Positions 1 through 64,000 of a DNA stretch of 64,000 bases are shown piece after piece (position 1 is the stretch's first letter; the number at the start of each line of letters is the position of its first letter). The notes below the pieces were generated by a model. That model worked only from the letters and a program-made list of their open reading frames with translations. It searched no databases and was not told the DNA's origin. The stretch is from contig JAPLTX010000004.1 in NCBI GenBank assembly GCA_026397915.1, positions 1 through 64,000 on the forward strand. The letters run 5' to 3'. The position numbers were made by a program, and so were the translations under genes. This DNA comes from Verrucomicrobiota bacterium. GTDB taxonomy: Bacteria; Verrucomicrobiota; Verrucomicrobiia; CAIQCK01.

Positions 1-824
1 ATCTTCATGCCCTGGTCATGCACGCGCGACGTGCCGCCGAAACAACCGGTGCAGGGCATGCCGCCCTTGGTGCAGGCCGCTTCGCAGCCGCTGCGGGTGG
101 CCGGCCCCATGCAAACCACGCCTTGCGCGAGGAAGCATTTCTCCGGGTCCATCAGGAACTGATGCGGCCGGCGGAACTCTTCGATGCTGAGGTTGATCGG
201 CTTGGTTTCCTTGCGCGGGCATTCGTCGCAGAGCGCGATATCGGGCGCGATGACCGAGCCTTTCGGCGGCAGCTTGCCTTCGAGCAGCGCGGTGACGGCC
301 ACTTTGGTCAGCTTCGGCGTCGGCGGACAGCCGGGCACGTAGTAGTCCACATCAATGACCTGGTCGAGCGAGCGCACGACGTTGTGCAACGCCGGCAGCG
401 TCGTCTCGCGGCCCTCCTCGGTGAACTTTGTCTGCGGCCGGGTTTTCTGCTCGTTGACGATGGTGGGGCAATCCTCGTAGTTGAACTTGAGGATTTGCTC
501 GCGCGGGAACTGGTTGGCCATCGCTGGAATGCCGCCGCTGACGGCGCACGCGCCGTAGGCGATCATGAACTGGCTCTTGCGGCGGAGCAATCGGGCCATT
601 TCCTCCTGCTCGGTCGAGCGGATGGCGCCGTTGAGCAGCGTGGCCACGATGGACTTGTCGGGCATCGCCTCGATGTCCTTATATTTGAAGTCCATCGCGA
701 CAGGCCAGAGGACAATATCCACGACCTCCACCACGCCGAGGATGTCCTCGGCGAGATCCACGACGGTTTCTTCACAGCCTCCGCATGAGGCGCACCAGTA
801 AAACGCTACTTTTGGCTTAGGCAT
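1..824 (-). CDS. mvhG: MvhG-type F420-non-reducing [NiFe] hydrogenase small subunit (3' end outside window)
   Basis: Open from an ATG at 824 through the window edge (at least 274 codons). Begins MPKPKVAFYWCASCGGCEE, the cysteine-rich start of hydrogenase small subunits (C11, C14, C17), with later GACAVSGG and VPGCPPTP motifs that bind the proximal Fe-S cluster. The C-terminal part carries further cysteine groups (CDEC, GVVCMGP, SGCEAAC, PCTGCFGG), as expected for the MvhG/VhuG type. Known role of the family: passes electrons from the NiFe large subunit (MvhA, probably the next gene off the edge) to MvhD and heterodisulfide-reductase-like partners in the cytoplasm. The start overlaps the mvhD stop by 8 bp, so the two are translationally coupled. 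Family assignment is firm; the physiological partner is inferred. Confidence 0.88.
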   Translation of the reverse strand, partial: MPKPKVAFYWCASCGGCEETVVDLAEDILGVVEVVDIVLWPVAMDFKYKDIEAMPDKSIVATLLNGAIRSTEQEEMARLLRRKSQFMIAYGACAVSGGIPAMANQFPREQILKFNYEDCPTIVNEQKTRPQTKFTEEGRETTLPALHNVVRSLDQVIDVDYYVPGCPPTPKLTKVAVTALLEGKLPPKGSVIAPDIALCDECPRKETKPINLSIEEFRRPHQFLMDPEKCFLAQGVVCMGPATRSGCEAACTKGGMPCTGCFGGTSRVHDQGMK

Positions 825-1362
825 TGACTGTCTCCTTCTTGCCGTGAACGGCGCAGCCGCAGCCGGTGGCGGCTTCCTTGGCGGCGACGTGCTGGGCGAA
901 ATGTTCCATTTCCGAGTCCCAATCGTTGAACTTCTGCGGCAGGCCGAGCGGGCCGAGCTTCTTGACAGTCTCGACCATCTCGTTGATGACGCGCTTGACC
1001 TTCTCGCCCTCGGCGGCGGAAATCCATTCCAGACGCACGCGATCCTGTTCGATGCCCATGTCGCTGAGCATCCGTTTCAACAGGTCGAAGCGCCGGAGCA
1101 TCTTGTAGTTGCCCTCAACATAGTGGCAGTCGCCCGGATGGCAGCCGCCAATGAGCACCCCGTCAGCGCCTTTGGAGAGCGCATCCACGACGAACTGCGG
1201 GTCCACGCGCCCGGAACACATCAACCGGATCACGCGGGTGTTCGGTGCGTATTTCATCCGCGAAACGCCGGCGAGGTCTGCAGCGGTGTAGGTGCACCAG
1301 TTGCAGAAGAACGCCACGATGCGCGGCTCCCACGAAGTAGATTGGACATTGGTATCAGACAT
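817..1362 (-). CDS. mvhD: MvhD-type hydrogenase iron-sulfur subunit
   Basis: 181 aa. Starts MSDTNVQSTSWEPRIVAFFC, with motifs FFCNWCTY, RLMCSGRVD and GGCHPGDCHY that are diagnostic of the MvhD [2Fe-2S] electron-transfer subunit linking hydrogenase to HdrA-like flavoproteins. The ATG at 1362 was chosen because a purine-rich GAGAGGTG lies just upstream and the conserved N-terminus starts here. The open frame extends further upstream but that part is not conserved-looking. The C-terminus adds a CGC motif (ATGCGCAVHG). Forms an operon with mvhG, whose ATG overlaps this stop. Confidence 0.9.
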   Translation of the reverse strand: MSDTNVQSTSWEPRIVAFFCNWCTYTAADLAGVSRMKYAPNTRVIRLMCSGRVDPQFVVDALSKGADGVLIGGCHPGDCHYVEGNYKMLRRFDLLKRMLSDMGIEQDRVRLEWISAAEGEKVKRVINEMVETVKKLGPLGLPQKFNDWDSEMEHFAQHVAAKEAATGCGCAVHGKKETVNA

Positions 1363-1618
1363 GACTGAGCACCTCTCTGGGTTCTTCGAACATTGGTTTG
1401 TCGCTGAATAGATGCTGGACAAGCCGCTCCCCGTCGCGCAAGCGCACGACTGACGGCCCAAGGTCAGGCTCCAACTTCTCCTGACGTTTGATCCACCATG
1501 TTACCTTAACAATAGCCACAGCGATCATCCTGATGGTTTTCTCGTATCCGTCTGTTCGAACCGGACACTTTGAAAAGTGCTTCCATGCTATCCGAACGGC
1601 CCAACTGTCACTACTCAA
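1355..1618 (-). CDS. Small hypothetical ORF upstream of mvhD
   Basis: 87 codons; the stop overlaps the mvhD ATG (stop at 1355-1357, mvhD start at 1362). Contains a short hydrophobic stretch (MIAVAIVKVTWWI) followed by a charged tail (SVVRLRDGERLVQH). No family recognised. The overlap is typical of a real coupled gene, but the surrounding DNA has lower G+C and no good ribosome site is visible. It could be chance or the remnant of an upstream operon member. An internal start at 1528 is possible. Confidence 0.25.
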   Translation of the reverse strand: MSSDSWAVRIAWKHFSKCPVRTDGYEKTIRMIAVAIVKVTWWIKRQEKLEPDLGPSVVRLRDGERLVQHLFSDKPMFEEPREVLSHV

Positions 1619-1711
1619 TCATTGGCTTTCTTATAACTCATATTGCTTAGCTCTCGCAGACGACTGCCAGACGCACTTGCGCGAATCGGCGTGACTCGCT
1701 ACGCTACGAGC

Positions 1712-2329
1712 GTGATTGCACTGCTTGATTACGGCTCTGGCAACCTGCGTAGCGTCCAGAAGGCGCTGCAAAAGGTTGGCGCGGATGTGCGGCTGGCCAC
1801 GCGTCCGGAAGAGATGCGCGACGCGCGGGCGGGCGTGCTGCCCGGCGTCGGCGCGTTCGACGACTGCGTCAATGCCATGAAGCGGCAGGAGTTGCTTGAA
1901 GCCGTGCGCGAATTCATCCGCACCGGCCGGCCGTTTCTGGGCATCTGCGTCGGCTATCAGGCACTTTTCGAGCGCAGCGAAGAGTTCAACAGTTGTGCCG
2001 CCGGGCTGGGCATCTTTGCGGGCAAGGTCGTGAAGTTTGCCGAGCAGCCGGGGCTGAAAATCCCGCAGATGGGCTGGAACCGGATCGAGATCGTGAAGGC
2101 CGATTGCCCGCTCTATCGCGGTGTCCCGGACGGCAGTTTCGTCTATTTCGTCCACAGCTACTTCCCGAAACCCTCCGACGATTCGCTCATCGCCACGCGC
2201 ACCGACTACGGCGGCAGTTTCGCGTCGTCTATCTGGAAGGACAACGTCTTCGCCACACAGTTTCACCCGGAGAAAAGCCAAGCCATCGGCCTGAAGATGT
2301 TGGAGAACTTTGTCGCGCTGGCAAAGTAG
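1712..2329 (+). CDS. hisH: Imidazole glycerol phosphate synthase, glutamine amidotransferase subunit
   Basis: 205 aa from a GTG at 1712. This start aligns with the family N-terminus (IALLDYGSGNLRSVQ), whereas longer in-frame starts add unrelated sequence. Class I glutamine amidotransferase: oxyanion-hole motif PGVGAF (44-49), nucleophile C79 in LGICVGYQ, and the H185/E187 pair in FHPEKS. Supplies ammonia to HisF for IGP and AICAR formation in histidine synthesis. hisA follows after 23 bp, but hisF is not next to them, so it must lie elsewhere. Confidence 0.93.
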   Translation: MIALLDYGSGNLRSVQKALQKVGADVRLATRPEEMRDARAGVLPGVGAFDDCVNAMKRQELLEAVREFIRTGRPFLGICVGYQALFERSEEFNSCAAGLGIFAGKVVKFAEQPGLKIPQMGWNRIEIVKADCPLYRGVPDGSFVYFVHSYFPKPSDDSLIATRTDYGGSFASSIWKDNVFATQFHPEKSQAIGLKMLENFVALAK

Positions 2330-2352
2330 CCCGAATTACGTTTCACACTCCC

Positions 2353-3087
2353 ATGCTTATCCTCCCTGCAATTGACTTGAAAGGCGGCAAGGTCGTCCGG
2401 CTGCGCCAAGGGCGCGCGGGCGACGTGACGACTTACTCCGACGATCCAGCCGCCTTCGCACGGCAGTGGGAAGGCGAAGGTGCGCGCTACCTGCACGTCG
2501 TGGACCTCGACGCCGCGTTCGAGGGCGAGCCGAAGAACTGGGACGCGCTCAAGCTCATCCTCGGCGCTGTCAAGATTCCCGTCGAACTCGGCGGCGGCTT
2601 GCGCACCGAGGAGCACATTGCCCGTGCGCTGGAACTCGGCGTCACCCGCGCCATCGTTGGCACCAAAGCTTGCGAATCGCTCGACTTCGTCGCCACGCTC
2701 GTCAAACGCCACGGTGACCGCATCGCGGTCGGCGTGGACGCGAAGGACGGCTTCGTCGCTGTGCGCGGCTGGGTGGCGGCCTCGACGCTGAAAGCGATGG
2801 ACTTCGCCCGGCAGGTCTCCGCCGCCGGCGTGAAGACCATTATATATACAGACATCGCCAAGGACGGCATGCTCCAAGGCCCGAACTTCGCCGCGATGGC
2901 GGAGATGGCTGACGCACTCGCCGCCACGCTGACCGGCGTCATCGCCAGCGGTGGCATTTCGTGTGCCGCCGACGTTCACAAACTGCGTGCGCTCGGCAAG
3001 CCCAACCTCGTCGGCGTCATCATCGGCAAGGCGCTCTACGACGGCCGGTTGACGCTGAGCAAGGTGCTGGCCGAGCCAAAGAAATGA
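2353..3087 (+). CDS. hisA: HisA: phosphoribosylformimino-5-aminoimidazole carboxamide ribotide isomerase
   Basis: 244 aa, normal HisA length. A (beta/alpha)8 barrel starting MLILPAIDLKGGKVVRLRQG. Catalytic acids are D8 (PAIDLKGG) and D129 (VGVDAKDG), with phosphate-binding loops ELGGGLR (78-84) and ASGGIS near the C-terminus. Catalyses the Amadori isomerisation of ProFAR to PRFAR, the step before HisF-HisH. The ATG at 2353 was chosen because the longer frame upstream overlaps hisH. The gene order hisH-hisA is commonly conserved. Confidence 0.95.
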   Translation: MLILPAIDLKGGKVVRLRQGRAGDVTTYSDDPAAFARQWEGEGARYLHVVDLDAAFEGEPKNWDALKLILGAVKIPVELGGGLRTEEHIARALELGVTRAIVGTKACESLDFVATLVKRHGDRIAVGVDAKDGFVAVRGWVAASTLKAMDFARQVSAAGVKTIIYTDIAKDGMLQGPNFAAMAEMADALAATLTGVIASGGISCAADVHKLRALGKPNLVGVIIGKALYDGRLTLSKVLAEPKK

Positions 3088-3129
3088 TATTTGCGCAACC
3101 AAACCCGCCACACTAGGTTCGGCCACTTT

Positions 3130-3540
3130 ATGGAAACGACATCTGAAAACGCGATCACGCTGACGGAGAAAGCCGCGGCGAAACTGAAGCTTGTGCGGGA
3201 CGGCAAGGAAGAGACGAAGGGCAAGCCGTTGCGCATTTACGTCGAGGGCGGCGGCTGTTGCGGCATGCAATACGGCATGGCTTTCGACGAGAAACAGGCC
3301 GACGACGCGGTCGTGAACGCTCACGGCATCGAGATCGTCATGGACGGCATGAGCGTGGACTACCTGCGCGGCTCGACGGTGGACTTCGACGACAGCTTGC
3401 AGGGCGCGGGCTTTAAGATTATAAACCCGAACGCCGGCTGCGGCGGCGGTTGCAGTTCCGGCGAAAAAAGCCACGGTGACGGCGGTTGCTGCGGCTCTGG
3501 CAGTGAAGGTCAGGGCAACGGTTGCGGTTGCAGCCACTGA
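3130..3540 (+). CDS. A-type iron-sulfur cluster carrier (IscA/ErpA family) with Cys/Gly-rich tail
   Basis: 136 aa from the ATG at 3130. The core matches the HesB/IscA fold: ITLTEKAAAKLK at the start, LRIYVEGGGCCGMQYG (first ligand cysteine near 43), then NPNAGCGGGCSSG. The usual C-terminal pair is CxC; here it is C104-x3-C108, followed by an extra Cys/Gly/His-rich tail ending GNGCGCSH that normal A-type carriers lack. Likely delivers Fe-S clusters to apoproteins, plausibly including ThiC encoded next. Sits 42 bp after hisA and before the thiC riboswitch. Function of the tail unknown. Confidence 0.85.
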   Translation: METTSENAITLTEKAAAKLKLVRDGKEETKGKPLRIYVEGGGCCGMQYGMAFDEKQADDAVVNAHGIEIVMDGMSVDYLRGSTVDFDDSLQGAGFKIINPNAGCGGGCSSGEKSHGDGGCCGSGSEGQGNGCGCSH

Positions 3541-3559
3541 GGTAATGTTCTTTTTGCGT

Positions 3560-3660
3560 TGGGGAGCCACAGGCCAGTCGCAACGGCCAGGCTGAGAGGC
3601 CCGAAACGTTCGGGCGACCCACTGAACCTGATCCGGGTAATGCCGGCGAAGGGAACTGCG
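3560..3660 (+). promoter_or_regulatory. TPP riboswitch (THI element) upstream of thiC
   Basis: Contains the thi-box signature: GGGGAGCC at the 5' side, CTGAGA near 3592, then ACCC...GAACCTGATCCGGGTAATGCC...GCGAAGGGA. These are the conserved pyrimidine- and pyrophosphate-sensor segments of the TPP aptamer. Downstream lies a strong terminator and then thiC, so thiamine pyrophosphate should promote premature termination. Confidence 0.93.
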
Positions 3661-3674
3661 ATGACACTTTGAGA

Positions 3675-3705
3675 AGCCATCCCGGTTCGCCGGGATGGCT
3701 TTTTT

Positions 3706-3706
<1 letters not shown>
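3675..3706 (+). terminator. Intrinsic terminator of the TPP riboswitch
   Basis: Perfect 11-bp stem AGCCATCCCGG / CCGGGATGGCT with a TTCG tetraloop, followed by a run of seven T. It starts about 15 nt after the aptamer, the usual position for the expression platform. The competing antiterminator strand was not worked out. Confidence 0.88.
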
Positions 3707-5606
<1,900 letters not shown>

Positions 5607-5707
5607 CGTTCGAGCCTCTGGAAATAGGAAGCATCGCCCCATCGCAGCGCGCGTGTAACTTGCGGGCGATGCTGCGGTATTAGAGTCAAACAGCACTCAC
5701 AAGAGCC

Positions 5708-6628
5708 ATGACGCGAATCCTCCGTCCCATACTTGTCTTGCTGGGTCTTGCGCTGGCCTTGGTGCTGATCGCCAGACTCGGCGGTCAAGCGCCCAACGCC
5801 AAGCTGCTCGAACTGATCGAAGTCATCCATGATGTTGAGATCGGCAAGGGCGGCGGCCGGACACTGCATGCCGAGATCGCGCGCCCGAAGAATCCACCGC
5901 CGGCCCCCATGCCGGCTGTCCTGTTCATCCACGGCGGCGGCTGGCAGGAAGGCACTCACAAGCAGAATGGCGCGGCGGTGCTGCCGTTGTTCGGTTATTT
6001 CACCGCCAGCATCGAGTATCGGCTCAGCGACGAGGCGAAATGGCCCGCGCAGATCGAGGACTGCAAGCTCGCCGTGCGCTGGCTCCGCGCCAACGCCGCC
6101 AAATACAACGTCAACCCCGACCGCATCGGCGTCTGGGGCATGAGTGCGGGCGCGCATCTCGCCGCCTGTCTCGGCACGATGGGCGATGCGAAAGAACTGG
6201 AGGGCAACGGCGGCTGGGCGGGCGTCAGCAGCCGCGTCCAAGCCGTGGCGAGCTACTGCGGAGGGTTCGATCTCACCGACGACGGGACAATCAACGACCT
6301 GATCCGCCAGCTCGGCACGAAACTCTGCGGCGGTCCGGCCACGGAGAAACTCGCCGCATGGCGCCAGGCCAGCCCGCTTCTGCACATCACGCCGCAATGC
6401 CCGCCGTTCCTCATCGTGCACGGTGACAAAGACGATACCGTCCCTTTCGCCCAATCGGAGCGGATGGAGGCCGCACTGCGCAAGGCGGGCGTGCCCGTCG
6501 AGTTCATCCGCGTCAAGGGCGGCAACCACGGCATGATCGCGCCGTTCGGCCAGCCGGCCGCCGAGCCGGACGTGCAGACCCTCTACAAGCGCGTCGCGGC
6601 GTTCTTCGACAAACACCTCAAGAAGTGA
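5708..6628 (+). CDS. Secreted or membrane-anchored alpha/beta hydrolase (acetylesterase/BD-FAE type)
   Basis: 306 aa. Hydrophobic N-terminus (ILVLLGLALALVLIARLG) looks like a signal peptide or anchor. HGGGW (oxyanion hole), GMSAGAHLAA (nucleophile serine), GDKDDTVPF (acid) and GGNHG (histidine) give a complete triad of the hormone-sensitive-lipase/carboxylesterase group. Likely hydrolyses acyl or acetyl esters outside the cytoplasm; the substrate cannot be told. Its last 46 bp overlap the convergent gene on the minus strand. Confidence 0.85.
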   Translation: MTRILRPILVLLGLALALVLIARLGGQAPNAKLLELIEVIHDVEIGKGGGRTLHAEIARPKNPPPAPMPAVLFIHGGGWQEGTHKQNGAAVLPLFGYFTASIEYRLSDEAKWPAQIEDCKLAVRWLRANAAKYNVNPDRIGVWGMSAGAHLAACLGTMGDAKELEGNGGWAGVSSRVQAVASYCGGFDLTDDGTINDLIRQLGTKLCGGPATEKLAAWRQASPLLHITPQCPPFLIVHGDKDDTVPFAQSERMEAALRKAGVPVEFIRVKGGNHGMIAPFGQPAAEPDVQTLYKRVAAFFDKHLKK

Positions 6629-7386
6629 ACTGAGCCGCAGGAAGGCATCAGCGGGCAGGACGCGCTGGTTGCTCGGTTCTTGCGGTAGATCTTCACATCG
6701 TCCACCACGGCGTTGCGCGGGATGGAGAGGCGCAGCATGCGCTTGGTTGGGTGCGCGATCCCCGGTGAGCGGAAGCTCCCCACTACCTTGCCGTCAATCG
6801 CCACGCTGAGTTCGTCGCCCTCCATCTTCACCTGCAGATCATGCCACTTGCCGGTCGCGGTGGGGTGCGGGACGCTCTTGCTCTTCCCGGCAATCGCCTT
6901 CTTCTGCTCATCGGTCAGCGGCTTCTTTTCCTTCCGGGCCTCGTGGATGTCGTTGCGCATGCCGCCGGTCTTGTGATCGATCATCACCACCTGCTTGGCG
7001 TCCACCTTCGCGACGCAGAGGTGCCCGGCGTGGACTTCCTTGCATTGCTGGTCGGCAAAATCGAGGCCGAGGCTGTCCTTCGCATCCTCGAGCATGAAAC
7101 GCAGCGTCACCGCGCCGTCCTTGAACTCCGCCGCGTGCGTCACGGACACCGCATGGTCCGCGCGGGGGCTGATGTGAATGCGCATCGCGCCGTCCTTGAG
7201 ATCCACCTGCTTGTCGCCCTTTGCGCGGGACTTGCTGTTGGTGCCCCACCCGTTGCCGGGATTGTCGGTGGTGGCCTGCGTTTCCTTCCGGTTGAAGTCA
7301 TCCTCGAAAATGAGCTTTCCGAGATCGGCGGCGAAGACGGACGTGGTGAGGGCGGGGATGAGCACGAGCGAGGCAAAGAGTTTCAT
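6583..7386 (-). CDS. Secreted LamG/DUF1080-like protein
   Basis: 267 aa from the ATG at 7386, chosen because it begins a clean signal peptide (MKLFASLVLIPALTTSVFA). The mature part starts FEDDFNRKE and shows the beta-sandwich pattern of 3-keto-disaccharide hydrolase/LamG-like proteins. It shares HxGHLCxA, the segment GGMRNDI and SPGIAHPTK with the divergent neighbour at 7527, so they are paralogs. The last ~15 residues (after KIYRKN) are read from antisense of the neighbouring hydrolase gene, so the original stop was probably lost. Substrate unknown. Confidence 0.75.
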   Translation of the reverse strand: MKLFASLVLIPALTTSVFAADLGKLIFEDDFNRKETQATTDNPGNGWGTNSKSRAKGDKQVDLKDGAMRIHISPRADHAVSVTHAAEFKDGAVTLRFMLEDAKDSLGLDFADQQCKEVHAGHLCVAKVDAKQVVMIDHKTGGMRNDIHEARKEKKPLTDEQKKAIAGKSKSVPHPTATGKWHDLQVKMEGDELSVAIDGKVVGSFRSPGIAHPTKRMLRLSIPRNAVVDDVKIYRKNRATSASCPLMPSCGSVHFLRCLSKNAATRL

Positions 7387-7526
7387 GGTCGGAATGTAAC
7401 ACGCATCCGAAACTGAGTGGAAGCGGCAAACTGCGGCAATCCTCGCGCCCAGTATCGCGCCTTCTTCCGCAACAACCATCCCACGTCCCGCTTGTGCTCC
7501 GCGAGGCGAGGCGGTATACCTCAGCC

Positions 7527-8285
7527 ATGAACATGCGCCTCATCCTCGTCCCACTCTGCCTCATCACCACCGTTGCCTTGGCCGCCAGCGCGCCGAAGCT
7601 GCCCGCCATCCCGGCTGGGCCAATCGCCGTGAAGAAACAACTCCTCTTCTCCGACGACTTCCAGGGCGCCACGCCCGCCAAGGTCTGGCACAAGGTCGTC
7701 GCGACCTTCACCGTCGAGAACGGCGCGCTCAAGGGCACTCAGACCCGCGACAAGACCATCCCCGCTGCCAACGGCAAACCCGAGATCAAGGCCCACGCCG
7801 CCGTGCATGGCCTGCAAATCCCCACCAAGGACAGCGTCGTCGAGTGCAGGATCAAGTTCGACGGCGCCACCATGATTGATGTCGAGTTCGACGACCGCGA
7901 ATACAAAGGTTCCCACTACGGCCACCTCTGCCGCGCGATTGTCCGCCTCAACGGCGTCACCATCCTTGACGAGCGCGACGGCGGCATGCGCAACGACATC
8001 CGCGAGATGCGCAACGACCCGTCCAAGAAAGCCGAAGTCGCCAAGCTCCTCGCCGGCCGGCAGGTCACCTATCCCGCCAAACTCGAAGCCGGCACGTGGT
8101 ATGCCCTCGTCGTCGAGACCGTCGGCGATGAAATGCGCGTCACCCTCGACGGCAAACCCGCCGCCTACCTCAAGTCCTCCGGCATCGCCCACGCCACCAA
8201 GAGCAAGATCGAACTCGGCGTCGCTGGCAAGGACGGCTGGTTCGACGACATCAAGGTGTGGAATGCGGAGCCGGTGAAGCGGTAG
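7527..8285 (+). CDS. Secreted LamG/DUF1080-like protein (paralog of the 6583-7386 gene)
   Basis: 252 aa from the ATG at 7527 (signal peptide MNMRLILVPLCLITTVALAA); the open frame extends 11 codons upstream without a signal. The LamG-type domain begins LLFSDDFQG and ends DGWFDDIKVWN. The shared block GHLCRA...GGMRNDIREMRND matches the divergent gene, with a 140-bp intergenic region holding both promoters. Presumably an extracytoplasmic carbohydrate-binding or -cleaving protein; catalysis is not demonstrable from the sequence. Confidence 0.75.
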   Translation: MNMRLILVPLCLITTVALAASAPKLPAIPAGPIAVKKQLLFSDDFQGATPAKVWHKVVATFTVENGALKGTQTRDKTIPAANGKPEIKAHAAVHGLQIPTKDSVVECRIKFDGATMIDVEFDDREYKGSHYGHLCRAIVRLNGVTILDERDGGMRNDIREMRNDPSKKAEVAKLLAGRQVTYPAKLEAGTWYALVVETVGDEMRVTLDGKPAAYLKSSGIAHATKSKIELGVAGKDGWFDDIKVWNAEPVKR

Positions 8286-8423
8286 CCGATCACGAAGACA
8301 TTCATAATACGTCGGCTAGGAAGGCCTCAGCGGATAAGAGGCGGCCAGAAAAGACTTGGAAGCGAAGTTTGAGGTTTGTGGAGAAGAGTTCTAAACTTTA
8401 CGCCAAGGCGTGGATCGGACACA

Positions 8424-9086
8424 ATGACCTCCATGTTGTCAAATCTCACAATCCCTCAACTTCAGAAAGAAGCGGCGGACTTTGCACGGATCGAGTCCAA
8501 GCACTCAGAACCGAGCCTTTACGGCACGGACAACGGCAAGAAGGTGGGCACGTATCTGGAACACAAATTCCAAGAACACCTCAAAGTTCGCTACAAGTAT
8601 GTTCGTGGCAGTTCCGCTGAAGGGATTGACTTCCCACAACTTGAAGTTGACATCAAAGTCACGAGCAGCAAACAACCACAGTCCTCCTGTCCTTTCGATA
8701 GTGCTCGGCAGAAGATTTATGGGCTTGGGTATTCCCTGTTGGTCTTCGTGTATGACAAACACGACGATCCGAAAACGCGCTCGGCAAATTTGGAAATACT
8801 CCACACTGTTTTTGTAGAACGGGAGCGCACGGCGGACTATCAGACAACTTCGGGATTGCGACGACTTCTCGACAATAACGCGAACGAAGACGACATCGTC
8901 GCATTCTTCGAGGAAAGAATGCTTCCGGTGGAGGACATCGCTGCCCGGAAACTTGCTGAAGAAGTGCTGAAAACACCACCAGGAATTGGATATCTGACCA
9001 TCTCGAACGCTCTGCAATGGCGGCTGCAATACAAGAGGGTTATTGACGAAGCCGGCAAAGTTGGCGGCATCCTGCGGCTCGTATGA
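8424..9086 (+). CDS. Putative type II restriction endonuclease, PD-(D/E)XK fold
   Basis: 220 aa from the ATG at 8424 (8433 is an alternative). The segment EGIDFPQLEVDIKVTSS fits a PD-(D/E)XK site: D69, then D76-x-K78. The start resembles restriction enzymes that pair with an N6-adenine methyltransferase, and the stop overlaps the methyltransferase start by 4 bp (ATGA). Base composition is visibly less G+C-rich than the flanking secreted-protein genes, which suggests transfer. The specific family and recognition site are not recognised. Confidence 0.7.
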   Translation: MTSMLSNLTIPQLQKEAADFARIESKHSEPSLYGTDNGKKVGTYLEHKFQEHLKVRYKYVRGSSAEGIDFPQLEVDIKVTSSKQPQSSCPFDSARQKIYGLGYSLLVFVYDKHDDPKTRSANLEILHTVFVERERTADYQTTSGLRRLLDNNANEDDIVAFFEERMLPVEDIAARKLAEEVLKTPPGIGYLTISNALQWRLQYKRVIDEAGKVGGILRLV

Positions 9087-10618
9087 AGACCCGCACGAAG
9101 ATTGAGTTCGGCGATTTCCAGACGCCGATAGCGCTGGCGCGTGAAGTTTGCGCATTGCTGGTTCAGCAAGGAGTCGAGGCGGATGCGGTGCTGGAACCGA
9201 CTTGCGGACTTGGCGTGTTTCTTGTTTCGGCCGCGGAGGCTTTCCCCAAAGCGCGTCTTCTAGGTTGGGACATCAATCCTGATTACATCGAGCGAACCCA
9301 ATCAGCGCTGTCTGATGTAGGCGCTGCAAACCGGGCACTTGTTGGCATTCAGGATTTCTTCGCCCACGACTGGGAAAAGGAGTTGGCAGAGATTCGCGGC
9401 AGCCTGCTTGTTCTCGGCAATTTGCCGTGGGTCACCAACGCCACCGTATCCGGCATGAACGGATCAAACTTGCCAGCAAAAGAGAACTTCCAAGGTTTCC
9501 GTGGCATTGAAGCCCGCACAGGCAAGTCAAACTTCGATATCTCGGAGTGGATGCTCATCCGGCTGGTGAAGGCATTGCGCGGGCGGAGCGCAACCATCGC
9601 GATGCTCTGCAAGACCGGCACTGCGCGAAAACTGCTGCGCTTTGCATGGCAGAATGACGGACGCATTGCCGCCGCGTCACTCTATCGAATTGACGCCAAG
9701 AAATACTTCAATGCGTCGGTGGACGCCTGCTTGCTCCTGGCGAGAACCGGGGAAGCTGGACTGGCGGAAGCAAAGGTGTTTGAGAGTCTTTCCTCCACGA
9801 GACCCGCTACGACGCTTGGCTTGGCGGGAAAGAATTTGGTTTACAACATCCGCACATATCGCCGCCTGAAGCATCTTGAAGGGCTTTGCCCGTATCAGTG
9901 GCGTTCCGGCGTGAAGCACGATTGCGCCTCCGTCATGGAATTGCGACGAACCATCGGGATGGCGCTCCAAAACAAGCTGGGCGAGAAAGTCGGCCTCGAA
10001 CCAGATTACCTGTTCCCGCTGTTGAAATGTTCTGACCTTGCCAATGGTCGCGTTGAGACGGAACGATTCGTCCTCGTGACGCAGCGGCGCGTGGGCGAAG
10101 ACACTGCAAGTATCTCAACCAAAGCCCCACGCACATGGCGCTACCTCGATTCGCATCGTAGCCTTTTCGAGGCCCGAAAAAGCTCTATCTACAACAGCCG
10201 CATTCCGTTTGCGCTCTTCGGCATTGGCAGCTATGCGTTTGCGCCGTGGAAGGTGGCAGTGTCCGGTCTGCATCGCGTGCCCCGTTTCATGCTTGTCGGA
10301 CCGGTGGACGAAAAACCCGTCCTGTTTGACGATACGTGTTACTTCCTGCCGTTCGAGAACAAGAGGGAAGCGAAAGTCGTGGGAGATATTTTGAACTCGG
10401 AAGTGTGCAGGCAGTTTCTAACATCCCTAACTTTCACGGACTCGAAGCGCCCGATCACTGTTGATTTACTCCAGCGGCTGAATGTTCGCGCCATTGCCGA
10501 GGAAGCCGGTTTGGCCGATGAGTGGGCTGCTTCGCGAGATCAAGGCGTGCGGTATTCTGAACAGCTTGTTTCACTTCAACCCGAATTTGTGATGGAACGA
10601 CCCGCACGCAAGGCGTGA
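9083..10618 (+). CDS. DNA adenine N6-methyltransferase of a type II R-M system
   Basis: 511 aa. SAM-binding motif I EPTCGLGVF (38-46) and catalytic motif IV NLPW (113-116) in the order I then IV, as in gamma-class N6-adenine methyltransferases. FGDFQTP at the N-terminus matches the conserved FGxFxTP of these enzymes (motif X). The C-terminal half is presumably the target-recognition region. Overlaps the preceding endonuclease gene by 4 bp, so modification follows restriction in one transcript. Confidence 0.85.
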   Translation: MKTRTKIEFGDFQTPIALAREVCALLVQQGVEADAVLEPTCGLGVFLVSAAEAFPKARLLGWDINPDYIERTQSALSDVGAANRALVGIQDFFAHDWEKELAEIRGSLLVLGNLPWVTNATVSGMNGSNLPAKENFQGFRGIEARTGKSNFDISEWMLIRLVKALRGRSATIAMLCKTGTARKLLRFAWQNDGRIAAASLYRIDAKKYFNASVDACLLLARTGEAGLAEAKVFESLSSTRPATTLGLAGKNLVYNIRTYRRLKHLEGLCPYQWRSGVKHDCASVMELRRTIGMALQNKLGEKVGLEPDYLFPLLKCSDLANGRVETERFVLVTQRRVGEDTASISTKAPRTWRYLDSHRSLFEARKSSIYNSRIPFALFGIGSYAFAPWKVAVSGLHRVPRFMLVGPVDEKPVLFDDTCYFLPFENKREAKVVGDILNSEVCRQFLTSLTFTDSKRPITVDLLQRLNVRAIAEEAGLADEWAASRDQGVRYSEQLVSLQPEFVMERPARKA

Positions 10619-10723
10619 GAACGCCCGCGAAACCTCGGACGCCGAAGACATGATGTTTCGCGGACAAAGCTATTGTCTGCTCCGAGATTGAACTCCTCTC
10701 CGTTTTCTGTTCGACTGCCCACC

Positions 10724-11335
10724 ATGAAATCACTTTTTCTTCTCCTCGCCATTGTCCTGACCCAAACGACGGCGTTTGCCGATGACGCCAAGTCTCTCCT
10801 CGTCCAGCCGGGGAAGATTGTGGCGCAGCCGGACCTCAAGCAGCCGCTCGGCGCTGAGTGGAAGGCGGTGAAGGGAACGTGGGAGCCGAAAGACGGGGAG
10901 CTGGTGTGCGCGGAGGTGCCGGCGGACAAACATTCCGCGGTGCTGTGGCATCAGGTGGGATTGCAGAGCGCGGTCATCGAATGCGAGTTCCAACTGGATG
11001 GCGGCAAGGTGTTCATCATCGGCTGCGATTCGGCCAAGGGCCACGTCGGGCGGCTGGTGATCCTGCCGAAGCTCGCGAAGATTTCGGAGGATGTCACCCT
11101 GGTCAACGGCAAACATGCCGGCTCGACGCTCAGCCAGGTCGCGCTCGATCTGAAACCGGGCCAATGGTATTCGGCGCGGCTGGAGTGGACCGGCGACAAG
11201 ATGGCGGCGTGCGTGGCCGGCAAGGAGATCAAGGGACAACACGCAAATCTGTCCGCGCCCAAGGCGCGCTGGTGGTTCGCCGTGGCCGGCGCGAAGGTGC
11301 ACCTGAAAAACGTGAAGGCGTGCGAGGGGAAGTAG
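10724..11335 (+). CDS. Secreted LamG/DUF1080-like protein
   Basis: 203 aa from the ATG at 10724 with a signal peptide (MKSLFLLLAIVLTQTTAFA). The body has the pattern W..VKGTWEPKDGELVC...VIECEFQL...LKPGQWYSARLEWTGDKMAACV, typical of LamG-like beta-sandwich secreted proteins. It is more distant from the 6583/7527 pair than those are from each other. Separated from them by the R-M pair, which may have inserted into a cluster of such genes. Confidence 0.65.
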   Translation: MKSLFLLLAIVLTQTTAFADDAKSLLVQPGKIVAQPDLKQPLGAEWKAVKGTWEPKDGELVCAEVPADKHSAVLWHQVGLQSAVIECEFQLDGGKVFIIGCDSAKGHVGRLVILPKLAKISEDVTLVNGKHAGSTLSQVALDLKPGQWYSARLEWTGDKMAACVAGKEIKGQHANLSAPKARWWFAVAGAKVHLKNVKACEGK

Positions 11336-11340
11336 GCGGA

Positions 11341-11372
11341 AGTTAAGAGTTAGAAGTTGAGAGTTAAGAGTT
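11341..11372. repeat. TTAAGAGT-type dispersed repeat
   Basis: AGTTAAGAGTTAGAAGTTGA and the following GAGTTAAGAGTT belong to a short low-complexity family also found at 21834-21862 and as a long inverted pair at 37899-37996. It lies directly after a stop codon. A second repeat-like string (CGCAGAGGCGCGGAGGGCGC) is at about 11478-11500. No coding content. Confidence 0.55.
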
Positions 11373-11551
11373 CGGAAACAGGCCGGGAAACTGGCAAAAA
11401 ACACCGAAAATCCACGGTGATTGACTTCGGTTTCTAGCTGCTGCGGCTGTAACGCTGTGCGCTGACGGCAAGTTCAACGCAGAGGCGCGGAGGGCGCAGA
11501 GAAATTGGAAACTTGTTCCCGAGAAGCGTGTTTAATCGTCTCGTTGCCATT

Positions 11552-12385
11552 ATGAAACACTTCAATCGCCGCTTCTTCCTGACTCTGTGCGTGGGCAGTC
11601 TCGCGCTGACCTTCAATCTGCAAGCGCAAGCCGCCGCGAGCGACGTGGAGCAAACCCTGCAACGACTGGAGTTCAAGGTGGAGGGCGTCGCGCGGGAAGC
11701 GCTCGTTTACGCGCCGCCGACAGCGAAGACGACCAACACGCCGCTTGTGTTTGTCTTTCACGGCCACGGCGGTAACTCGCGCCAGGCATCGCGCTCGTTC
11801 GGCATCCATCGCCACTGGCCCGAGGCCATCGTCATCTATCCGCAGGGGCTGAACACGCCGGGGCGGCTGACCGATCCGGAGGGCAAGAAGTCCGGCTGGC
11901 AAGCACGCATCGGCGATCAGCAGGACCGCGACCTGAAGTTTTTCGACGCGATGCTCGCGCGGCTCAAGCAGGACTACAAGGTGAACGAGAAGCGCATCTA
12001 CTGCACCGGCCACTCCAACGGCGGCGCGTTTACTTACCTGTTGTGGGCCGCTCGCGGCGAGGTCTTCGCCGCTGTCGCGCCATCCGGAGCCGCAGCGGTG
12101 CCCCAACTTCAGATCCGTTTGAAACCGAAGCCCTGCCTGCACATCGCCGGCGAAAAGGATCCGCTGGTGAAGTTCGAGTGGCAACAGATGACGATGGGCG
12201 CCGTGCGCAAGCTCAACGGCTGCGGCGCGGAAGGAAAGGAGTGGGCGAAGTATTGCACGCTGTATTCCTCAAAGAGCGGCACGCCGTTCGTCGCTGGCAT
12301 CCATCCCGGCGGCCACGGTTTTCCGGCGGAAGCGCCGCCGCTGATGGTGAAGTTCTTCAAGGAGCATCCGGCGGCGGCAAAGTAG
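11552..12385 (+). CDS. Secreted PHB-depolymerase/feruloyl-esterase-like hydrolase (LpqC family)
   Basis: 277 aa from the ATG at 11552; N-terminus RRFFLTLCVGSLALTFNLQA is a signal peptide. Family motifs: VFHGHGGN (oxyanion hole), CTGHSNGGAFTY (nucleophile serine), AGEKDPLV (acid) and GGHGFP (histidine). Such enzymes split polyester or aromatic ester bonds outside the cell. Upstream is a 200-bp repeat-containing spacer; downstream it converges on the symporter gene with an 11-bp gap. Substrate is inference only. Confidence 0.83.
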   Translation: MKHFNRRFFLTLCVGSLALTFNLQAQAAASDVEQTLQRLEFKVEGVAREALVYAPPTAKTTNTPLVFVFHGHGGNSRQASRSFGIHRHWPEAIVIYPQGLNTPGRLTDPEGKKSGWQARIGDQQDRDLKFFDAMLARLKQDYKVNEKRIYCTGHSNGGAFTYLLWAARGEVFAAVAPSGAAAVPQLQIRLKPKPCLHIAGEKDPLVKFEWQQMTMGAVRKLNGCGAEGKEWAKYCTLYSSKSGTPFVAGIHPGGHGFPAEAPPLMVKFFKEHPAAAK

Positions 12386-12396
12386 CGCGGAGCAGT

Positions 12397-13743
12397 CTAG
12401 TCGTCTTCGACCGTTGCCGCTTTCGCAACCTGAGCCGGAGGGGTTTCTGCGACGGCCGGCGGGTGGCCGAGATTGGCGCGGAGGGTTTCCTTGGTGATTT
12501 CCTTTTCCCAACGGCTGACGACGACGGTGGCGACGCCGTTGCCAATGAGATTGGTCACGGCGCGGCATTCGCTCATGAACCGGTCAATACCCACCAGCAA
12601 CGCCAGCGATTCAATAGGCACGCTCGGCACCACCGCCAGCGTCGCCGCCAACGTCACAAAGCCCGCGCCGGTGACACCGCTGGCGCCCTTGGAGGAGATC
12701 ATCGCCACCAGCAACAGCGTGATCTGATGACTGAGGTCGAGCGGTGTGTTGGTGGCCTGCGCAAGGAAGACGGCGGCCATGGTCATGTAGATGTTGGTGC
12801 CGTCGAGGTTGAAGCTGTAGCCGGTCGGGATGACAAGGCCGACGGTGGCGTCGGCGCAGCCGAGCCGGCGCATCTTTTCGATCATGCCCGGCAGCGCCGT
12901 CTCGGAGGAACTGGTGCCGATGGTCAGCAGCAACTCTTCCTTGATGTAGCCGAGGTAGCGAATGATGGAGAAGCCGTTATACCAGGCGATCGCACCAAGC
13001 ACGACGAGGACGAACAGGCCCGCTGTCACGTAGAAGCTCACCATCAGGGCAAGGAGCCGGTTGAGCGCGCCAAGGCCGTAGCTGCCGACGGTGAAGGCCA
13101 TCGCTCCGAGAGCGCCGATCGGCGCGGCCCGGACGATGATGTGCATCACACCGAAAAAGACTTTCAAGCCGTATTCGATGCCGCGCAGCAACGGTTGGCC
13201 GTGCGGCCCCATAAAGGCGATGGCCGCAGCGGTCAGTCCCGCCACAAAAAGCACCTGCAACAGGTCGCCCGTCGCAAACGCGCCGAAGAACGTGGTCGGG
13301 ATGATGTTGAGAAGGAACTCGACGGTGCTCAACCCGTGCGCGTTCTGGACGTAGCTCCGTCCGATGGCGGGGTCGAGCGTCTTTGGATCAATGTTGAAGC
13401 CGTCGCCGGGCCGCAGGAAGTTCACCACCACCAGACCGATGACGAGCGCGATGGTGGAGACGATTTCGAAATAGACGACGGTCTTGACGCCGATGCGACC
13501 GAGTTTTTTCAGGTCGGTCATCGAGGCGATGCCATGCACGACAGTGCAGAAGATGATCGGCGCGATGATCAGCTTGATGAGCTTGATGAAACCGTCACCG
13601 AGCGGTTTGAGCGATTTGCCAAAATCAGGAAACAGATAGCCGATGACGATGCCGAGCGCGACCGCGATCAAGACTTGGATGTAGAGGACGCGATACCAAG
13701 CCTTCCGCGGGGCCGGACTGTGTTTTTGGGCGGCTTGACTCAT
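12397..13743 (-). CDS. Dicarboxylate/amino acid:cation symporter (DAACS family, DctA/GltP-like)
   Basis: 448 aa from the ATG at 13743. Eight-plus transmembrane segments and the reentrant-loop blocks of the family: [32 protein letters not shown] (serine-rich hairpin), [15 protein letters not shown] and [19 protein letters not shown]. Imports C4-dicarboxylates, glutamate or aspartate with Na+ or H+. The choice between substrates cannot be made from sequence. Single-gene unit with an AT-rich 367-bp region upstream shared with the divergent M14-like gene. Confidence 0.93.
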
Positions 13744-14110
13744 GCTGGTGACACCAGAAAAGTTCAGATGGCAAACTGAAGACACAGTCTCAGGAACCGG
13801 CCGTAGAAGTCAACTTTTCCGCGCGCCCTTGACCGCGTCGGCTAAAAAGCCAGCAACGCCCATTAGAAACCCGCGAGCGTGACGTTTTTTGAAAAAAGTG
13901 CTTGCGCGGTTTCAATTTACTATTATCATTACTATCAAACAACAGATACTAATGAAATTGAATTCTATCCAAATAATCCGGGTAAAAGACGGCCAAAGAA
14001 CTGCAATGAGGCACGTTGATGACAATGGCGTGTTTGGCGAAGTTTTCAATCCATGACCGGGCATCTCTCTAAGAATGCCCCATAACGCAGACTGACCTGA
14101 CTTAAGAAAC
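13744..14110. other. Intergenic region between divergent genes
   Basis: 367 bp without a credible ORF. The central part (13900-13950) is strikingly AT-rich in an otherwise G+C-rich window and contains a possible sigma-70-like promoter for the plus-strand gene. Must also carry the symporter promoter on the minus strand; no operator palindrome was recognised. Confidence 0.6.
13902..13929 (+). promoter_or_regulatory. Possible sigma-70-type promoter
   Basis: TTGCGC and TATCAT spaced 16 bp apart in the most AT-rich stretch of the area, facing the gene at 14111. It would give a leader of roughly 170 nt. Pattern match only. Confidence 0.3.
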
Positions 14111-14938
14111 ATGCAAGCGACCATGACAGCTTTGGAAACCAATGCCGGCACAATCGCCACTGTTCCGCGCTCCCTTGCTGACTTGCTGGCACCGCTTGAT
14201 GAGATCGCAGCGAGATCGCCCAGTTTGGTTGTTAGTCACGACGCGCACTTCGAGGTCGGCAACCGGACTTACGAACTACCGCGCTATGTCTTCATCGGTC
14301 CGAAGGCGGGTGACGAGCCGATTCGCATCGGCATCTTCGCCGGCATCCACGGCGACGAGCCGGAAGGCGTTCACGCGCTGGTCCGGTTTCTTCAGACGCT
14401 CGACGCAAGGCCGGAGTTGGCTGAAGGCTATTGCCTGTTCATCTACCCCATCTGCAATCCGACGGGCTTCGAGGACGGCTCGCGCCATTCGCGGAGCGGC
14501 AAAGACCTGAACCGCGAGTTCTGGAAAAACTCGGCGGAGCCTGAAGTGAAGCTGTTGGAAAAAGAGCTCATCTCGCAAGCGTTCCACGGCATCATCTCGC
14601 TGCACACCGACGACACCAGCCACGGCTTTTATGGTTTTGTGAGCGGCGCCACGCTGACGCAACATCTGATCGAGCCAGCGCTGCGAGCGGCCGAACGATT
14701 TCTGCCGCGCAACAGCAACGGCATTATTGACGGTTTCGACGCGCGCGCGGGCGTCATTCACACCGGCTACGAAGGCGTGCTGAGCGCGCCGCCGGCAACG
14801 CGCCCGCGACCATTTGAGATCATTCTCGAAACCCCCAGCGACGCCGAGAAGCACAAGAAGGAAGCGGCATTCACGCAGGCGCTGCAAACGATCCTGGCCG
14901 AGTATCGTTCGCTCGTCGCTTACGCGCCGAACCTGTGA
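14111..14938 (+). CDS. M14-family zinc carboxypeptidase/succinylglutamate desuccinylase-like protein
   Basis: 275 aa; ATGs at 14111 and 14123 are both possible. AGIHGDEPEG supplies H80 and E83 of the zinc site, ISLHTDD gives H165, and GKDLNREFW matches the substrate-binding NR motif of M14 peptidases and aspartoacylases. No signal peptide, so probably cytoplasmic. Likely removes an acyl or amino acid group from a small amide; the real substrate is unknown. Not in an evident operon, as DUF2061 follows after 39 bp. Confidence 0.8.
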   Translation: MQATMTALETNAGTIATVPRSLADLLAPLDEIAARSPSLVVSHDAHFEVGNRTYELPRYVFIGPKAGDEPIRIGIFAGIHGDEPEGVHALVRFLQTLDARPELAEGYCLFIYPICNPTGFEDGSRHSRSGKDLNREFWKNSAEPEVKLLEKELISQAFHGIISLHTDDTSHGFYGFVSGATLTQHLIEPALRAAERFLPRNSNGIIDGFDARAGVIHTGYEGVLSAPPATRPRPFEIILETPSDAEKHKKEAAFTQALQTILAEYRSLVAYAPNL

Positions 14939-14977
14939 AACCCTTCCCAGCCACAGACCCCAGCAACCTAAAATCAT

Positions 14978-15202
14978 ATGATTGAGAAACACTATCGCAG
15001 CCTCGCGAAAGCCTTCTCGTGGCGTGTAACCGGGACGTTGGACACCATTCTTATCTCATTCATCATCACCGGCAGGATCAAGCTGGCCATCTCCATCGGT
15101 TTCATTGAACTATTCACTAAAATCTGCCTCTATTACCTGCATGAACGCCTTTGGAACAAAATCGAGTTCGGAAGAGTAAAGCCGGAGGAGTATTCTATCT
15201 AG
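14978..15202 (+). CDS. DUF2061 small membrane protein
   Basis: 74 aa with the family signature [20 protein letters not shown], then two hydrophobic segments ([29 protein letters not shown]) and the C-terminal [13 protein letters not shown]2061 proteins are often found near sulfate-assimilation genes, and here cysK follows after 32 bp. Molecular function unknown. Confidence 0.88.
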
Positions 15203-15234
15203 CAATCAATCAAGCGAAAGAAAGGATCCTGACC

Positions 15235-16197
15235 ATGCCCGTATATCCCGACATCATCAGCACAGTGGGTCGAACCCCGCTGATCAAACTCAACCGTGTC
15301 GCCGCCGGCGTTGACGCGACCATCGCTATCAAGGGCGAGTTCTTCAACCCGCTCGGCAGCGTCAAGGACCGCATCGGCTTCGCCATGATCAACGCGGCCG
15401 AGCGCGACGGCATCCTCACGCCGAAGACCACGATCATCGAGCCAACCTCCGGCAACACCGGCATCGCGCTCGCATTCGTCGCTGCCGCGCGCGGCTATAA
15501 GATCATCCTCACCATGCCCGAAAGCATGAGCGTGGAACGGCGCACGTTGCTGGCGTTGCTCGGCGCGCAACTCGTGCTGACGCCGGCCGCCGAAGGCATG
15601 AAAGGCGCGATCAAGAAAGCCGAGGAACTGAACAAGGAGATCGCTGCCTCCTGGATTCCGCAGCAGTTCGATAACCCAGCCAACCCGGAAATCCATCGCA
15701 AGACCACCGCCGAGGAAATCTGGAAGGATACCGACGGTAAAGTGGACATCCTCGTGTCAGCCGTCGGCACCGGCGGCACCATCACCGGCATCAGCGAGGT
15801 GCTCAAGTCGCGCAAGAAGAGCTTCCTCTCCATCGCCGTCGAGCCGAAGGATTCGCCTGTCATCACCCAGACCCGCAACGGCCAGCCGCTCAAGCCCGGC
15901 CCGCACAAGATTCAAGGCACCGGCGCCGGCTTCATCCCGAAGAACCTGAACATGCAAATTCTCGACGACGTCGTCACCGTCACCAACGACGACGCAATCA
16001 TCACCGCCCGCCGGCTCGCGCAAGAGGAAGGCATCCTCGTCGGCATCTCCACCGGCGCGAACGTCTGGGCCGCCCTGCAAGTGGCCAAGCGCCCGGAGAA
16101 CAAAGGCAAGCTCATCGTCACCATCGGTTGCAGCACCGGCGAGCGTTACCTCAGCACCGCGCTGGCTGACGAGGCGCGCAAGCAGGTCCAGACGTGA
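15235..16197 (+). CDS. cysK: Cysteine synthase A (O-acetylserine sulfhydrylase)
   Basis: 320 aa from the ATG at 15235. PLP lysine K44 in [11 protein letters not shown], substrate loop EPTSGNTG (69-76), PLP-phosphate loop GTGGTITG and the C-terminal [11 protein letters not shown]. Makes cysteine from O-acetylserine and sulfide in the cytoplasm. Its neighbours (DUF2061 before, rhodanese after with a 4-bp ATGA overlap) make a small sulfur-metabolism operon. The frame extends 28 codons upstream but the conserved start is [16 protein letters not shown]. Confidence 0.95.
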
Positions 16198-16619
16198 TGG
16201 CGACCAGCCACTTGCCCCGTCGCCGGTTCGGTGCAATCATTCCCGCCATGACGTGGATGACGATTCTGGGTGTGGCGGGCGTGCTCGCTGCGTGTGTGTT
16301 TCTCAAGCAACTCAACTCGGTCACCGAAGAAGCGGCGCGCGAGTATTTGCGGCAGGGCGCCAAGGTCATTGACGTGCGCACCGCGCAGGAATACAGCGAG
16401 CGCCATCTGCCAAAAACCATCAACATCCCGCTCGACGAACTAAAACAGCGGATCGTCAGCGAGGCGCCCGACAAGGAGACCGTCTTGCTGCTGCACTGTC
16501 GGAGCGGCGGCCGGAGCGGCGTCGGCACGCAGACGTTGAAGAGCATGGGCTACAAGAACGTTTTCAACCTCGGCTCGTTCGAGCAGGCGGAAAAGATTCT
16601 CGGCGGAAGCGGAAAGTAA
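16194..16619 (+). CDS. Membrane-anchored single-domain rhodanese
   Basis: 141 aa. N-terminal transmembrane segment ([16 protein letters not shown]) followed by one rhodanese domain: [21 protein letters not shown] and the active-site loop [11 protein letters not shown] with C102. Transfers or binds persulfide sulfur, probably at the membrane. The start overlaps the cysK stop (ATGA); the ATG at 16248 just before the TM segment is an alternative. Confidence 0.85.
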
Positions 16620-16671
16620 GCCGCGCGCGGATCGTCCACTCTGAGCCGTAATCAGCAGTTGGCCTCCATCG

Positions 16672-16817
16672 CCCCCTCACCCTGACCCTCTCCCCATCGG
16701 AATGGGGAGAGGGAATGTTGCCATCGCCGCACGATCACTAAACTGCGGCCACTGAGAGCATCGCGAAGTTTTCTCCCTCTCCATACGCCAGTGGGGAGAG
16801 GGCTGGGGTGAGGGGCT
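16672..16817. repeat. BIME-like paired repeat (CCCTCACCCTGACCCTCTCCC family, copy 1)
   Basis: Outer arms CCCCCTCACCCTGACCCTCT and its near reverse complement GGGCTGGGGTGAGGGG enclose inner hairpins of the form CTCTCCCCATCGGAATGGGGAGAG and a second CTCCCTCTCC...GGGGAGAGGG. Same architecture as 26698-26846. A non-coding, intergenic interspersed element of unknown function. Confidence 0.8.
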
Positions 16818-16849
16818 GCCGCGACCGAAGCAAAATGGCCGCGCGGCTA

Positions 16850-17116
16850 TCACTCAAGATAACCGTGTGTCCGCAGGAACGTTTCCAGTTGGCCGGTGTC
16901 GAAGTCGCCAAGCACCAGCCCGTCCACTTCGATCACGGGCACCAGTGTTTGCCCGCTGAGGTCAACCGCCTTCTGTCGCGCGACCAGATCAACACCAACA
17001 TTACAGACGGTGTATTTCCAACCGCGTTCATCGAGCCATGCCTTGGCCTCCTGGCACCAACCGCACATCGGCCGGGTGTAGAGGGTAATTTGCGCCGGCT
17101 GCTTTAGAATCTTCAT
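16850..17116 (-). CDS. Glutaredoxin-family protein
   Basis: 88 aa, small thioredoxin-fold protein: ITLYTRPMCGWCQEAKAWLD with redox pair C18-x-x-C21, cis-proline motif TLVPVIEVDG and C-terminal LGDFDTGQLETFL. Probably reduces disulfides or mixed disulfides in the cytoplasm. CGWC is closer to the NrdH/YruB-like group than to classical CPYC glutaredoxins. Stands alone on the minus strand. Confidence 0.88.
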   Translation of the reverse strand: MKILKQPAQITLYTRPMCGWCQEAKAWLDERGWKYTVCNVGVDLVARQKAVDLSGQTLVPVIEVDGLVLGDFDTGQLETFLRTHGYLE

Positions 17117-17214
17117 AATGATGCCTGCACTCTATCCATGACTGGCAGTTGCGCAAGGCTTGGAAGAAGCGACCGCTTCCGTTCCCGCCGTTGTTTCGCT
17201 TCCGAATAAAAGAT

Positions 17215-17250
17215 GAAGGCCGGGAAGATCATTCCCGGCCTTCGTTCTTT
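17215..17250 (-). terminator. Intrinsic terminator after the 17301-18167 gene
   Basis: Perfect 12-bp stem GAAGGCCGGGAA / TTCCCGGCCTTC with a 5-nt loop. On the minus strand it is followed by ATCTTTTATT, and on the plus strand by TTCTTTCTCT, so it may work in both directions. It sits about 55 bp past the stop of the minus-strand gene. Confidence 0.7.
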
Positions 17251-17253
17251 CTC

Positions 17254-17282
17254 TGTAGCGGCGGTGTCCCAACCGCCGGTTG
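17254..17282. repeat. TGTAGCGGCGGTxTCCxACCGCC palindromic repeat
   Basis: Short imperfect palindrome TGTAGCGGCGGTGTCCCAAC followed by CGCCGGTTG. The same family appears at 46023-46170 inside a coding region and at 48012-48035. Confidence 0.6.
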
Positions 17283-17300
17283 TTTACAATCAATCCCTCA

Positions 17301-18167
17301 CTACGGCGTCGGCGCTGGCGGAGTCGGCGGTGCCGGCGTCTTCTTCGCCACCGCCGCGCGCTCCACGTGGCTGGCCGCCAGCCACGCGCCCATCTTCTCC
17401 GCGTCCGAGCGATACTTGTTGCTCATGATCGCGTCGAGTTGCTTCACGATCGTCAGACCCTCCTGAATCAACGGCCCGATGCTCGCCGTCGCGCCCTGCT
17501 GGTTCTCCTGCCCGACGTTCTGGTCGCTGTCAGCCGACTCGAACGCCGCCACGCGCTGCCGCAGCGCCGTCACAAAGTTCGCCGGATGCTCCAGCTCGAT
17601 GAACGCCGCCGACATCGTTTCCGCCTTGTCGGCGATGGCCCGCGCCGTCGCCGCCAGCACCTCGTTGCTGTTGGTGTGCGGCAGACGGAACGTGTCCATG
17701 ATCTCCGGCTTGCCCTGCGCCTCGGCGATGGCACCCGCGCTCTTAATGATGCCGCGCAAGTCCAGCAGCAACCCGTCGCGCTGCACCTCTTTGCTCGTCG
17801 TGCCGCCGTGATACGCGCCTGCGCCGGCCTGCTGGCCCTTCGTGGCCGCCTTGATCCGCGCCATCAGCGTCGTGCTGCCGGCGTCGGGATCGTCCGTCGA
17901 GAGGCCCAGCGCCGTGAACAACACCTGTGCTTTCGTGGGCGTTGTCGAGGGCGGCACGGGCACAAACTCCGCCACCCGTTCCGTCCCGAAGTCACCCACC
18001 CTCTTGAACATATCGAATCGTGCTGCATGTCGTTCGTTCATCTTTGGTCCCTTATAATGATGTTTGTGTTTGTGGATTTCTACCGGGGGCTGGGGAATGT
18101 CGGGTGTTCCAGTTTTCCTGTATTTCGCCCCGCTGCCGTATTTGGACCCGTCCCCATATTTCGCCAT
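17301..18167 (-). CDS. Hypothetical protein with KYGSG-type N-terminal repeats
   Basis: 288 aa. N-terminus MAKYGDGSKYGSGAKYRKTG is a short glycine/lysine/tyrosine repeat, then a His/Lys-rich linker and a helical body (FIELEHPANFVTALRQRVAAF, GPLIQEGLTIVKQLDAIMSN) and a Pro/Ala tail TPAPPTPPAPTP. No signal peptide. No domain recognised. An internal ATG at 18041 (MNERHAARFDMFKRVGDFG) could be the start of the folded part. Followed by a terminator, so a single-gene unit within the accessory block. Confidence 0.65.
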   Translation of the reverse strand: MAKYGDGSKYGSGAKYRKTGTPDIPQPPVEIHKHKHHYKGPKMNERHAARFDMFKRVGDFGTERVAEFVPVPPSTTPTKAQVLFTALGLSTDDPDAGSTTLMARIKAATKGQQAGAGAYHGGTTSKEVQRDGLLLDLRGIIKSAGAIAEAQGKPEIMDTFRLPHTNSNEVLAATARAIADKAETMSAAFIELEHPANFVTALRQRVAAFESADSDQNVGQENQQGATASIGPLIQEGLTIVKQLDAIMSNKYRSDAEKMGAWLAASHVERAAVAKKTPAPPTPPAPTP

Positions 18168-18354
18168 CGCTCTTTTCCTTCACTTCGCTCTCACTCTTTC
18201 AGCTTCTGCCATCTAACTGCCAACTTTCATCTGTTATCTGCTGATCGCTTGCGTCCGTCCTGCTTTTCGCAATAAATGCCGATGAGCTGCTGGCAAATCA
18301 AGCCCATTGTTTCAGTTCTTCATCAATCTACCAGCCGACTGCACCATCCTCTGA

Positions 18355-20217
18355 TCACTTTTCTTTCGGCAAGAGGCCGGAAGCTTCAAGGCGCTTTTTT
18401 GTATCGGCGATGACGCGGTCGTGAGCGGCGAATGACTGACGATCCGAACTCCATCCTTGGATGTCCGCTTTCTTGAAAGCCGCCCATGAGTCACCATCCA
18501 GGATTATCAAAATAGCGTTCAGCGCATCATCACAAGCACGTGTTGCGAATCCTCGTGGCGCGCTCGACTCTTCCGGCTCTCGGATCACCCGCTTGTCATC
18601 GAGAGCCGGCGCTAAATACTTGATGAACTGTCGGTCGCCGGTTGCGCCGGCTTCCGACACTGCCCGGCTCCATTCGTAAAGTTCATTGTCCTTTAGTTCT
18701 CTCGGCCTCGATGTCAGAACCGGCTTCTGCTTCAACAGCGCGGCCGAGATGCGCGCCACGTAATCCGGCTTGCCGATCCATTCGTTTCGATGCCGCTGTA
18801 GGATGTGAAAAGCCCAGTAGAAGTTACCCTTTTCAAAACGAGCGACGGCCGCTTTCAGAAATTCCTCGTTCCACACTCCTGTAGCGAGCGCTTCATCCCA
18901 CACGCCACTGCGCTCTTTGGCAAGTTCTTCGCGATAATAAGCCAAGACCTCAGGGGCGTTGGGGAAACGGCGCCCCAGATGTTCGGCGATTGATGTTCGA
19001 TCGCGCTTTCCGGTCTTAAGCCCCTCCAACAGATCATCAAGGGTCATGGCATCCGCGATTTCTTTCATCCTTAAAAGGCCGAGCCGATATGTGGATTCGT
19101 CTGAACTGCGGCCATCAATCAGAGCAGGTGTTCCGTCAGATAGGATGGCCGTTTGCTTCCTTCGTGGGTCTGGGTGTGGTTTCAGTTCTGTGCGGAGACC
19201 TTCTCTCAATTGCTGCTTCATGGATTCGATTGCGGGCGGACCGGGATACCGCATCTCGAAATCGAATGGAACCTTGTCAAAATAGAACCGGCGCTTATCT
19301 TGCAGCCACACATCTCCGCCAGTCGTTGCGGAAACGTGAACGCTTGTTTTGGGAGACAGTTCCATCGCCGCTGCCAAGGGCGATCGCAAAGCAGTTCCTG
19401 TGACAGTGTTTACTCCGTTCGTAATCTCCCATAACGAGACAGTTTCCCAAGGCACTGACACGTGCGGCCTTTCCACATCGCTTCGGCTAGTCTTAAACTG
19501 AACCCAAATTTGCAGCACCTTAAGCGGCCCGCCACTTCTATTATCGAACTCCAATGCCATCGGAAACGGATCTGCAGCCGAGAAGATTGGCATGTAACGC
19601 AACTTCACCGTCATCACTTCGTTGCTCAGTATGAGCACCGACCGCCACTCTTTGTATTCCCCGGCTACGATAATAGGGGTGCTGACTGGTTCCGATTTTC
19701 CCCCAAGCCGTTTCTTTTTGGTCGGCGCACGGGAAACTTTTGCCGGCACAACGCGCGTCGGCTTGTCTCGGTCGCTGCGTTGTGCCAGCAAAGGAGAGGG
19801 CTGGGTTGTCGGCCCAGAAACCTGACGCAATGGTTTTCCATTTCCGGTTATTTCGAGGATTTCGATCTTGGAGAAGACCGTTGGAGATTGAAAGCTGCCA
19901 AGTCCCAACAGACGGTTGTCACGCATGGTCCAAATTCGATGCATGGATGCGTCCGCAAAGTCAGTGTCCCAATGTGAGATGAGCTTGCCATCTAAGAACG
20001 CTTTGACGCCATTTGTTCTCACCTGCAAGAGGGATTCATAACTCTTTCCGTTCTCAAAACAACTTGATACGACCACTGCCGTTGCATTGTCCTTTAATTT
20101 TTTCCACCCACGGTATCGAAACCGAAAACGGTATTCTCCCCAGCACCGATAACCCATGCCGCGGCTCGGCCTGCCTGTGAAAACATTTGGATGATCGGGC
20201 CTCGACCTTGGGTGCAA
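18355..20217 (-). CDS. LamG-domain protein, 3' part after a frameshift
   Basis: Reading frame holding the second half of a LamG-like domain (SYESLLQVRTNGVKAFLDGK, HRIWTMRDNRLLGLGSF) and a long C-terminal region with the helical segment MTLDDLLEGLKTGKRDRTSI. Coding signal begins only near 20097; the first ~40 codons of the open frame are antisense-like filler. The upstream frame (20094-21731) ends exactly where this one becomes meaningful, so both are one gene of about 1125 codons split by a -1/+1 shift. Base composition is poorer in G+C than the core genes. Function unknown. Confidence 0.75.
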   Translation of the reverse strand: MHPRSRPDHPNVFTGRPSRGMGYRCWGEYRFRFRYRGWKKLKDNATAVVVSSCFENGKSYESLLQVRTNGVKAFLDGKLISHWDTDFADASMHRIWTMRDNRLLGLGSFQSPTVFSKIEILEITGNGKPLRQVSGPTTQPSPLLAQRSDRDKPTRVVPAKVSRAPTKKKRLGGKSEPVSTPIIVAGEYKEWRSVLILSNEVMTVKLRYMPIFSAADPFPMALEFDNRSGGPLKVLQIWVQFKTSRSDVERPHVSVPWETVSLWEITNGVNTVTGTALRSPLAAAMELSPKTSVHVSATTGGDVWLQDKRRFYFDKVPFDFEMRYPGPPAIESMKQQLREGLRTELKPHPDPRRKQTAILSDGTPALIDGRSSDESTYRLGLLRMKEIADAMTLDDLLEGLKTGKRDRTSIAEHLGRRFPNAPEVLAYYREELAKERSGVWDEALATGVWNEEFLKAAVARFEKGNFYWAFHILQRHRNEWIGKPDYVARISAALLKQKPVLTSRPRELKDNELYEWSRAVSEAGATGDRQFIKYLAPALDDKRVIREPEESSAPRGFATRACDDALNAILIILDGDSWAAFKKADIQGWSSDRQSFAAHDRVIADTKKRLEASGLLPKEK

Positions 20218-21731
20218 TTGAACACGATACGAAAGTCGTATTCTGCTGGCACCAAGTAAGGAATCTGAATCTTGGCCGTAGTCGTATTGTCAGAAACAAG
20301 GGCGCCACCTTGCAGACTCCAATTTCCACCTACACGATTCTGCGCCGGGTCAATCAGCGGCATCAAATTCACGGCGCGCGACCATGCGGGGTCATTCGTC
20401 GGCAAAGTCTGAGCGATTGTCGCTGGGTTATTCGTAGGCACCGGCGCGGCAGCAGTGGCATCAATGATACGCGCTAATTCAGGCTTTCTTGCCACAACCT
20501 TTTCGATTCGCGGTTGCATGAGTGAAGGACCGGACGTCGCCACATGGGAGAGTTGGGCGCGTGACAAAGCGCTAAAAGCCCTGCTCAGGATCGGCGTTTG
20601 CTGGTTTTGAGTGCCAGATTTTTCTTTTGCACCCGACCGTGATTCTGTCGCGGAAACCTGCTTGCGGTCCACGGAGCAGTTCAGAACCTCGCGGGATTTG
20701 ATGCTAACAGACACGCTGCCGACGCAAGCGCCGCCACGGCCTCTCATCTCAAGCCGCAGCGTGTTTCCGGTGACCTGCACGGCGCGATAAGCGCGGCCAT
20801 CCGATTCAACAACCTTATCGTCGAAATCTCTCCCCAACGAGTCTCTGAAAAATGTGTATCGGCCCCGCATGATGGAATCCGAGTAACCGTCGCCGTCCAT
20901 CACCCAGCCGCGGCGAGCATTGCCGAGATCGTAGCCGCCGACTTGCTTGTCAAAGCGAGTCGTCAAGATGTCTAAAGAATCTTTTTCGCCAGCGCGTCGG
21001 GTGACCAGGCTGTCGCACCAAAGCAAACCGCTGTCCACAGTTCCACCCACGATGCCGGAGTCGGTTTCAATGTAGAAATCCTGTTCCGGCCCAGCCCAAG
21101 TTTCGCCGCTATCGGTCACAAACACCGTGATGGGCAGTGACTCATTTCCGATATCGGGCCGGCCCAAGGCAAACCGAATCTTGTATGAACATTGCTTCGC
21201 CGCCACGCGTTTGGTTCCGGCGCTCTTGGTGGAGTGCAGTTCCACGGTGGTCTTCTCCCAATCGCCTTTCCTTTCTTTCCACGCAGCGAGTTTCGCCCTC
21301 TTTAGCACCGGCCCGAAAATCGCGTCATAATATGGCTCCGACTCGATATAGCGCTTGAGATCTTCCAGTTTGGTATTCTCCATGCTCGATGCCGCGATTG
21401 CCTTCGCGGCACGCTGATAGACTTGTTCCGCGGTTTCGCTATGGCCCAAAGCTTCCTCAATCATCGCCAGCCGAGTGACTGCCCAGGCCAGTTTTTGGCG
21501 TGTGTCCTTGACTTCGGATTGTTGCTGCTTGGTGGGAAGAAGCTTCTCCAAGGCGCTGATGTAATCCTGCGTGGCTTTCTTCGCATCGCAGATCGAGCCG
21601 CTTCTGTAAGCGAGGTGCGCCACCGTCGAGGTCCATTGGACCGTCTCCGTTTGAATTTCCTCCACCTCGTGAATGAAACCGCACGAATTGCAGACGAGGC
21701 ACGTCAGAACGATTTGGAGCGCTCGTTTCAT
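20094..21731 (-). CDS. LamG-domain protein, 5' part (possible lipoprotein), ends at a frameshift
   Basis: 545 codons from the ATG at 21731 (MKRALQIVLTCLVCNSCGF, a signal peptide with a possible but non-canonical lipid cysteine). Contains a helical N-terminal region, a beta-rich middle (FYIETDSGIVGGTVDSGLLW) and the first half of a LamG-like domain (VNLMPLIDP, GGNWSLQGGALVSD, YDFRIVFNCTQGRG, FGFDTVGGK). The domain stops mid-sheet at a TAA and continues in the -1 frame, in the gene part listed at 18355. The junction is the heptamer A-AAA-AAT (20103-20097). Probably one gene. Confidence 0.72.
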   Translation of the reverse strand: MKRALQIVLTCLVCNSCGFIHEVEEIQTETVQWTSTVAHLAYRSGSICDAKKATQDYISALEKLLPTKQQQSEVKDTRQKLAWAVTRLAMIEEALGHSETAEQVYQRAAKAIAASSMENTKLEDLKRYIESEPYYDAIFGPVLKRAKLAAWKERKGDWEKTTVELHSTKSAGTKRVAAKQCSYKIRFALGRPDIGNESLPITVFVTDSGETWAGPEQDFYIETDSGIVGGTVDSGLLWCDSLVTRRAGEKDSLDILTTRFDKQVGGYDLGNARRGWVMDGDGYSDSIMRGRYTFFRDSLGRDFDDKVVESDGRAYRAVQVTGNTLRLEMRGRGGACVGSVSVSIKSREVLNCSVDRKQVSATESRSGAKEKSGTQNQQTPILSRAFSALSRAQLSHVATSGPSLMQPRIEKVVARKPELARIIDATAAAPVPTNNPATIAQTLPTNDPAWSRAVNLMPLIDPAQNRVGGNWSLQGGALVSDNTTTAKIQIPYLVPAEYDFRIVFNCTQGRGPIIQMFSQAGRAAAWVIGAGENTVFGFDTVGGKN

Positions 21732-21773
21732 TTTAACAACCTTCCCGCAATAAAGAATACTCACCGGCGCTGC

Positions 21774-21862
21774 GCCTAAATCAACTCGTTCTACTTCGCG
21801 ATCACTGTCGGCAGGTGCGCAGATTCTAACGAATGAAGAGTGTAGAGTGAAGTATTAAGAGT
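21774..21862. repeat. Decayed copy of a collagen-like gene tail, plus TTAAGAGT-type repeat
   Basis: 21774-21815 (CAACTCGTTCTACTTCGCGA, then TCACTGTCGGCAGGT) is a diverged copy of the 3' end of the collagen-like gene at about 21878-21918 (CAACTCATTCAACTTCGCGA, then TCACTGTCGGGAGGT). The copy contains stops in the original frame, so it is a remnant. It is followed by a TTAAGAGT-type string at 21834-21862. Confidence 0.65.
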
Positions 21863-22693
21863 TCATCTCCTCCCCGCCTGAATCAACTCATTCAACTTCG
21901 CGATCACTGTCGGGAGGTCGGCGTTGGGGTCAAGCAGTTGGACGCCATTGGTGTTCGCGCTCGTGCCGGCGATGGCATTGTTGATCGCGTCGTTGAGTTG
22001 CTGATTTGAAACTTCTCCCGGCGGGCCTTGAGGGCCTTCGGGTCCTGGCGCACCTTCGGGACCGGCGGGACCGCTCGCGACGGTGAACGGGCCGTAGCTG
22101 CTGCCGTCGCTCATATCCACGATGGCGCGGCCGTCGCCGCTGTCGTGAACGCCGACGACGCTGCGGCCTTCGGGGCCGGGCGAGCCGTCGTTGCCATTCG
22201 CGCCATTCATTCCATCGCTGCCGCGTTCACCTTGTGGGCCTGCGGGCGGCGTGAACGGGCCGTAGCTGCTGCCGTCGCTCATGTCCACCATGAAGGAGCC
22301 GCTGCCGATGTCGCGGATGTTGGTGACGCTGCGGCCATCGGCTCCGGCGCTGCCGGTTTCGCCCTGTGGTCCGCTGGCAACGCTGAAGGGGCCATAGGTG
22401 GCGCCGTCGCTCATTTCGACGAGGACGCGGCCGTCGCCGTTGTCGCGGACGTTGACGATGCCGCGTCCGTCCGCTCCCGCTGGCCCCGGCGGGCTGTCGC
22501 TGCCCGGGGGTCCGGCTGGGCCGGGTTCTCCCGGATCGCCCTTGTCGCCCTTGTCTCCTTTTTCTCCGGGCGCTCCTTGCAGCGGCGGCGGGACGGAGTC
22601 TATCCGCTCGTTGAGCGCGTTGAAGTTGTTGCGGAGTATATCGGCGTCAATGTCGTCGCCGTTCTGGGGATGGTTCGGGTCGAAGGTTGGCAT
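21863..22693 (-). CDS. Collagen-like repeat protein
   Basis: 276 aa. N-terminal head MPTFDPNHPQNGDDIDADIL with a helical segment (LRNNFNALNERIDSV), then Gly-X-Y collagen blocks (GEKGDKGDKGDPGEPG). Three copies of a ~45-residue module follow: GR-x-V-x-x-x-x-D-x-G-x-G, then V-x-MSDGxxYGPF, then a G-X-Y run. C-terminal helix NGVQLLDPNADLPTVIAKLN resembles a trimerisation or anchor segment. No signal peptide seen. Such proteins usually form surface or phage-tail-like trimers. A decayed second copy lies just downstream of the stop. Confidence 0.8.
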   Translation of the reverse strand: MPTFDPNHPQNGDDIDADILRNNFNALNERIDSVPPPLQGAPGEKGDKGDKGDPGEPGPAGPPGSDSPPGPAGADGRGIVNVRDNGDGRVLVEMSDGATYGPFSVASGPQGETGSAGADGRSVTNIRDIGSGSFMVDMSDGSSYGPFTPPAGPQGERGSDGMNGANGNDGSPGPEGRSVVGVHDSGDGRAIVDMSDGSSYGPFTVASGPAGPEGAPGPEGPQGPPGEVSNQQLNDAINNAIAGTSANTNGVQLLDPNADLPTVIAKLNELIQAGRR

Positions 22694-22800
22694 GGCTCGG
22701 CTCTCTCCTTTGGTTTCGAGTTTCGCGTTTTTTTACCGAAAGAGGCCCGCGAAGGCAAGAACACGAATCAGCCCGCGAAATGCGCCAAAGGACGCCAAAG

Positions 22801-22872
22801 TTGTAGTGGCGGCCGTCTCGGCCGCTCCGGGATCAATTTTATCTTTGTCGGCCGAGACGGCCGACTCTACAA
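22801..22872. repeat. Long inverted repeat TTGTAGTGGCGGCCGTCTCGGC
   Basis: TTGTAGTGGCGGCCGTCTCG on the left and GGCCGAGACGGCCGACTCTAC on the right are near reverse complements around an AT-rich loop, forming a long hairpin. Belongs to the family of TGTAGxGGCGGyyTCyGACCGCC repeats. Preceded by low-complexity DNA (22741-22800, AAATGCGCCAAAGGACGCCA). No gene seen in 22694-22937. Confidence 0.7.
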
Positions 22873-22937
22873 CGCATATCCGGCTGTTTTCGCGTGTCTC
22901 GCTGGCAAATCCACGTAAATACCGTAAAAATAAGGCG

Positions 22938-23201
22938 ATGCGCACGCTCCGCAGGCCGGCTGACACGCTCCGCAAAGCGATTTACTTGCTCCGCAACCCG
23001 ATTTACACGCTCCGCAGGCCAACTTGCAGGCTCCGCAGAACGGCTCGCAACCTCCGCAAAGCGACTTCCATGTTCCGCAACCCAAATCACAAGTTCCGCA
23101 GAACGGCTTGCGCGCTTCGCAGATTTCCTCGCGCGCTCCGCAGATGGACGCGCTTGTTGCGCAACGGAGCAAACTTTCTCCGCCCATCGGCTGGACGTTG
23201 A
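22938..23201 (+). CDS. Candidate heptad-repeat ORF over the 21-bp array (coding frame uncertain)
   Basis: 87 codons from an ATG preceded by ATAAGGCG. Translates into repeated heptads of the form TLRRPAD, TLRKAIY, LLRNPIY, with L-R constant. The opposite strand (22839-23297) gives amphipathic heptads such as RVAEQVN, RFAERVS, RPAERAH, which look more like a natural coiled coil. Because the underlying repeat is stop-free in all six frames, no frame can be preferred firmly. Function unknown. Confidence 0.25.
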   Translation: MRTLRRPADTLRKAIYLLRNPIYTLRRPTCRLRRTARNLRKATSMFRNPNHKFRRTACALRRFPRALRRWTRLLRNGANFLRPSAGR

Positions 23202-23230
23202 CTCAGAAGGGAGCGCAGTTTCCGCAACGT
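22941..23230. repeat. 21-bp tandem repeat array, about 14 units
   Basis: Units anchored on TCCGCA begin at 22948, 22969, 22990, 23011, 23032, 23053, 23074, 23095, 23116, 23137, 23158, 23179 and 23221, exactly 21 bp apart; the slot at 23200 is degenerate. The 21-bp period equals seven codons. All six frames are open through most of the array. Units differ mostly outside the TCCGCA core. There are no unique spacers, so it is not a CRISPR array. Confidence 0.92.
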
Positions 23231-23290
23231 AGTTTTTATGTCCAGCGCGAGCTTGAAGTCCGGCCCCAAGACGGGTAGGGACAAAGTTAC

Positions 23291-24457
23291 ATGCCAAAGA
23301 CCAGCAGCCGCCTGAACTATTTCACGGAGTCGGTCATCCGCCGGATGACGCGCGTGGCGAACGCGCACGGAGCCATCAACCTGTCACAGGGCTTTCCCGA
23401 TTTCGACCCGCCGCCGGAGTTGCTCAAGGCCGCCGAGCGCGCCGTGCGGAGCGGGCCGCATCAATACGCCGTGACGTGGGGCGCGCCGAATTTCCGCGCC
23501 GCGCTGGCCCGCAAGCAGTCGCGCTTCATGGGCATCCCGCTCGATCCGGACGCGCACTTTGTCGTCACCTGCGGCAGCACCGAGGCGATGATGGTGGCCA
23601 TGATGACGGCGTGCAATCCCGGCGACAAGGTCATCATCTTCTCGCCGTTCTACGAGAACTACGTCGCCGACACGATCCTCTCCGAGGCCGAGCCGATCTA
23701 CGTGCCGTTGCGTCCGCCGGACTTCAGCTTCGACGCCGACGAACTGCGCCGGGCGTTCGCGCAGAAACCGAAGGCATTGATCCTCTGCAACCCGGCGAAT
23801 CCGTCGGGCAAGGTGTTCACGCGCGATGAACTGCTGTTCATCGCGAAGCTGGCGGAGGAATACGACACGTTTGTCATCACTGACGAGGTTTATGAGCACA
23901 TCGTCTATGCGCCGAGCGAGCACGTCTATTTCGCCGCGCTGCCGGGGATGTTTGAGCGCACGATCTCGTGCAGTTCGCTCTCGAAGACCTACTCGATCAC
24001 CGGCTGGCGGCTCGGCTATGTGATCGCGCCGCCGGCCATCATTAACGACGCGCGGAAGGTCCACGATTTCCTGACGGTGGGCGCGGCGGCTCCGTTGCAG
24101 GAGGCGGCGGTGACGGCGCTGGGCTTTGCGGACAGTTACTACGAGGAACTGCGGGCGGTTTACACCGGGAAGCGAACGGTCTTCCTGAAACATCTCGACG
24201 AGGCCGGCCTGGCCTACACGCGGCCCGAAGGCGCCTACTATGTGATGGTGGACGTCTCGGAGTTTGGCTGGGAGGATGACGTGGAGTTCTGCGAATGGAT
24301 GGCGCGCGAGGTCGGCGTCGCCGCCGTGCCCGGATCAAGTTTCTTCCGCGAGCCGGTGAAGCACCTCATTCGTTTTCATTTCGCCAAGCGCACGGAAACG
24401 TTGGTGGCTGCCGGTGAACGTCTGATGAAGTTGAGGGCAAAGGCGCGTCCGGCCTGA
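23291..24457 (+). CDS. Class I/II PLP aminotransferase (kynurenine/methionine aminotransferase-like)
   Basis: 388 aa. SQGFPDFDPP near the N-terminus, CNPANPSGKVF (PLP/substrate), DEVYEHIVY and the Schiff-base lysine K232 in SSLSKTYSITGWRLGY are the class I fold-type hallmarks. Closest in pattern to the YbdL/kynurenine aminotransferase group, which take methionine, aromatic amino acids or kynurenine. Substrate not determinable. The start lies 60 bp after the 21-bp array; GGGTAGGGACA upstream could serve as ribosome site. Confidence 0.9.
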   Translation: MPKTSSRLNYFTESVIRRMTRVANAHGAINLSQGFPDFDPPPELLKAAERAVRSGPHQYAVTWGAPNFRAALARKQSRFMGIPLDPDAHFVVTCGSTEAMMVAMMTACNPGDKVIIFSPFYENYVADTILSEAEPIYVPLRPPDFSFDADELRRAFAQKPKALILCNPANPSGKVFTRDELLFIAKLAEEYDTFVITDEVYEHIVYAPSEHVYFAALPGMFERTISCSSLSKTYSITGWRLGYVIAPPAIINDARKVHDFLTVGAAAPLQEAAVTALGFADSYYEELRAVYTGKRTVFLKHLDEAGLAYTRPEGAYYVMVDVSEFGWEDDVEFCEWMAREVGVAAVPGSSFFREPVKHLIRFHFAKRTETLVAAGERLMKLRAKARPA

Positions 24458-24486
24458 AGCACACCGGAGCCAGCCGCACCGTCCGC

Positions 24487-25482
24487 TCAACGCGCGGTGG
24501 CGGCATCGCGGATGAAATCCACCTTGGCGGACAGCTCCGGGGTCATGAAACTGTCGGGCTGCTCGACCTGGACTTTGATCTGGAGCGTGCCCTTCTGGCG
24601 GTTGGCTTCGGGCGCGATCTCGGCGACGTAGCCGTTGTAGCGCTTGTCGGGGTAGGCTTCGGGGCTGATGCGGCAACGTTGCTTGAGATGGATCTTCGCC
24701 AGGTCCGCCTCGTTGAGGTCAATCTCCACCTGGAGGTCGGTGAGGTCGGCCATCGAGACCAGCGCGGTGCTCGGTCCGCGCGTGCCGCCGAAGGTCATCG
24801 GCGTGACGAGTTCGTCCGCCTCCACGAGCTTCTCCAGAATCGTGCCGCTGATGGGCGCGCGGATGACGCACCATTCCATGTAGGTTTGCGCGTAGGCGAG
24901 CTGGCCTTTGGCGACGGTGATCTGCGCGAGGGCCATGTCGTGGGCGCGGCGGGCGTCGTCGAGGGCGCGCTCGCTCTCGATGTTCTTGCTGGAGAGCGCC
25001 TGCTGGCGTTTGAGGTTGGCCTCGCCGTTGGCGAGGTCAGCCTGCGCGCGGGCGAGATTGCCCTCGGCTTCGAGGAGCTTGGCGCGGTATTCGGCGTCGT
25101 CGAGCCGGACGATCACGTCGTCTTTCTTGACGTGGTCGCCCTTGTGGACGCCGATCCATTTCACCATCGCCTGGAAGCGCGGGCTAAGCTCGATGCGTTC
25201 GCGCGGGATGACGTAGCCGCTGACGGTAAGCACGACATCGCCGGGCTTCGGCGGCGCGACCGGCTGCACCACGGTCTGGCCGGGCGTTGGCTCGGATTTC
25301 TTCGCGAGGAAAAGGGCGCCCCGGTCGTTCGTCGTGAACACAAACACGCCGCCGATGACGGCGACGATCAGCATAACCAGCAACAGCAGCACCAGCGGCC
25401 CGGCTTTGCGCCGCGATTTTTTCTCCGGCGCGATCGGCAGCCGGCTCAGCGCCGGCGGCCCTTGTTGTGACGGTGAACTCAT
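24487..25482 (-). CDS. Membrane-fusion (HlyD/MacA-like) periplasmic adaptor
   Basis: 331 aa. Cytoplasmic basic N-terminus, one TM segment (GPLVLLLLVMLIVAVIGGVF), then barrel/lipoyl half-motifs (VLTVSGYVIPRERIELSPRF and VIRAPISGTILE) around a coiled-coil hairpin (LEAEGNLARAQADLANGEAN). Last gene of the four-gene export operon ATPase-permease-permease-adaptor. Links the inner-membrane ABC transporter to the outer membrane; a TolC-like partner is not in the window. Confidence 0.9.
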   Translation of the reverse strand: MSSPSQQGPPALSRLPIAPEKKSRRKAGPLVLLLLVMLIVAVIGGVFVFTTNDRGALFLAKKSEPTPGQTVVQPVAPPKPGDVVLTVSGYVIPRERIELSPRFQAMVKWIGVHKGDHVKKDDVIVRLDDAEYRAKLLEAEGNLARAQADLANGEANLKRQQALSSKNIESERALDDARRAHDMALAQITVAKGQLAYAQTYMEWCVIRAPISGTILEKLVEADELVTPMTFGGTRGPSTALVSMADLTDLQVEIDLNEADLAKIHLKQRCRISPEAYPDKRYNGYVAEIAPEANRQKGTLQIKVQVEQPDSFMTPELSAKVDFIRDAATAR

Positions 25483-25513
25483 GATTCGATGTCGGGTGGA
25501 TTGTGAACCATTT

Positions 25514-26674
25514 CTAGGCGGAGCGCAATGCGTCGAGCACGGGCTTGCGCGCGGCGACGCGGGCGGGCAGCAGGCCGCCGAGCACGCCCATCACCACCGC
25601 AAATGCCAGGCCCTTGGCCAGCAGTTCGCCGGTGATGCGAAACTCGAACGCGACCTCCGAGAACGTCGTCCAGCTCATCGTGCCGGTGGCCATGCCGTTG
25701 ATCGGCAGCGACGCGAGGCAACCGAGCGCGCCGCCGACCAGCGCCAGCAGCACCGCTTCAAGCAGGAACGACAGGTAAATGTCCCGCCGGCGGAAGCCGA
25801 GCACGCGCAGCGTGCCGATCTCGCGCGTGCGCGCGCCGACAGCCGCATACATCGTGTTCATGGCCGCAAACGCCGCGCCGATGCTCATGATGACCGCGAG
25901 GAAACCGCCCATGAACTGAATTGGCCCGGCGTTCTTCGTCTGCTCTTTGTAATACTCCGACTCCGGTAGCACGCGCACGAAAAGGTCTTTGTTCGCTTCC
26001 AGCCGCTTGATGAGCGCCTCGCCGGCCGCCGCGTCCTTCGGTCGCAGCAGCACCGAGCCGTAGAAGGAACGGCTGAACGCCTCGCGCACCTCATCAGCGT
26101 CGGTCCAGATTTCCGATTCGTAGGTCGTCTTGGTCGCGTCGAAGACGCCCGCCACGCGCCACGTCCGTTTGCCGGCGCGGAAAGTCTCGCCGACGCGGCA
26201 GTGGGCGAAGCGCGAGGCGATCTTGCGGCTGACGATGCACTCGGCCAGGCCCGGCTGAAACAGGCGGCCCTCGATGAGCTTCACGTTGGGCCGGAGTTCC
26301 AATCCGATGGGACCGATGCCGCGCACGAGCACGTTGGCGTTGCCGCCGCCGATGCGGTCGAGTTGGATAAGCACGATGATCTCCGGCGACACGACCGGAT
26401 CGCCACGCTCGTTGCGGGCGATCTCGTCGTGATACTTGAACCGGAGCACCTTGCTGCGCTCGATCTGGCTGGAGGATTCGGCGGTGGAGCCTTTGCGCAT
26501 CACCAGCAGGTTGCGCGCGTCGCCGGTGTTGACGTAGGTGGCCTTGAGGCCGCGGGCGAGCGCCATAACCATCACGAACACCGCCACCGTCAGCGCGATG
26601 CCGAGCGCGGTGGCGATCGTCGAGCGCCAGCGCACGCGCAGGTTGCGGAGATTGTATTTGATCGGGATGGCCAT
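25514..26674 (-). CDS. ABC transporter permease, MacB/FtsX type
   Basis: 386 aa. N-terminal TM segment (TIATALGIALTVAVFVMVMA), a large extracytoplasmic MacB-PCD domain, then three C-terminal TM segments with the FtsX motif VGARTREIGTLRVLGFRRRD. Of the DevC/MacB type, which moves substrates or strips lipoproteins by mechanotransmission rather than classical channel transport. Second permease of the operon; separated from the other permease by a 190-bp spacer holding a BIME-like repeat. Confidence 0.9.
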   Translation of the reverse strand: MAIPIKYNLRNLRVRWRSTIATALGIALTVAVFVMVMALARGLKATYVNTGDARNLLVMRKGSTAESSSQIERSKVLRFKYHDEIARNERGDPVVSPEIIVLIQLDRIGGGNANVLVRGIGPIGLELRPNVKLIEGRLFQPGLAECIVSRKIASRFAHCRVGETFRAGKRTWRVAGVFDATKTTYESEIWTDADEVREAFSRSFYGSVLLRPKDAAAGEALIKRLEANKDLFVRVLPESEYYKEQTKNAGPIQFMGGFLAVIMSIGAAFAAMNTMYAAVGARTREIGTLRVLGFRRRDIYLSFLLEAVLLALVGGALGCLASLPINGMATGTMSWTTFSEVAFEFRITGELLAKGLAFAVVMGVLGGLLPARVAARKPVLDALRSA

Positions 26675-26697
26675 GACTCAATCGCTTCGTTGCCGCG

Positions 26698-26846
26698 GCC
26701 CCTCACCCTGGCCCTCTCCCCATCGGATGGGGAGAGGGAAGCAGTTCACACCTCTTTGAAAGCGTTCATCATCCAGTGAGTCGCAATGCGGCGCGCCGGG
26801 CTTCTCCCTCTCCCCCGCAGCGGGGGAGAGGGTTGGGGTGAGGGGG
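26698..26846. repeat. BIME-like paired repeat (copy 2), inside the export operon
   Basis: GCCCCTCACCCTGGCCCTCT on the left is mirrored by GAGGGTTGGGGTGAGGGGG on the right, enclosing hairpins CTCTCCCCATCGGATGGGGAGAG and CTCCCCCGCAGCGGGGGAG. Same layout as 16672-16817. It lies between two genes that should be co-transcribed, so it may affect mRNA stability there. Confidence 0.8.
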
Positions 26847-26865
26847 TGTTCGGGTTGCATAGTGT

Positions 26866-28005
26866 TCAGTCCAATTCCCTCAATCCGTCCAGCACGCTGG
26901 CCCGGACGCTCGCGACGGCAGGCGCCACGCAACTAACCACGCCCATCGCGGTCGCGATCAGCAAGCCGGCCGAGACGATGTGCGGCGTCACCTCGAATTT
27001 AACGAAGAAGCCGTGCGACAACACATACATGTCCACGTTCTGGGCGAGGAACCATGTGCCGACGCAGCCGATCAGCCCGCCGACCAGCGCCAACCCGAAC
27101 GATTCGGCGAGGATGAGACCGAAGATCTGGCCGCCGTTGTAACCGAGCGCCTTCAGCACGGCAATCTCCCGTGTCCGCTCGCGGATGGCCATGCTCATCG
27201 TGCTCGCCGTTACCAGCATCATCGTGAAGACGATCACGGAGCAGATGGAGCCAATGAGAAACTTGACGTTGCCAAACCACGAGAGAAACGTGAGCTGGAA
27301 TGCGCGCTCGGTCTCGGTCTTCGTCTCGGCGGCGCTGCTGCTGAACATCGCGTCCACCTTCTGGATCACGTCCGCCACCGCGTCGGCGTTGGCCGCCTGA
27401 ATCCAGTAGCAGCCGACGACGTGCCAACCGGTCGCCTCGTCCAGGTATTCGTGGTGGAAAAACAGGTTGGTTTCGTCAATGCCGCCGTGGTAAACGCCGC
27501 GAATCGTCAACTCCAGGGTGGCCGGATAGATCGTGCCGCGCAGCGTGACCTTTTGCCCGACCTTCCAGCCGAAGCGATTCATCGTCTTGATGCCGACCAT
27601 GCAGGCGGTCTTCTCCCTCTTGAACACGGCCACCTGCTCCGGGTCCGTCGTCACCTCGGTGAGAATGTCGAACAGCGCGTTGGCATCGCACCCGAACTGG
27701 GCGAAGAAGTTGCTCTCGTCAATGTAGATGCCGCCAAACCACGTCAGCCGCGACACGCGCTTGACGCCCGGCACGCGCGCAATGCGGGACTGGTATTTCG
27801 AGGGCAGGACGTTGGCGAGCGACACCTTGTGCCGCACGATCAGCCGCAGCGCCGACTGCTCCGTCAACTGCGGCTGGGACAGCTCCCGCAACGCCGTCTG
27901 GAGCACGGTGAACAGGAACAAGCTCAGCGCCACACTCAACACCGTGAGCGTGAGCCGCCGCTTGTTGCGGAGCGCGTTGCGCAGGATGAAACCGGGAATG
28001 GTCAT
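26866..28005 (-). CDS. ABC transporter permease, MacB/FtsX type
   Basis: 379 aa. Same architecture as the 25514-26674 permease: TM segment (LTLTVLSVALSLFLFTVLQT), periplasmic domain, and the C-terminal FtsX block IRERTREIAVLKALGYNGGQ followed by TM segments. The two permeases probably form a heterodimer served by the ATPase at 28027. Gap to the ATPase gene is 21 bp. Confidence 0.9.
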   Translation of the reverse strand: MTIPGFILRNALRNKRRLTLTVLSVALSLFLFTVLQTALRELSQPQLTEQSALRLIVRHKVSLANVLPSKYQSRIARVPGVKRVSRLTWFGGIYIDESNFFAQFGCDANALFDILTEVTTDPEQVAVFKREKTACMVGIKTMNRFGWKVGQKVTLRGTIYPATLELTIRGVYHGGIDETNLFFHHEYLDEATGWHVVGCYWIQAANADAVADVIQKVDAMFSSSAAETKTETERAFQLTFLSWFGNVKFLIGSICSVIVFTMMLVTASTMSMAIRERTREIAVLKALGYNGGQIFGLILAESFGLALVGGLIGCVGTWFLAQNVDMYVLSHGFFVKFEVTPHIVSAGLLIATAMGVVSCVAPAVASVRASVLDGLRELD

Positions 28006-28026
28006 GAGGACGCTATCAGCGGTCAG

Positions 28027-28710
28027 CTACCCGCCGTTCAATAACTCTCCCTTTTCCAGATGAACCATTCTCCGCGCGTGCGCCGCCGCCTTCGGGTCGT
28101 GTGTCACCATGACAACTGTTTTGCCGGCGTCGCGATTGAGCGTTTGCAACAACGCCAGCACATCGGCGGCTGAATGCGCGTCGAGATTACCGGTCGGTTC
28201 ATCAGCCACCAACAGCGTCGGGTCGGTCACCAGCGCACGCGCAATGGCCACGCGCTGTTCCTGCCCGCCCGAAAGTTGCCGCGGCAAGTGTCTCATCCGA
28301 TCCGCCAAACCAACCAGTTCCAGCGCCGCCTCCACGTGGTCGCGCCGCTCGCGCGCCGACAAGCCGGTTAGCAACAGCGGCAGTTCCACGTTTTCAAACG
28401 CCGTCAGGACGGGAATGAGGTTGAACGTCTGGAAAACGAAGCCGACGTGCTGTTTACGCCACGCCGCCAGTTCCGTCTCGCTGAGGTCGCCCACATCAGT
28501 GCCCTCAACGACACAGCGTCCATTGCTGGGACGGTCAATGCCGGCGATGATGTGCAGTAGCGTGCTTTTGCCCGAACCGCTTGGCCCCATGAGCGCGACG
28601 AACTCGCCTCGGCCAATGTCGAGCGAGATGCCATTGAGCGCCACCACCTCGATATCGCCGTGCTGGTAAACTTTCGACAACTCCCGAATCTGAACAATCG
28701 GCTGGTCCAT
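28027..28710 (-). CDS. ABC transporter ATP-binding protein (LolD/MacB-NBD type)
   Basis: 227 aa. Walker [10 protein letters not shown] (42-50), Q-loop [10 protein letters not shown], signature [15 protein letters not shown] (from 146), Walker [13 protein letters not shown] (from 166) and H-loop [12 protein letters not shown]. Energises the two FtsX-type permeases encoded downstream. First gene of the minus-strand operon, so the promoter lies in the 130-bp gap to the divergent kinase gene. Confidence 0.95.
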
Positions 28711-28840
28711 ACTGCGTCGAGCTTAGCAGGCCGCCTGAAAACTCCAAAGCGCCGATTTGTCATTCATCCCGCGCCGTTGGGCAGCGGCGGCTTTGCATTT
28801 GCGGCGGCAGGCCGGCGCATGATAAGAGTTAAGGGGTTTT

Positions 28841-31405
28841 ATGTCTGAACCAGCATCAAAGAAGAAGATCAAGATCGCGTGCTCCAGTTGCGGCCAGCAT
28901 CTGGACGTGACGGAATTGCCGGCGTTCAGCCGCGCGTTCTGTCCAGCGTGCAACACTAAGCTTCTCGTGCCGATGGTTATCGGCAACTACCAGCTCCTCT
29001 CGCCAATGGGCAGCGGCGGCATGGGGACGGTTTACAAGGCGTTCGACTCCGCGCTGCAACGGTTTGTCGCGGTCAAGTTGATGAAAAAGGAACTGGCCTC
29101 GAACGCGCAGTTCGTCGCCGACTTCACCCGCGAGGCGCGCGCTGCCGCTTCGTTGAACCACCCCAACATCGCGCAAATCCTCAGCTTCGGCCGAACTGAC
29201 GATAACGACGGCCAATATTACATCGTCATGGAGCTGCTGGAAGGCGGGAGCCTCGATCACATGATCGAGACCCACAAACGCGTCGCGGAACTGGACGTGC
29301 TCAACATCGGCATCCAAGTGGCTTCCGCGCTCAAAGCGGCCTACCAACGCGGCGTCATCCACCGCGACATCAAGCCCGGCAACATCCTCTTCAATTCCGA
29401 AAGCCAGGCCAAAGTCGTGGACTTCGGGCTGGCGCAGTTTGCCGGCGCCGAGGAGGAGAAGAAGCAGGAAGACGGCATCTGGGGAACGCCCTACTACATT
29501 GCGCCGGAGAAGCTCAACGGCGAGCGCGAGGATTTCCGCAGCGACATGTATTCGATCGGCGGCACGATGTTCCACGCGCTGGCGGGCCGTCCGCCGTTCG
29601 AGGCGAATACCGCCACCGAGGTGGTGCTCAAGCACCTTCGCGAGCCGGCGCTGTCGCTGAAAACTTTCGCGCCGGACATTTGCGACAAAACCGCGCAAGC
29701 CATCGGCTGCATGTTGCGCAAGAACCGCGAGGACCGCTACCCCGACTACGACGAGTTGATAGACGATCTCGAAGAGGCCAAGCGCGCCGCCGTTGCCCAC
29801 CAACGGGAACTGGCAAATAAGAAACGCAAGCCGCAGGCTCGGGCGGCCGCCGCCACCAAACCGGCCGCGTCAACCGGTTCGTGGAAAGGTGTCGTCGCCA
29901 CACTGACTATATTGGCAGCCTGCATCGCGTGCGGTTATTTCGTTTGGGCGAAACGCGAAGTTCTTTTCCGCTCCAGCGACTCGGCTTCTTCTGCTGGGAC
30001 GGCTACGCAACAACAGCAACCGGCTCAACCCGCCGCCGAGCAAAGCTGGCTCGACCTCTGGGACGCCGCCGACAACAGCCTCATCGCCGGCAAATACCAG
30101 CCAGCCATAGATGCCTATCGCAAAGCCCGGCAGAAGCTGAACGACGACCCTCCACGACAGTGCATCCTCGACTGCCAGATCGGCGCCGCGTTGTATCTGC
30201 TGGGCAAGCCGGAGGACGCGCGAAAGGCGTTCTCCGCCGCCGGCGAGAAAATGGAAATCGGCATCATGCCGGAGAAGATCAACCAGGAAAGCTTCGGCCC
30301 ATTGCTCGGCCAGTTGATCAGCGGCGGCTTCACGCTCGACCAGATTCAATCCTCGCTCAAACAACAGATGCCGGCCGCGCTGGCCCTCGCGCAGTTTTAC
30401 CTCGGTGTCCAGGCGTTGGGCGAGGGCAAGCTGGCGGAGTGCGCCAGGTTCTTCGACACCTACACCACCGCCAGGGCAGATCTGGATCCGCGGTGGGTCA
30501 CGCTCTACCAGCCGCACGCGAAGTCCATCGCGGCGCAAATCCGTCTGCAAACCCAGGGCATTGAGGAAGCCACGAAGTTGATCGCAAGCAACAAGGCTGA
30601 GGAAGCGTATAAGAAGATCACCGCCATCAAGGCGCAGGTGAAGCATCCGCTGTTGCAGTCGCCGTTCGCTGCCATTGACACCGCTATCGCCGGCAAGTCG
30701 AAGGAACTGGCCGACATGGAGCACGCCAGGAAGGTCCGCGAGCGGTTCGCCCTCGACAAGCAATCGCTGGAGCAGGTGGACGCGACGGTGGACGCCGCCA
30801 TCAACGACTGCAACTTCGACACGTTGGCAAAAGCCTACGCCGCCGCTGCCGAAAAAATGGGATCGCCCGCGGTCAAGCAGGCGGCCGAAGACCGCGCGAT
30901 GGTTTACCAGCGACTCACGGCGCTCAAGACGCTCGTCATCGAAGGCATCGCCAAGACGCCCTATGCCCGTAACGACCTCGCGACCCGTGCCAACGCGCGC
31001 CTGGCTGGCGCTGTCACCAAGGCCGACGCCGAGAAGATCGTCGTTTCCGTCAAGGACCGCCCCGATCAAGCGACGCCGTGGCGTGATCTGGCGCCCGCGT
31101 CCGTGGTGGCGTTGTTCATCACCTACGACACGCTCGCCACGTCTCTCCAGCCCGCCGAGCACGGCGCCAACTACGTCGCCATCGCCTGGTTCGCGCAAAC
31201 CCAACACCTCGACCAGACGCTTGCCGACACCTACATGGACACCGCCGTCAAATTCGCGGCGGTCTCTCGAAACGAGTGGGATCGTTTCAACGCGCCGCTC
31301 GCCGGCGATGCCACGCCTGGAACACCCACGGTTGCTGCTACGGGCAAAAAATCCGACACCGACGTTGATTTCGATCCCGTGAAGAAGAAGCCGGCCAAAA
31401 AGTAA
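28841..31405 (+). CDS. Zinc-ribbon membrane Ser/Thr protein kinase with extracytoplasmic TPR-like sensor
   Basis: 854 aa. N-terminal zinc ribbon (C14, C17, C34, C37: CSSCG...CPAC); Hanks-type kinase with P-loop GSGGMG (57-62), K79, HRDIKPGN (D176), DFG (194-196) and APE (221-223). One TM segment (349-370), then a ~480-residue extracytoplasmic region of helical repeats (ARKAFSAAGEKMEIG; LALAQFYLGVQALGEGKLAE) ending in a lysine-rich tail (KKKPAKK). All catalytic residues present, so active kinase. Likely transmits an external signal; targets unknown. Precedes a radical SAM gene by 48 bp. Confidence 0.9.
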   Translation: MSEPASKKKIKIACSSCGQHLDVTELPAFSRAFCPACNTKLLVPMVIGNYQLLSPMGSGGMGTVYKAFDSALQRFVAVKLMKKELASNAQFVADFTREARAAASLNHPNIAQILSFGRTDDNDGQYYIVMELLEGGSLDHMIETHKRVAELDVLNIGIQVASALKAAYQRGVIHRDIKPGNILFNSESQAKVVDFGLAQFAGAEEEKKQEDGIWGTPYYIAPEKLNGEREDFRSDMYSIGGTMFHALAGRPPFEANTATEVVLKHLREPALSLKTFAPDICDKTAQAIGCMLRKNREDRYPDYDELIDDLEEAKRAAVAHQRELANKKRKPQARAAAATKPAASTGSWKGVVATLTILAACIACGYFVWAKREVLFRSSDSASSAGTATQQQQPAQPAAEQSWLDLWDAADNSLIAGKYQPAIDAYRKARQKLNDDPPRQCILDCQIGAALYLLGKPEDARKAFSAAGEKMEIGIMPEKINQESFGPLLGQLISGGFTLDQIQSSLKQQMPAALALAQFYLGVQALGEGKLAECARFFDTYTTARADLDPRWVTLYQPHAKSIAAQIRLQTQGIEEATKLIASNKAEEAYKKITAIKAQVKHPLLQSPFAAIDTAIAGKSKELADMEHARKVRERFALDKQSLEQVDATVDAAINDCNFDTLAKAYAAAAEKMGSPAVKQAAEDRAMVYQRLTALKTLVIEGIAKTPYARNDLATRANARLAGAVTKADAEKIVVSVKDRPDQATPWRDLAPASVVALFITYDTLATSLQPAEHGANYVAIAWFAQTQHLDQTLADTYMDTAVKFAAVSRNEWDRFNAPLAGDATPGTPTVAATGKKSDTDVDFDPVKKKPAKK

Positions 31406-31453
31406 CCGCGCGGCAGCGGTCGGCGGCAACAGTTCAACCCCCATCGCCGGAGC

Positions 31454-32635
31454 ATGGCCATCCAACTTCCCTTCGACACCATCGGCCGTGACAGCCTGCG
31501 CTTGTGGGCGCGATGGCTCGCGGCGGCGCTGCGCAACGACGCCCGGCGATGGTTGCGGCCCGGCGCCGACCCGACACCGGCGTTCCCCGCGCAGTTCCTC
31601 ATCGGCGTCACCTACAAGTGCGACAGCCGTTGCTCGCACTGCAACATCTGGGCCAACTACCTCCAGCAACCAGAAACAGCATCACAGGAGATGACGCCCG
31701 CCGAGTTCGAGCGGTTCCTCGACCGCAACCCGCAGCTCATCCAGATTGCCACCACCGGCGGCGAGCAGTTCAACCGCGACGACATCGCGGACTTCTGGCT
31801 CGCGCTGGACCGCCGCGGTCACCGCACCGGTTGCGCCACCAACGCCATCGAAACCGACCGCATCATCGAGCGCGAAGGTTCCCTCCTCCCGCGCCTGAGC
31901 GGCCGTCATCTCCGCCACTTCGGCGTCTCGCTCGACGGCGTCGAGGCAGTCCACGACCGCATCCGCGGCATTCCCGGCAACTTCGCCCACGCCTGGCGGC
32001 TCTTTCAGTGGGCGCGCGAACAGGAACAGCGATACCCGTTCTACCGCGCGGAGATTTCCAGCACGCTCACCGCCGCCAACTATCGTGACTTCCCCGCGCT
32101 CGTCGAGTGGCTCGTCAGTCAGGGCGTGCCGCCGAACAAGGTCGCCTTCATGGGCGCGCTGCCGTCGGCTCACTACTACCGGAACGTGAAGACCTGCAAG
32201 CCCGTCACCGCGCGCGACGAACTCGCCGGCATCATCGAGGAGTTGCGACGCAAGCATCCCGGCTTCGGGCAGAATTATTTCACCGAGAGCTACCTCCAGT
32301 GGTTGCGCGACCCCGCGAGTGGCGTCACCTGTGTGGCCGGGACGGCGTTCGGTTACATTGACCCTTACTGGAACGTTTATCCGTGCCTTGTGCTCGACCG
32401 CAAGCTCGGCAACCTCCGCGAGTTTGATTTCGATGTGCGCAAACTCTGGCGCTCGCCCGCCGCGCGGCAGTTCCGCGCCGAACTCGCCGCCAAGCCTTGC
32501 ACGCTCTGCTTCAACGAATGCAACCGCTGGCAGTCCATGCGCGCCTCGCTGGGCGGCCTCGCGAAGATCGCCTGGCGTCAGGCCGGCAGGGTGCTCCGCG
32601 CCGACCGCGACAGTCAGCGGCGATGGAGGATGTGA
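31454..32635 (+). CDS. Radical SAM protein with C-terminal SPASM-like cysteines
   Basis: 393 aa. Radical SAM motif C56-x3-C60-x2-C63 in VTYKCDSRCSHCNIW, TTGGEQFNR as the GGE-type motif, and a C-terminal cysteine set (GVTCVAGTAFGYIDPYWNVY...CTLCFNECNRW) typical of auxiliary Fe-S clusters in MoaA/SPASM enzymes. Such proteins modify peptides or act in cofactor synthesis; no small precursor peptide gene was recognised nearby. Substrate unknown. May be co-transcribed with the kinase upstream. Converges on the minus-strand gene at 32650. Confidence 0.85.
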   Translation: MAIQLPFDTIGRDSLRLWARWLAAALRNDARRWLRPGADPTPAFPAQFLIGVTYKCDSRCSHCNIWANYLQQPETASQEMTPAEFERFLDRNPQLIQIATTGGEQFNRDDIADFWLALDRRGHRTGCATNAIETDRIIEREGSLLPRLSGRHLRHFGVSLDGVEAVHDRIRGIPGNFAHAWRLFQWAREQEQRYPFYRAEISSTLTAANYRDFPALVEWLVSQGVPPNKVAFMGALPSAHYYRNVKTCKPVTARDELAGIIEELRRKHPGFGQNYFTESYLQWLRDPASGVTCVAGTAFGYIDPYWNVYPCLVLDRKLGNLREFDFDVRKLWRSPAARQFRAELAAKPCTLCFNECNRWQSMRASLGGLAKIAWRQAGRVLRADRDSQRRWRM

Positions 32636-32649
32636 CGCGGTGACTTTCT

Positions 32650-34569
32650 CTATTTCGCCGCGCGTGAAACGCGGTGCGTCTCCCAGTCGTTCTTCTTCTC
32701 CAACCACATCAACCACTCCGCCGCCGCGCTGAGGAGATGCGCGTAGCCGCCGGTGTCGGAAAACTTGTCCCACGTCACACCCGGTAATACCGAGTGGCAG
32801 CCGATGCCGGTCGGGATGTAGCCGTATTTGTTGAAGATCGCCTCCCACGTGCGCAGACCGCCGGCGAGTTCGTGCTCCAGCCACATCGCCACCTGCCGCT
32901 CGCTGCTGGCCAGGTAGAAGTTGCGCGTCGTGTCGCCGACTTGAATCGAGTAGCGCCCGTGTTCGACGTCGTTGGCCCACGCGGCGGTCTGTTCTTTGGC
33001 CACAGTGTAGGGAAGTGAAAGATGGAACGCGGAACGTGACTGAATGCGAAGCGGCTCGCCCTTGTCATTGACCACGGTCGCCGAGCCGTTCTGCTTTACC
33101 ATGACGACAGCGTGGCTGCCTTGGCCATCGGGCCGGCTGAAGACCTTAATCACAGTGTCGCCCTTGCATTCGCAGTCCAGTTCAAGCGCGCGCCGCGTGC
33201 TGCGAAGCGCCAGCTTCACGCCGCCGAGTTCGACGCGGGCCGGCTCGTCGTCGAAGCAGACGCGCAGGTCGTTACTGAATTCGCGCTGGTATCGCTCCTC
33301 CCAGAGTCCCGGGTTCGCCCGCAACGCCTGCAACGCCCAGCCGCAACAGATCATGTTCTGCGGTCCCATGCGCGAGCCGATCGGGCGCGGGCCTTTGAAC
33401 GGGCCTTTGCGGTCGGAACGGTAATCTTCGAGCCGGCCGTCGCGAACGTTCATCACATGAAGGTCGAATCGGTTGATGCCCGGCGGCACCTCAGCGTCGT
33501 CGCTGTAGCAGCGATAGAGCATCGGCTCCGTGAACGCATCATAGATGGTCTTGAACGCAAGCGTCCGCGGCAACTGCCCGCCGGTCTTCGCGATGCCAAA
33601 GTAGTAGCGATATTGCTGGTCGTCCGCAAAACCCGGCATCGCGCGACGGTCGCCCGGCTTGAACTCGTAGAGCGCAAACCGATAGTTGTTGGCAGGCAGC
33701 CACGTCTGGTCCGGGATGCGCTTCAGCTCCGTCGCGTCGCCGTTCGTCAGCCCGAACGCCGCGCAGCACATCGGGATGTGATTGAAGTGGCGCATCCGGC
33801 ATTCGTGCAGGTTCTTCGCGGCCTCGGCGACCTCAGCCGCCAGCTTCTTATCTGCCGCGGCCGCAGAGTCCTTGAGCATCAGCCACGCTTGCTGGAGCAT
33901 CACCGCAAGGTCTTGCGCCAGATGGTTCGACGAGCCGTGCGAGTAGCCGCTCAACAGGAACTGCGGGTTCGACTTGCCCGCAAACAGGTCAGTGCAGGGG
34001 AAGAAGCCAAGCGGCTCCTTCTTCTGTTGCCGTTCCAAGCTGACCGACCCGCCATCGTCCCACCAATAGGGCACGAAACCTTTCTCACCCTGAAATGCCC
34101 ATTCCTTGCCCCACGGCGCCGCATGTGGTCCAGCATCGTTGCGCTGGTCACTGAAGAGCGTGTCGGAGTAGTTGAGCATCTTGCAGTAGAACGGCAGCAC
34201 CCACTTCGTCAGGAACTCTTTGTAGAACGGATCGCCGGTGGCGCGCCACGCGTTCACCAGCGCCGCGGCGAACCACGCGCCGTCGTGCATCGTGTCCAGC
34301 GCCTCGCCTTGGACGAACTGGTCCGGCTGGCCTTTCCGCTCAACCCAGAAGTATTCATAGATCATCCCGCGCTGCGCCGACTTCGCGTCGCACTTCATGT
34401 GGTTGTCGAACACAAACTGCGCCAACCGCTTCATGAACGCCCGCGTCTCACCCGCCGTCATCGGCGGCTTCAAATGTGCCTGCGCCCACGCCGGGTCACG
34501 ATCAAGATCAGCTTTTTCAGCCGCAATGGCGGCGGTGACAACCAACATGACGGCGAACAGCGTCTTCAT
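32650..34569 (-). CDS. Secreted hypothetical protein, glycoside-hydrolase-like (alpha/alpha barrel suspected)
   Basis: 639 aa from the ATG at 34569 (signal peptide MKTLFAVMLVVTAAIAA); the longer frame overlaps the upstream gene. Rich in Trp/Tyr/His motifs such as YEYFWVERKG, GPHAAPWGKEWAFQ and GYSHGSSNHLAQDLAVML, suggesting a helical polysaccharide-active enzyme. No family recognised with certainty. Starts 7 bp after the DUF4838 gene, so they form an operon and probably act on the same substrate. Confidence 0.7.
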   Translation of the reverse strand: MKTLFAVMLVVTAAIAAEKADLDRDPAWAQAHLKPPMTAGETRAFMKRLAQFVFDNHMKCDAKSAQRGMIYEYFWVERKGQPDQFVQGEALDTMHDGAWFAAALVNAWRATGDPFYKEFLTKWVLPFYCKMLNYSDTLFSDQRNDAGPHAAPWGKEWAFQGEKGFVPYWWDDGGSVSLERQQKKEPLGFFPCTDLFAGKSNPQFLLSGYSHGSSNHLAQDLAVMLQQAWLMLKDSAAAADKKLAAEVAEAAKNLHECRMRHFNHIPMCCAAFGLTNGDATELKRIPDQTWLPANNYRFALYEFKPGDRRAMPGFADDQQYRYYFGIAKTGGQLPRTLAFKTIYDAFTEPMLYRCYSDDAEVPPGINRFDLHVMNVRDGRLEDYRSDRKGPFKGPRPIGSRMGPQNMICCGWALQALRANPGLWEERYQREFSNDLRVCFDDEPARVELGGVKLALRSTRRALELDCECKGDTVIKVFSRPDGQGSHAVVMVKQNGSATVVNDKGEPLRIQSRSAFHLSLPYTVAKEQTAAWANDVEHGRYSIQVGDTTRNFYLASSERQVAMWLEHELAGGLRTWEAIFNKYGYIPTGIGCHSVLPGVTWDKFSDTGGYAHLLSAAAEWLMWLEKKNDWETHRVSRAAK

Positions 34570-34576
34570 CGGCAAC

Positions 34577-36871
34577 TCAACGACCTTTTTCTTCCACGAA
34601 ATAAACCCGATCAATCAGAATCTCCGACACGGCTTCGGCGTTCTTGCAGGCGGCGAACCAGACGTAGGGCTTGCCCTTCGGCTCGATCACGCCGAGGTCG
34701 CAAGGCTTCCAATCGGTCGGCGCGTCCTTCGCCGTCACGCGGCGGCTCGCCACGCTCTTGCGCGTCTCTGTCTCGTAGATGCCAAAGCTGAATGCGTCGC
34801 CGCTGTCCTTTTGCTTCCGCACCTTGACGACGGCGTAGGCGTGATAACGTTTCCCTTTCTTGAAGTAGCCAGATGGCAATTGAAACTGAATCGCCCACTC
34901 GTGTGTTGCGCCGGTCAACCACGCACACGCGCCGTCCGAGGCGGTCTCGTCACGGCGCACCCCACAAAGCGTGCCTTCCTTGTAGAAACTGAACTCGTCA
35001 TCCTGCACGTCAATCACGCGACTCGCCGGCAGCTTCTCCGTGCCGGGCGGCGGCGTGGACTTGGCGCGGCGGACGGAGAGGCGCGCAAGGACCTTCTCCT
35101 TGAACGGCGCAAACTGGCCGCCCTCGCTGACCTGCTTCACGCCGGCTTCTGCGGCGGTGGTGAGGAACTTGTCGGCAAGTTCCTTCTCATCCCAACAGAT
35201 TGCCGGCGTCCTGCCAGCGCTACGTTTCGCGGCGCGCGCCCATGCACGGGCGTTGGCGAGAATCGTGTATTGCACCGGCATGTGGGCGACGCGGACGCGC
35301 TTGAGAATCTCCGATTGTTTCGCCGCGAGGCGCTCGGCTTCGACGAAGAGCTTCTCCGCCTGCGCAATGATCTCCGGTGTGAAGCACGCCGCGGTCGGCT
35401 GGACGTAGCAACGGATGTGGATGTTGTCCCGCTTCACCTTGTCGTGCAGCAGCCGGATGTATTTGCGGATCGGTGGCGCGGCAGGGCCGTAGTAGCCGTC
35501 GAGGAATTCCTCCAGCGCGCGCTTCGCGCCGTAACCGGGATTCCACAGCAGCTGCGCGATGATGTAGCTGCGCAGTTCCAGCATCTCGCCGCCAGGCGTC
35601 TGATACTCGCCTTGCTCGAAGATGCCGCGCACGCCGTGGGCAATGAAGAACCGGATGTTGGCCTCCAGCACGTCGAGGTTCGGATGCGGCAGGAGGTAGT
35701 GGGCGAAGTTGGTGACGTAGTCCCAGATGTAGAGCCGCTGGCAGACTTTCGACCAGCCGATGATGTCGTCCACGAACGCCTTGTTCTGCGGACACTTCTC
35801 CAGCGGATGGCTGAAGCAACACTCAATGCTGCACAGCCGCACGATGACGTTCGGCCGCGGCCGGACGAGGCGCGGCGGTTTGCGGGTGTATTGGTAGGCC
35901 AGTGTGTCCACGGCGACCTGCGGAAATTCCTTCTCGATGTTTTCGGCGACCTGGTTGACGAAGCGCAGCAGCGTGCCGCTGTGGCTGCCCTCCTCGTCGT
36001 CCACGGCCTTGCACTTCGCGCACTCACACCAGCCGTGCCAGTCGTTCTGCGAGACCGAGACGATGGTGGCCTTCGGGTTCTTGCGCAGCCACGCGCGGAC
36101 AGCGGCGGTCACCTCGCGCACGACTTCGGGGTTGGTCAGGCACAACTGGCCGTGCTCGTGGAACCGTTTGCCGTTGCGCTCCGAATACCACTCCGGGTGC
36201 TGCGCGAAATGTGTCTCCGGCGGCAACAGCGGATAGAACGTGTGAACGAAGCCCTGATAGACCACCTTGCCGCCGTGCGCGTCCGTCAGGCGCTCCGAGT
36301 TGCCATTGCTGAAGTTGCGCGCCGCCCAATCGCCGTCGTAGCCGCTCCACGAGAACGTCTCGCGATACTCCAGCCGCGGCACGACCGTGCGGTTAAGGTC
36401 GCGGATGACGAGCCGCTTCTGTTTCGGGATGCGGCTGCAATCCGGCGCGAACCACCGACAACCCAGCTCCTGATCGAGAAGCGAATAGACCGCGTAGAGT
36501 GTTCCGCGCGGCCGTCCGCCCGCCAACACCAAATGCGGTCCGCAGGTGCGCACAATGAAACCTTCGCCGCCCAGCTTCGCCCAGTCCACGCCGCTCGCGA
36601 GCCGATCCGCTTCCGCATCGCGCCCCACGAGAATGGCGCGCGCCGGTAGCGGGCCGGCTTCGCGAATCAGCAACTCGACGCCGCTGATCTCCTTGAGAAA
36701 CCGTTTGAGTTCCTCCGCGGCGTGGCACTCGGCAGGCGTCGGCTCGGCGCAGAGGCGGATGACGTAGGCACTCTTGCCTTTTTCCACCAGCACGCGACTG
36801 GCAGAGAAAGCGCTGGGCGGCAACAACCAAATAGCGCAGACGAGAGCTAATGAAGTGGCGAATCTGTTCAT
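34577..36871 (-). CDS. Secreted DUF4838 protein (alpha-glucuronidase-like)
   Basis: 764 aa. Signal peptide (MNRFATSLALVCAIWLLPPSAFSA). Contains an N-terminal GH67-like domain (AAEELKRFLKEISGVELLI) and the DUF4838 block (SVSQNDWHGWCECAKCKAVD, TLAYQYTRKPPRLVRP). C-terminal beta-rich domain (SDGACAWLTGATHEWAIQFQ). Likely handles a uronic-acid-containing or sulfated polysaccharide; unproven. A palindromic repeat (35200-35224) is read in frame as RSAGRTPA within a helical region. Operon with the 32650 gene. Confidence 0.85.
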   Translation of the reverse strand: MNRFATSLALVCAIWLLPPSAFSASRVLVEKGKSAYVIRLCAEPTPAECHAAEELKRFLKEISGVELLIREAGPLPARAILVGRDAEADRLASGVDWAKLGGEGFIVRTCGPHLVLAGGRPRGTLYAVYSLLDQELGCRWFAPDCSRIPKQKRLVIRDLNRTVVPRLEYRETFSWSGYDGDWAARNFSNGNSERLTDAHGGKVVYQGFVHTFYPLLPPETHFAQHPEWYSERNGKRFHEHGQLCLTNPEVVREVTAAVRAWLRKNPKATIVSVSQNDWHGWCECAKCKAVDDEEGSHSGTLLRFVNQVAENIEKEFPQVAVDTLAYQYTRKPPRLVRPRPNVIVRLCSIECCFSHPLEKCPQNKAFVDDIIGWSKVCQRLYIWDYVTNFAHYLLPHPNLDVLEANIRFFIAHGVRGIFEQGEYQTPGGEMLELRSYIIAQLLWNPGYGAKRALEEFLDGYYGPAAPPIRKYIRLLHDKVKRDNIHIRCYVQPTAACFTPEIIAQAEKLFVEAERLAAKQSEILKRVRVAHMPVQYTILANARAWARAAKRSAGRTPAICWDEKELADKFLTTAAEAGVKQVSEGGQFAPFKEKVLARLSVRRAKSTPPPGTEKLPASRVIDVQDDEFSFYKEGTLCGVRRDETASDGACAWLTGATHEWAIQFQLPSGYFKKGKRYHAYAVVKVRKQKDSGDAFSFGIYETETRKSVASRRVTAKDAPTDWKPCDLGVIEPKGKPYVWFAACKNAEAVSEILIDRVYFVEEKGR
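35200..35224. repeat. GTAGCGCyGGCA palindromic repeat inside the DUF4838 gene
   Basis: TTGCCGGCGTCCTGCCAGCG followed by CTACG is a short copy of the palindromic family seen complete at 3706-3770 and 38819-38893. It is translated in frame in the 34577-36871 gene, giving SAGRTPAI between two alpha-helical blocks. Confidence 0.6.
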
Positions 36872-36921
36872 AGAGCATTCTCCTTTCGACCGATCACGAC
36901 GCGTCCTTGACGCATCTCACT

Positions 36922-37887
36922 TTACTTCTCTCCGGTTTTCTTTTTCAACCACTCCATCGCCTTCTCATGCGCCGACTGCATCACCAGCGGACGGACTTGC
37001 GCCTGCCAGGTCGGCGAAGTTTCGCGCACCACCGACGGCGCGGACGGCAGATGGATTCCCGTCAGTTCCGCCAGCAGCTCGCGCGAGAAGGGCATGTCGA
37101 GGAACGGGCGTGGCGCCTGCTCCAGCCGCGTTGCGCCGGGCGGCTTCGTGACGAGCGCGTCGAGGTGGCGGTTGTAGGCGATGTGCGCGAGCGGTTCCAG
37201 CGCGACGATGTCCTCGGCACAGTAGCGCAGCAACGTCGGCAGCGCGCGCTCGTCGCCTCGCAGATGCCGACGCCAGAGCAGCACGGCAGTCCAGCCGTCC
37301 GCTTCTTCGACCACTTCCGGCCGGTCGAGATGCGCCTGGCGCTCGATGCTCTTCAGCCCACCCTTCAACCCGACGTGCCGCAACGACGGGCAAAGGTCCA
37401 CGTGCAGTGGCGGCAGGCGGATGCCAGGAAACTTCGCGCGGATGAACGGCAGGTCGAACGGCCCGCCATTGTAGGTCACCACGAGTGAATAAGGCGCGAG
37501 CGCATCTGGCAACTGGTCGAGGTCGCGGCCGTGGACGAGCATTCGCGGCGCGCGGCCGTCGTAGAGGCCGATGCAGGTGATGTCGCCAATCTCCTTCGGC
37601 TCGCCGGTGGTTTCGATGTCGAGATAGACAGCGCGATCCGCAAACTCCGCCAGCCAGCGCCACGCGTCGCGCGACGGCCAGCATTGCGCGAAGTGCGCCA
37701 GGTCGCCGCGCTCCGCCGCGCGCAACGCCGCCTCGCTGCCGCGCTTCACCCAATCAGCCTTGACGTGCGCAATCCGATCCAACGGTGTGTCGAGCGCCGT
37801 CTGCCAGTCGGTGACGCCCTCGCGCCAGAGCGCCTGCTCCAGCTTTGGCCCAACGCCGTGGATATGGATGAAGGAGTGACGGAACAC
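36922..37887 (-). CDS. YprB-like ribonuclease H-fold exonuclease with N-terminal HhH motif
   Basis: 321 aa. N-terminal helix-hairpin-helix (FIHIHGVGPKLEQALWREGV), then a DnaQ/RNase H-like domain: YLDIETTG (first acidic pair), TYNGGPFDLPFI and YCAEDIVALEPLA (later acidic residues). Belongs to the YprB/RNase_H_2 group; presumed 3'-5' nuclease acting on DNA or RNA in the cytoplasm. Substrate unknown. Alone on the minus strand, followed 50 bp later by the DUF4838 gene. Confidence 0.8.
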   Translation of the reverse strand: MFRHSFIHIHGVGPKLEQALWREGVTDWQTALDTPLDRIAHVKADWVKRGSEAALRAAERGDLAHFAQCWPSRDAWRWLAEFADRAVYLDIETTGEPKEIGDITCIGLYDGRAPRMLVHGRDLDQLPDALAPYSLVVTYNGGPFDLPFIRAKFPGIRLPPLHVDLCPSLRHVGLKGGLKSIERQAHLDRPEVVEEADGWTAVLLWRRHLRGDERALPTLLRYCAEDIVALEPLAHIAYNRHLDALVTKPPGATRLEQAPRPFLDMPFSRELLAELTGIHLPSAPSVVRETSPTWQAQVRPLVMQSAHEKAMEWLKKKTGEK

Positions 37888-37898
37888 AGCTTATCGGT

Positions 37899-37996
37899 AG
37901 TTAAGAGTGAAGAATTAAGAGTTAAGAGTTGGCGAACAATGTGAACGGTTGTCGTTGTTTCCGAAACTCTTCACTCTTAATTCTTAACTCTTAACT
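37899..37996. repeat. Inverted pair of TTAAGAGT-type repeats between two minus-strand genes
   Basis: Left arm (37899-37930) begins AGTTAAGAGTGAAGAATTAA; right arm (37963-37996) begins AAACTCTTCACTCTTAATTC and is nearly its reverse complement. Arms of ~32 bp enclose ~32 bp of GTGAACGGTTGTCGTT-containing loop. The largest hairpin in the window; no T-run follows, so it is not a typical intrinsic terminator. Confidence 0.85.
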
Positions 37997-38000
37997 GATC

Positions 38001-38735
38001 TTACCCAATTGCCCGCTTCTGCAATGTCATCAGCTCGCGGATGCCTTTCTCGGCCAGCGCGAGCATCTGCTGGAGTTGCGCGGCGGTGAACGTCGCCTCC
38101 TCGCCGCTGCCCTGCACCTCGACGAACTCACCAGCGTCGGTCATCACGACGTTCATGTCCACGGCAGCCTTCGAGTCTTCGGCGTAGCAGAGATCGAGGA
38201 TCGGTGTGCCTTCGAGGATGCCGACGCTGATGGCGGCGATCTGCCGTTTGATCGGCCAGTCGGCGAGCAATCCTTCCTTTTGCAGCTTGCGCAACGCCAG
38301 ACAAAGCGCCACGAACGCGCCGGTGATCGCCGCCGTGCGCGTGCCGCCGTCGGCCTCCAGCACGTCGCAATCAACCCAGATCGTGCGCGGGCCAAGCTTC
38401 TCCAGGTCAATCACGGTGCGCATGGCGCGGCCGACGAGGCGCTGGATCTCCACCGTTCGACCGTCGAGCTTGCCGCGGGTGCTTTCGCGTTGCTTGCGGT
38501 CACCGCCGGCGTAGGGGAGCATCGCGTATTCGCCAGTGATCCAGCCGCCGGTAACTCTCTGTGCCCGCATCCAGCGCGGCACGTCTTCTTCGACGCTGGC
38601 GACGCAGATGACGCGCGTCCTGCCAAACTCACACAGCGCCGAGCCGAGCGCGGAGCGGACGTAGTTCTTGCGGATGCGCACACGGCGCAACTGGTCGGGC
38701 CGGCGTTTGTCGGGGCGGACGAAGTCGGTGGTCAT
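38001..38735 (-). CDS. rph: Ribonuclease PH
   Basis: 244 aa, normal length. Starts RPDKRRPDQLRRVRI, followed by GRTRVICVASVEEDVPRWMR, the phosphate-binding RTAAITGAFVAL and IAAISVGILEGTPILDLCYAEDS with the metal-binding acidic residues. Trims tRNA 3' ends phosphorolytically in the cytoplasm. The large TTAAGAGT inverted repeat lies immediately 3' of the gene. Confidence 0.95.
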   Translation of the reverse strand: MTTDFVRPDKRRPDQLRRVRIRKNYVRSALGSALCEFGRTRVICVASVEEDVPRWMRAQRVTGGWITGEYAMLPYAGGDRKQRESTRGKLDGRTVEIQRLVGRAMRTVIDLEKLGPRTIWVDCDVLEADGGTRTAAITGAFVALCLALRKLQKEGLLADWPIKRQIAAISVGILEGTPILDLCYAEDSKAAVDMNVVMTDAGEFVEVQGSGEEATFTAAQLQQMLALAEKGIRELMTLQKRAIG

Positions 38736-38818
38736 GCAAACCTTATAAGCGACCCCAGCGGCGGCGGCAAGGCTGACGGCGCAGGCGCGTGTGGTCCGAA
38801 GTGGCGGGCAGTCGGATA

Positions 38819-38893
38819 TGTAGCGCCGGCATCCCCGCCGGCGACGGTCCGATGCGTTGCGAAAAGGACGCCGGCAGGGATGCCGGCGCTACA
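38819..38893. repeat. Dispersed palindromic repeat, GTAGCGCCGGCAT family (copy 2)
   Basis: TGTAGCGCCGGCATCCCCGC and its near reverse complement GGATGCCGGCGCTACA around a unique centre. Same family as 3706-3770, differing mainly in the centre. Lies in the 5' leader of the MATE-like gene, 90 bp before its start. Confidence 0.85.
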
Positions 38894-38982
38894 GGCGAGG
38901 AGCGGCTACTGACTTCGGATTGCCACGCCGCCGCCGTTCGCTTGAAATTCCCGCTGCTACTCCGCACACTAAGGCGAGTCCT

Positions 38983-40365
38983 GTGAGCGAACCTTTTGAC
39001 AACGAAGAGCTGCCAGTCGTAGCGCCGGTTGGCGCGCCGCCGGAGACCGGCGTCAGCCTGTGGACGCTCTGGAAGTTCTATGCCCCGCTGGCGGCCAGCA
39101 ACGCGATGATGACGCTCAGCCACGCCATCATCAACGGCTCGCTCAACCGCACGTCGCAACCGGCGCAGTCGGTCGCCTCCTACGCCGTCGCCAATTCCAT
39201 CTGCGTGCTGGCGGAGTCGCCGATGGTGATGCTGCGGCAGACGGGCGCGGCGCTCGTGCGCGACCGCGCGGGTTGGGCCACCTACATGCGCGTGGCGCTG
39301 CTGGCGGCCCTTATTGACCAACTCCTCTGCCTCGCCGTCGCATGGACGCCGCTGGCGCATGTCGTGATTCACCGGTGGATGGGCGCGCGGGACGAACTGT
39401 TTCCGGCGGCCGTTGATGCGTTTCGAGTGTTGATGTTCGTGTCGCTGTTCTCGGCGTTGCGCAGCATTTTCCATTCGGTGCTGCTGGTGAAACAGAAAAC
39501 GCTCTGGATCACGCTCGGCATGGCACTGCGCGTGGTTATGATGCTCGCGCTGGCGGCGTTCTTTTCGCAAACCGGCTGGCTCGACAGCGGCATGCGCGGT
39601 GGCGTCATATTCCTCGCAGGCATGGCGGTTGAAGCGATATCGGCGTTCGGGAGTTTCCGGAAATGGTTTCATTCGCTGCCGCAACAGCAGCCGCGCGCCG
39701 AAGTATCCGCGCCGCCGCTGACGTTCCGCCGCGTGGCGACGTTCTATCTGCCGCTGGTCGTCGCGGCCATCACCGGCGCAATGACCATGTCCATCATCAA
39801 CGCCGGCCTCTCGCGCATTCCCGATCCGCAGAGCGTCATCGCCACCGCCGCCATCGGCAGCGTCGTCACGTATCTGCTGATGGGGCCGCTGTTCATGATC
39901 CACCAGGTGTCGCTGTTCTTCAGCGCGCCGCTGACCGGGGCGCATCCGCACGACCGGCGCGATCGCACGGTGGGCTGGTTCTGCGTGCAAACCGGCGTCG
40001 GCGCCACTGTAATCGTCGGGCTGCTGGCATGGACGCCGCTGGGCGATTGGCTGCTGCTGCACGCGTTCCAAGCGCCAGTAACGCTGCTGGCGCTCATCAA
40101 GGACGTGTTGCGCATCTCAATGTTTCTGCCGCTAATCGCCGTCTGGAACGAATACCGCAACGGCAAGCTGCTCGCCGCCGGCCACAGCCGCATGTTGACA
40201 GCCGCGAAACTTCTGAACGTCGCCACACTGGTGCTGGCGGTGACAACACTGGTGGGCATGGCGCCGTCGCTCGGCGCGCGCATCTCGCCCATCGCAAGCC
40301 TGTGCGCGCTGGCAGCGGAACAAATCGTCCTCCTCATCGTCTGCGCGCGGTTCAAGAAGACGTAG
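38983..40365 (+). CDS. MATE/flippase-like multi-pass membrane transporter
   Basis: 460 aa from a GTG at 38983 preceded by AAGGCGAG; the longer open frame (from 38857) starts inside a palindromic repeat and encodes Arg-rich non-conserved sequence, so it was rejected. About 10-12 hydrophobic segments (VALLAALIDQLLCLAVAWT; VATFYLPLVVAAITGAMT; VATLVLAVTTLVGMA) with two internally similar halves typical of the MOP superfamily. Likely exports a lipid-linked or small substrate. Ends 6 bp before the convergent aminotransferase. Confidence 0.8.
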   Translation: MSEPFDNEELPVVAPVGAPPETGVSLWTLWKFYAPLAASNAMMTLSHAIINGSLNRTSQPAQSVASYAVANSICVLAESPMVMLRQTGAALVRDRAGWATYMRVALLAALIDQLLCLAVAWTPLAHVVIHRWMGARDELFPAAVDAFRVLMFVSLFSALRSIFHSVLLVKQKTLWITLGMALRVVMMLALAAFFSQTGWLDSGMRGGVIFLAGMAVEAISAFGSFRKWFHSLPQQQPRAEVSAPPLTFRRVATFYLPLVVAAITGAMTMSIINAGLSRIPDPQSVIATAAIGSVVTYLLMGPLFMIHQVSLFFSAPLTGAHPHDRRDRTVGWFCVQTGVGATVIVGLLAWTPLGDWLLLHAFQAPVTLLALIKDVLRISMFLPLIAVWNEYRNGKLLAAGHSRMLTAAKLLNVATLVLAVTTLVGMAPSLGARISPIASLCALAAEQIVLLIVCARFKKT

Positions 40366-40371
40366 CGCCAC

Positions 40372-41646
40372 CTACAGCCCGTGCGAGCGGAGCACCGCGC
40401 CGAGCCGCTTGATGCCTTCCTCAATCTGGTTTGATGGCGTGCCGCCGAAGGAAAGTCTCATGCAGTTCTTCGGCTTCGGCCGGAGCGGTGACGACGCAAA
40501 ACAAAGGTCGCCCGGCACGTAGAGCACGCCGGCATCAAGCGCGGCGCGGAAGATTGCACCGTCACGACTGGTATCGGCGGTTGCGGGTAGCTCCGGCCAG
40601 AAGTAGAGGCCGCCGCTGGCTTCCTGCCACTTCGCCGACGGCGGGAAATACTTCTTCATCGCGCTGCCCATCAATTCCTTCCGTCGCCGATAGCCGGCGT
40701 GCATCTTGGGCAGATGCCGGTCATAAGCACCGGTGCGCAACGCCAGCGCGATCAGCCGTTGGTTGAAGTTCGCCGAGCCAAAGTCGTGGTTGCCCTTGGA
40801 GCGCAGCACGTGACGCACAAGCGGCCGCGGCAGCACGCCGTAGCCGACCTTGATGCCGGTGGCGAACGGTTTGGTGTAGGTGTTCGAGTAGGCGACGCGC
40901 TCGTTGGCCGCGTCGAGCGACTTGAGCGATGGTATATCCGGTCCGGCGAAGCGCAGGTCACGGTAGCCGGCGTCCTCCAACACAAAGATCGGATGTCCTG
41001 CCGCGGCTTCGTAGTGGCGCAGGATGGCGAATGCCTCACGCTTCTTCTCAAAGCTCGTCGTCCAACCGGTCGGATTCTGAAAATAGGTGACGAGGTAGAC
41101 AAACTTCAACCGGCCGAGCTTGCCGCCGTCCTTCAATCCCTGGAGCGTGCGCTTGAGTTCGTCGGGCAAAATGCCGTCTGGTTCCAGCCGCACCGGCGTC
41201 GCGTCAATGCCGAGCGCCTCGCAGATGCCGAGATAAACGAAATAGGTCGGGTCCTCAACCAGCACGATGTCGCCCGGATCGCACAATACCTCGCTGAGCA
41301 GGTAGAGCAACTGCTGCGAGCCGTTGGTGATGACGACATCGTCGGCCGTCAGCGTCACGCCCGGCGCGATGCCGTCCTGAGCGCAGACGCGGTCGAGTGT
41401 CAGCTTGCGCAACTCCGGGTCGCCCGCCGTGGAGCCGTATTGCAACGCCGCGCGCGCCACGTTATCGTCGCGCACGAGTTCGGCCACCAGCGCGCCGACT
41501 TCCGCCACCGGCAACGTTTCGTTGTCGGTGAAACCGGCGGCCAACGAGATCAGATGCGGCTGGTCCAGCGTCAGCTTCATCAGCCACGAGATCGCCGGAT
41601 CGCTGGAACGGCGGGCGAGGGAGGAGATGTAGTTGGGTTCGTTCAA
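40372..41646 (-). CDS. PLP aminotransferase, 2-aminoadipate/MocR-like group
   Basis: 424 aa. VITNGSQQLLYLLSEVLCDPG, YFQNPTG and the likely Schiff-base lysine K259 in SNTYTKPFATGIKVGYG are the fold-type I motifs of the LysN/ARO8-like and MocR-type aminotransferases. No DNA-binding domain is attached, so it is an enzyme, not a regulator. Substrate undetermined (aromatic amino acids or aminoadipate are usual for the group). The PolX gene upstream ends 12 bp before the start. Confidence 0.88.
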   Translation of the reverse strand: MNEPNYISSLARRSSDPAISWLMKLTLDQPHLISLAAGFTDNETLPVAEVGALVAELVRDDNVARAALQYGSTAGDPELRKLTLDRVCAQDGIAPGVTLTADDVVITNGSQQLLYLLSEVLCDPGDIVLVEDPTYFVYLGICEALGIDATPVRLEPDGILPDELKRTLQGLKDGGKLGRLKFVYLVTYFQNPTGWTTSFEKKREAFAILRHYEAAAGHPIFVLEDAGYRDLRFAGPDIPSLKSLDAANERVAYSNTYTKPFATGIKVGYGVLPRPLVRHVLRSKGNHDFGSANFNQRLIALALRTGAYDRHLPKMHAGYRRRKELMGSAMKKYFPPSAKWQEASGGLYFWPELPATADTSRDGAIFRAALDAGVLYVPGDLCFASSPLRPKPKNCMRLSFGGTPSNQIEEGIKRLGAVLRSHGL

Positions 41647-41658
41647 AAGCAGGGCTTT

Positions 41659-43425
41659 CTATTTTTGGCGAGCTTTCAACACCGCTTCGACCTTGTTCGC
41701 TGGCAGGCAGTTGATCACGTCGGCTTTTGTCAGCCAGCCTTTGCGGGCGATGCCGACGCCGACGGCGAGGTATTGCAGGTCGTGGGTGCTGTGCGCGTCG
41801 GCGTTGATGGCGCATTTGACGCCGCGTTCTTTCGCGAACTTCCACCAGCGCCAGTCCATGTCGAGCCGATAGGGATGTGCGTTGATCTCGATGATAACAC
41901 CGTAACGCGCCGCCCCTTCGATGACGGCGCGCATGTCCACCGCGTAAGCCTCGCGCTCCAGCAGCAGCCGGCCGGTCGGATGCGCCAGCATCGTCACGAG
42001 CGGATTGGACATCGCCTTGACGATGCGGGCCGTCATGCTCTTCTCGTCCTGAGAGAAACGCCGATGCACGGCGGCGACAACGTAATCGAACTGCGCCAGG
42101 ATCTTGTCACTGTAGTCCAGCGAACCGTCCTCCAGGATATCCACTTCGATGCCGGCGAACACGCGGAAGCCTTGCTTCTTGAGCTTCTCGTTGGTCTTGC
42201 GGACATCGGCGATGTAGTCGGGAATCTGCTCGTCCTTGAGGCCGCGCGCTTGGAACTCACTCTTGCTGTGATCGGCGGTGCCAAAGTAGTCGAGGCCCAG
42301 TTCCTGCGCCGCCTCCGCCATCGTCTCGACCGTCTCGCGGCCGTCGGTCCAGGTTGAGTGGTTGTGCAGAGCGCCGCGCAGGTTTTCCTTCTCGATCAGC
42401 TCCGGCAGTTCGCCCTTCTCCGCCGCGTCAATCTCACCGCCATCCTCGCGCAGCTCGGGCGCGATGTAATCGAGTTCGAACGCCTTGTAGATTTCCTCCT
42501 CGGTGCGGCACTTGATGACGCTGCCGCCGTCGCGCGCGCCGACCGCGTCCTTCTCCTTGCCGGCCTTGCTGAAGCCGTATTCGTTGAGCGACAGCCCGCG
42601 CTGGAGCGCCCGGCCGCGCAACGCGATGTTGTGCTCCTTCGAGCCGGTGAAGTAGGCCAGCGCAAACGGAAACTGCGCGTCGCTGACCACGCGGAGGTCC
42701 GCTTGAATGTCGCCGTCTATCACCACGGAGGATTTCGTCTCGCCCTTGGCGCTGACCGAGGTGACGCCCGGCAGCTTCACAAACATCTCCATCAGCGCCG
42801 CCGCGTCCTTCTCCTTAGCGCTCACCAGAAAATCCAAATCGCCGATCGTCTCGCGGCAGCGCCGCAGGCTGCCGGCGGCCTCGCAGCGGATCGTCGCCGG
42901 ATGCGTGCGCAACGCTTCGAGGATCAATTGCGCCGCGGCAAACGCCTCGTGATAATGGTGCCGCCCCGCGAAACGCCGCAGTTGCTCGATGCCTTGGAGG
43001 ATCTTCTCCTGCGACCTCTCGCCGAAGCCTTCGAGCGCAGCGACGCGGCCATCCTTACACGCCGCCTCCAGCTTCTCTACTGAGTCCACCTTCAGCTTCT
43101 TATAGACGACCTGCGCCCGCTTTGGTCCGAAGCCGGGAATTGTGATCATCTCCATCAGCCCGCTCGGCAGCGACGCCTTCAACTCCTCGTAGTAACCGAG
43201 CTTCCCCGTCGTCCACAGTTCGGTAATCTTCTGCGTCAGCGCCTCGCCGATGCCTTTGAGTTCGCCGAGCTTGCCGGTCTCGATAAGTTGACCGAGATCT
43301 TGCTGGAGGCCGTCAATCAGCCGCGACGCGTTGTGATAAGCGCGGGACTTGAACGGGTTTTCGCCCTTCAACTCCAGCAGCGTGCCAATCTCGTCGAGAA
43401 TCTCCGCAACCTTTGCCTTGTCCAT
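41659..43425 (-). CDS. polX: DNA polymerase/3'-5' exonuclease PolX
   Basis: 588 aa from the ATG at 43425. N-terminal 8-kDa-like helix-hairpin-helix region (GENPFKSRAYHNASRLIDGL; TIPGFGPKRAQVVYKKLKV), polymerase X palm with RRCRETIGDLDFLVS (catalytic GD-LDF), and a C-terminal PHP domain (ALHNHSTWTDG; LDYFGTADHSKS; EIDILEDGS-like; MLAHPTGRLL; EINAHPYRLDMDW; INADAHS). Repairs DNA in the cytoplasm by gap filling and 3' trimming. Longer ORF start (43452) not needed. Confidence 0.95.
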   Translation of the reverse strand: MDKAKVAEILDEIGTLLELKGENPFKSRAYHNASRLIDGLQQDLGQLIETGKLGELKGIGEALTQKITELWTTGKLGYYEELKASLPSGLMEMITIPGFGPKRAQVVYKKLKVDSVEKLEAACKDGRVAALEGFGERSQEKILQGIEQLRRFAGRHHYHEAFAAAQLILEALRTHPATIRCEAAGSLRRCRETIGDLDFLVSAKEKDAAALMEMFVKLPGVTSVSAKGETKSSVVIDGDIQADLRVVSDAQFPFALAYFTGSKEHNIALRGRALQRGLSLNEYGFSKAGKEKDAVGARDGGSVIKCRTEEEIYKAFELDYIAPELREDGGEIDAAEKGELPELIEKENLRGALHNHSTWTDGRETVETMAEAAQELGLDYFGTADHSKSEFQARGLKDEQIPDYIADVRKTNEKLKKQGFRVFAGIEVDILEDGSLDYSDKILAQFDYVVAAVHRRFSQDEKSMTARIVKAMSNPLVTMLAHPTGRLLLEREAYAVDMRAVIEGAARYGVIIEINAHPYRLDMDWRWWKFAKERGVKCAINADAHSTHDLQYLAVGVGIARKGWLTKADVINCLPANKVEAVLKARQK

Positions 43426-43487
43426 GCGATTACAGACTAATCCGTTGTCCATTGTGTTTCAACGCTGTGACGAAACAACGCGGCGAT

Positions 43488-44303
43488 TCATGACGTTTCT
43501 TCGTCAGACGGTGCCGGATTGTCGCTTGATTGGCTTTCTTTGTCAGGGGAGGGGGTGGTTTGATCTGCTTTGATTTGGTTTGATTCACTTTGAGGACCAC
43601 AGCCGCAGGGTTGATCGTTGCTGTCGAAACCGGGCGGCCCCATGGTATGTTTTGGCCTCTCGCCAAACATGAGACGCACGAGCAGTTTCATCCTCTCTTC
43701 ACTCGTCTTATAACCACGACAAATCTCATGCCGGATTTCCTCATGGCTGGCCCATTCCCAGAATTCCTCGATCCGCTCGTGCACCGTGCGCTCCCGCATG
43801 GCAGCTTGGTGTTCGCGTTCCAGTTCGAGCCTTTTGTGCTCAATCTGCAGCCGCTCCGCGTTCTGATCACCGCGCCTCAACTCCACCAGATCAACGCACA
43901 GGGCGTGCAGACTCTCATAATTGATCTTGCCGTCGGTGCCTTGGGTTTTGAGGTCGGCCAGCACAACGCTCAACCGCGCCGTCAGGAGACTGGCCATGGC
44001 GTCGGTGAGGGAGCCGGGCGTGGCGTCCTTGATCTGGGCCGCGTCATCGAGCGTCTGGTTCACCGAGGCGAGGATTTCCTGATGCGCAAGCCACTGCTTA
44101 TATCCGCCCCGGCGCCATTGCGACATGTTCTGTTCCGAAACCGGCTGACTATGAAACTGGGCCGCCATGACGGCTTTCGTTTCCGGCAACGCGTTGAGCC
44201 ATTTCAGGAGGCTGGGGCCGGATTCGCCATCGCGGAGGCGGCGGTTCAGTTCGGTTTTCACTTCGAGAGGAAGCCGGGCAATTTTTCCGGTCCGTGTAGT
44301 CAT
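43488..44303 (-). CDS. Phage Mu gp27/DUF3486-like protein
   Basis: 271 aa. Starts KIARLPLEVKTELNRRLRDG, then LLKWLNALPETKAVMAAQF and QNMSQWRRGGYKQWL, the helix-turn-helix-like block of the Mu gp27 family (small-terminase-type). The middle is a long charged helix (ERLQIEHKRLELEREHQAAM). The C-terminal 60 residues are disordered and acidic, ending SDNPAPSDEETS. No capsid or large terminase genes are nearby, so it is a solitary or domesticated phage-type gene. Start of the accessory island. Confidence 0.72.
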   Translation of the reverse strand: MTTRTGKIARLPLEVKTELNRRLRDGESGPSLLKWLNALPETKAVMAAQFHSQPVSEQNMSQWRRGGYKQWLAHQEILASVNQTLDDAAQIKDATPGSLTDAMASLLTARLSVVLADLKTQGTDGKINYESLHALCVDLVELRRGDQNAERLQIEHKRLELEREHQAAMRERTVHERIEEFWEWASHEEIRHEICRGYKTSEERMKLLVRLMFGERPKHTMGPPGFDSNDQPCGCGPQSESNQIKADQTTPSPDKESQSSDNPAPSDEETS

Positions 44304-44312
44304 GGGAGTCTC

Positions 44313-44354
44313 TTTGGAGTGTTGGAATTCTGGAGTGATGGAGCATTGGGGATG
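44313..44354. repeat. GGAGTGTTGGAATTCTGGAG low-complexity repeat
   Basis: TTTGGAGTGTTGGAATTCTG followed by GAGTGATGGAGCATTGGGGA, in the gap between two island genes. It is the reverse-complement type of the CCAACACTCC string found inside thiC (4254-4285). Confidence 0.45.
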
Positions 44355-44356
44355 GT

Positions 44357-44587
44357 TCAGTAGATTCGGCGGTAGCTGTAATGGCCGCGGATTTCACGGG
44401 CGTGGAAGCCCCCCTTGGAGTCCGCGTCCAAGAAGTCGTGGAAAACCGATCTTGGCACGTCGTCGTATTCGTAAATCGAGCCGTTGTGGAACGCGACGGT
44501 GAGCGTGCCGCTCCAGAAGTCGTGTCCGATCTCGGCGATATTGGAAGACACGACCGGAATCATGCCACTGAATGCCAGCGTGCTCAT
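44357..44587 (-). CDS. KTSC-domain protein
   Basis: 76 aa. VSSNIAEIGHDFWSGTLTVA, then FHNGSIYEYDDVPRSVFHDF and GGFHAREIRGHYSYRRI match the KTSC domain, a short beta-rich unit common in phage and mobile-element proteins. Its start overlaps the stop of the 44584 gene by 4 bp (ATGA). Role unknown. Confidence 0.82.
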   Translation of the reverse strand: MSTLAFSGMIPVVSSNIAEIGHDFWSGTLTVAFHNGSIYEYDDVPRSVFHDFLDADSKGGFHAREIRGHYSYRRIY

Positions 44588-44838
44588 TTGCAGGCCTCCT
44601 CGTTGTCATGGGCGACCAGTTGCCGGATCAGCGCGCGAACGCTCGCAACCTCAACCAACCGCTCCACACGGTTCCGGCCGGGAGAAAAGGCCAGCATCGA
44701 GTTGACCTTGCGTTCGGCAACCAAGCGGAACGCCGCCGTCCGACTGATGCCGAAGCGACCTGGCACGTCAGCCATCGCGCAAAACCGCGAATCACGGGTC
44801 GGTTTGCCGCAAGAATTATTTCTCAGCTTCATGCCCAT
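44584..44838 (-). CDS. Small helix-turn-helix (excisionase-like) protein
   Basis: 84 aa. FGISRTAAFRLVAERKVNSM, followed by NRVERLVEVASVRALI, reads like a small HTH_17/MerR-type DNA-binding domain. ATGA-overlaps the KTSC gene downstream, so they share an mRNA. A 200-bp AT-rich stretch lies upstream (44848-45043, with no visible gene). Could be a repressor or a recombination directionality factor. Confidence 0.6.
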   Translation of the reverse strand: MGMKLRNNSCGKPTRDSRFCAMADVPGRFGISRTAAFRLVAERKVNSMLAFSPGRNRVERLVEVASVRALIRQLVAHDNEEACK

Positions 44839-45043
44839 GATTATATGACAAGTAACTATCGGACGGTCGCTGACGCGTCATCATATTGATGTAGCGCGAG
44901 TTATGTATTAACTCGGCATTGTTCAGAAAATGCGGCCGACCTGTGGCCGAGGGTTCGCCGGGTTCCGGCCGCAAAAACACCCCCAAAGGTGAGTCAAGGG
45001 ACTTTTTGAAATTTTTTGAAAAAAGCAGGGACGCGGCGAGCTA

Positions 45044-45814
45044 TTATCCCGCGGGTTGTTGTGCCGCGCGCAGATAGTTGCGGAGCGACTTCCGGGTCAC
45101 GCGCAGATTGCGGCAGCCAACACGGACTCTTTCAAGCTGTCCATCGCGCATCAAGTTGCGAACCGTCTGCTGGGAAACACCCAGCTTGGCTGCAACCTCC
45201 CGCGTCGTGAACAAGTCTTTCCTCTCCAGGTGGCACCCGGGCGGAGCGTGCTTCTGCCGGGGACGCCAGATCAAGCGTCCAAACAGCGGGCTTTCCAACA
45301 GAGACTTTCTCTTCACTGCCCACCGGAACGGGGAAAGACAATAGGCCACTACCTGTCTTTTGCGAATGGCCCGGCAAATCGTGCTGACACTGCACGTGAA
45401 GAGTCCGGACAACCCCCTTGGCGTGAACACATCCTGATCGGGCAGCCGGACCTTTTGCCGGAGCCGGCGCAGCCTGTAGAACTCCCGCGGATGTTGGGTC
45501 ACATAAGGAGCTGCTGCGTCGGCCGCTGCGAGCAGCGCCAGCACCTGTGCTTTTGCCACCAGCCAGCGATTGCCTCTCTTTCGCGCCCGCAGCAGACCGC
45601 TTGTGATCCAAGCCAGCACCGGTGTTTTGGAAAGACCCAGGAACCGGGCCAGCTTTCCGGCGGTCATGAAGCACGGCGCGGATTCAAGCCGTTGCCGCAT
45701 CTCATGCGACCGCGCCCGAATTGCGTCGAGCGCGGGCGAGCTTTTCCATCGGAGCTTGTGATGCCTTGTCCGCATGGCGTGAAAAACCGGGTTTTCAATA
45801 CCGCGATCTTCCAC
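45044..45814 (-). CDS. Protein with three tandem helix-turn-helix domains
   Basis: 256 aa. Three HTH_17-like units can be read: FMTAGKLARFLGLSKTPVLA (about 50-95), VFTPRGLSGLFTCSVSTICR (about 125-170) and LFTTREVAAKLGVSQQTVRN (about 205-250). Each has the pattern helix-turn-helix followed by a hydrophobic x-x-R-V-G-type wing. The third ends NYLRAAQQPAG. Excisionase-type domains normally occur singly, so a triple array is unusual. No signal or enzymatic motif. Probably a DNA-binding regulator of the island; target unknown. Confidence 0.65.
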   Translation of the reverse strand: MEDRGIENPVFHAMRTRHHKLRWKSSPALDAIRARSHEMRQRLESAPCFMTAGKLARFLGLSKTPVLAWITSGLLRARKRGNRWLVAKAQVLALLAAADAAAPYVTQHPREFYRLRRLRQKVRLPDQDVFTPRGLSGLFTCSVSTICRAIRKRQVVAYCLSPFRWAVKRKSLLESPLFGRLIWRPRQKHAPPGCHLERKDLFTTREVAAKLGVSQQTVRNLMRDGQLERVRVGCRNLRVTRKSLRNYLRAAQQPAG

Positions 45815-45975
45815 AGAGTGCGAGCCGGATCATTGTGGATTTCTGCTTCTCGGTCTTAACTCAACACCCTTCGCGTTGCTGCGGCGAAATGAGGTCGTCG
45901 AGCGGGTTTCGGCGGCGGCGCATCGGTCGCGTTCGCGGCTTGTGTTCTGCGCGGAGCGCGCTACACAATAACCGC

Positions 45976-47670
45976 ATGGGAAAGAAACCCTCGCCCAAAA
46001 ACACCGCGCAGCCTTCCAAACCTGTAGCGGCGAATTCCGAGAACCCTGTAGCGGCGGTCTCCGACCGCCGAAATGTAGGACAGGCGTCCCGCCTGTCCAT
46101 TCCCGACGATCAGACAGGCGGGACGCCTGTCCCACTCTCAGGCCGGCAGTCGCAGACCGCCGCTACAGTTGCAACGCCCACCGGCAAACCTTCCGCCCTC
46201 CTCGACACCCGCGTCATCTACTGCGGCGACAACCTCGAACAACTCCGCAAGCTCCCCGACGCCTGCGTGGACCTCATCTACATTGACCCGCCCTTCAACT
46301 CCAACCGCAACTACGAGGTCTTCTGGGGCGAGACCAAAGAGGTTCGCGCGTTCGTTGACCGCCACGAATCCACCAAGGCTTACATCGAATACATGCGCCC
46401 CCGCTGCGTCGAGATGGCCCGCGTCCTCAAGAAAACCGGCTCCTTCTACTACCACTGCGACTGGCACGCCTCCCACTACGTCAAGGTCATGCTCGACCAA
46501 ATCTTCGGCGAGAATAACTTCATCAACGAAATCATTTGGAAACGCCAATCGTCGCACAACGACGCGAAGCAAGGCTCGAAGCATCTTGGCCGCGTGCATG
46601 ACACGCTCTTTCTTTACGCGGGCAGTTCAGAGGATTACACGTTCACTCACCTCTACCGCCCTTACAATCCCGAATACGTGGAGGACTTTTACCGCTACAC
46701 AGAGCCAGGGACGGGAAGGCGCTACCGTTTGGGCGACATTACAGCACCCGGAGGCGGCGCGCCATCGAAGGGCAATCCGCATTACGAGTTTCTCGGCGTG
46801 AAACGCTACTGGCGTTACAGCAAAGAGCGGATGGAAGAACTCTACAAAGAAGGGCGCATTATCCAAACAAAGCCGGGCGCTGTTCCGCAATACAAGCGTT
46901 ACTTGGACGAAGGCAAAGGCACGCCGCTTGGTTCGGTCTGGGATGACATCCTACCACTTCACGGCAGCGACACAGAGCGGCTCGGCTATCCGACACAAAA
47001 ACCTCTGACGCTGCTCGAACGCATCCTTCAGATGAGCAGCAACGAGAACGACATCGTGTTGGATGCGTTCTGCGGCTGCGGGACGGCGTTGGTGGCGGCG
47101 CAGAAGTTGAAGCGGCAATGGATCGGCATAGACATCTCGCCGACGGCCTGCCGCGTAATGGCGAAGCGGTTGAAAGACAAGAATGTTTGCGGCATGAGGG
47201 AGGATGAAGACCTTTGGGCCATCGGGCGCGGCTTCATCGTCCGCGACCTGCCGTGGACGGAGGAAAAGCTGCGCGCCATTCCGCCGTTCGAGTTCGAGAA
47301 CTGGGCGGTCATCGCGCTCGGCGGCCGAAAGAACAAGGCGCAAGTCGGCGACAAGGGCATTGATGGGCGCATCTTCCCCGTCACGGCGCTGGACAACGTC
47401 CGCGAAGCCGGGGCGGATGAGCTGGCGCTGGAAGAGCGCTTCTATGCGATGCAGGTGAAGCAGAAGGACAAGACCGGCCGGCCGGACATAGACGCCTTCG
47501 AGACGGCGATGCGGCGTGCGAAATGCGAGAAAGGCTTCTTCGTTTCCTTCGACTACTCAAGCGATGCGATGCACGAAATAGACCGTTTCTTCAAAGAAGA
47601 ACACCGCATCATCATCCCGCTCACCGTCCGCGAGATTCTGGACGAGGAGATCGCGAGGAAGCTGGCGTGA
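45976..47670 (+). CDS. Fused DNA methyltransferase (beta class) - Mrr-type restriction nuclease
   Basis: 564 aa from the ATG at 45976; the longer frame from 45721 was rejected because it lacks conserved sequence. Residues 15-67 are translated palindromic repeats. Then a methyltransferase with motif order IV (DPPF, 104-107) before I (DAFCGCGT, 363-370), i.e. beta class, N6-adenine or N4-cytosine. The C-terminal ~130 residues are Mrr-like: GDKGIDGR with D463 and YAMQVKQKDK with Q493-x-K495, then GFFVSFDYSSDAM. A single chain thus carries both modification and a candidate nuclease. The last 51 bp recur downstream. Confidence 0.85.
   Translation: MGKKPSPKNTAQPSKPVAANSENPVAAVSDRRNVGQASRLSIPDDQTGGTPVPLSGRQSQTAATVATPTGKPSALLDTRVIYCGDNLEQLRKLPDACVDLIYIDPPFNSNRNYEVFWGETKEVRAFVDRHESTKAYIEYMRPRCVEMARVLKKTGSFYYHCDWHASHYVKVMLDQIFGENNFINEIIWKRQSSHNDAKQGSKHLGRVHDTLFLYAGSSEDYTFTHLYRPYNPEYVEDFYRYTEPGTGRRYRLGDITAPGGGAPSKGNPHYEFLGVKRYWRYSKERMEELYKEGRIIQTKPGAVPQYKRYLDEGKGTPLGSVWDDILPLHGSDTERLGYPTQKPLTLLERILQMSSNENDIVLDAFCGCGTALVAAQKLKRQWIGIDISPTACRVMAKRLKDKNVCGMREDEDLWAIGRGFIVRDLPWTEEKLRAIPPFEFENWAVIALGGRKNKAQVGDKGIDGRIFPVTALDNVREAGADELALEERFYAMQVKQKDKTGRPDIDAFETAMRRAKCEKGFFVSFDYSSDAMHEIDRFFKEEHRIIIPLTVREILDEEIARKLA
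46023..46170. repeat. Cluster of palindromic repeats inside the methyltransferase N-terminus
   Basis: CTGTAGCGGCGGTCTCCGAC and its partner GTCGCAGACCGCCGCTACAG face each other, enclosing ACAGGCGTCCCGCCTGT and its mate ACAGGCGGGACGCCTGT. The whole unit is translated in frame (PVAAVSDRRNVGQASRL, then GGTPVPLSGRQSQTAAT). Same families at 17254-17282 and 48012-48035. Confidence 0.85.
47620..47670 (+). repeat. 51-bp gene-tail repeat, copy 1 (in-frame end of the fusion gene)
   Basis: Encodes LTVREILDEEIARKLA and the stop codon at the end of the methyltransferase-Mrr gene. Copies of the same length occur at 47959-48009 and 54901-54951. Differences between copies fall mostly at third codon positions. 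Confidence 0.92.
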
Positions 47671-47948
47671 ATGCGGATGAATTGAAGCGGTTGAAAGATG
47701 ATTTGGACAACGCCCGCGTGCTCGACGGAGATTTGATTCTGACAGATGGATCATCCGCCCTCGTGAATGCGTGGATTCGTGAGAATCCGGAACTGGCCGA
47801 GAAAATCAACACGGCCGCTTTGCAGCGATACTTCTCAAATCAAATCGCCGCAGGCCAAAAACCCAGCGTCGAAGGCTTTGACTACAATGATCCTAAGAAT
47901 CTGATGTCAACGGCACGGGAAATCGCCCGCGCTTTGTTGAAGTATTGA
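47667..47948 (+). CDS. Small hypothetical protein coupled to the methyltransferase-Mrr gene
   Basis: 93 aa from a GTG at 47667 that overlaps the preceding stop (GTGA). Starts NADELKRLKDDLDNARVLDG and ends KNLMSTAREIARALLKY; acidic, soluble, no recognised domain. Coupling suggests a role with the R-M fusion (specificity, regulation or immunity), which is inference. It lies between copies 1 and 2 of the 51-bp repeat. Confidence 0.65.
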   Translation: MNADELKRLKDDLDNARVLDGDLILTDGSSALVNAWIRENPELAEKINTAALQRYFSNQIAAGQKPSVEGFDYNDPKNLMSTAREIARALLKY

Positions 47949-47958
47949 GCCTTGGCCA

Positions 47959-48009
47959 CTGACGGTGCGCGAGATTCTGGACGAGGAGATAGCGAGGAAA
48001 CTGGCGTGA
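47959..48009 (+). repeat. 51-bp gene-tail repeat, copy 2 (free-standing)
   Basis: Same 51 bp as 47620-47670 with five substitutions, including stop; in reading-frame terms it still encodes LTVREILDEEIARKLA. It is not attached to any gene: the preceding ORF ended at 47948. A palindromic repeat (48012-48035) follows at once. Confidence 0.92.
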
Positions 48010-48011
48010 TC

Positions 48012-48035
48012 TGTAGCGGCGGTCTCCGACCGCAC
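48012..48035. repeat. TGTAGCGGCGGTCTCCGACCGC palindromic repeat
   Basis: Half-unit of the palindromic family present in the methyltransferase N-terminus (46023-46170), placed two bases after the second 51-bp repeat. Confidence 0.7.
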
Positions 48036-48148
48036 GGTGACAGGCGTCATGCCCTCACAGACAACCACCGTGGCAAGCGCCTGCGTTGTCTTCTTCAGAA
48101 TTCGTGCCGTCCGAGAGTTCTTTTCGTCTTCATCGGTCCTCAATGTCT

Positions 48149-49159
48149 TCAGCACGGAGCCGCTTCTCCGTGCGGATACCGGTAGTCGGCGCCCGCGTTG
48201 GTTGACACGCGCTTGGTCGAGCCGTCCTCCAATCGGTAAACGTAGAGTTGGCCCTTCCCTGTTTGGGTGGAGTGATAGACCACCGCGGACTCGCCATCAA
48301 TCCAGCGCGCATACGCGAACCATTTGTTTTCCCCGGCCTCGTTGGCAAACGGTTTGAGGTTCGTGATCGTGCGCTGCTGCGCGTCGAAATCCCCAATATA
48401 GAGCGTGTGTCCGGGTTCTCCGGTTTTGAGTCCTTTCTGTCGCTCGAAGGTGATGTATTCGAAGCAAATCTTCTTCTCGCTGGGCGAAATGCTCATGCGG
48501 TGAAAGATGCCTTTGGCCGTCAGTTCGCACTGGACGCGTTCGTAAACGGGTTTTGGCCCTTCGCGGCGCGTCAGCAAGTAGATCCCCCGACCCTGTTTCG
48601 GCGGAGTCGCGGTTACGAGAATCCGGCCATCCATGAGGCACGAGTGCCCCCAATTAGGGACACTGGGGTCGGTGATGGCCACCTCTTCGCCCGGTTGGCC
48701 GCCCACTTTGCCTTGCATCACGATGAACCAGCCCCTCTTGTCGTTCTTCCGGTTCCAGATCGGCGTGTTAAGGCCGTCGCGCGTCCACGTTGGATTGAAG
48801 TCCGTGAACGTGCCGTCGGTCATTTGGTGGAAGCCCGTGCCGTCGGCGTTGAGGGTGAAGATCGCGGTTCTCCAGTTCACCGTCACCGGATCGTCCTTGA
48901 GCCGGCGAAAGCAAACCAGCATGTCGCCAGTTTTGGACCAGGACGGTTTGAAATCCCAGGGTTGACCAGAGGTCAGCGGCTTGCCTTCCGGCTGGCCCGG
49001 TTCGTTCACATGAATCTGGCCGTTGCAGAAATACGAAATCCGGGAAGCACGCGGTGGCTTCGCCTCGCCGGCGTAGGCTAAGAATGGTGTGGCTGCGGTT
49101 GCCTGCGCGACCCTTTTCAGGAACTCGCGCCGGCTCAGTTGTTCGTTGTGTGTCTTCAT
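48149..49159 (-). CDS. Tat-exported TolB-like beta-propeller protein
   Basis: 336 aa from the ATG at 49159. N-terminal twin-arginine signal SRREFLKRVAQATAATPFLA, then a beta-propeller with TolB/PD40-type blades (WSKTGDMLVCFRRL; FTLNADGTGFHQMTDG; ARWIDGESAVVYHS). Resembles oligogalacturonate-lyase-type propellers, but the catalytic residues were not verified. Sits 14 bp downstream of the hydrolase gene (49174-50166), the two forming an operon. Exported folded; role unknown. Confidence 0.75.
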   Translation of the reverse strand: MKTHNEQLSRREFLKRVAQATAATPFLAYAGEAKPPRASRISYFCNGQIHVNEPGQPEGKPLTSGQPWDFKPSWSKTGDMLVCFRRLKDDPVTVNWRTAIFTLNADGTGFHQMTDGTFTDFNPTWTRDGLNTPIWNRKNDKRGWFIVMQGKVGGQPGEEVAITDPSVPNWGHSCLMDGRILVTATPPKQGRGIYLLTRREGPKPVYERVQCELTAKGIFHRMSISPSEKKICFEYITFERQKGLKTGEPGHTLYIGDFDAQQRTITNLKPFANEAGENKWFAYARWIDGESAVVYHSTQTGKGQLYVYRLEDGSTKRVSTNAGADYRYPHGEAAPC

Positions 49160-49173
49160 GGTGTTGTGTGTTC

Positions 49174-50166
49174 TCATGGTGCTTGTTTCTTGAGATGCCG
49201 GTTGAACCATTCCAGTTCGAGGCGCGTGGCTTCCTCGAAGCCCTCGCGGTAGATGCCGTAGTGAGTCATGCCCCTGAGGACGTGATAGGCCACCGGCACG
49301 CGGCTCTTTTTCAGAATCTCTGCGACCCGCTCGCCGTTTTGGTGGCGGTCCATCAACTCCTCGTTCTCAGCGTCAATGAGGATCATCGGCACGCGGATTT
49401 TCTCGGCGGCCTCAATGGCGTTGAAGCCGATGCTTTTTACCGGGTTGACCCGCATGTTTTCATATCGCGCCATCTTCCCACCCATCTTGCCGGTCTCGAA
49501 CGGGACAGGCTCGGTCTCGGCGCGCGCTTGCTTGGTGGCCAGACCGTAAGCGTATTGCTCGGCTGCTGGGCCGCGCCCGCCGCCCATGCCGCCCACTTGC
49601 GCGGCGACGCATTTGACGCGCGGGTCGTTGCCGGCCGTCCACGTCACCAGCCCGCCACCGTAACTGGTGCCCAGGATGCCGATGCGTTGCGGGTCAACGT
49701 TCGGCTCGCCCACGAGGAAACTGATCGCGGCGCGGATGTCCGTTGTTTGGTCGGCGAAATCCATCTGCCAACGGATCGCCCGCGCGCGAACGGTGACCTC
49801 GCCTTTGGCGTCGGGCTTGGGCTGTTTGTCGAGCGACATCAACCGGCTGTCGCTCTCGCCCCAGCCGCGGTAATCGAACGCGAGGAACACGAACCCGGCT
49901 TGCACGAACCGCGGCGCGAGTCTTTGTGGCGGGCCTTTCTTCGTGCCGCCGGTGCCGGAGCAAAACAACACGGCGGGGAGTTTTTTGTCCTTCGTCAAGC
50001 CCTTCGGCAGATAGAGGTCGCCTGCCATCCGCACGCCGTCGCTCCAGATGATCACATCGCGCTTCTCGACGTTGCCCGGCAACGGTGTGGGCTGCTGAAG
50101 TTGAGCCGCCTCCATGACCACAGCGAAAACAGCAGACAGGGTGATAATTGTGATGGTGGTCTTCAT
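49174..50166 (-). CDS. Secreted alpha/beta hydrolase (dienelactone-hydrolase/acetyl-xylan-esterase type)
   Basis: 330 aa from the ATG at 50166, with signal peptide (MKTTITIITLSAVFAVVMEA). YLPKGLTKDKKLPAVLFCSG, LAFDYRGWGES, GTSYGGGLV (nucleophile serine) and the C-terminal GMTHYGIYREGF histidine form a full triad. VDAENEELMD-like segment (MILIDAENEELM) supplies the acid. Acts outside the cytoplasm on an ester; substrate unknown. Confidence 0.83.
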   Translation of the reverse strand: MKTTITIITLSAVFAVVMEAAQLQQPTPLPGNVEKRDVIIWSDGVRMAGDLYLPKGLTKDKKLPAVLFCSGTGGTKKGPPQRLAPRFVQAGFVFLAFDYRGWGESDSRLMSLDKQPKPDAKGEVTVRARAIRWQMDFADQTTDIRAAISFLVGEPNVDPQRIGILGTSYGGGLVTWTAGNDPRVKCVAAQVGGMGGGRGPAAEQYAYGLATKQARAETEPVPFETGKMGGKMARYENMRVNPVKSIGFNAIEAAEKIRVPMILIDAENEELMDRHQNGERVAEILKKSRVPVAYHVLRGMTHYGIYREGFEEATRLELEWFNRHLKKQAP

Positions 50167-50520
50167 GGTCTTGTCCTCGCTTCTTCGTTCCATCTTATCT
50201 GGCGACGTGTTCAGGTCAAAACGGATATTCGATTGAAAGATTCTGCGGTTGATAACACCGGAACTCGCACGTAGATGCTCTTTCCATAGTCAGCCATGTC
50301 TCCTCAGTTGCTGGTCGGAATCCCAGACCGCATCCTCCTCGTCCCGGTTATCCGGTTTCACGGTCGCGGAGTCTATTCTTGCGAAAACGGCTGGCGAGAA
50401 ATGTTTTTGCGTCGTTCTTGGCATAGGCGGTGTCGCTACGGCACAATACGGCTTCGGTGACTGTCTCCAAAATGGCTCGTTTATGAAAGCAGCGACTGCG
50501 AAATAAGGAAAGGCGCGTTG
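50167..50520. other. Intergenic region between divergent hydrolase operons
   Basis: 354 bp with no convincing gene. It must contain promoters for both directions. AAGGAAAGGCGC at 50505-50516 is a good ribosome-binding site for the gene starting at 50521. No operator or repeat identified. Confidence 0.6.
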
Positions 50521-51819
50521 GTGAGAAGATCGTGTTCCATATCTGCTGTGCGGTTTTGGTTTCCTCTCCTGCTGGTCTGCGTCGGGGCGCAGTTCGCGTT
50601 GGCGGCCGAGCCGCCGATTGATGTTGAGCACGGCAAGCAACTGATGCGGAAGTTTCAAGCCGGCGAAACGCTGACACCTGAGGAGCAAGCTTACCTCGAC
50701 CGCGTGCGCCAGGAGATTCGCAAGCGTGCTGCCGGCAAGCGGTCCGGCCCTTCTTCCAAAGGCGCGGCACCGCGCCCGTTTGTGGTGAGCACAAACGACT
50801 GGAGCGCGTTGGTGCCGATCACCGAGATGACGTCATCATACAAGGGCGAGGATGGCGGGCTTTACGGCGGCGGCAATAACGAGCTGCCGGAAGCGCATCG
50901 CGCTACTTATGTGAAGGAGTCGGAAAAAATCCGCCCACTCGACGCCGAAGGCCGGCCAACAGACGACGGAAAGATCGGCTTGATCACGATTGGCTTCTCC
51001 AATCCATCCATCGAGTCGGAAGATTTCAAGCGCGCGGCGGACGCCGACCCGCAGAAATCTCCGCGCGTGATCATCGTCAACGGCTGTATCGGCGGGCGCT
51101 CGGCGGTGATGTGGGCTTGGGATGGCGCGGCCATCCTGCCGAAGGTCGAGCAGGAGCGGCTCGACAAGCAGATGGATGTCGTCCACATGCCGAAGGGCAT
51201 TCGTAAAAGCAGTCCCGGCCTCGAAAAGGACACGTGGCCGACGCTGGCGAAGCGGATCGAAGCGGCGGGTCTTTCGCCGAAGCAGGTGCAGGCGTGCTGG
51301 CTGAAGCACGTCGAGGCCAATCCGAAACCGCTCGGCGAATTCCCTGCGCACGCGCGGGCGTTGCAGGCCGACATCACCGCCATCCTCAACATCGCGCGGC
51401 ATCATTACCCGAACCTGCGCGTCGTGTATCTGTCGAGCCGCACGTTTGGCGGCTGGTCGGGACGCGAGAGCGGCAGTCCGGAGCCTTACGCCTACGAATC
51501 GGGCTTCGGCACGCGATGGGTCGTGCAAAGCCAGATTCGCGGCGACGCGCAACTCAACTACGACCCTGCGCACGGCGAGGTGAAAGCGCCGCTCGTGCTC
51601 TGGGGACCGTATCTGTGGGTGTGCGGCAATGTGCCACGCAAGCTCGATGGCCTCACTTGGACGGAGGGCGACGTGCGCGCCGATCGGCTGCATCCCAACG
51701 ACGCAGGATGCAAGAAGACCACCACGCTGTTGTTGAACTTCTTTAAGACCGATGTGGGAACCAGCCGGTGGTTCCTCAAGCCGGGCGCAAAAGCGGAAAC
51801 CGTGCCGTTGCCGAAATAA
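50521..51819 (+). CDS. Secreted protein of unknown family, SGNH-hydrolase-like C-terminal end
   Basis: 432 aa from a GTG at 50521, which follows the AAGGAAAGG ribosome site; a TTG three bases earlier is possible. Signal peptide (VRFWFPLLLVCVGAQFALAA), helical segment (LTPEEQAYLDRVRQEIRK), then GLITIGFSNPSIESEDFKRA and near the end DRLHPNDAGCKKTTTLLLNF, which resembles the Asp/His block of SGNH esterases. A GDSL block was not seen. Same class of secreted hydrolases as its neighbours; start of a run of five plus-strand genes. Confidence 0.65.
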   Translation: MRRSCSISAVRFWFPLLLVCVGAQFALAAEPPIDVEHGKQLMRKFQAGETLTPEEQAYLDRVRQEIRKRAAGKRSGPSSKGAAPRPFVVSTNDWSALVPITEMTSSYKGEDGGLYGGGNNELPEAHRATYVKESEKIRPLDAEGRPTDDGKIGLITIGFSNPSIESEDFKRAADADPQKSPRVIIVNGCIGGRSAVMWAWDGAAILPKVEQERLDKQMDVVHMPKGIRKSSPGLEKDTWPTLAKRIEAAGLSPKQVQACWLKHVEANPKPLGEFPAHARALQADITAILNIARHHYPNLRVVYLSSRTFGGWSGRESGSPEPYAYESGFGTRWVVQSQIRGDAQLNYDPAHGEVKAPLVLWGPYLWVCGNVPRKLDGLTWTEGDVRADRLHPNDAGCKKTTTLLLNFFKTDVGTSRWFLKPGAKAETVPLPK

Positions 51820-51835
51820 ACAGGAGCCTGAACCC

Positions 51836-52813
51836 ATGAACCTGCCTCAACTGATTCAGTCATTTCGCTTTGGCCTGCTTGGTTTGCTGGTGGCAGCCAT
51901 CGCTGTCATTGGCGCCGAGCCAGCGCCATCCGCCCCGGCCAGACCAGACGCGCGGCGGCCGATGAACCGCCGGCCGATGCCGAAGGCCGAGTGGTTGGAC
52001 CCCGACCACGGCGCGCCCAATGGCACACAATACAAGACGTTTCAAAGCAAGGTGCTGGATCGCGAAGTCAGCTACCTCGTTTGGCTGCCGCCGGGCTACG
52101 AGCAGGAGAAGAAGCGATACCCGGTGATCTACTGGCTGCACGGCATGGGCGGAAACCAGCGCGGTGGCGCAACGATGTTTGTTCCGCACGTCGAGGCGGC
52201 CATCAAAGAAGGCGTGTTGCCGCCGGTCATCGTGGTGCTCGTCAACGGCATGGTGAAAAGCTTCTACTGCGATTCGACCGACGGCAAGTGCCCAATGGAA
52301 AGCGTGATCATTAAGGATTTGATTCCGCACGTGGACGAAACCTATCGCACAATCGCCAAGCGCGAGGGCCGCGTGATCGAAGGCTACTCGATGGGCGGCT
52401 ACGGCGCGGGGCACCTGGGCTTCAAGTATCCCGAACTGTTCGGAACGGTGGTGATCAATGCGGGCGCGTTGATGGATCCGAGCCTGACGAACATTCCACG
52501 AGAAGGACCGATGTTCGGGGTGTTCGGCGCCGACAACGCGCGCCGGGTGGCCGAGCATCCGCGAGAATTGGCGCGCAAGAACGCCGACAAGCTGCGCGAC
52601 AAGACGCGCATTCGCATCGGCTGCGGCTCGCTGGACAACCTGCTGCCGCGGAATCAGGATTTGCACGAGGTGCTGACCAAACTCGGCATCAAGCACGAGT
52701 ATGAAGTCGTTCCCGACGTGGCCCACGAATCGCAGCTCTACTACAGGAAGCTCGGAACAAAGGCTTTTGAGTTCCATCGAAAAGGCCTCGCCGCGCTGGA
52801 CGAGACCAAATAA
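51836..52813 (+). CDS. Secreted esterase, EsteraseD/feruloyl-esterase-like (PF00756 type)
   Basis: 325 aa from the ATG at 51836, preceded by AGGAGCC. Signal peptide (MNLPQLIQSFRFGLLGLLVA). VIYWLHGMGGNQRG, EGYSMGGYGAGHLGF (nucleophile serine), DNLLPRNQDLHEVL (acid region) and PDVAHES (histidine) match the esterase D family. Likely releases acyl or feruloyl groups from polysaccharides or other esters. Follows the SGNH-like gene by 16 bp. Confidence 0.85.
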   Translation: MNLPQLIQSFRFGLLGLLVAAIAVIGAEPAPSAPARPDARRPMNRRPMPKAEWLDPDHGAPNGTQYKTFQSKVLDREVSYLVWLPPGYEQEKKRYPVIYWLHGMGGNQRGGATMFVPHVEAAIKEGVLPPVIVVLVNGMVKSFYCDSTDGKCPMESVIIKDLIPHVDETYRTIAKREGRVIEGYSMGGYGAGHLGFKYPELFGTVVINAGALMDPSLTNIPREGPMFGVFGADNARRVAEHPRELARKNADKLRDKTRIRIGCGSLDNLLPRNQDLHEVLTKLGIKHEYEVVPDVAHESQLYYRKLGTKAFEFHRKGLAALDETK

Positions 52814-52910
52814 GTAATGCTGCGTGAGGAAGGCGGTTGACTCTCGTGGCAGCCGAGAACATCCTGCCGAGACAGTGGTGTGTGTTTTTAATTACAAAAA
52901 GGAGCGAATG

Positions 52911-53234
52911 ATGAACTGGAAGAAACTGGTCGTGTCAGCGGTGTCCGGATTGATGGTGCTGGGTCTGGTGACGGCGGTTGCCGGAGCAGCGGAGGAAAAG
53001 GCAGCGCAAACCAAGACCGGCACGGTGAAGAAGGTGGATGTGGAGGCGAAGCAAATCGTCGTCATGGCGGCGCGCGAGTTGTCGTTCACGATCACGGACA
53101 GCACCAAGATTCAGCAGCATGGCAAGGCCGTGAAGCTCTCCGACATCAAGGTGGATGCCAACGTCTCGGTGGAATACGTGAAGGACGGCGACAAGCGCAC
53201 GGCGAAGAAGATCGTTCTGCTAAAAGACAAGTGA
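52911..53234 (+). CDS. Small secreted protein (DUF5666-like OB-type)
   Basis: 107 aa from the ATG at 52911 with AAAAAGGAG just upstream. Signal peptide (MMNWKKLVVSAVSGLMVLGLV), then a small beta-barrel-like segment GTVKKVDVEAKQIVVMAARE and STKIQQHGKAVKLSDIKVDA typical of DUF5666-type periplasmic proteins. No catalytic motif. Stop overlaps the next start (GTGA). Confidence 0.7.
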   Translation: MNWKKLVVSAVSGLMVLGLVTAVAGAAEEKAAQTKTGTVKKVDVEAKQIVVMAARELSFTITDSTKIQQHGKAVKLSDIKVDANVSVEYVKDGDKRTAKKIVLLKDK

Positions 53235-54004
53235 GAACCACGCTCTCTTGCGCGCTCGCCGCGCTGGTGATGGCCGCGTGCATCGCGCACGCTGCCGCGC
53301 CGGCGCGCAAACTGGCGCCTGGCAGCACCGTGACTGTTACTTTCCCTGACATACCGCCTACGTTCCACGCGGTATCGCAGAAGAAGGCCGTGAAAGCGCA
53401 GATGACGGTCTTTCTGCCGACGAACTACAATCCGGGCAGGAAACATCCCCTCTTGATTTTGCTCGGCGGCGGCGACGGCGGCGCGGGCGGAAACCCCGGG
53501 GTTGCCCGTGCTATTTCCGGCGAGCGCGATTTTATTTGTGCCTCGATGCCGCTCTTCAAAGCCGACCCGAAAACGGGCTTCATCATGGTTGACGCGGACG
53601 GCAAATACATGTGGCCGTTCTTCAAAACCATGCTGGCGAAGCTGGAGGAAATGGTGCCCAACATCGCCCCGGAGCATCGGGTTCTGGGCGGCTTCTCCAA
53701 CGGCGCGCACGCCACGTCGGCGCTCTTGGACGAGTCGGATGGTGAAGTGGCGCGGCGGTTCTCCGCGTTCCTCTTTGTGGAAGGCGGTGGCAAGCTGCAT
53801 CGCTACGACCTGCTGAAGGGCAAGCCGTTCCTGATGGTCTCCAGCAACGCGAAATCGCGGCCCCGGGCGCAGGAAATATGCGGCGCCGCGAAGGCTGCCG
53901 GGGCAAAGACGAGTTTCCTCTGCGAGGATGTCGGCAAGCATTGCTTTCCGGAGTCCGCGTATCCGGCGGTGCGGACGTGGCTGCGCGGCCCGGCGCTGGA
54001 ATGA
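53231..54004 (+). CDS. Secreted alpha/beta hydrolase-like protein
   Basis: 257 aa from a GTG at 53231, overlapping the preceding stop by 4 bp. Signal peptide (MRTTLSCALAALVMAACIAH). LILLGGGDGGAGGN, VLGGFSNGAHATSALLDES (nucleophile serine) and EDVGKHCFP (histidine) suggest a hydrolase related to the esterase/PHB-depolymerase group, with a less clear acid residue. Translationally coupled with the DUF5666-like gene. Confidence 0.72.
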   Translation: MRTTLSCALAALVMAACIAHAAAPARKLAPGSTVTVTFPDIPPTFHAVSQKKAVKAQMTVFLPTNYNPGRKHPLLILLGGGDGGAGGNPGVARAISGERDFICASMPLFKADPKTGFIMVDADGKYMWPFFKTMLAKLEEMVPNIAPEHRVLGGFSNGAHATSALLDESDGEVARRFSAFLFVEGGGKLHRYDLLKGKPFLMVSSNAKSRPRAQEICGAAKAAGAKTSFLCEDVGKHCFPESAYPAVRTWLRGPALE

Positions 54005-54025
54005 CGGAGGATGACAGGAGGAACG

Positions 54026-54904
54026 ATGACACACTGGCTCGCTGCACGATACGCTCTCATGGCGCTGCTGATGGCCGCGTCCCTTTTGCCGGTCGCCGGC
54101 GAACCCATCCAAATCCCGGACAGTGCGCAGGTGCAGACCGCCACCACGCACCCGATGAAATACTATATTTCATTGCCCAGGAACTGGTCGGCGAACCGGA
54201 AGTGGCCGGTGCTCGTGGCCCCCAACGCCCACTATGGCGACAAGGGAAAACACATCGCGTCCTTCGCGGCGCAACGGGACGCGCGCAAGGCCGGCTTCAT
54301 CCTCGTGGCGCCCTTGGTCATCAATGCCGACCGCGTGGCCGACATGGCGGAATATCGCGGTGCGGTCGCCGACGCCATTAGCGCGGCGGATGCGGCCAGT
54401 CCCGCCGGGAGCAGAAGACCGGACCGAAATGATGCCGCCCGGGCCAAGTTTGATTCGGAGGGAATCCGGGCCATCCTCAAGGATGTTCAGAAACTCTATC
54501 GCGGCGAGGAGAAGGTCTATATCACCGGCTTCTCGTCCTCGACGCATATCGCCTACATGTTTCTCTTTGCCCACCCCGAACTGCTCAAGGGGGCCATCAT
54601 CAATTCCGGGGTTTACTTGGGGCGGGGAGTGGATGAAGCCCATATCCCCTTCCTGAACTCGCCGGAACGCGCCAAGCTCGCGATCAAATATATCATCGGT
54701 GAAAAAGACCCCGGCTACAAAAAATGCTCGGAGAACTGGGGGGAAGTGAAAGCTAAACTGCTTCGTTACGGGCACCCTGCGGCCAAGATACAGATGGAAG
54801 TCATCAAGCAGGGCAATCCGGAACGTTTGAGCGCAGGTCATAATTGGTTCCCAACAAGGATTTTTGATTTTTGTGCCGCCGTCGAAATGAGCCAGGCGCG
54901 CTGA
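54026..54904 (+). CDS. Secreted alpha/beta hydrolase-like protein ending in the third 51-bp repeat
   Basis: 292 aa from the ATG at 54026, preceded by AGGAGGAACG. Signal peptide (MALLMAASLLPVAGEP). YYISLPRNWSANRKWPVLVA, YITGFSSSTHIAYM (candidate nucleophile) and GHNWFPTRI (histidine) show the fold; the canonical GxSxG is replaced by GFSSS, so catalysis is less sure. The stop codon at 54902-54904 lies within the first bases of the 51-bp repeat. Confidence 0.7.
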   Translation: MTHWLAARYALMALLMAASLLPVAGEPIQIPDSAQVQTATTHPMKYYISLPRNWSANRKWPVLVAPNAHYGDKGKHIASFAAQRDARKAGFILVAPLVINADRVADMAEYRGAVADAISAADAASPAGSRRPDRNDAARAKFDSEGIRAILKDVQKLYRGEEKVYITGFSSSTHIAYMFLFAHPELLKGAIINSGVYLGRGVDEAHIPFLNSPERAKLAIKYIIGEKDPGYKKCSENWGEVKAKLLRYGHPAAKIQMEVIKQGNPERLSAGHNWFPTRIFDFCAAVEMSQAR

Positions 54905-54951
54905 TAGTCCGCGAGATTCTGGACGAGGAGATAGCGAGAAAGCTGGTGTGA
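54901..54951 (+). repeat. 51-bp gene-tail repeat, copy 3 (free-standing)
   Basis: Same length as 47620-47670 and 47959-48009, with the same LTVREILDEEIARKLA-type sense frame except for a T-to-I change. It starts inside the stop codon of the hydrolase gene at 54026 and is followed by a block of hairpins. Confidence 0.92.
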
Positions 54952-55300
54952 GAGAAAAGCGAATCCCAACGGGATTCAAATCCATCAGCCCAGGGTTGCG
55001 AGGCACGAGCTACCCTGGGTGAACATCCAAGAAACATCACTACCCTGAAAGGGTTGGATCATCTCCTCGCCGATGATGATGGAGCGCCATGTTATTCCCG
55101 CCACGGCGTGGCGGGCTACCAAACGATGCTGCAACTCCGTTGGAGTTGAATTTGTTTTAGGATGCATACCCGGCGTAGGCCGGAGGACCGGCCAACGCCG
55201 GGCTGAGTGATGGCCACCTCGTTGAGGTGGCGTGCGGCTTGACATGGCCCGTGTGCGCGCTACAACTGGCGCGCAATTCAAACATGGAGAACTTCCGAAT
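54952..55300. other. Gene-free region with seven consecutive hairpins, leader of the CsgG gene
   Basis: No gene. Perfect or near-perfect hairpins: 54961-54977, 54989-55019, 55042-55055, 55097-55115, 55132-55148, 55169-55202 and 55214-55230. Examples: GAATCCCAACGGGATTC, CAACTCCGTTGGAGTTG, CCACCTCGTTGAGGTGG. Short loops of AAC/GTT type recur. The CsgG-family gene starts at 55301 with a weak upstream ribosome site (GGAGAACTTCCGA). Confidence 0.85.
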
Positions 55301-56761
55301 ATGAACCACTTGTCTTTGGCATCCACTTTACTCGCCGTCGTTGTCCTGGTTTCGGGATGCGCCACCTCGGACAGCGGGACGGGCGCACCGTCCGCGCAGC
55401 AGCGACGCGTGGCGCGGCTCGGCATCCTGTCACAATTGCCGCCTTACTACGGGCCAAAGAAGCTCGTTGCGGTCATGGATTTCCAGAACAAATCCAACTA
55501 CAAGGGCAAGCTGGAACTGGGCACCGGCATGGCTGACTCGTTGACCGATGCGATCGTTCGCAGCGAGCGGTTCATCGTGGTCGAACGCCAGCAAATCCGC
55601 GACGTGCTCAAGGAACAGGACTTCGCCAAGACCGGCCGCACCGTCGAGGCCAGCGCGCCGAAGATCGGACGGGTGTTGAACACACAAGCCATGATCTTTG
55701 GCTCCGTGGTGGATTTCAGCGAGACACAGCAGCAGAACCAGGGTTTCGGTTATCAGGGAATCTCGCTGAGTTTCGCGCACGCGGAAGCCAAGGTGACCAT
55801 CGCGATCCGGCTGGTGGATTCGGCGACCGGACAGGTGCTTGACAGCGAACAGGTGCAGGGCAAGGCGGAAAAGAACGCGGTGGGCATTGCCTACACGGAG
55901 AAGGATTTCAATTTTGGCACATCCGCTTTTGCGAAGACGCCGCTGGGCCAGGCCACGCAGGAGGCGATTGACAAGGCGGTGGTGTTCATCTGCCGGCGAA
56001 TGGAGAAGGTGGTATGGGAAGGCCGTGTCATCGAGACCAAGGGCGGCGACATCTACATCAACGCCGGCGAAGAAAAGGGCATCGCTGCGGGCGACTGTTT
56101 CGTGGTCTTCCACGAAGACGAAGGGATGATTGACCCGTCCACCGGCCTGCAACTCGGCGCACCGCGCAAGGAAATCGGCGCTGTCGAAGTGACCGAATTG
56201 CAGCCGAAGTTCTCCATCGCGAAAGTCATCCGGGGAACCGGCTTTGCCCGCAAGGATGCGGTGCGTTTCGTGCCGGCTGCGCAGGTCAAGGGCGCGGCGC
56301 CCGTCACGACCCAGACCGTGCCGCCACCGCCTGACACGCCTCGCGTGACCAAGGCGCGGGAGTTGCTCAGCCGCAATGATCGTGGCGGCGCCCTGCGCGA
56401 GGTGGATAACGCCTTGAAAGAAAACCCCAATGACGCGGCCGCTGCCGTGCTGAAGGTTCAGTTGGAATCGGCGCGCAAGAATTTCCGCGCCGCCGCCGCT
56501 GCCGGAGCGCATCTGGCCTCACTGCGCCCCGACGATCCTGCTGCGCTGCTGCTGGCCGCGCGCGCGCAATCCGATGCCGGCGATTTTGGCGGGGCCGTTG
56601 CCGCACTCAACGGTTTGTTGACTAAAGATCCGAACCATGTCGAAGCGCTGGTGCTGCGCAGCCAGGCTCTGGCCGAAACCGGCGACGGCAAGGGTTCCTA
56701 CCGCGACATGCGCCGCGCGATCAATCTCGGCTATCAGCCGTCCACCGCAGGCGGAAAGTAA
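55301..56761 (+). CDS. CsgG-family lipoprotein with C-terminal TPR-like repeats
   Basis: 486 aa from the ATG at 55301. Lipoprotein signal with lipobox LVSGC. CsgG-type domain: KKLVAVMDFQNKSNYKG, SLTDAIVRSERFIVVERQQI, VTIAIRLVDSATGQVLDSEQ. A second beta domain follows (GRVIETKGGDIYINAGEEKG), then a Pro-rich linker (TVPPPPDTPRV) and TPR-like helices (ARELLSRNDRGGALREVDNA). CsgG proteins form outer-membrane secretion channels for curli-like fibres; no curli subunit genes are seen here. The extra domains are not typical of E. coli CsgG. Confidence 0.88.
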   Translation: MNHLSLASTLLAVVVLVSGCATSDSGTGAPSAQQRRVARLGILSQLPPYYGPKKLVAVMDFQNKSNYKGKLELGTGMADSLTDAIVRSERFIVVERQQIRDVLKEQDFAKTGRTVEASAPKIGRVLNTQAMIFGSVVDFSETQQQNQGFGYQGISLSFAHAEAKVTIAIRLVDSATGQVLDSEQVQGKAEKNAVGIAYTEKDFNFGTSAFAKTPLGQATQEAIDKAVVFICRRMEKVVWEGRVIETKGGDIYINAGEEKGIAAGDCFVVFHEDEGMIDPSTGLQLGAPRKEIGAVEVTELQPKFSIAKVIRGTGFARKDAVRFVPAAQVKGAAPVTTQTVPPPPDTPRVTKARELLSRNDRGGALREVDNALKENPNDAAAAVLKVQLESARKNFRAAAAAGAHLASLRPDDPAALLLAARAQSDAGDFGGAVAALNGLLTKDPNHVEALVLRSQALAETGDGKGSYRDMRRAINLGYQPSTAGGK

Positions 56762-56813
56762 AGAGGCGGTTGCCCCAAGCAGCGCCCCGCGCAGCGCGCC
56801 CTGCAAAGCCCTC

Positions 56814-58064
56814 TTACTTGCCGATACAATAGAGATTGGCAAGGGTGCGGATGAAAATCTGGCCGCGGCTGATGGCGGGGGAGGCGAAGCAGGAATCCTT
56901 GGCTTCGCCGAGCGAGTTTGTGGCGACCAGTTCAAATTTTGGCGCGGCCTTGACGACGTAGGTGTTGCTGTCGTCGTCGAGGAAGTAAAGCAGGTTGCCG
57001 GCGCGGACGGGCGATGGCCAGTGATGGCGGCCGAGTCGTTCGCGCCAGAGGCACTTGCCGGTCCTGGCCTCCAGACAGCTCGCGTAGCCCATATCGGACA
57101 CGACGAAGAAATACGGCCCGCACGCGACGGGCGACGGCACGTAGGAAACCACCTTCGCATCCAGCTTGTCGTGCCACGCGATGTGCGTTTGGGTGATGTT
57201 GCCCGTGCCATCCGGCCGGATGCCTACGAAGTGACGCTCCGGGAAACCGCCGGTGATGAAGAAGATGCCTTCCGCGAAAACGGGGCTGGCGACGAATTGC
57301 TCGGTCGGGCCGTCCATGAGCCAGTGCTGCTTGCCGTTGTTGGGGTCGTAGCTGGCGACGCACTTGCTGCCGGTGAGGACCATCTGCGTTTTGCCGGCGG
57401 CCTCGACAATGATCGGCGTGCAGTAGGAGCGCGTGCGGTTCGGGCGATCCGTGCGCCAACGCTCGACGCCGGTGTTTTTCTCATACGCCACGATCCATGC
57501 CACGTCGTCCTGATCGCAGTTGAGGATGACGAGGTCTTTGTAAAGCACCGGCGAGCTGCAGAAGCCGTGCTTGGAGGCGAACGTGCCGGGCGATTTGCGC
57601 CAGAGTTCCCTGCCGTCCATGTCGTAGCAGACGACGACGATGTTCGGCGTTTGCAGGAACGCGACCCAGACGCGTTGGCCGTCGGTGACGGGCGTGCCGC
57701 TGGCGTGGCTGTTGAGCCTGTTCATCTTCTCCGGCGGCGAGGTCAACACGGTCCGCTCCCAGAGGGTCTTGCCGCTGCGCCGGTCGAGGCAGAGCAGCGC
57801 GCGCTTCTCGCCGTCGGGAACGTAGGTCGTCACGAAAAGACGGTCGCCCCAAATGACCGGCGAGGAATGCCCCCAGCCGGGGATGGCGACCTTCCACGCG
57901 ATGTTCTGCATGCCGTTGGTGCCACTGCTCCAGCGGGTCGGAATGTTCTTCTCGTCGGAGGCACCGTCGCCGCGAAGTCCACGCCAGCACGGCCATTCGC
58001 CGGCGAGAGCGGTGGTGGCAAGAACAGTCGCTGCGATCCCAAAGTGTTTCAGTCTGGTGAACAT
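56814..58064 (-). CDS. Secreted PQQ-type beta-propeller protein
   Basis: 416 aa from the ATG at 58064 (signal MFTRLKHFGIAATVLATTALA). Blades of the PQQ/quinoprotein repeat: WPCWRGLRGDGASDE at the N-terminus, CLDRRSGKTLWERTV, AYEKNTGVERWRTD and LEARTGKCLWRERLG. Resembles the BamB/PQQ-like proteins abundant in planctomycetes and verrucomicrobia, in which cofactor use is unproven. Convergent with the CsgG gene (52-bp gap) and followed on the minus strand by nothing obvious. Confidence 0.85.
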   Translation of the reverse strand: MFTRLKHFGIAATVLATTALAGEWPCWRGLRGDGASDEKNIPTRWSSGTNGMQNIAWKVAIPGWGHSSPVIWGDRLFVTTYVPDGEKRALLCLDRRSGKTLWERTVLTSPPEKMNRLNSHASGTPVTDGQRVWVAFLQTPNIVVVCYDMDGRELWRKSPGTFASKHGFCSSPVLYKDLVILNCDQDDVAWIVAYEKNTGVERWRTDRPNRTRSYCTPIIVEAAGKTQMVLTGSKCVASYDPNNGKQHWLMDGPTEQFVASPVFAEGIFFITGGFPERHFVGIRPDGTGNITQTHIAWHDKLDAKVVSYVPSPVACGPYFFVVSDMGYASCLEARTGKCLWRERLGRHHWPSPVRAGNLLYFLDDDSNTYVVKAAPKFELVATNSLGEAKDSCFASPAISRGQIFIRTLANLYCIGK

Positions 58065-58117
58065 GGCCGCGGAGTTTAGCGGAAGCCGGCGGAAAGTGGA
58101 TGCAAAAAACACGGAAG

Positions 58118-61100
58118 CTAATACGCCGTAGCGGCGTTGCGCAGTTCGGGATGACGCCAGGCGCGGACGCGCTTCCGCATGTGCTCGAAGGCAAGATAGA
58201 CCACCGGCGTGGTGAAGAGCGTGAGCGCCTGGGAAACGATCAACCCGCCGACGACGGCGATGCCGAGCGGCCGGCGCAACTCGGAGCCGGTGCCCAAACC
58301 AATCGCCAACGGCAGCGCGCCGAGCAGCGCGGCCATCGTGGTCATCATGATAGGCCGGAAGCGGATGACGCAGGCTTTGTAGATCGCCTCTTCCGGGCCA
58401 AGTCCTTCGTTCCGCTCGGCGTCGAGCGCAAAGTCCACCATCATGATCGCGTTCTTCTTCACGATGCCCATCAGGAGGATGATGCCGATGAACGACACCA
58501 CCGAAAGGTCGTTGCCGGTGAGCATCAGCGCCAGCAGCGCGCCAACGCCAGCGGACGGCAGCGTGGAGATGATCGTGATCGGATGGATCAGGCTTTCGTA
58601 GAGCACGCCGAGCACGATATAGACCGCCAGGAGCGCCGCGCCGATCAGCACCGGCATGTTGGAGAGCATGGCTTGGTAGATTTTGGCCGTGCCTTGGGGG
58701 CTAAAGTTCACACGCGCCGGCATGTGCAGTTCCTCCTTGGCTTGTTTGATCAGTTCATCCGCCTCGCCGAGCGAGACGCCGAGCGCAAGATTGAACGAGA
58801 CGGTAATGGCGGGGAATTGTCCCTGGTGGTTGACCTGAAGGTAGGCATTGCTGTGCTCGATCCGGGCGACAGCCGACAGCGGCACCTGTTTGCCGGTGTT
58901 GGATTTGACGTAAATCCTGTCCAGCGAATCCGGCCCCAACTGGAATTCCGGGTTCACTTCGAGAACGACGTGATGCTGGTTGTAGCGTTTGTAAATGGTG
59001 GAAACCTGCCGCTGGCCGAATGCGTCGTAGAGTGTGTTGTCCACCGCCAGCGGCGACACGCCGAGGCGCGCGGCCGCGTCGCGGTTCACAACGACGTTGG
59101 CTTGCAGGCCGCGCGTCTGCTGGTCGCTGTCAATGTCCTTGAGCTGCGGGATCGTGCGGAGTTTTTCCACCAGCCGCATTGCCCAGTAGTTGAGTTCGGC
59201 GAGGTCGGCCGACTGGAGGGAATATTGGTATTGCCCGGCGCTGAGCCGGCCGCCGGTGCGGACATCTTGGGGAGATTGCAAGCGCAGTTCGATTCCCGGA
59301 ATGGTGCCGAGTTTGCGGCGGAGGCGGTTGATGATTTCGTCGGCGGAAACGCGGCGTTCGTTCCACGGTTTCAGCGTGATGAACATGCGGCCGTTGTTGA
59401 CGGAACCGGCGCCCGAGCTTGCCCCGGCGAATGAACCGAGCGTCAGCACGCCCGGGTCGGCGAGCACGATGCGCGCGACTCTTTCCTGGAGTTTGGCCAT
59501 CGCGTTGAAGGAGATGTCCTGCGCCGCCTTCGTGGAGCCAAACATAATGCCGGTGTCCTGCTGGGGGAAAAGTCCCGTGGGCACGATGGAGTAGAGCCAG
59601 ACCGTCGCCACGCACGTGGCCAGCGCGACCAACAGCGTGAAACCCTGGTGGCGCAACACCCAGCGCAGCGCGTGCTCGTAGCCGGCCAGCACAAAGTCAT
59701 ACACCGCCCCGCCGGCCCGGTAGAAACGGCCGGGCGGCCCGTAGGCGGCTTCGGCTTTCAGGAACCGCGAGCACATCATCGGCGTCAAGGTCAACGAGAT
59801 GACGCCGGAAACGAGGATCGCCACACTCAGCGTCACCGCGAACTCGTGCAGCAGCCGCCCGATCAACCCGCCCATGAACAGCAGCGGTATGAACACCGCC
59901 ACCAGCGACGTGCTCATGGAGATCACCGTGAAACCGATCTGCCGCGCGCCCTTGAGCGCCGCTGTAATCGTGCGTTCGCCCGACTCAATGTAGCGGAACA
60001 CGTTCTCGATGACCACGATGGCGTCGTCCACGACGAAGCCGACGGAGATGGTCACCGCCATCAGCGACAGATTGTCCACGCTGTAATCCAGCAGATACAT
60101 GCACGCAAACGTCCCCGTCAGCGCCAGCGGCACGGTCACGCAGGCGATGAACGTCGGCCAGAACCGCCGCAGGAAAAGAAAAATCACCATCACCACGAGG
60201 CTGATACTGAGCATGAGCGAGAACTGCACGTCGTTGACCGAGGCGCGGATGGTTTGCGTGCGGTCGCTGATGAGCAGGACCTTCACCGACGGCGGCAGCC
60301 ATTTCTCCGTCTGCGGCAGCATGGCGCGGACGCGATCCACGGTCTCAATTACGTTGGCGCCGGCCTGCTTGAACACGATGAGCAGCACGGCGCGCTGGGT
60401 GCCGATCCAGCCGGCCATGCGCGCATTCTCAGTGCCTTCGACGGCCTTGCCCAGCGCGCTGAGCTTGATGGGGACGCCGTTCTTCTGGGTCAGGATGAGC
60501 GACTGGTAACCTTTCGCCTCCTTGAGCTGGTCGTTGCTGTTGAGGGTGTAGAACGTGTGCTCGCCGTCCAAGCCGCCCTTCGGCGAATCCGCATTCACCT
60601 GTCCGAGCAGCGTGCGAACGTCTTCGAGGCTCAGCCCGGCTGACGCGAGCGCCACCGGATTCATTTGCACGCGCACCGCGGACTTTTCGCCGCCGGCGAC
60701 GATGACTTGGCTGACGCCCTCGACCTGGCTGAGACGCTGCGCAATGATGTTGTCGGCGTATTCATAGACCTGCACTGATGGCAACGCGTCGCTGACCATC
60801 GCCAGCACCATGATCGGCGTGTCAGCGGGGTTGACCTTGCGGTAGGTCGGCGGGTTCGGCAGGTTGATCGGCAGGTCGTTCGCGGCGGCGTTGATGGCCG
60901 CCTGCACGTCGCGCGCCGCGCTCTCCACCTTGCGGCTGAGGTCGAACTGGATGTTGATGGACGTGCCGCCGAGCGTGCTGACGGAGGTCAACTCGGCGAC
61001 GCCGGCGATCTGGCCCAGCCGGCGCTCCAACGGCGCAGCCAGCGAGGTCGCTACCGTTGTCGGGTCCGCGCCCGGCAGCGACGCGGAGACGGAAATATTC

Positions 61101-61228
61101 GGAATATCCACGCGCGGCACCGCCGCCACCGGCAGAAACCGATACGCCACCATCCCCAGGAAAAACAGCCCTATCGCCAGCAACGATGTGCCGGCCGGCC
61201 GGCGGATGAATGGCTCCGAGATGTTCAC
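58118..61228 (-). CDS. RND efflux pump inner-membrane subunit (MdtC-like, second of a pair)
   Basis: 1036 aa from a GTG at 61228, which overlaps the stop of the upstream RND gene (GTGA); the long upstream open frame is not conserved. Typical RND start (VNISEPFIRRPAGTSLLAIG), proton-relay TM4 motif GFVVDDAIVVIENVFRY, and PADTPIMVLAMVSD in the porter domain. Twelve TM segments and two large periplasmic loops. With the partner gene it should form a heteromeric MdtB/MdtC-type pump with an adaptor upstream (outside the window). Confidence 0.93.
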   Translation of the reverse strand: MNISEPFIRRPAGTSLLAIGLFFLGMVAYRFLPVAAVPRVDIPNISVSASLPGADPTTVATSLAAPLERRLGQIAGVAELTSVSTLGGTSINIQFDLSRKVESAARDVQAAINAAANDLPINLPNPPTYRKVNPADTPIMVLAMVSDALPSVQVYEYADNIIAQRLSQVEGVSQVIVAGGEKSAVRVQMNPVALASAGLSLEDVRTLLGQVNADSPKGGLDGEHTFYTLNSNDQLKEAKGYQSLILTQKNGVPIKLSALGKAVEGTENARMAGWIGTQRAVLLIVFKQAGANVIETVDRVRAMLPQTEKWLPPSVKVLLISDRTQTIRASVNDVQFSLMLSISLVVMVIFLFLRRFWPTFIACVTVPLALTGTFACMYLLDYSVDNLSLMAVTISVGFVVDDAIVVIENVFRYIESGERTITAALKGARQIGFTVISMSTSLVAVFIPLLFMGGLIGRLLHEFAVTLSVAILVSGVISLTLTPMMCSRFLKAEAAYGPPGRFYRAGGAVYDFVLAGYEHALRWVLRHQGFTLLVALATCVATVWLYSIVPTGLFPQQDTGIMFGSTKAAQDISFNAMAKLQERVARIVLADPGVLTLGSFAGASSGAGSVNNGRMFITLKPWNERRVSADEIINRLRRKLGTIPGIELRLQSPQDVRTGGRLSAGQYQYSLQSADLAELNYWAMRLVEKLRTIPQLKDIDSDQQTRGLQANVVVNRDAAARLGVSPLAVDNTLYDAFGQRQVSTIYKRYNQHHVVLEVNPEFQLGPDSLDRIYVKSNTGKQVPLSAVARIEHSNAYLQVNHQGQFPAITVSFNLALGVSLGEADELIKQAKEELHMPARVNFSPQGTAKIYQAMLSNMPVLIGAALLAVYIVLGVLYESLIHPITIISTLPSAGVGALLALMLTGNDLSVVSFIGIILLMGIVKKNAIMMVDFALDAERNEGLGPEEAIYKACVIRFRPIMMTTMAALLGALPLAIGLGTGSELRRPLGIAVVGGLIVSQALTLFTTPVVYLAFEHMRKRVRAWRHPELRNAATAY

Positions 61229-64000
61229 AACTTTTCCGTCACGTTGCTCCCCGCTTCTTCCACAGCCGTCAGACCCTTGGACACGCGCCAGCGCCGCACG
61301 GCGCTGCCGAAGCGGTCGAGATAGAGGTAAATCACCGGCGTCGTGTAGAGCGTGAGGAACTGCGACAGCAGCAGGCCGCCGACAATCGCGATGCCCATCG
61401 GCTTGCGCAGTTCCGAGCCGGTGCCGGTCTGCAACGCCAGCGGCAGCGCGCCGAACAGCGCCGCGAACGTCGTCATCATGATCGGCCGGAACCGCAACAG
61501 GCACGCCTGGTAGATGGACTGCTCCGGCGGCAGGCCCTCGTTGCGCTCGGCGTCGAGAGCGAAGTCAATCATCATGATCGCGTTCTTTTTCACGATGCCG
61601 ATGAGCAGGATGATGCCGATGAGCGCAATCAGCGACAGGTCTGTGCCGCAGATGAGCATCGCCACGAGCGCGCCAACGCCCGCCGACGGCAGGCTGGAGA
61701 GAATCGTGATCGGATGGATATAACTCTCGTAGAGCACGCCAAGCACGATGTAGATGACGACGATGGCCGCCAGCAGCAGGAACGGCTCGCTTTGCAACGA
61801 CGAGCGAAACTCCGCCGCGCTGCCGGAGAACGTCGAGACCACCGTTTCCGGCAGGCCAATTTCCTTTTCCGCCTTCTGGATCGCCTCCACCGCCGCGCCG
61901 AGCGAACTGTCTGGGCTGAGGTTGAACGACAGCGTCACCGCCGGGAACTGGCCCTGGTGCACGATGGCCAAAGACGCCGTCGAAGTGCGCAGCGTAGCGA
62001 ACGCGTTCAGCGGCACCATCTGTCCGGTGGTGGACTTCACGTAGATTTTGTCGAGCGACTCCGGCCGGAGCTGGAACTGCGGTTGCACTTCGAGGATCAC
62101 GCGATACTGGCTGAGCTGCGTAAAGATGATCGAAACCTGCCGCTGGCCGAACGCGTCGTAGAGCGTATCGTCAATCGCCTGCGGCAGCACGTTGAGCCGC
62201 GAGGCCTTGTCGCGATCCACGTCCACGTGCAGTTCCAAGCCGCCGGATTGCTGGTCGGTGGCCACGTCCACCAGCTCCGGCCGGGTGCGCAGCTTCGCAA
62301 GGAGCCGCGGCGCCCACTGCGCCAGTTCCGCCTCGTCGGCGTCCTGAAGCGTGTATTGATATTGAGTGCGGCTGACGCGGCTGTCTATCTGCACGTCCTG
62401 CACCGCCTGCATGAACAATGAGATGCCCTCGACGTTCTTCGTCGCCTCGCGGAGCCGGTTAATGATCTCGCCCGCGCTGGCTTTGCGCTGGTCGCGCGGC
62501 TTGAGGTTGATGTAAAGCCGGCCGGTGTTGACGGTGGCGTTGACCGTGCCCGCGCCGACGAACGACGCCACGCTCGCAACATCGGGGTCTTTCTGCACGA
62601 TACCGGCGATGACGCGCTGGCGTCCGACCATCGCCTTGAACGAAATCGTCTGCGCCGAATCGGTGACCCCAACGATGATGCCGGTGTCCTGCTGGGGCAG
62701 CAGGCCCTTCGGCACAATGAGATAGAGCCAGATCGTGATAACCAAAGTGCCGATGGCGACCCACAAGGTAAAGAGCTGATGCTTCAGCACCCATTGCAAC
62801 CCGTGGTCGTAGCCGTCGAGCATCGCCTTCCACAGCCGCTCCGTCGCCTGGAAAAACCGGCCGTGTTTCTGGTCACGCTCCGGTTTCAACATCCGCGCGC
62901 ACATCATCGGCGTCAGCGTCAGCGATACGATGGCCGACCAGATCACCGCGATGCTCAGCGTAAGCGCAAACTCGCGGAACAGCCGGCCAACAATGCCGGT
63001 CATGAACAGCAGCGGGATGAACACGGCAATGAGCGAGACGGTCAGCGAAATGATGGTGAACCCGATTTGCTTCGCGCCCTTGAGCGCCGCCTCCAACGGC
63101 GTCTCACCGGCCTCGATGTGGCGGACGATGTTCTCGATCATCACGATGGCGTCGTCCACGACGAAGCCGGTGGAAATCGTCAGCGCCATCAGCGAAAGGT
63201 TGTCGAGGCTGAAGCCGATGAGCTTCATCACGCCAAACGTGCCGATGACCGCCAGCGGCAGCGCCACGCTGGGGATGAGGGTGGCCCGAAAGCTCCGCAG
63301 GAAAACAAAGATCGAAATAACCACCAGGCCGACAGTGAGGACCAGCGTGAACTGCACATCCGCAACGGACGCGCGGATCGTCTCAGTGCGGTCGGTGAGG
63401 ATGGAAACTTTCACCGACGGCGGAATGGACGCGCGCAGTTTCGGCAGCAACGCCTTCACGCGGTCGGCGGTTTCGATGATGTTCGCGCCCGGCTGGCGTT
63501 GGATGTCGAGGATGACGCTGGGGCGGCCGTCCACCCAGCCGCCGAGCCGCACGTTCTCGACATTGTCCACCACCTCGCCGATGTCGCTGAGCCGCACGGG
63601 CGATCCGTTCTTGTAGGCGATAATCACCGGCCGGTATTCCGCCGCGGAAAAAATCTGGTCGTTGGCGCCGATGGAATATGACTGGCGCGCGCCGTCGAAG
63701 CTGCCTTTCGGCTGGTTGATGTTGTTGACGACCAGCGCCGAGCGCACGTCTTCGAGACTCAGGCCGAGGTTGGCGATGGCGGCCGGGTTCACGCGCACGC
63801 GCACAGCGGGTTTCTGGTTGCCTTCGATGGTGACGAGGCCGACACCGGTGACCTCGCTGAGTTTCTGCGCAAGCACCGTGTCGGCGAGATCGTTGACCTT
63901 TTCCAGCGGCAGCGTGTCGGAGGTGATTTGCAGCGTGAGGATCGGCGTGTCGGCGGGGTTGACCTTGTTGTAGGTCGGCGGGTTCGGCATCGTGCGCGGC
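61225..64000 (-). CDS. RND efflux pump inner-membrane subunit (MdtB-like, first of a pair), 5' end outside window
   Basis: Open to the right edge (at least 925 codons); the ATG at 63990 is internal because the conserved sequence MPNPPTYNKVNPADTPILTL continues upstream in frame. Carries GFVVDDAIVMIENIVRH in TM4, the paired porter domains, and SLIALIGIILLIGIVKKNAI near the C-terminus, ending VEEAGSNVTEKL. Drug:proton antiporter of the inner membrane. Overlaps the next RND gene by 4 bp, as in mdtB-mdtC. Confidence 0.93.
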   Translation of the reverse strand, partial: PRTMPNPPTYNKVNPADTPILTLQITSDTLPLEKVNDLADTVLAQKLSEVTGVGLVTIEGNQKPAVRVRVNPAAIANLGLSLEDVRSALVVNNINQPKGSFDGARQSYSIGANDQIFSAAEYRPVIIAYKNGSPVRLSDIGEVVDNVENVRLGGWVDGRPSVILDIQRQPGANIIETADRVKALLPKLRASIPPSVKVSILTDRTETIRASVADVQFTLVLTVGLVVISIFVFLRSFRATLIPSVALPLAVIGTFGVMKLIGFSLDNLSLMALTISTGFVVDDAIVMIENIVRHIEAGETPLEAALKGAKQIGFTIISLTVSLIAVFIPLLFMTGIVGRLFREFALTLSIAVIWSAIVSLTLTPMMCARMLKPERDQKHGRFFQATERLWKAMLDGYDHGLQWVLKHQLFTLWVAIGTLVITIWLYLIVPKGLLPQQDTGIIVGVTDSAQTISFKAMVGRQRVIAGIVQKDPDVASVASFVGAGTVNATVNTGRLYINLKPRDQRKASAGEIINRLREATKNVEGISLFMQAVQDVQIDSRVSRTQYQYTLQDADEAELAQWAPRLLAKLRTRPELVDVATDQQSGGLELHVDVDRDKASRLNVLPQAIDDTLYDAFGQRQVSIIFTQLSQYRVILEVQPQFQLRPESLDKIYVKSTTGQMVPLNAFATLRTSTASLAIVHQGQFPAVTLSFNLSPDSSLGAAVEAIQKAEKEIGLPETVVSTFSGSAAEFRSSLQSEPFLLLAAIVVIYIVLGVLYESYIHPITILSSLPSAGVGALVAMLICGTDLSLIALIGIILLIGIVKKNAIMMIDFALDAERNEGLPPEQSIYQACLLRFRPIMMTTFAALFGALPLALQTGTGSELRKPMGIAIVGGLLLSQFLTLYTTPVIYLYLDRFGSAVRRWRVSKGLTAVEEAGSNVTEKL

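Follow-up and report, generated by a model that had tools for sequence, protein, structure and literature searches.

The window analysed here, a 64-kb stretch of a Verrucomicrobiota genome, carries an intact single-gene restriction-modification (R-M) system, in which a methyltransferase and an Mrr-type nuclease form one chain (M-Mrr). Pfam places N6_N4_Mtase at residues 98-395 (E=3e-49) and Mrr_cat at residues 435-536 (E=1.6e-5). The gene is followed by ORF93, which has no Pfam or PADLOC match and no homologue in 286 genomes of the class, and is therefore ruled out as a widespread partner of M-Mrr. Two bare copies of the M-Mrr gene tail stand further downstream (Table 1).

Several features surround the gene. 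REP-like palindromes at 46047-46068 (+) and 46146-46167 (-) lie in frame within the N-terminal linker (PVAAVSDRR...), and similar palindromes occur inside the M-Mrr coding sequences of two other loci (L004 and L018). Directly upstream, 43488-45814 holds minus-strand ORFs with one HTH_17/AbiEi_4 match and a putative terminase-small-subunit-like look, possibly a prophage remnant. RND-transporter-like genes at 58194-61228 and after 63130 are tandem paralogues with 68% DNA identity over 3 kb.

Table 1. Positions of the M-Mrr gene, its tail copies and adjoining features in the window
Feature	Position	Strand	Basis or remark
Intact MTase-Mrr fusion gene (M-Mrr), 564 aa	45976..47670	+	Pfam
Tail copy 1	47620..47670	+	Real 3' end of the M-Mrr gene, LTVREILDEEIARKLA and stop
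ORF93, 93 aa	47667..47948	+	GTG start overlapping the M-Mrr stop (GTGA)
Tail copy 2	47956..48009	+	Bare 3' relic, 7 nt past the ORF93 stop
REP-like element	48012..48033	+	Just after copy 2
Truncated Tat-signal aldo/keto-reductase-like gene, first ~39 codons	48017..48133	-	Homologue comparison
Esterase-like hydrolase	54011..54904	+	Complete to its natural C-terminus
Tail copy 3	54898..54951	+	Bare 3' relic; its GCGCTGA is the source of the hydrolase stop codon
Palindromic repeats directly after copy 3	54962..55230	.	Sequence

Three gene tails and their junctions

The original prediction described a tail of about 51 bp present three times, twice without its gene, and the copies are real. A 23-bp core is identical in all three, with these three matches and no others in the 64-kb window, while the expectation from shuffled sequence is 0. 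Across 51 bp, copies 1 and 2 agree at 46/51 positions, and copy 3 agrees with each of them at 45/51. Since copies 2 and 3 are as divergent from each other as either is from copy 1, recent duplication of a single scar is ruled out. The predicted limits of copies 2 and 3 hold except at their starts, which had been placed about 3 bp too late. Both copies lie outside any gene, as had been claimed, with stop-to-stop frames of just 22 and 27 codons. The proposal that substitutions fall mostly at third codon positions applies fully to the copy 1/2 pair (5/5 differences) but only partly to copy 3, which has two second-position changes, Thr to Ile and Ala to Val. Against a tail HMM of 60 positions, copies 2 and 3 match positions 44-60 only; no M-Mrr homology is found upstream of copy 3, and upstream of copy 2 there is only the copy 1 gene.

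The same-genus genome G003 has an intact M-Mrr gene (contig C31) whose 3' terminus and the DNA beyond it are collinear with copy 2 plus the REP-like element (87% identity over 79 bp), so that copy 2 resembles a genuine gene end still followed by its original 3' flank. The truncated gene right of copy 2, aldo/keto-reductase-like by its sequence, is intact with 345 aa in G003:C110; its cut end in the window overlaps the REP-like element and marks a rearrangement junction. At copy 3, the join falls exactly at the stop codon of the hydrolase. This gene is complete, because its G052 homologue (71% identity) has a C-terminus only a few residues away from its own, and truncation of the hydrolase is ruled out. 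The interval 43.5-56.8 kb differs from its counterparts in relatives, which span 4.5 kb (G003) and 7.5 kb (G002), and the region is therefore variable; the relatives' regions compared (L108-L115) contain no tail-like match.

Direct repeats around R-M genes have a precedent: R-M genes inserted with long target duplication are described by Nobusato et al. (2000), as cited in PMC3031569. An R-M gene is bordered by direct repeats in that account, as far as the citing text describes it, and here; there, however, the repeat is duplicated target DNA, whereas here the R-M gene's own end is what is repeated, in copies that are 10-12% different. Instead of near-identical repeats derived from an empty site, we find 5-6/51 differences and no tail in L108-L115.

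The palindromic repeats had been noted as immediate neighbours of both bare copies. They are real, as a REP-like element after copy 2 and another repeat after copy 3, and a repeat related to the latter is found both behind the bare tail of G082:C11 and, in L134, within a broken M-Mrr head that it interrupts. One could suppose that REP/RAYT-type transposition spread copies 2 and 3, carrying along 51 bp of the adjacent gene end, given repeats 2-10 nt past both copies and also past the L129 tail, and a RAYT-like ORF (Y1 transposase-like, by eye; L018, 9017-9487) directly downstream of the intact M-Mrr gene and REP elements of G003:C31. We regard this as highly improbable: the repeats belong to different families that are widespread in these genomes, two bare tails (C54 and G161:C55) have no repeat right after the stop, and the copies differ at 5-6 of 51 positions, so that there was no recent burst. 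The reported lack of a transposase or integrase also stands, with none recognised in the ORF lists of the window and no recombinase among the Pfam-scanned proteins.

M-Mrr relics in the genome and across the class

Searching for the tail in this genome and its relatives, as had been suggested, yields further M-Mrr relics. The window's own genome holds one intact gene and four relics, namely copies 2 and 3 and one each on contigs C49 and C54. The C49 tail, with two mismatches in the same-genome search, is part of a 79-aa ORF in which the first 65 codons of an M-Mrr paralogue are joined to the last 14 (MGKK...NLEQLRKLP followed by VHEILDEEIARKLA and the stop). Its joint lies in the GCTCNCCG microhomology, and since GCTC(C/A)CCG is common to both parents there, the fusion is an internal deletion with microhomology. 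C54 carries a fifth tail of about 20 codons without its gene. On another contig (L009, G000:C41, 1495-3114), a head-like part of a second MTase-Mrr family, an unrelated 249-aa ORF and an Mrr-like tail part stand in a row.

The same state recurs in other genomes. Tail-pattern and head-pattern searches of 384 genomes of the class, with relic limits set by HMM in place of raw tblastn extents, which overstate some relics (e.g. L129), give eight relics for the tail beside ten genes that are intact or seem so, i.e. 8/18 broken. The head pattern, the conserved TRVIYCGDN, gives 32 true places that were examined, with six further head places outside this count: contig ends cut 3 of them, and of the 29 that can be decided, 20 are broken and 9 intact. 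Broken M-Mrr genes are thus common, and at the head end they outnumber intact ones. All 20 broken heads keep at most ~100 of ~490 residues, and six of them end at one LRKLP stretch. Nine heads of the second MTase-Mrr family include two of full length, one cut by a contig end and six broken. On a wider scale, a GTDB genome scan gave 52 stretches, among others from Verrucomicrobiota, Planctomycetota and Acidobacteria. A few of these are chance matches to unrelated sequence; in the remainder, intact and 5'-truncated genes are again mixed.

Head-tail fusions are seen five times (C49, G283:C121, G265, G281:C25 and G082:C11). Only two of the five are in frame, as by chance, which rules out in-frame mini-genes kept as a selected protein. 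In L129/L121, the M-Mrr linker RDFVVRDLP is joined to the tail out of frame, making this an eroded pseudogene. As a separate observation, a repeat bounded by TTGTCATGTTGAG and GTCGAAACATCTCT coincides precisely with the point where an M-Mrr head is broken in each of two congeneric genomes (L193, 1376-1470; L030, near 1330), which suggests that it was either inserted at the breaks or caused them.

From these data we conclude, with a probability of about 0.83, that copies 2 and 3 are 3' scars of separate M-Mrr paralogues whose bodies were lost. Scars of lost paralogous R-M genes were among the explanations first offered, and the additional bare tails, head-only relics and head-tail fusions in this genome and the class support it well. 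Some observations weigh against the scar reading: three tails within 7.3 kb and four relics in one genome are many for a gene that few genomes of the class possess. Moreover, a single random deletion would not give heads that are skewed to short lengths, with six ending at LRKLP; the scar reading needs hot spots, selection or erosion in several rounds as well. Because the tail sequences are little decayed, the relics are either young or preserved by something.

The tail as coding sequence

An attachment core, or the recombination ends of an unknown element, had also been proposed for the tail. In such a scheme, the core would lie at the 3' end of M-Mrr, and integrating elements would regenerate the gene end and leave displaced copies at the far side, as do islands in tRNA genes. 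The arrangement of an intact gene followed by same-strand tail copies, in the window and in L152, and the presence of different genes between the tail copies would agree with it. However, among 28 M-Mrr genes the synonymous variation of the tail is 0.49 and that of the rest of the Mrr domain 0.46-0.50, implying that the tail is conserved as protein and not as DNA. Breakpoints differ between loci, with some clustering at LRKLP and PLTV; the length of relics varies between ~14 and >130 codons, heads occur as relics no less often than tails, and most bare tails elsewhere have no intact gene nearby. An integron test likewise recognised no integrase gene in the locus (ORF lists, Pfam), and the tail is ordinary coding sequence. 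On the strength of the free synonymous variation and the variable breakpoints we reject a site-specific core, which we consider very unlikely. The related gene-cassette idea fails in its site-specific form but survives in a changed one, in that unrelated genes, defence genes included, lie between or beside M-Mrr heads and tails.

A conserved RNA or a hidden exon was the remaining explanation for the tail, and we found no evidence for either. No Rfam match is present in window positions 45000-56000, and an RNA element is rejected on this ground; the changes follow codon positions, and the tail matches the C-terminus of a protein family. The probability of this explanation seems negligible.

Defence genes beside the relics and probable turnover of M-Mrr genes

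Broken heads frequently lead directly into another gene, in several cases a defence gene. By mechanical ORF calls, about 14/20 broken-head loci have an ORF on the same strand whose start is no more than some 150 nt away from the break or head-tail fusion. Among the matches of adjacent genes are a type IIG enzyme, a type II methyltransferase, a reverse transcriptase of DRT4/6-like type (PADLOC, E=6.5e-143), AbiU2 HEPN, RiboL-PSP HEPN, DUF4062 and an AAA protein of candidate system PDC-M56A. In at least four loci (L168, L215, L216 and L167), an unrelated ORF stands between an M-Mrr head and tail, and its stop is ~30 nt or less from the start of tail homology. Genes directly 3' of tails include ApeA, SLFN_AlbA_2, CAP12-TIR and DUF4062 proteins. 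Defence genes are known to cluster in genomes, and the enrichment beside relics, judged from raw neighbour counts, is suggestive only. In one locus (L020, G002:C17, 7569-8390 and past a tail near 8700), an ORF resembling nucleotide cyclases is followed by an Mrr relic of 137 aa and then by an ApeA HEPN gene, possibly a composite defence locus.

Where several ends are stacked, heads and tails are always on one strand. Three tails occur in the window and in L152, two each in L137, L150, L172 and L130, and two heads each in L134 and L193. L152 has an intact M-Mrr gene followed by two older tails, a layout parallel to copies 1 and 2 of the window. The window now reads M-Mrr, ORF93, tail 2; if the M-Mrr body were removed, the result would be a head-cargo-tail arrangement like that of L168.

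The retention of tails might be explained by translation. The tail would be kept because an accessory gene downstream has its ribosome-binding site and coupled start (GTGA/ATGA) there, with the body of M-Mrr lost and the downstream defence gene still expressed. Several intact or broken M-Mrr genes overlap or almost touch the next gene, such as ApeA HEPN (L141), SLFN_AlbA_2 (L131) and CAP12 TIR (L167), and the C49 and G283:C121 fusions end 20 and 3 nt before theirs. On the other hand, what follows copies 2 and 3 and the tails of L129 and G161:C55 is either repeats or no clear gene, and the five fusions are in frame no more than by chance. We regard this explanation, which concerns retention and is compatible with the scar reading, as doubtful.

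For loss with scars, the best-supported view is that single-gene M-Mrr systems come and go fast in these Verrucomicrobiota. Each loss would be a deletion or an in-place replacement with joints in short, unrelated or microhomologous sequence, and it is because the joints fall there that a short head, a short tail or both would remain. A new module would enter through homologous pairing at the conserved head and be joined illegitimately close to the old tail. On this view, the intact M-Mrr gene with its coupled accessory ORF93 now stands immediately before a tail left by a previous occupant (copy 2), and copy 3 would be the remainder of another M-Mrr gene, trimmed to the stop codon of the neighbouring hydrolase. 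Homology-facilitated illegitimate recombination combines one homologous anchor with one illegitimate joint; it would yield an intact gene plus an old tail, and it is a candidate mechanism here. We infer the order of events, the replacement through a homology anchor at the head and an illegitimate 3' join, and a series of such replacements in which illegitimate as well as homologous recombination exchanged M-Mrr genes in place.

Sequence divergence agrees with exchange at the ends. By a measure inflated by poorly conserved columns, synonymous divergence is 0.33-0.49 in the first 100 codons and the C-terminal third and mostly 0.53-0.64 in the middle, which fits recombination at the ends. Exchange of target-recognition domains occurs in R-M genes. 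Two intact M-Mrr paralogues of G003 conform to it, with near-identical ends and different middle (presumably target-recognition) parts, whereas in the M-Mrr relics the entire body has been lost or replaced by a non-R-M gene. Domain movement has been described in R-M genes of H. pylori (PMC3077401).

We tentatively raise another possibility, namely that M-Mrr genes are exchangeable docking loci for immunity, although we think it rather unlikely. Heads and tails would serve as recombination arms and as promoter and leader, and incoming defence genes (DRT, AbiU2/HEPN, DUF4062, other R-M) would replace the body; head-cargo-tail alleles would then spread by homologous recombination, leaving nested old ends.

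Chromosomal R-M genes undergo rapid turnover and frequent total loss, and how turnover can be high although these genes are rare on mobile elements is a question posed in the same study (Oliveira et al. 2014, PMC4176335). Fast turnover is common to that analysis and ours; there, total loss was inferred from gene counts, whereas here head and tail relics stay in place, often beside other defence genes. The point of interest is this broader pattern of hollowed R-M genes bordering other defence genes. Replaced R-M genes leave short recognisable heads and tails in situ, and broken heads exceed intact genes, so that which defence genes succeeded one another at a locus, and in what order, is readable like strata and testable in strain collections. 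The broken ends of M-Mrr, which rival or outnumber intact copies and often border defence genes, are a record of immune gene replacement.
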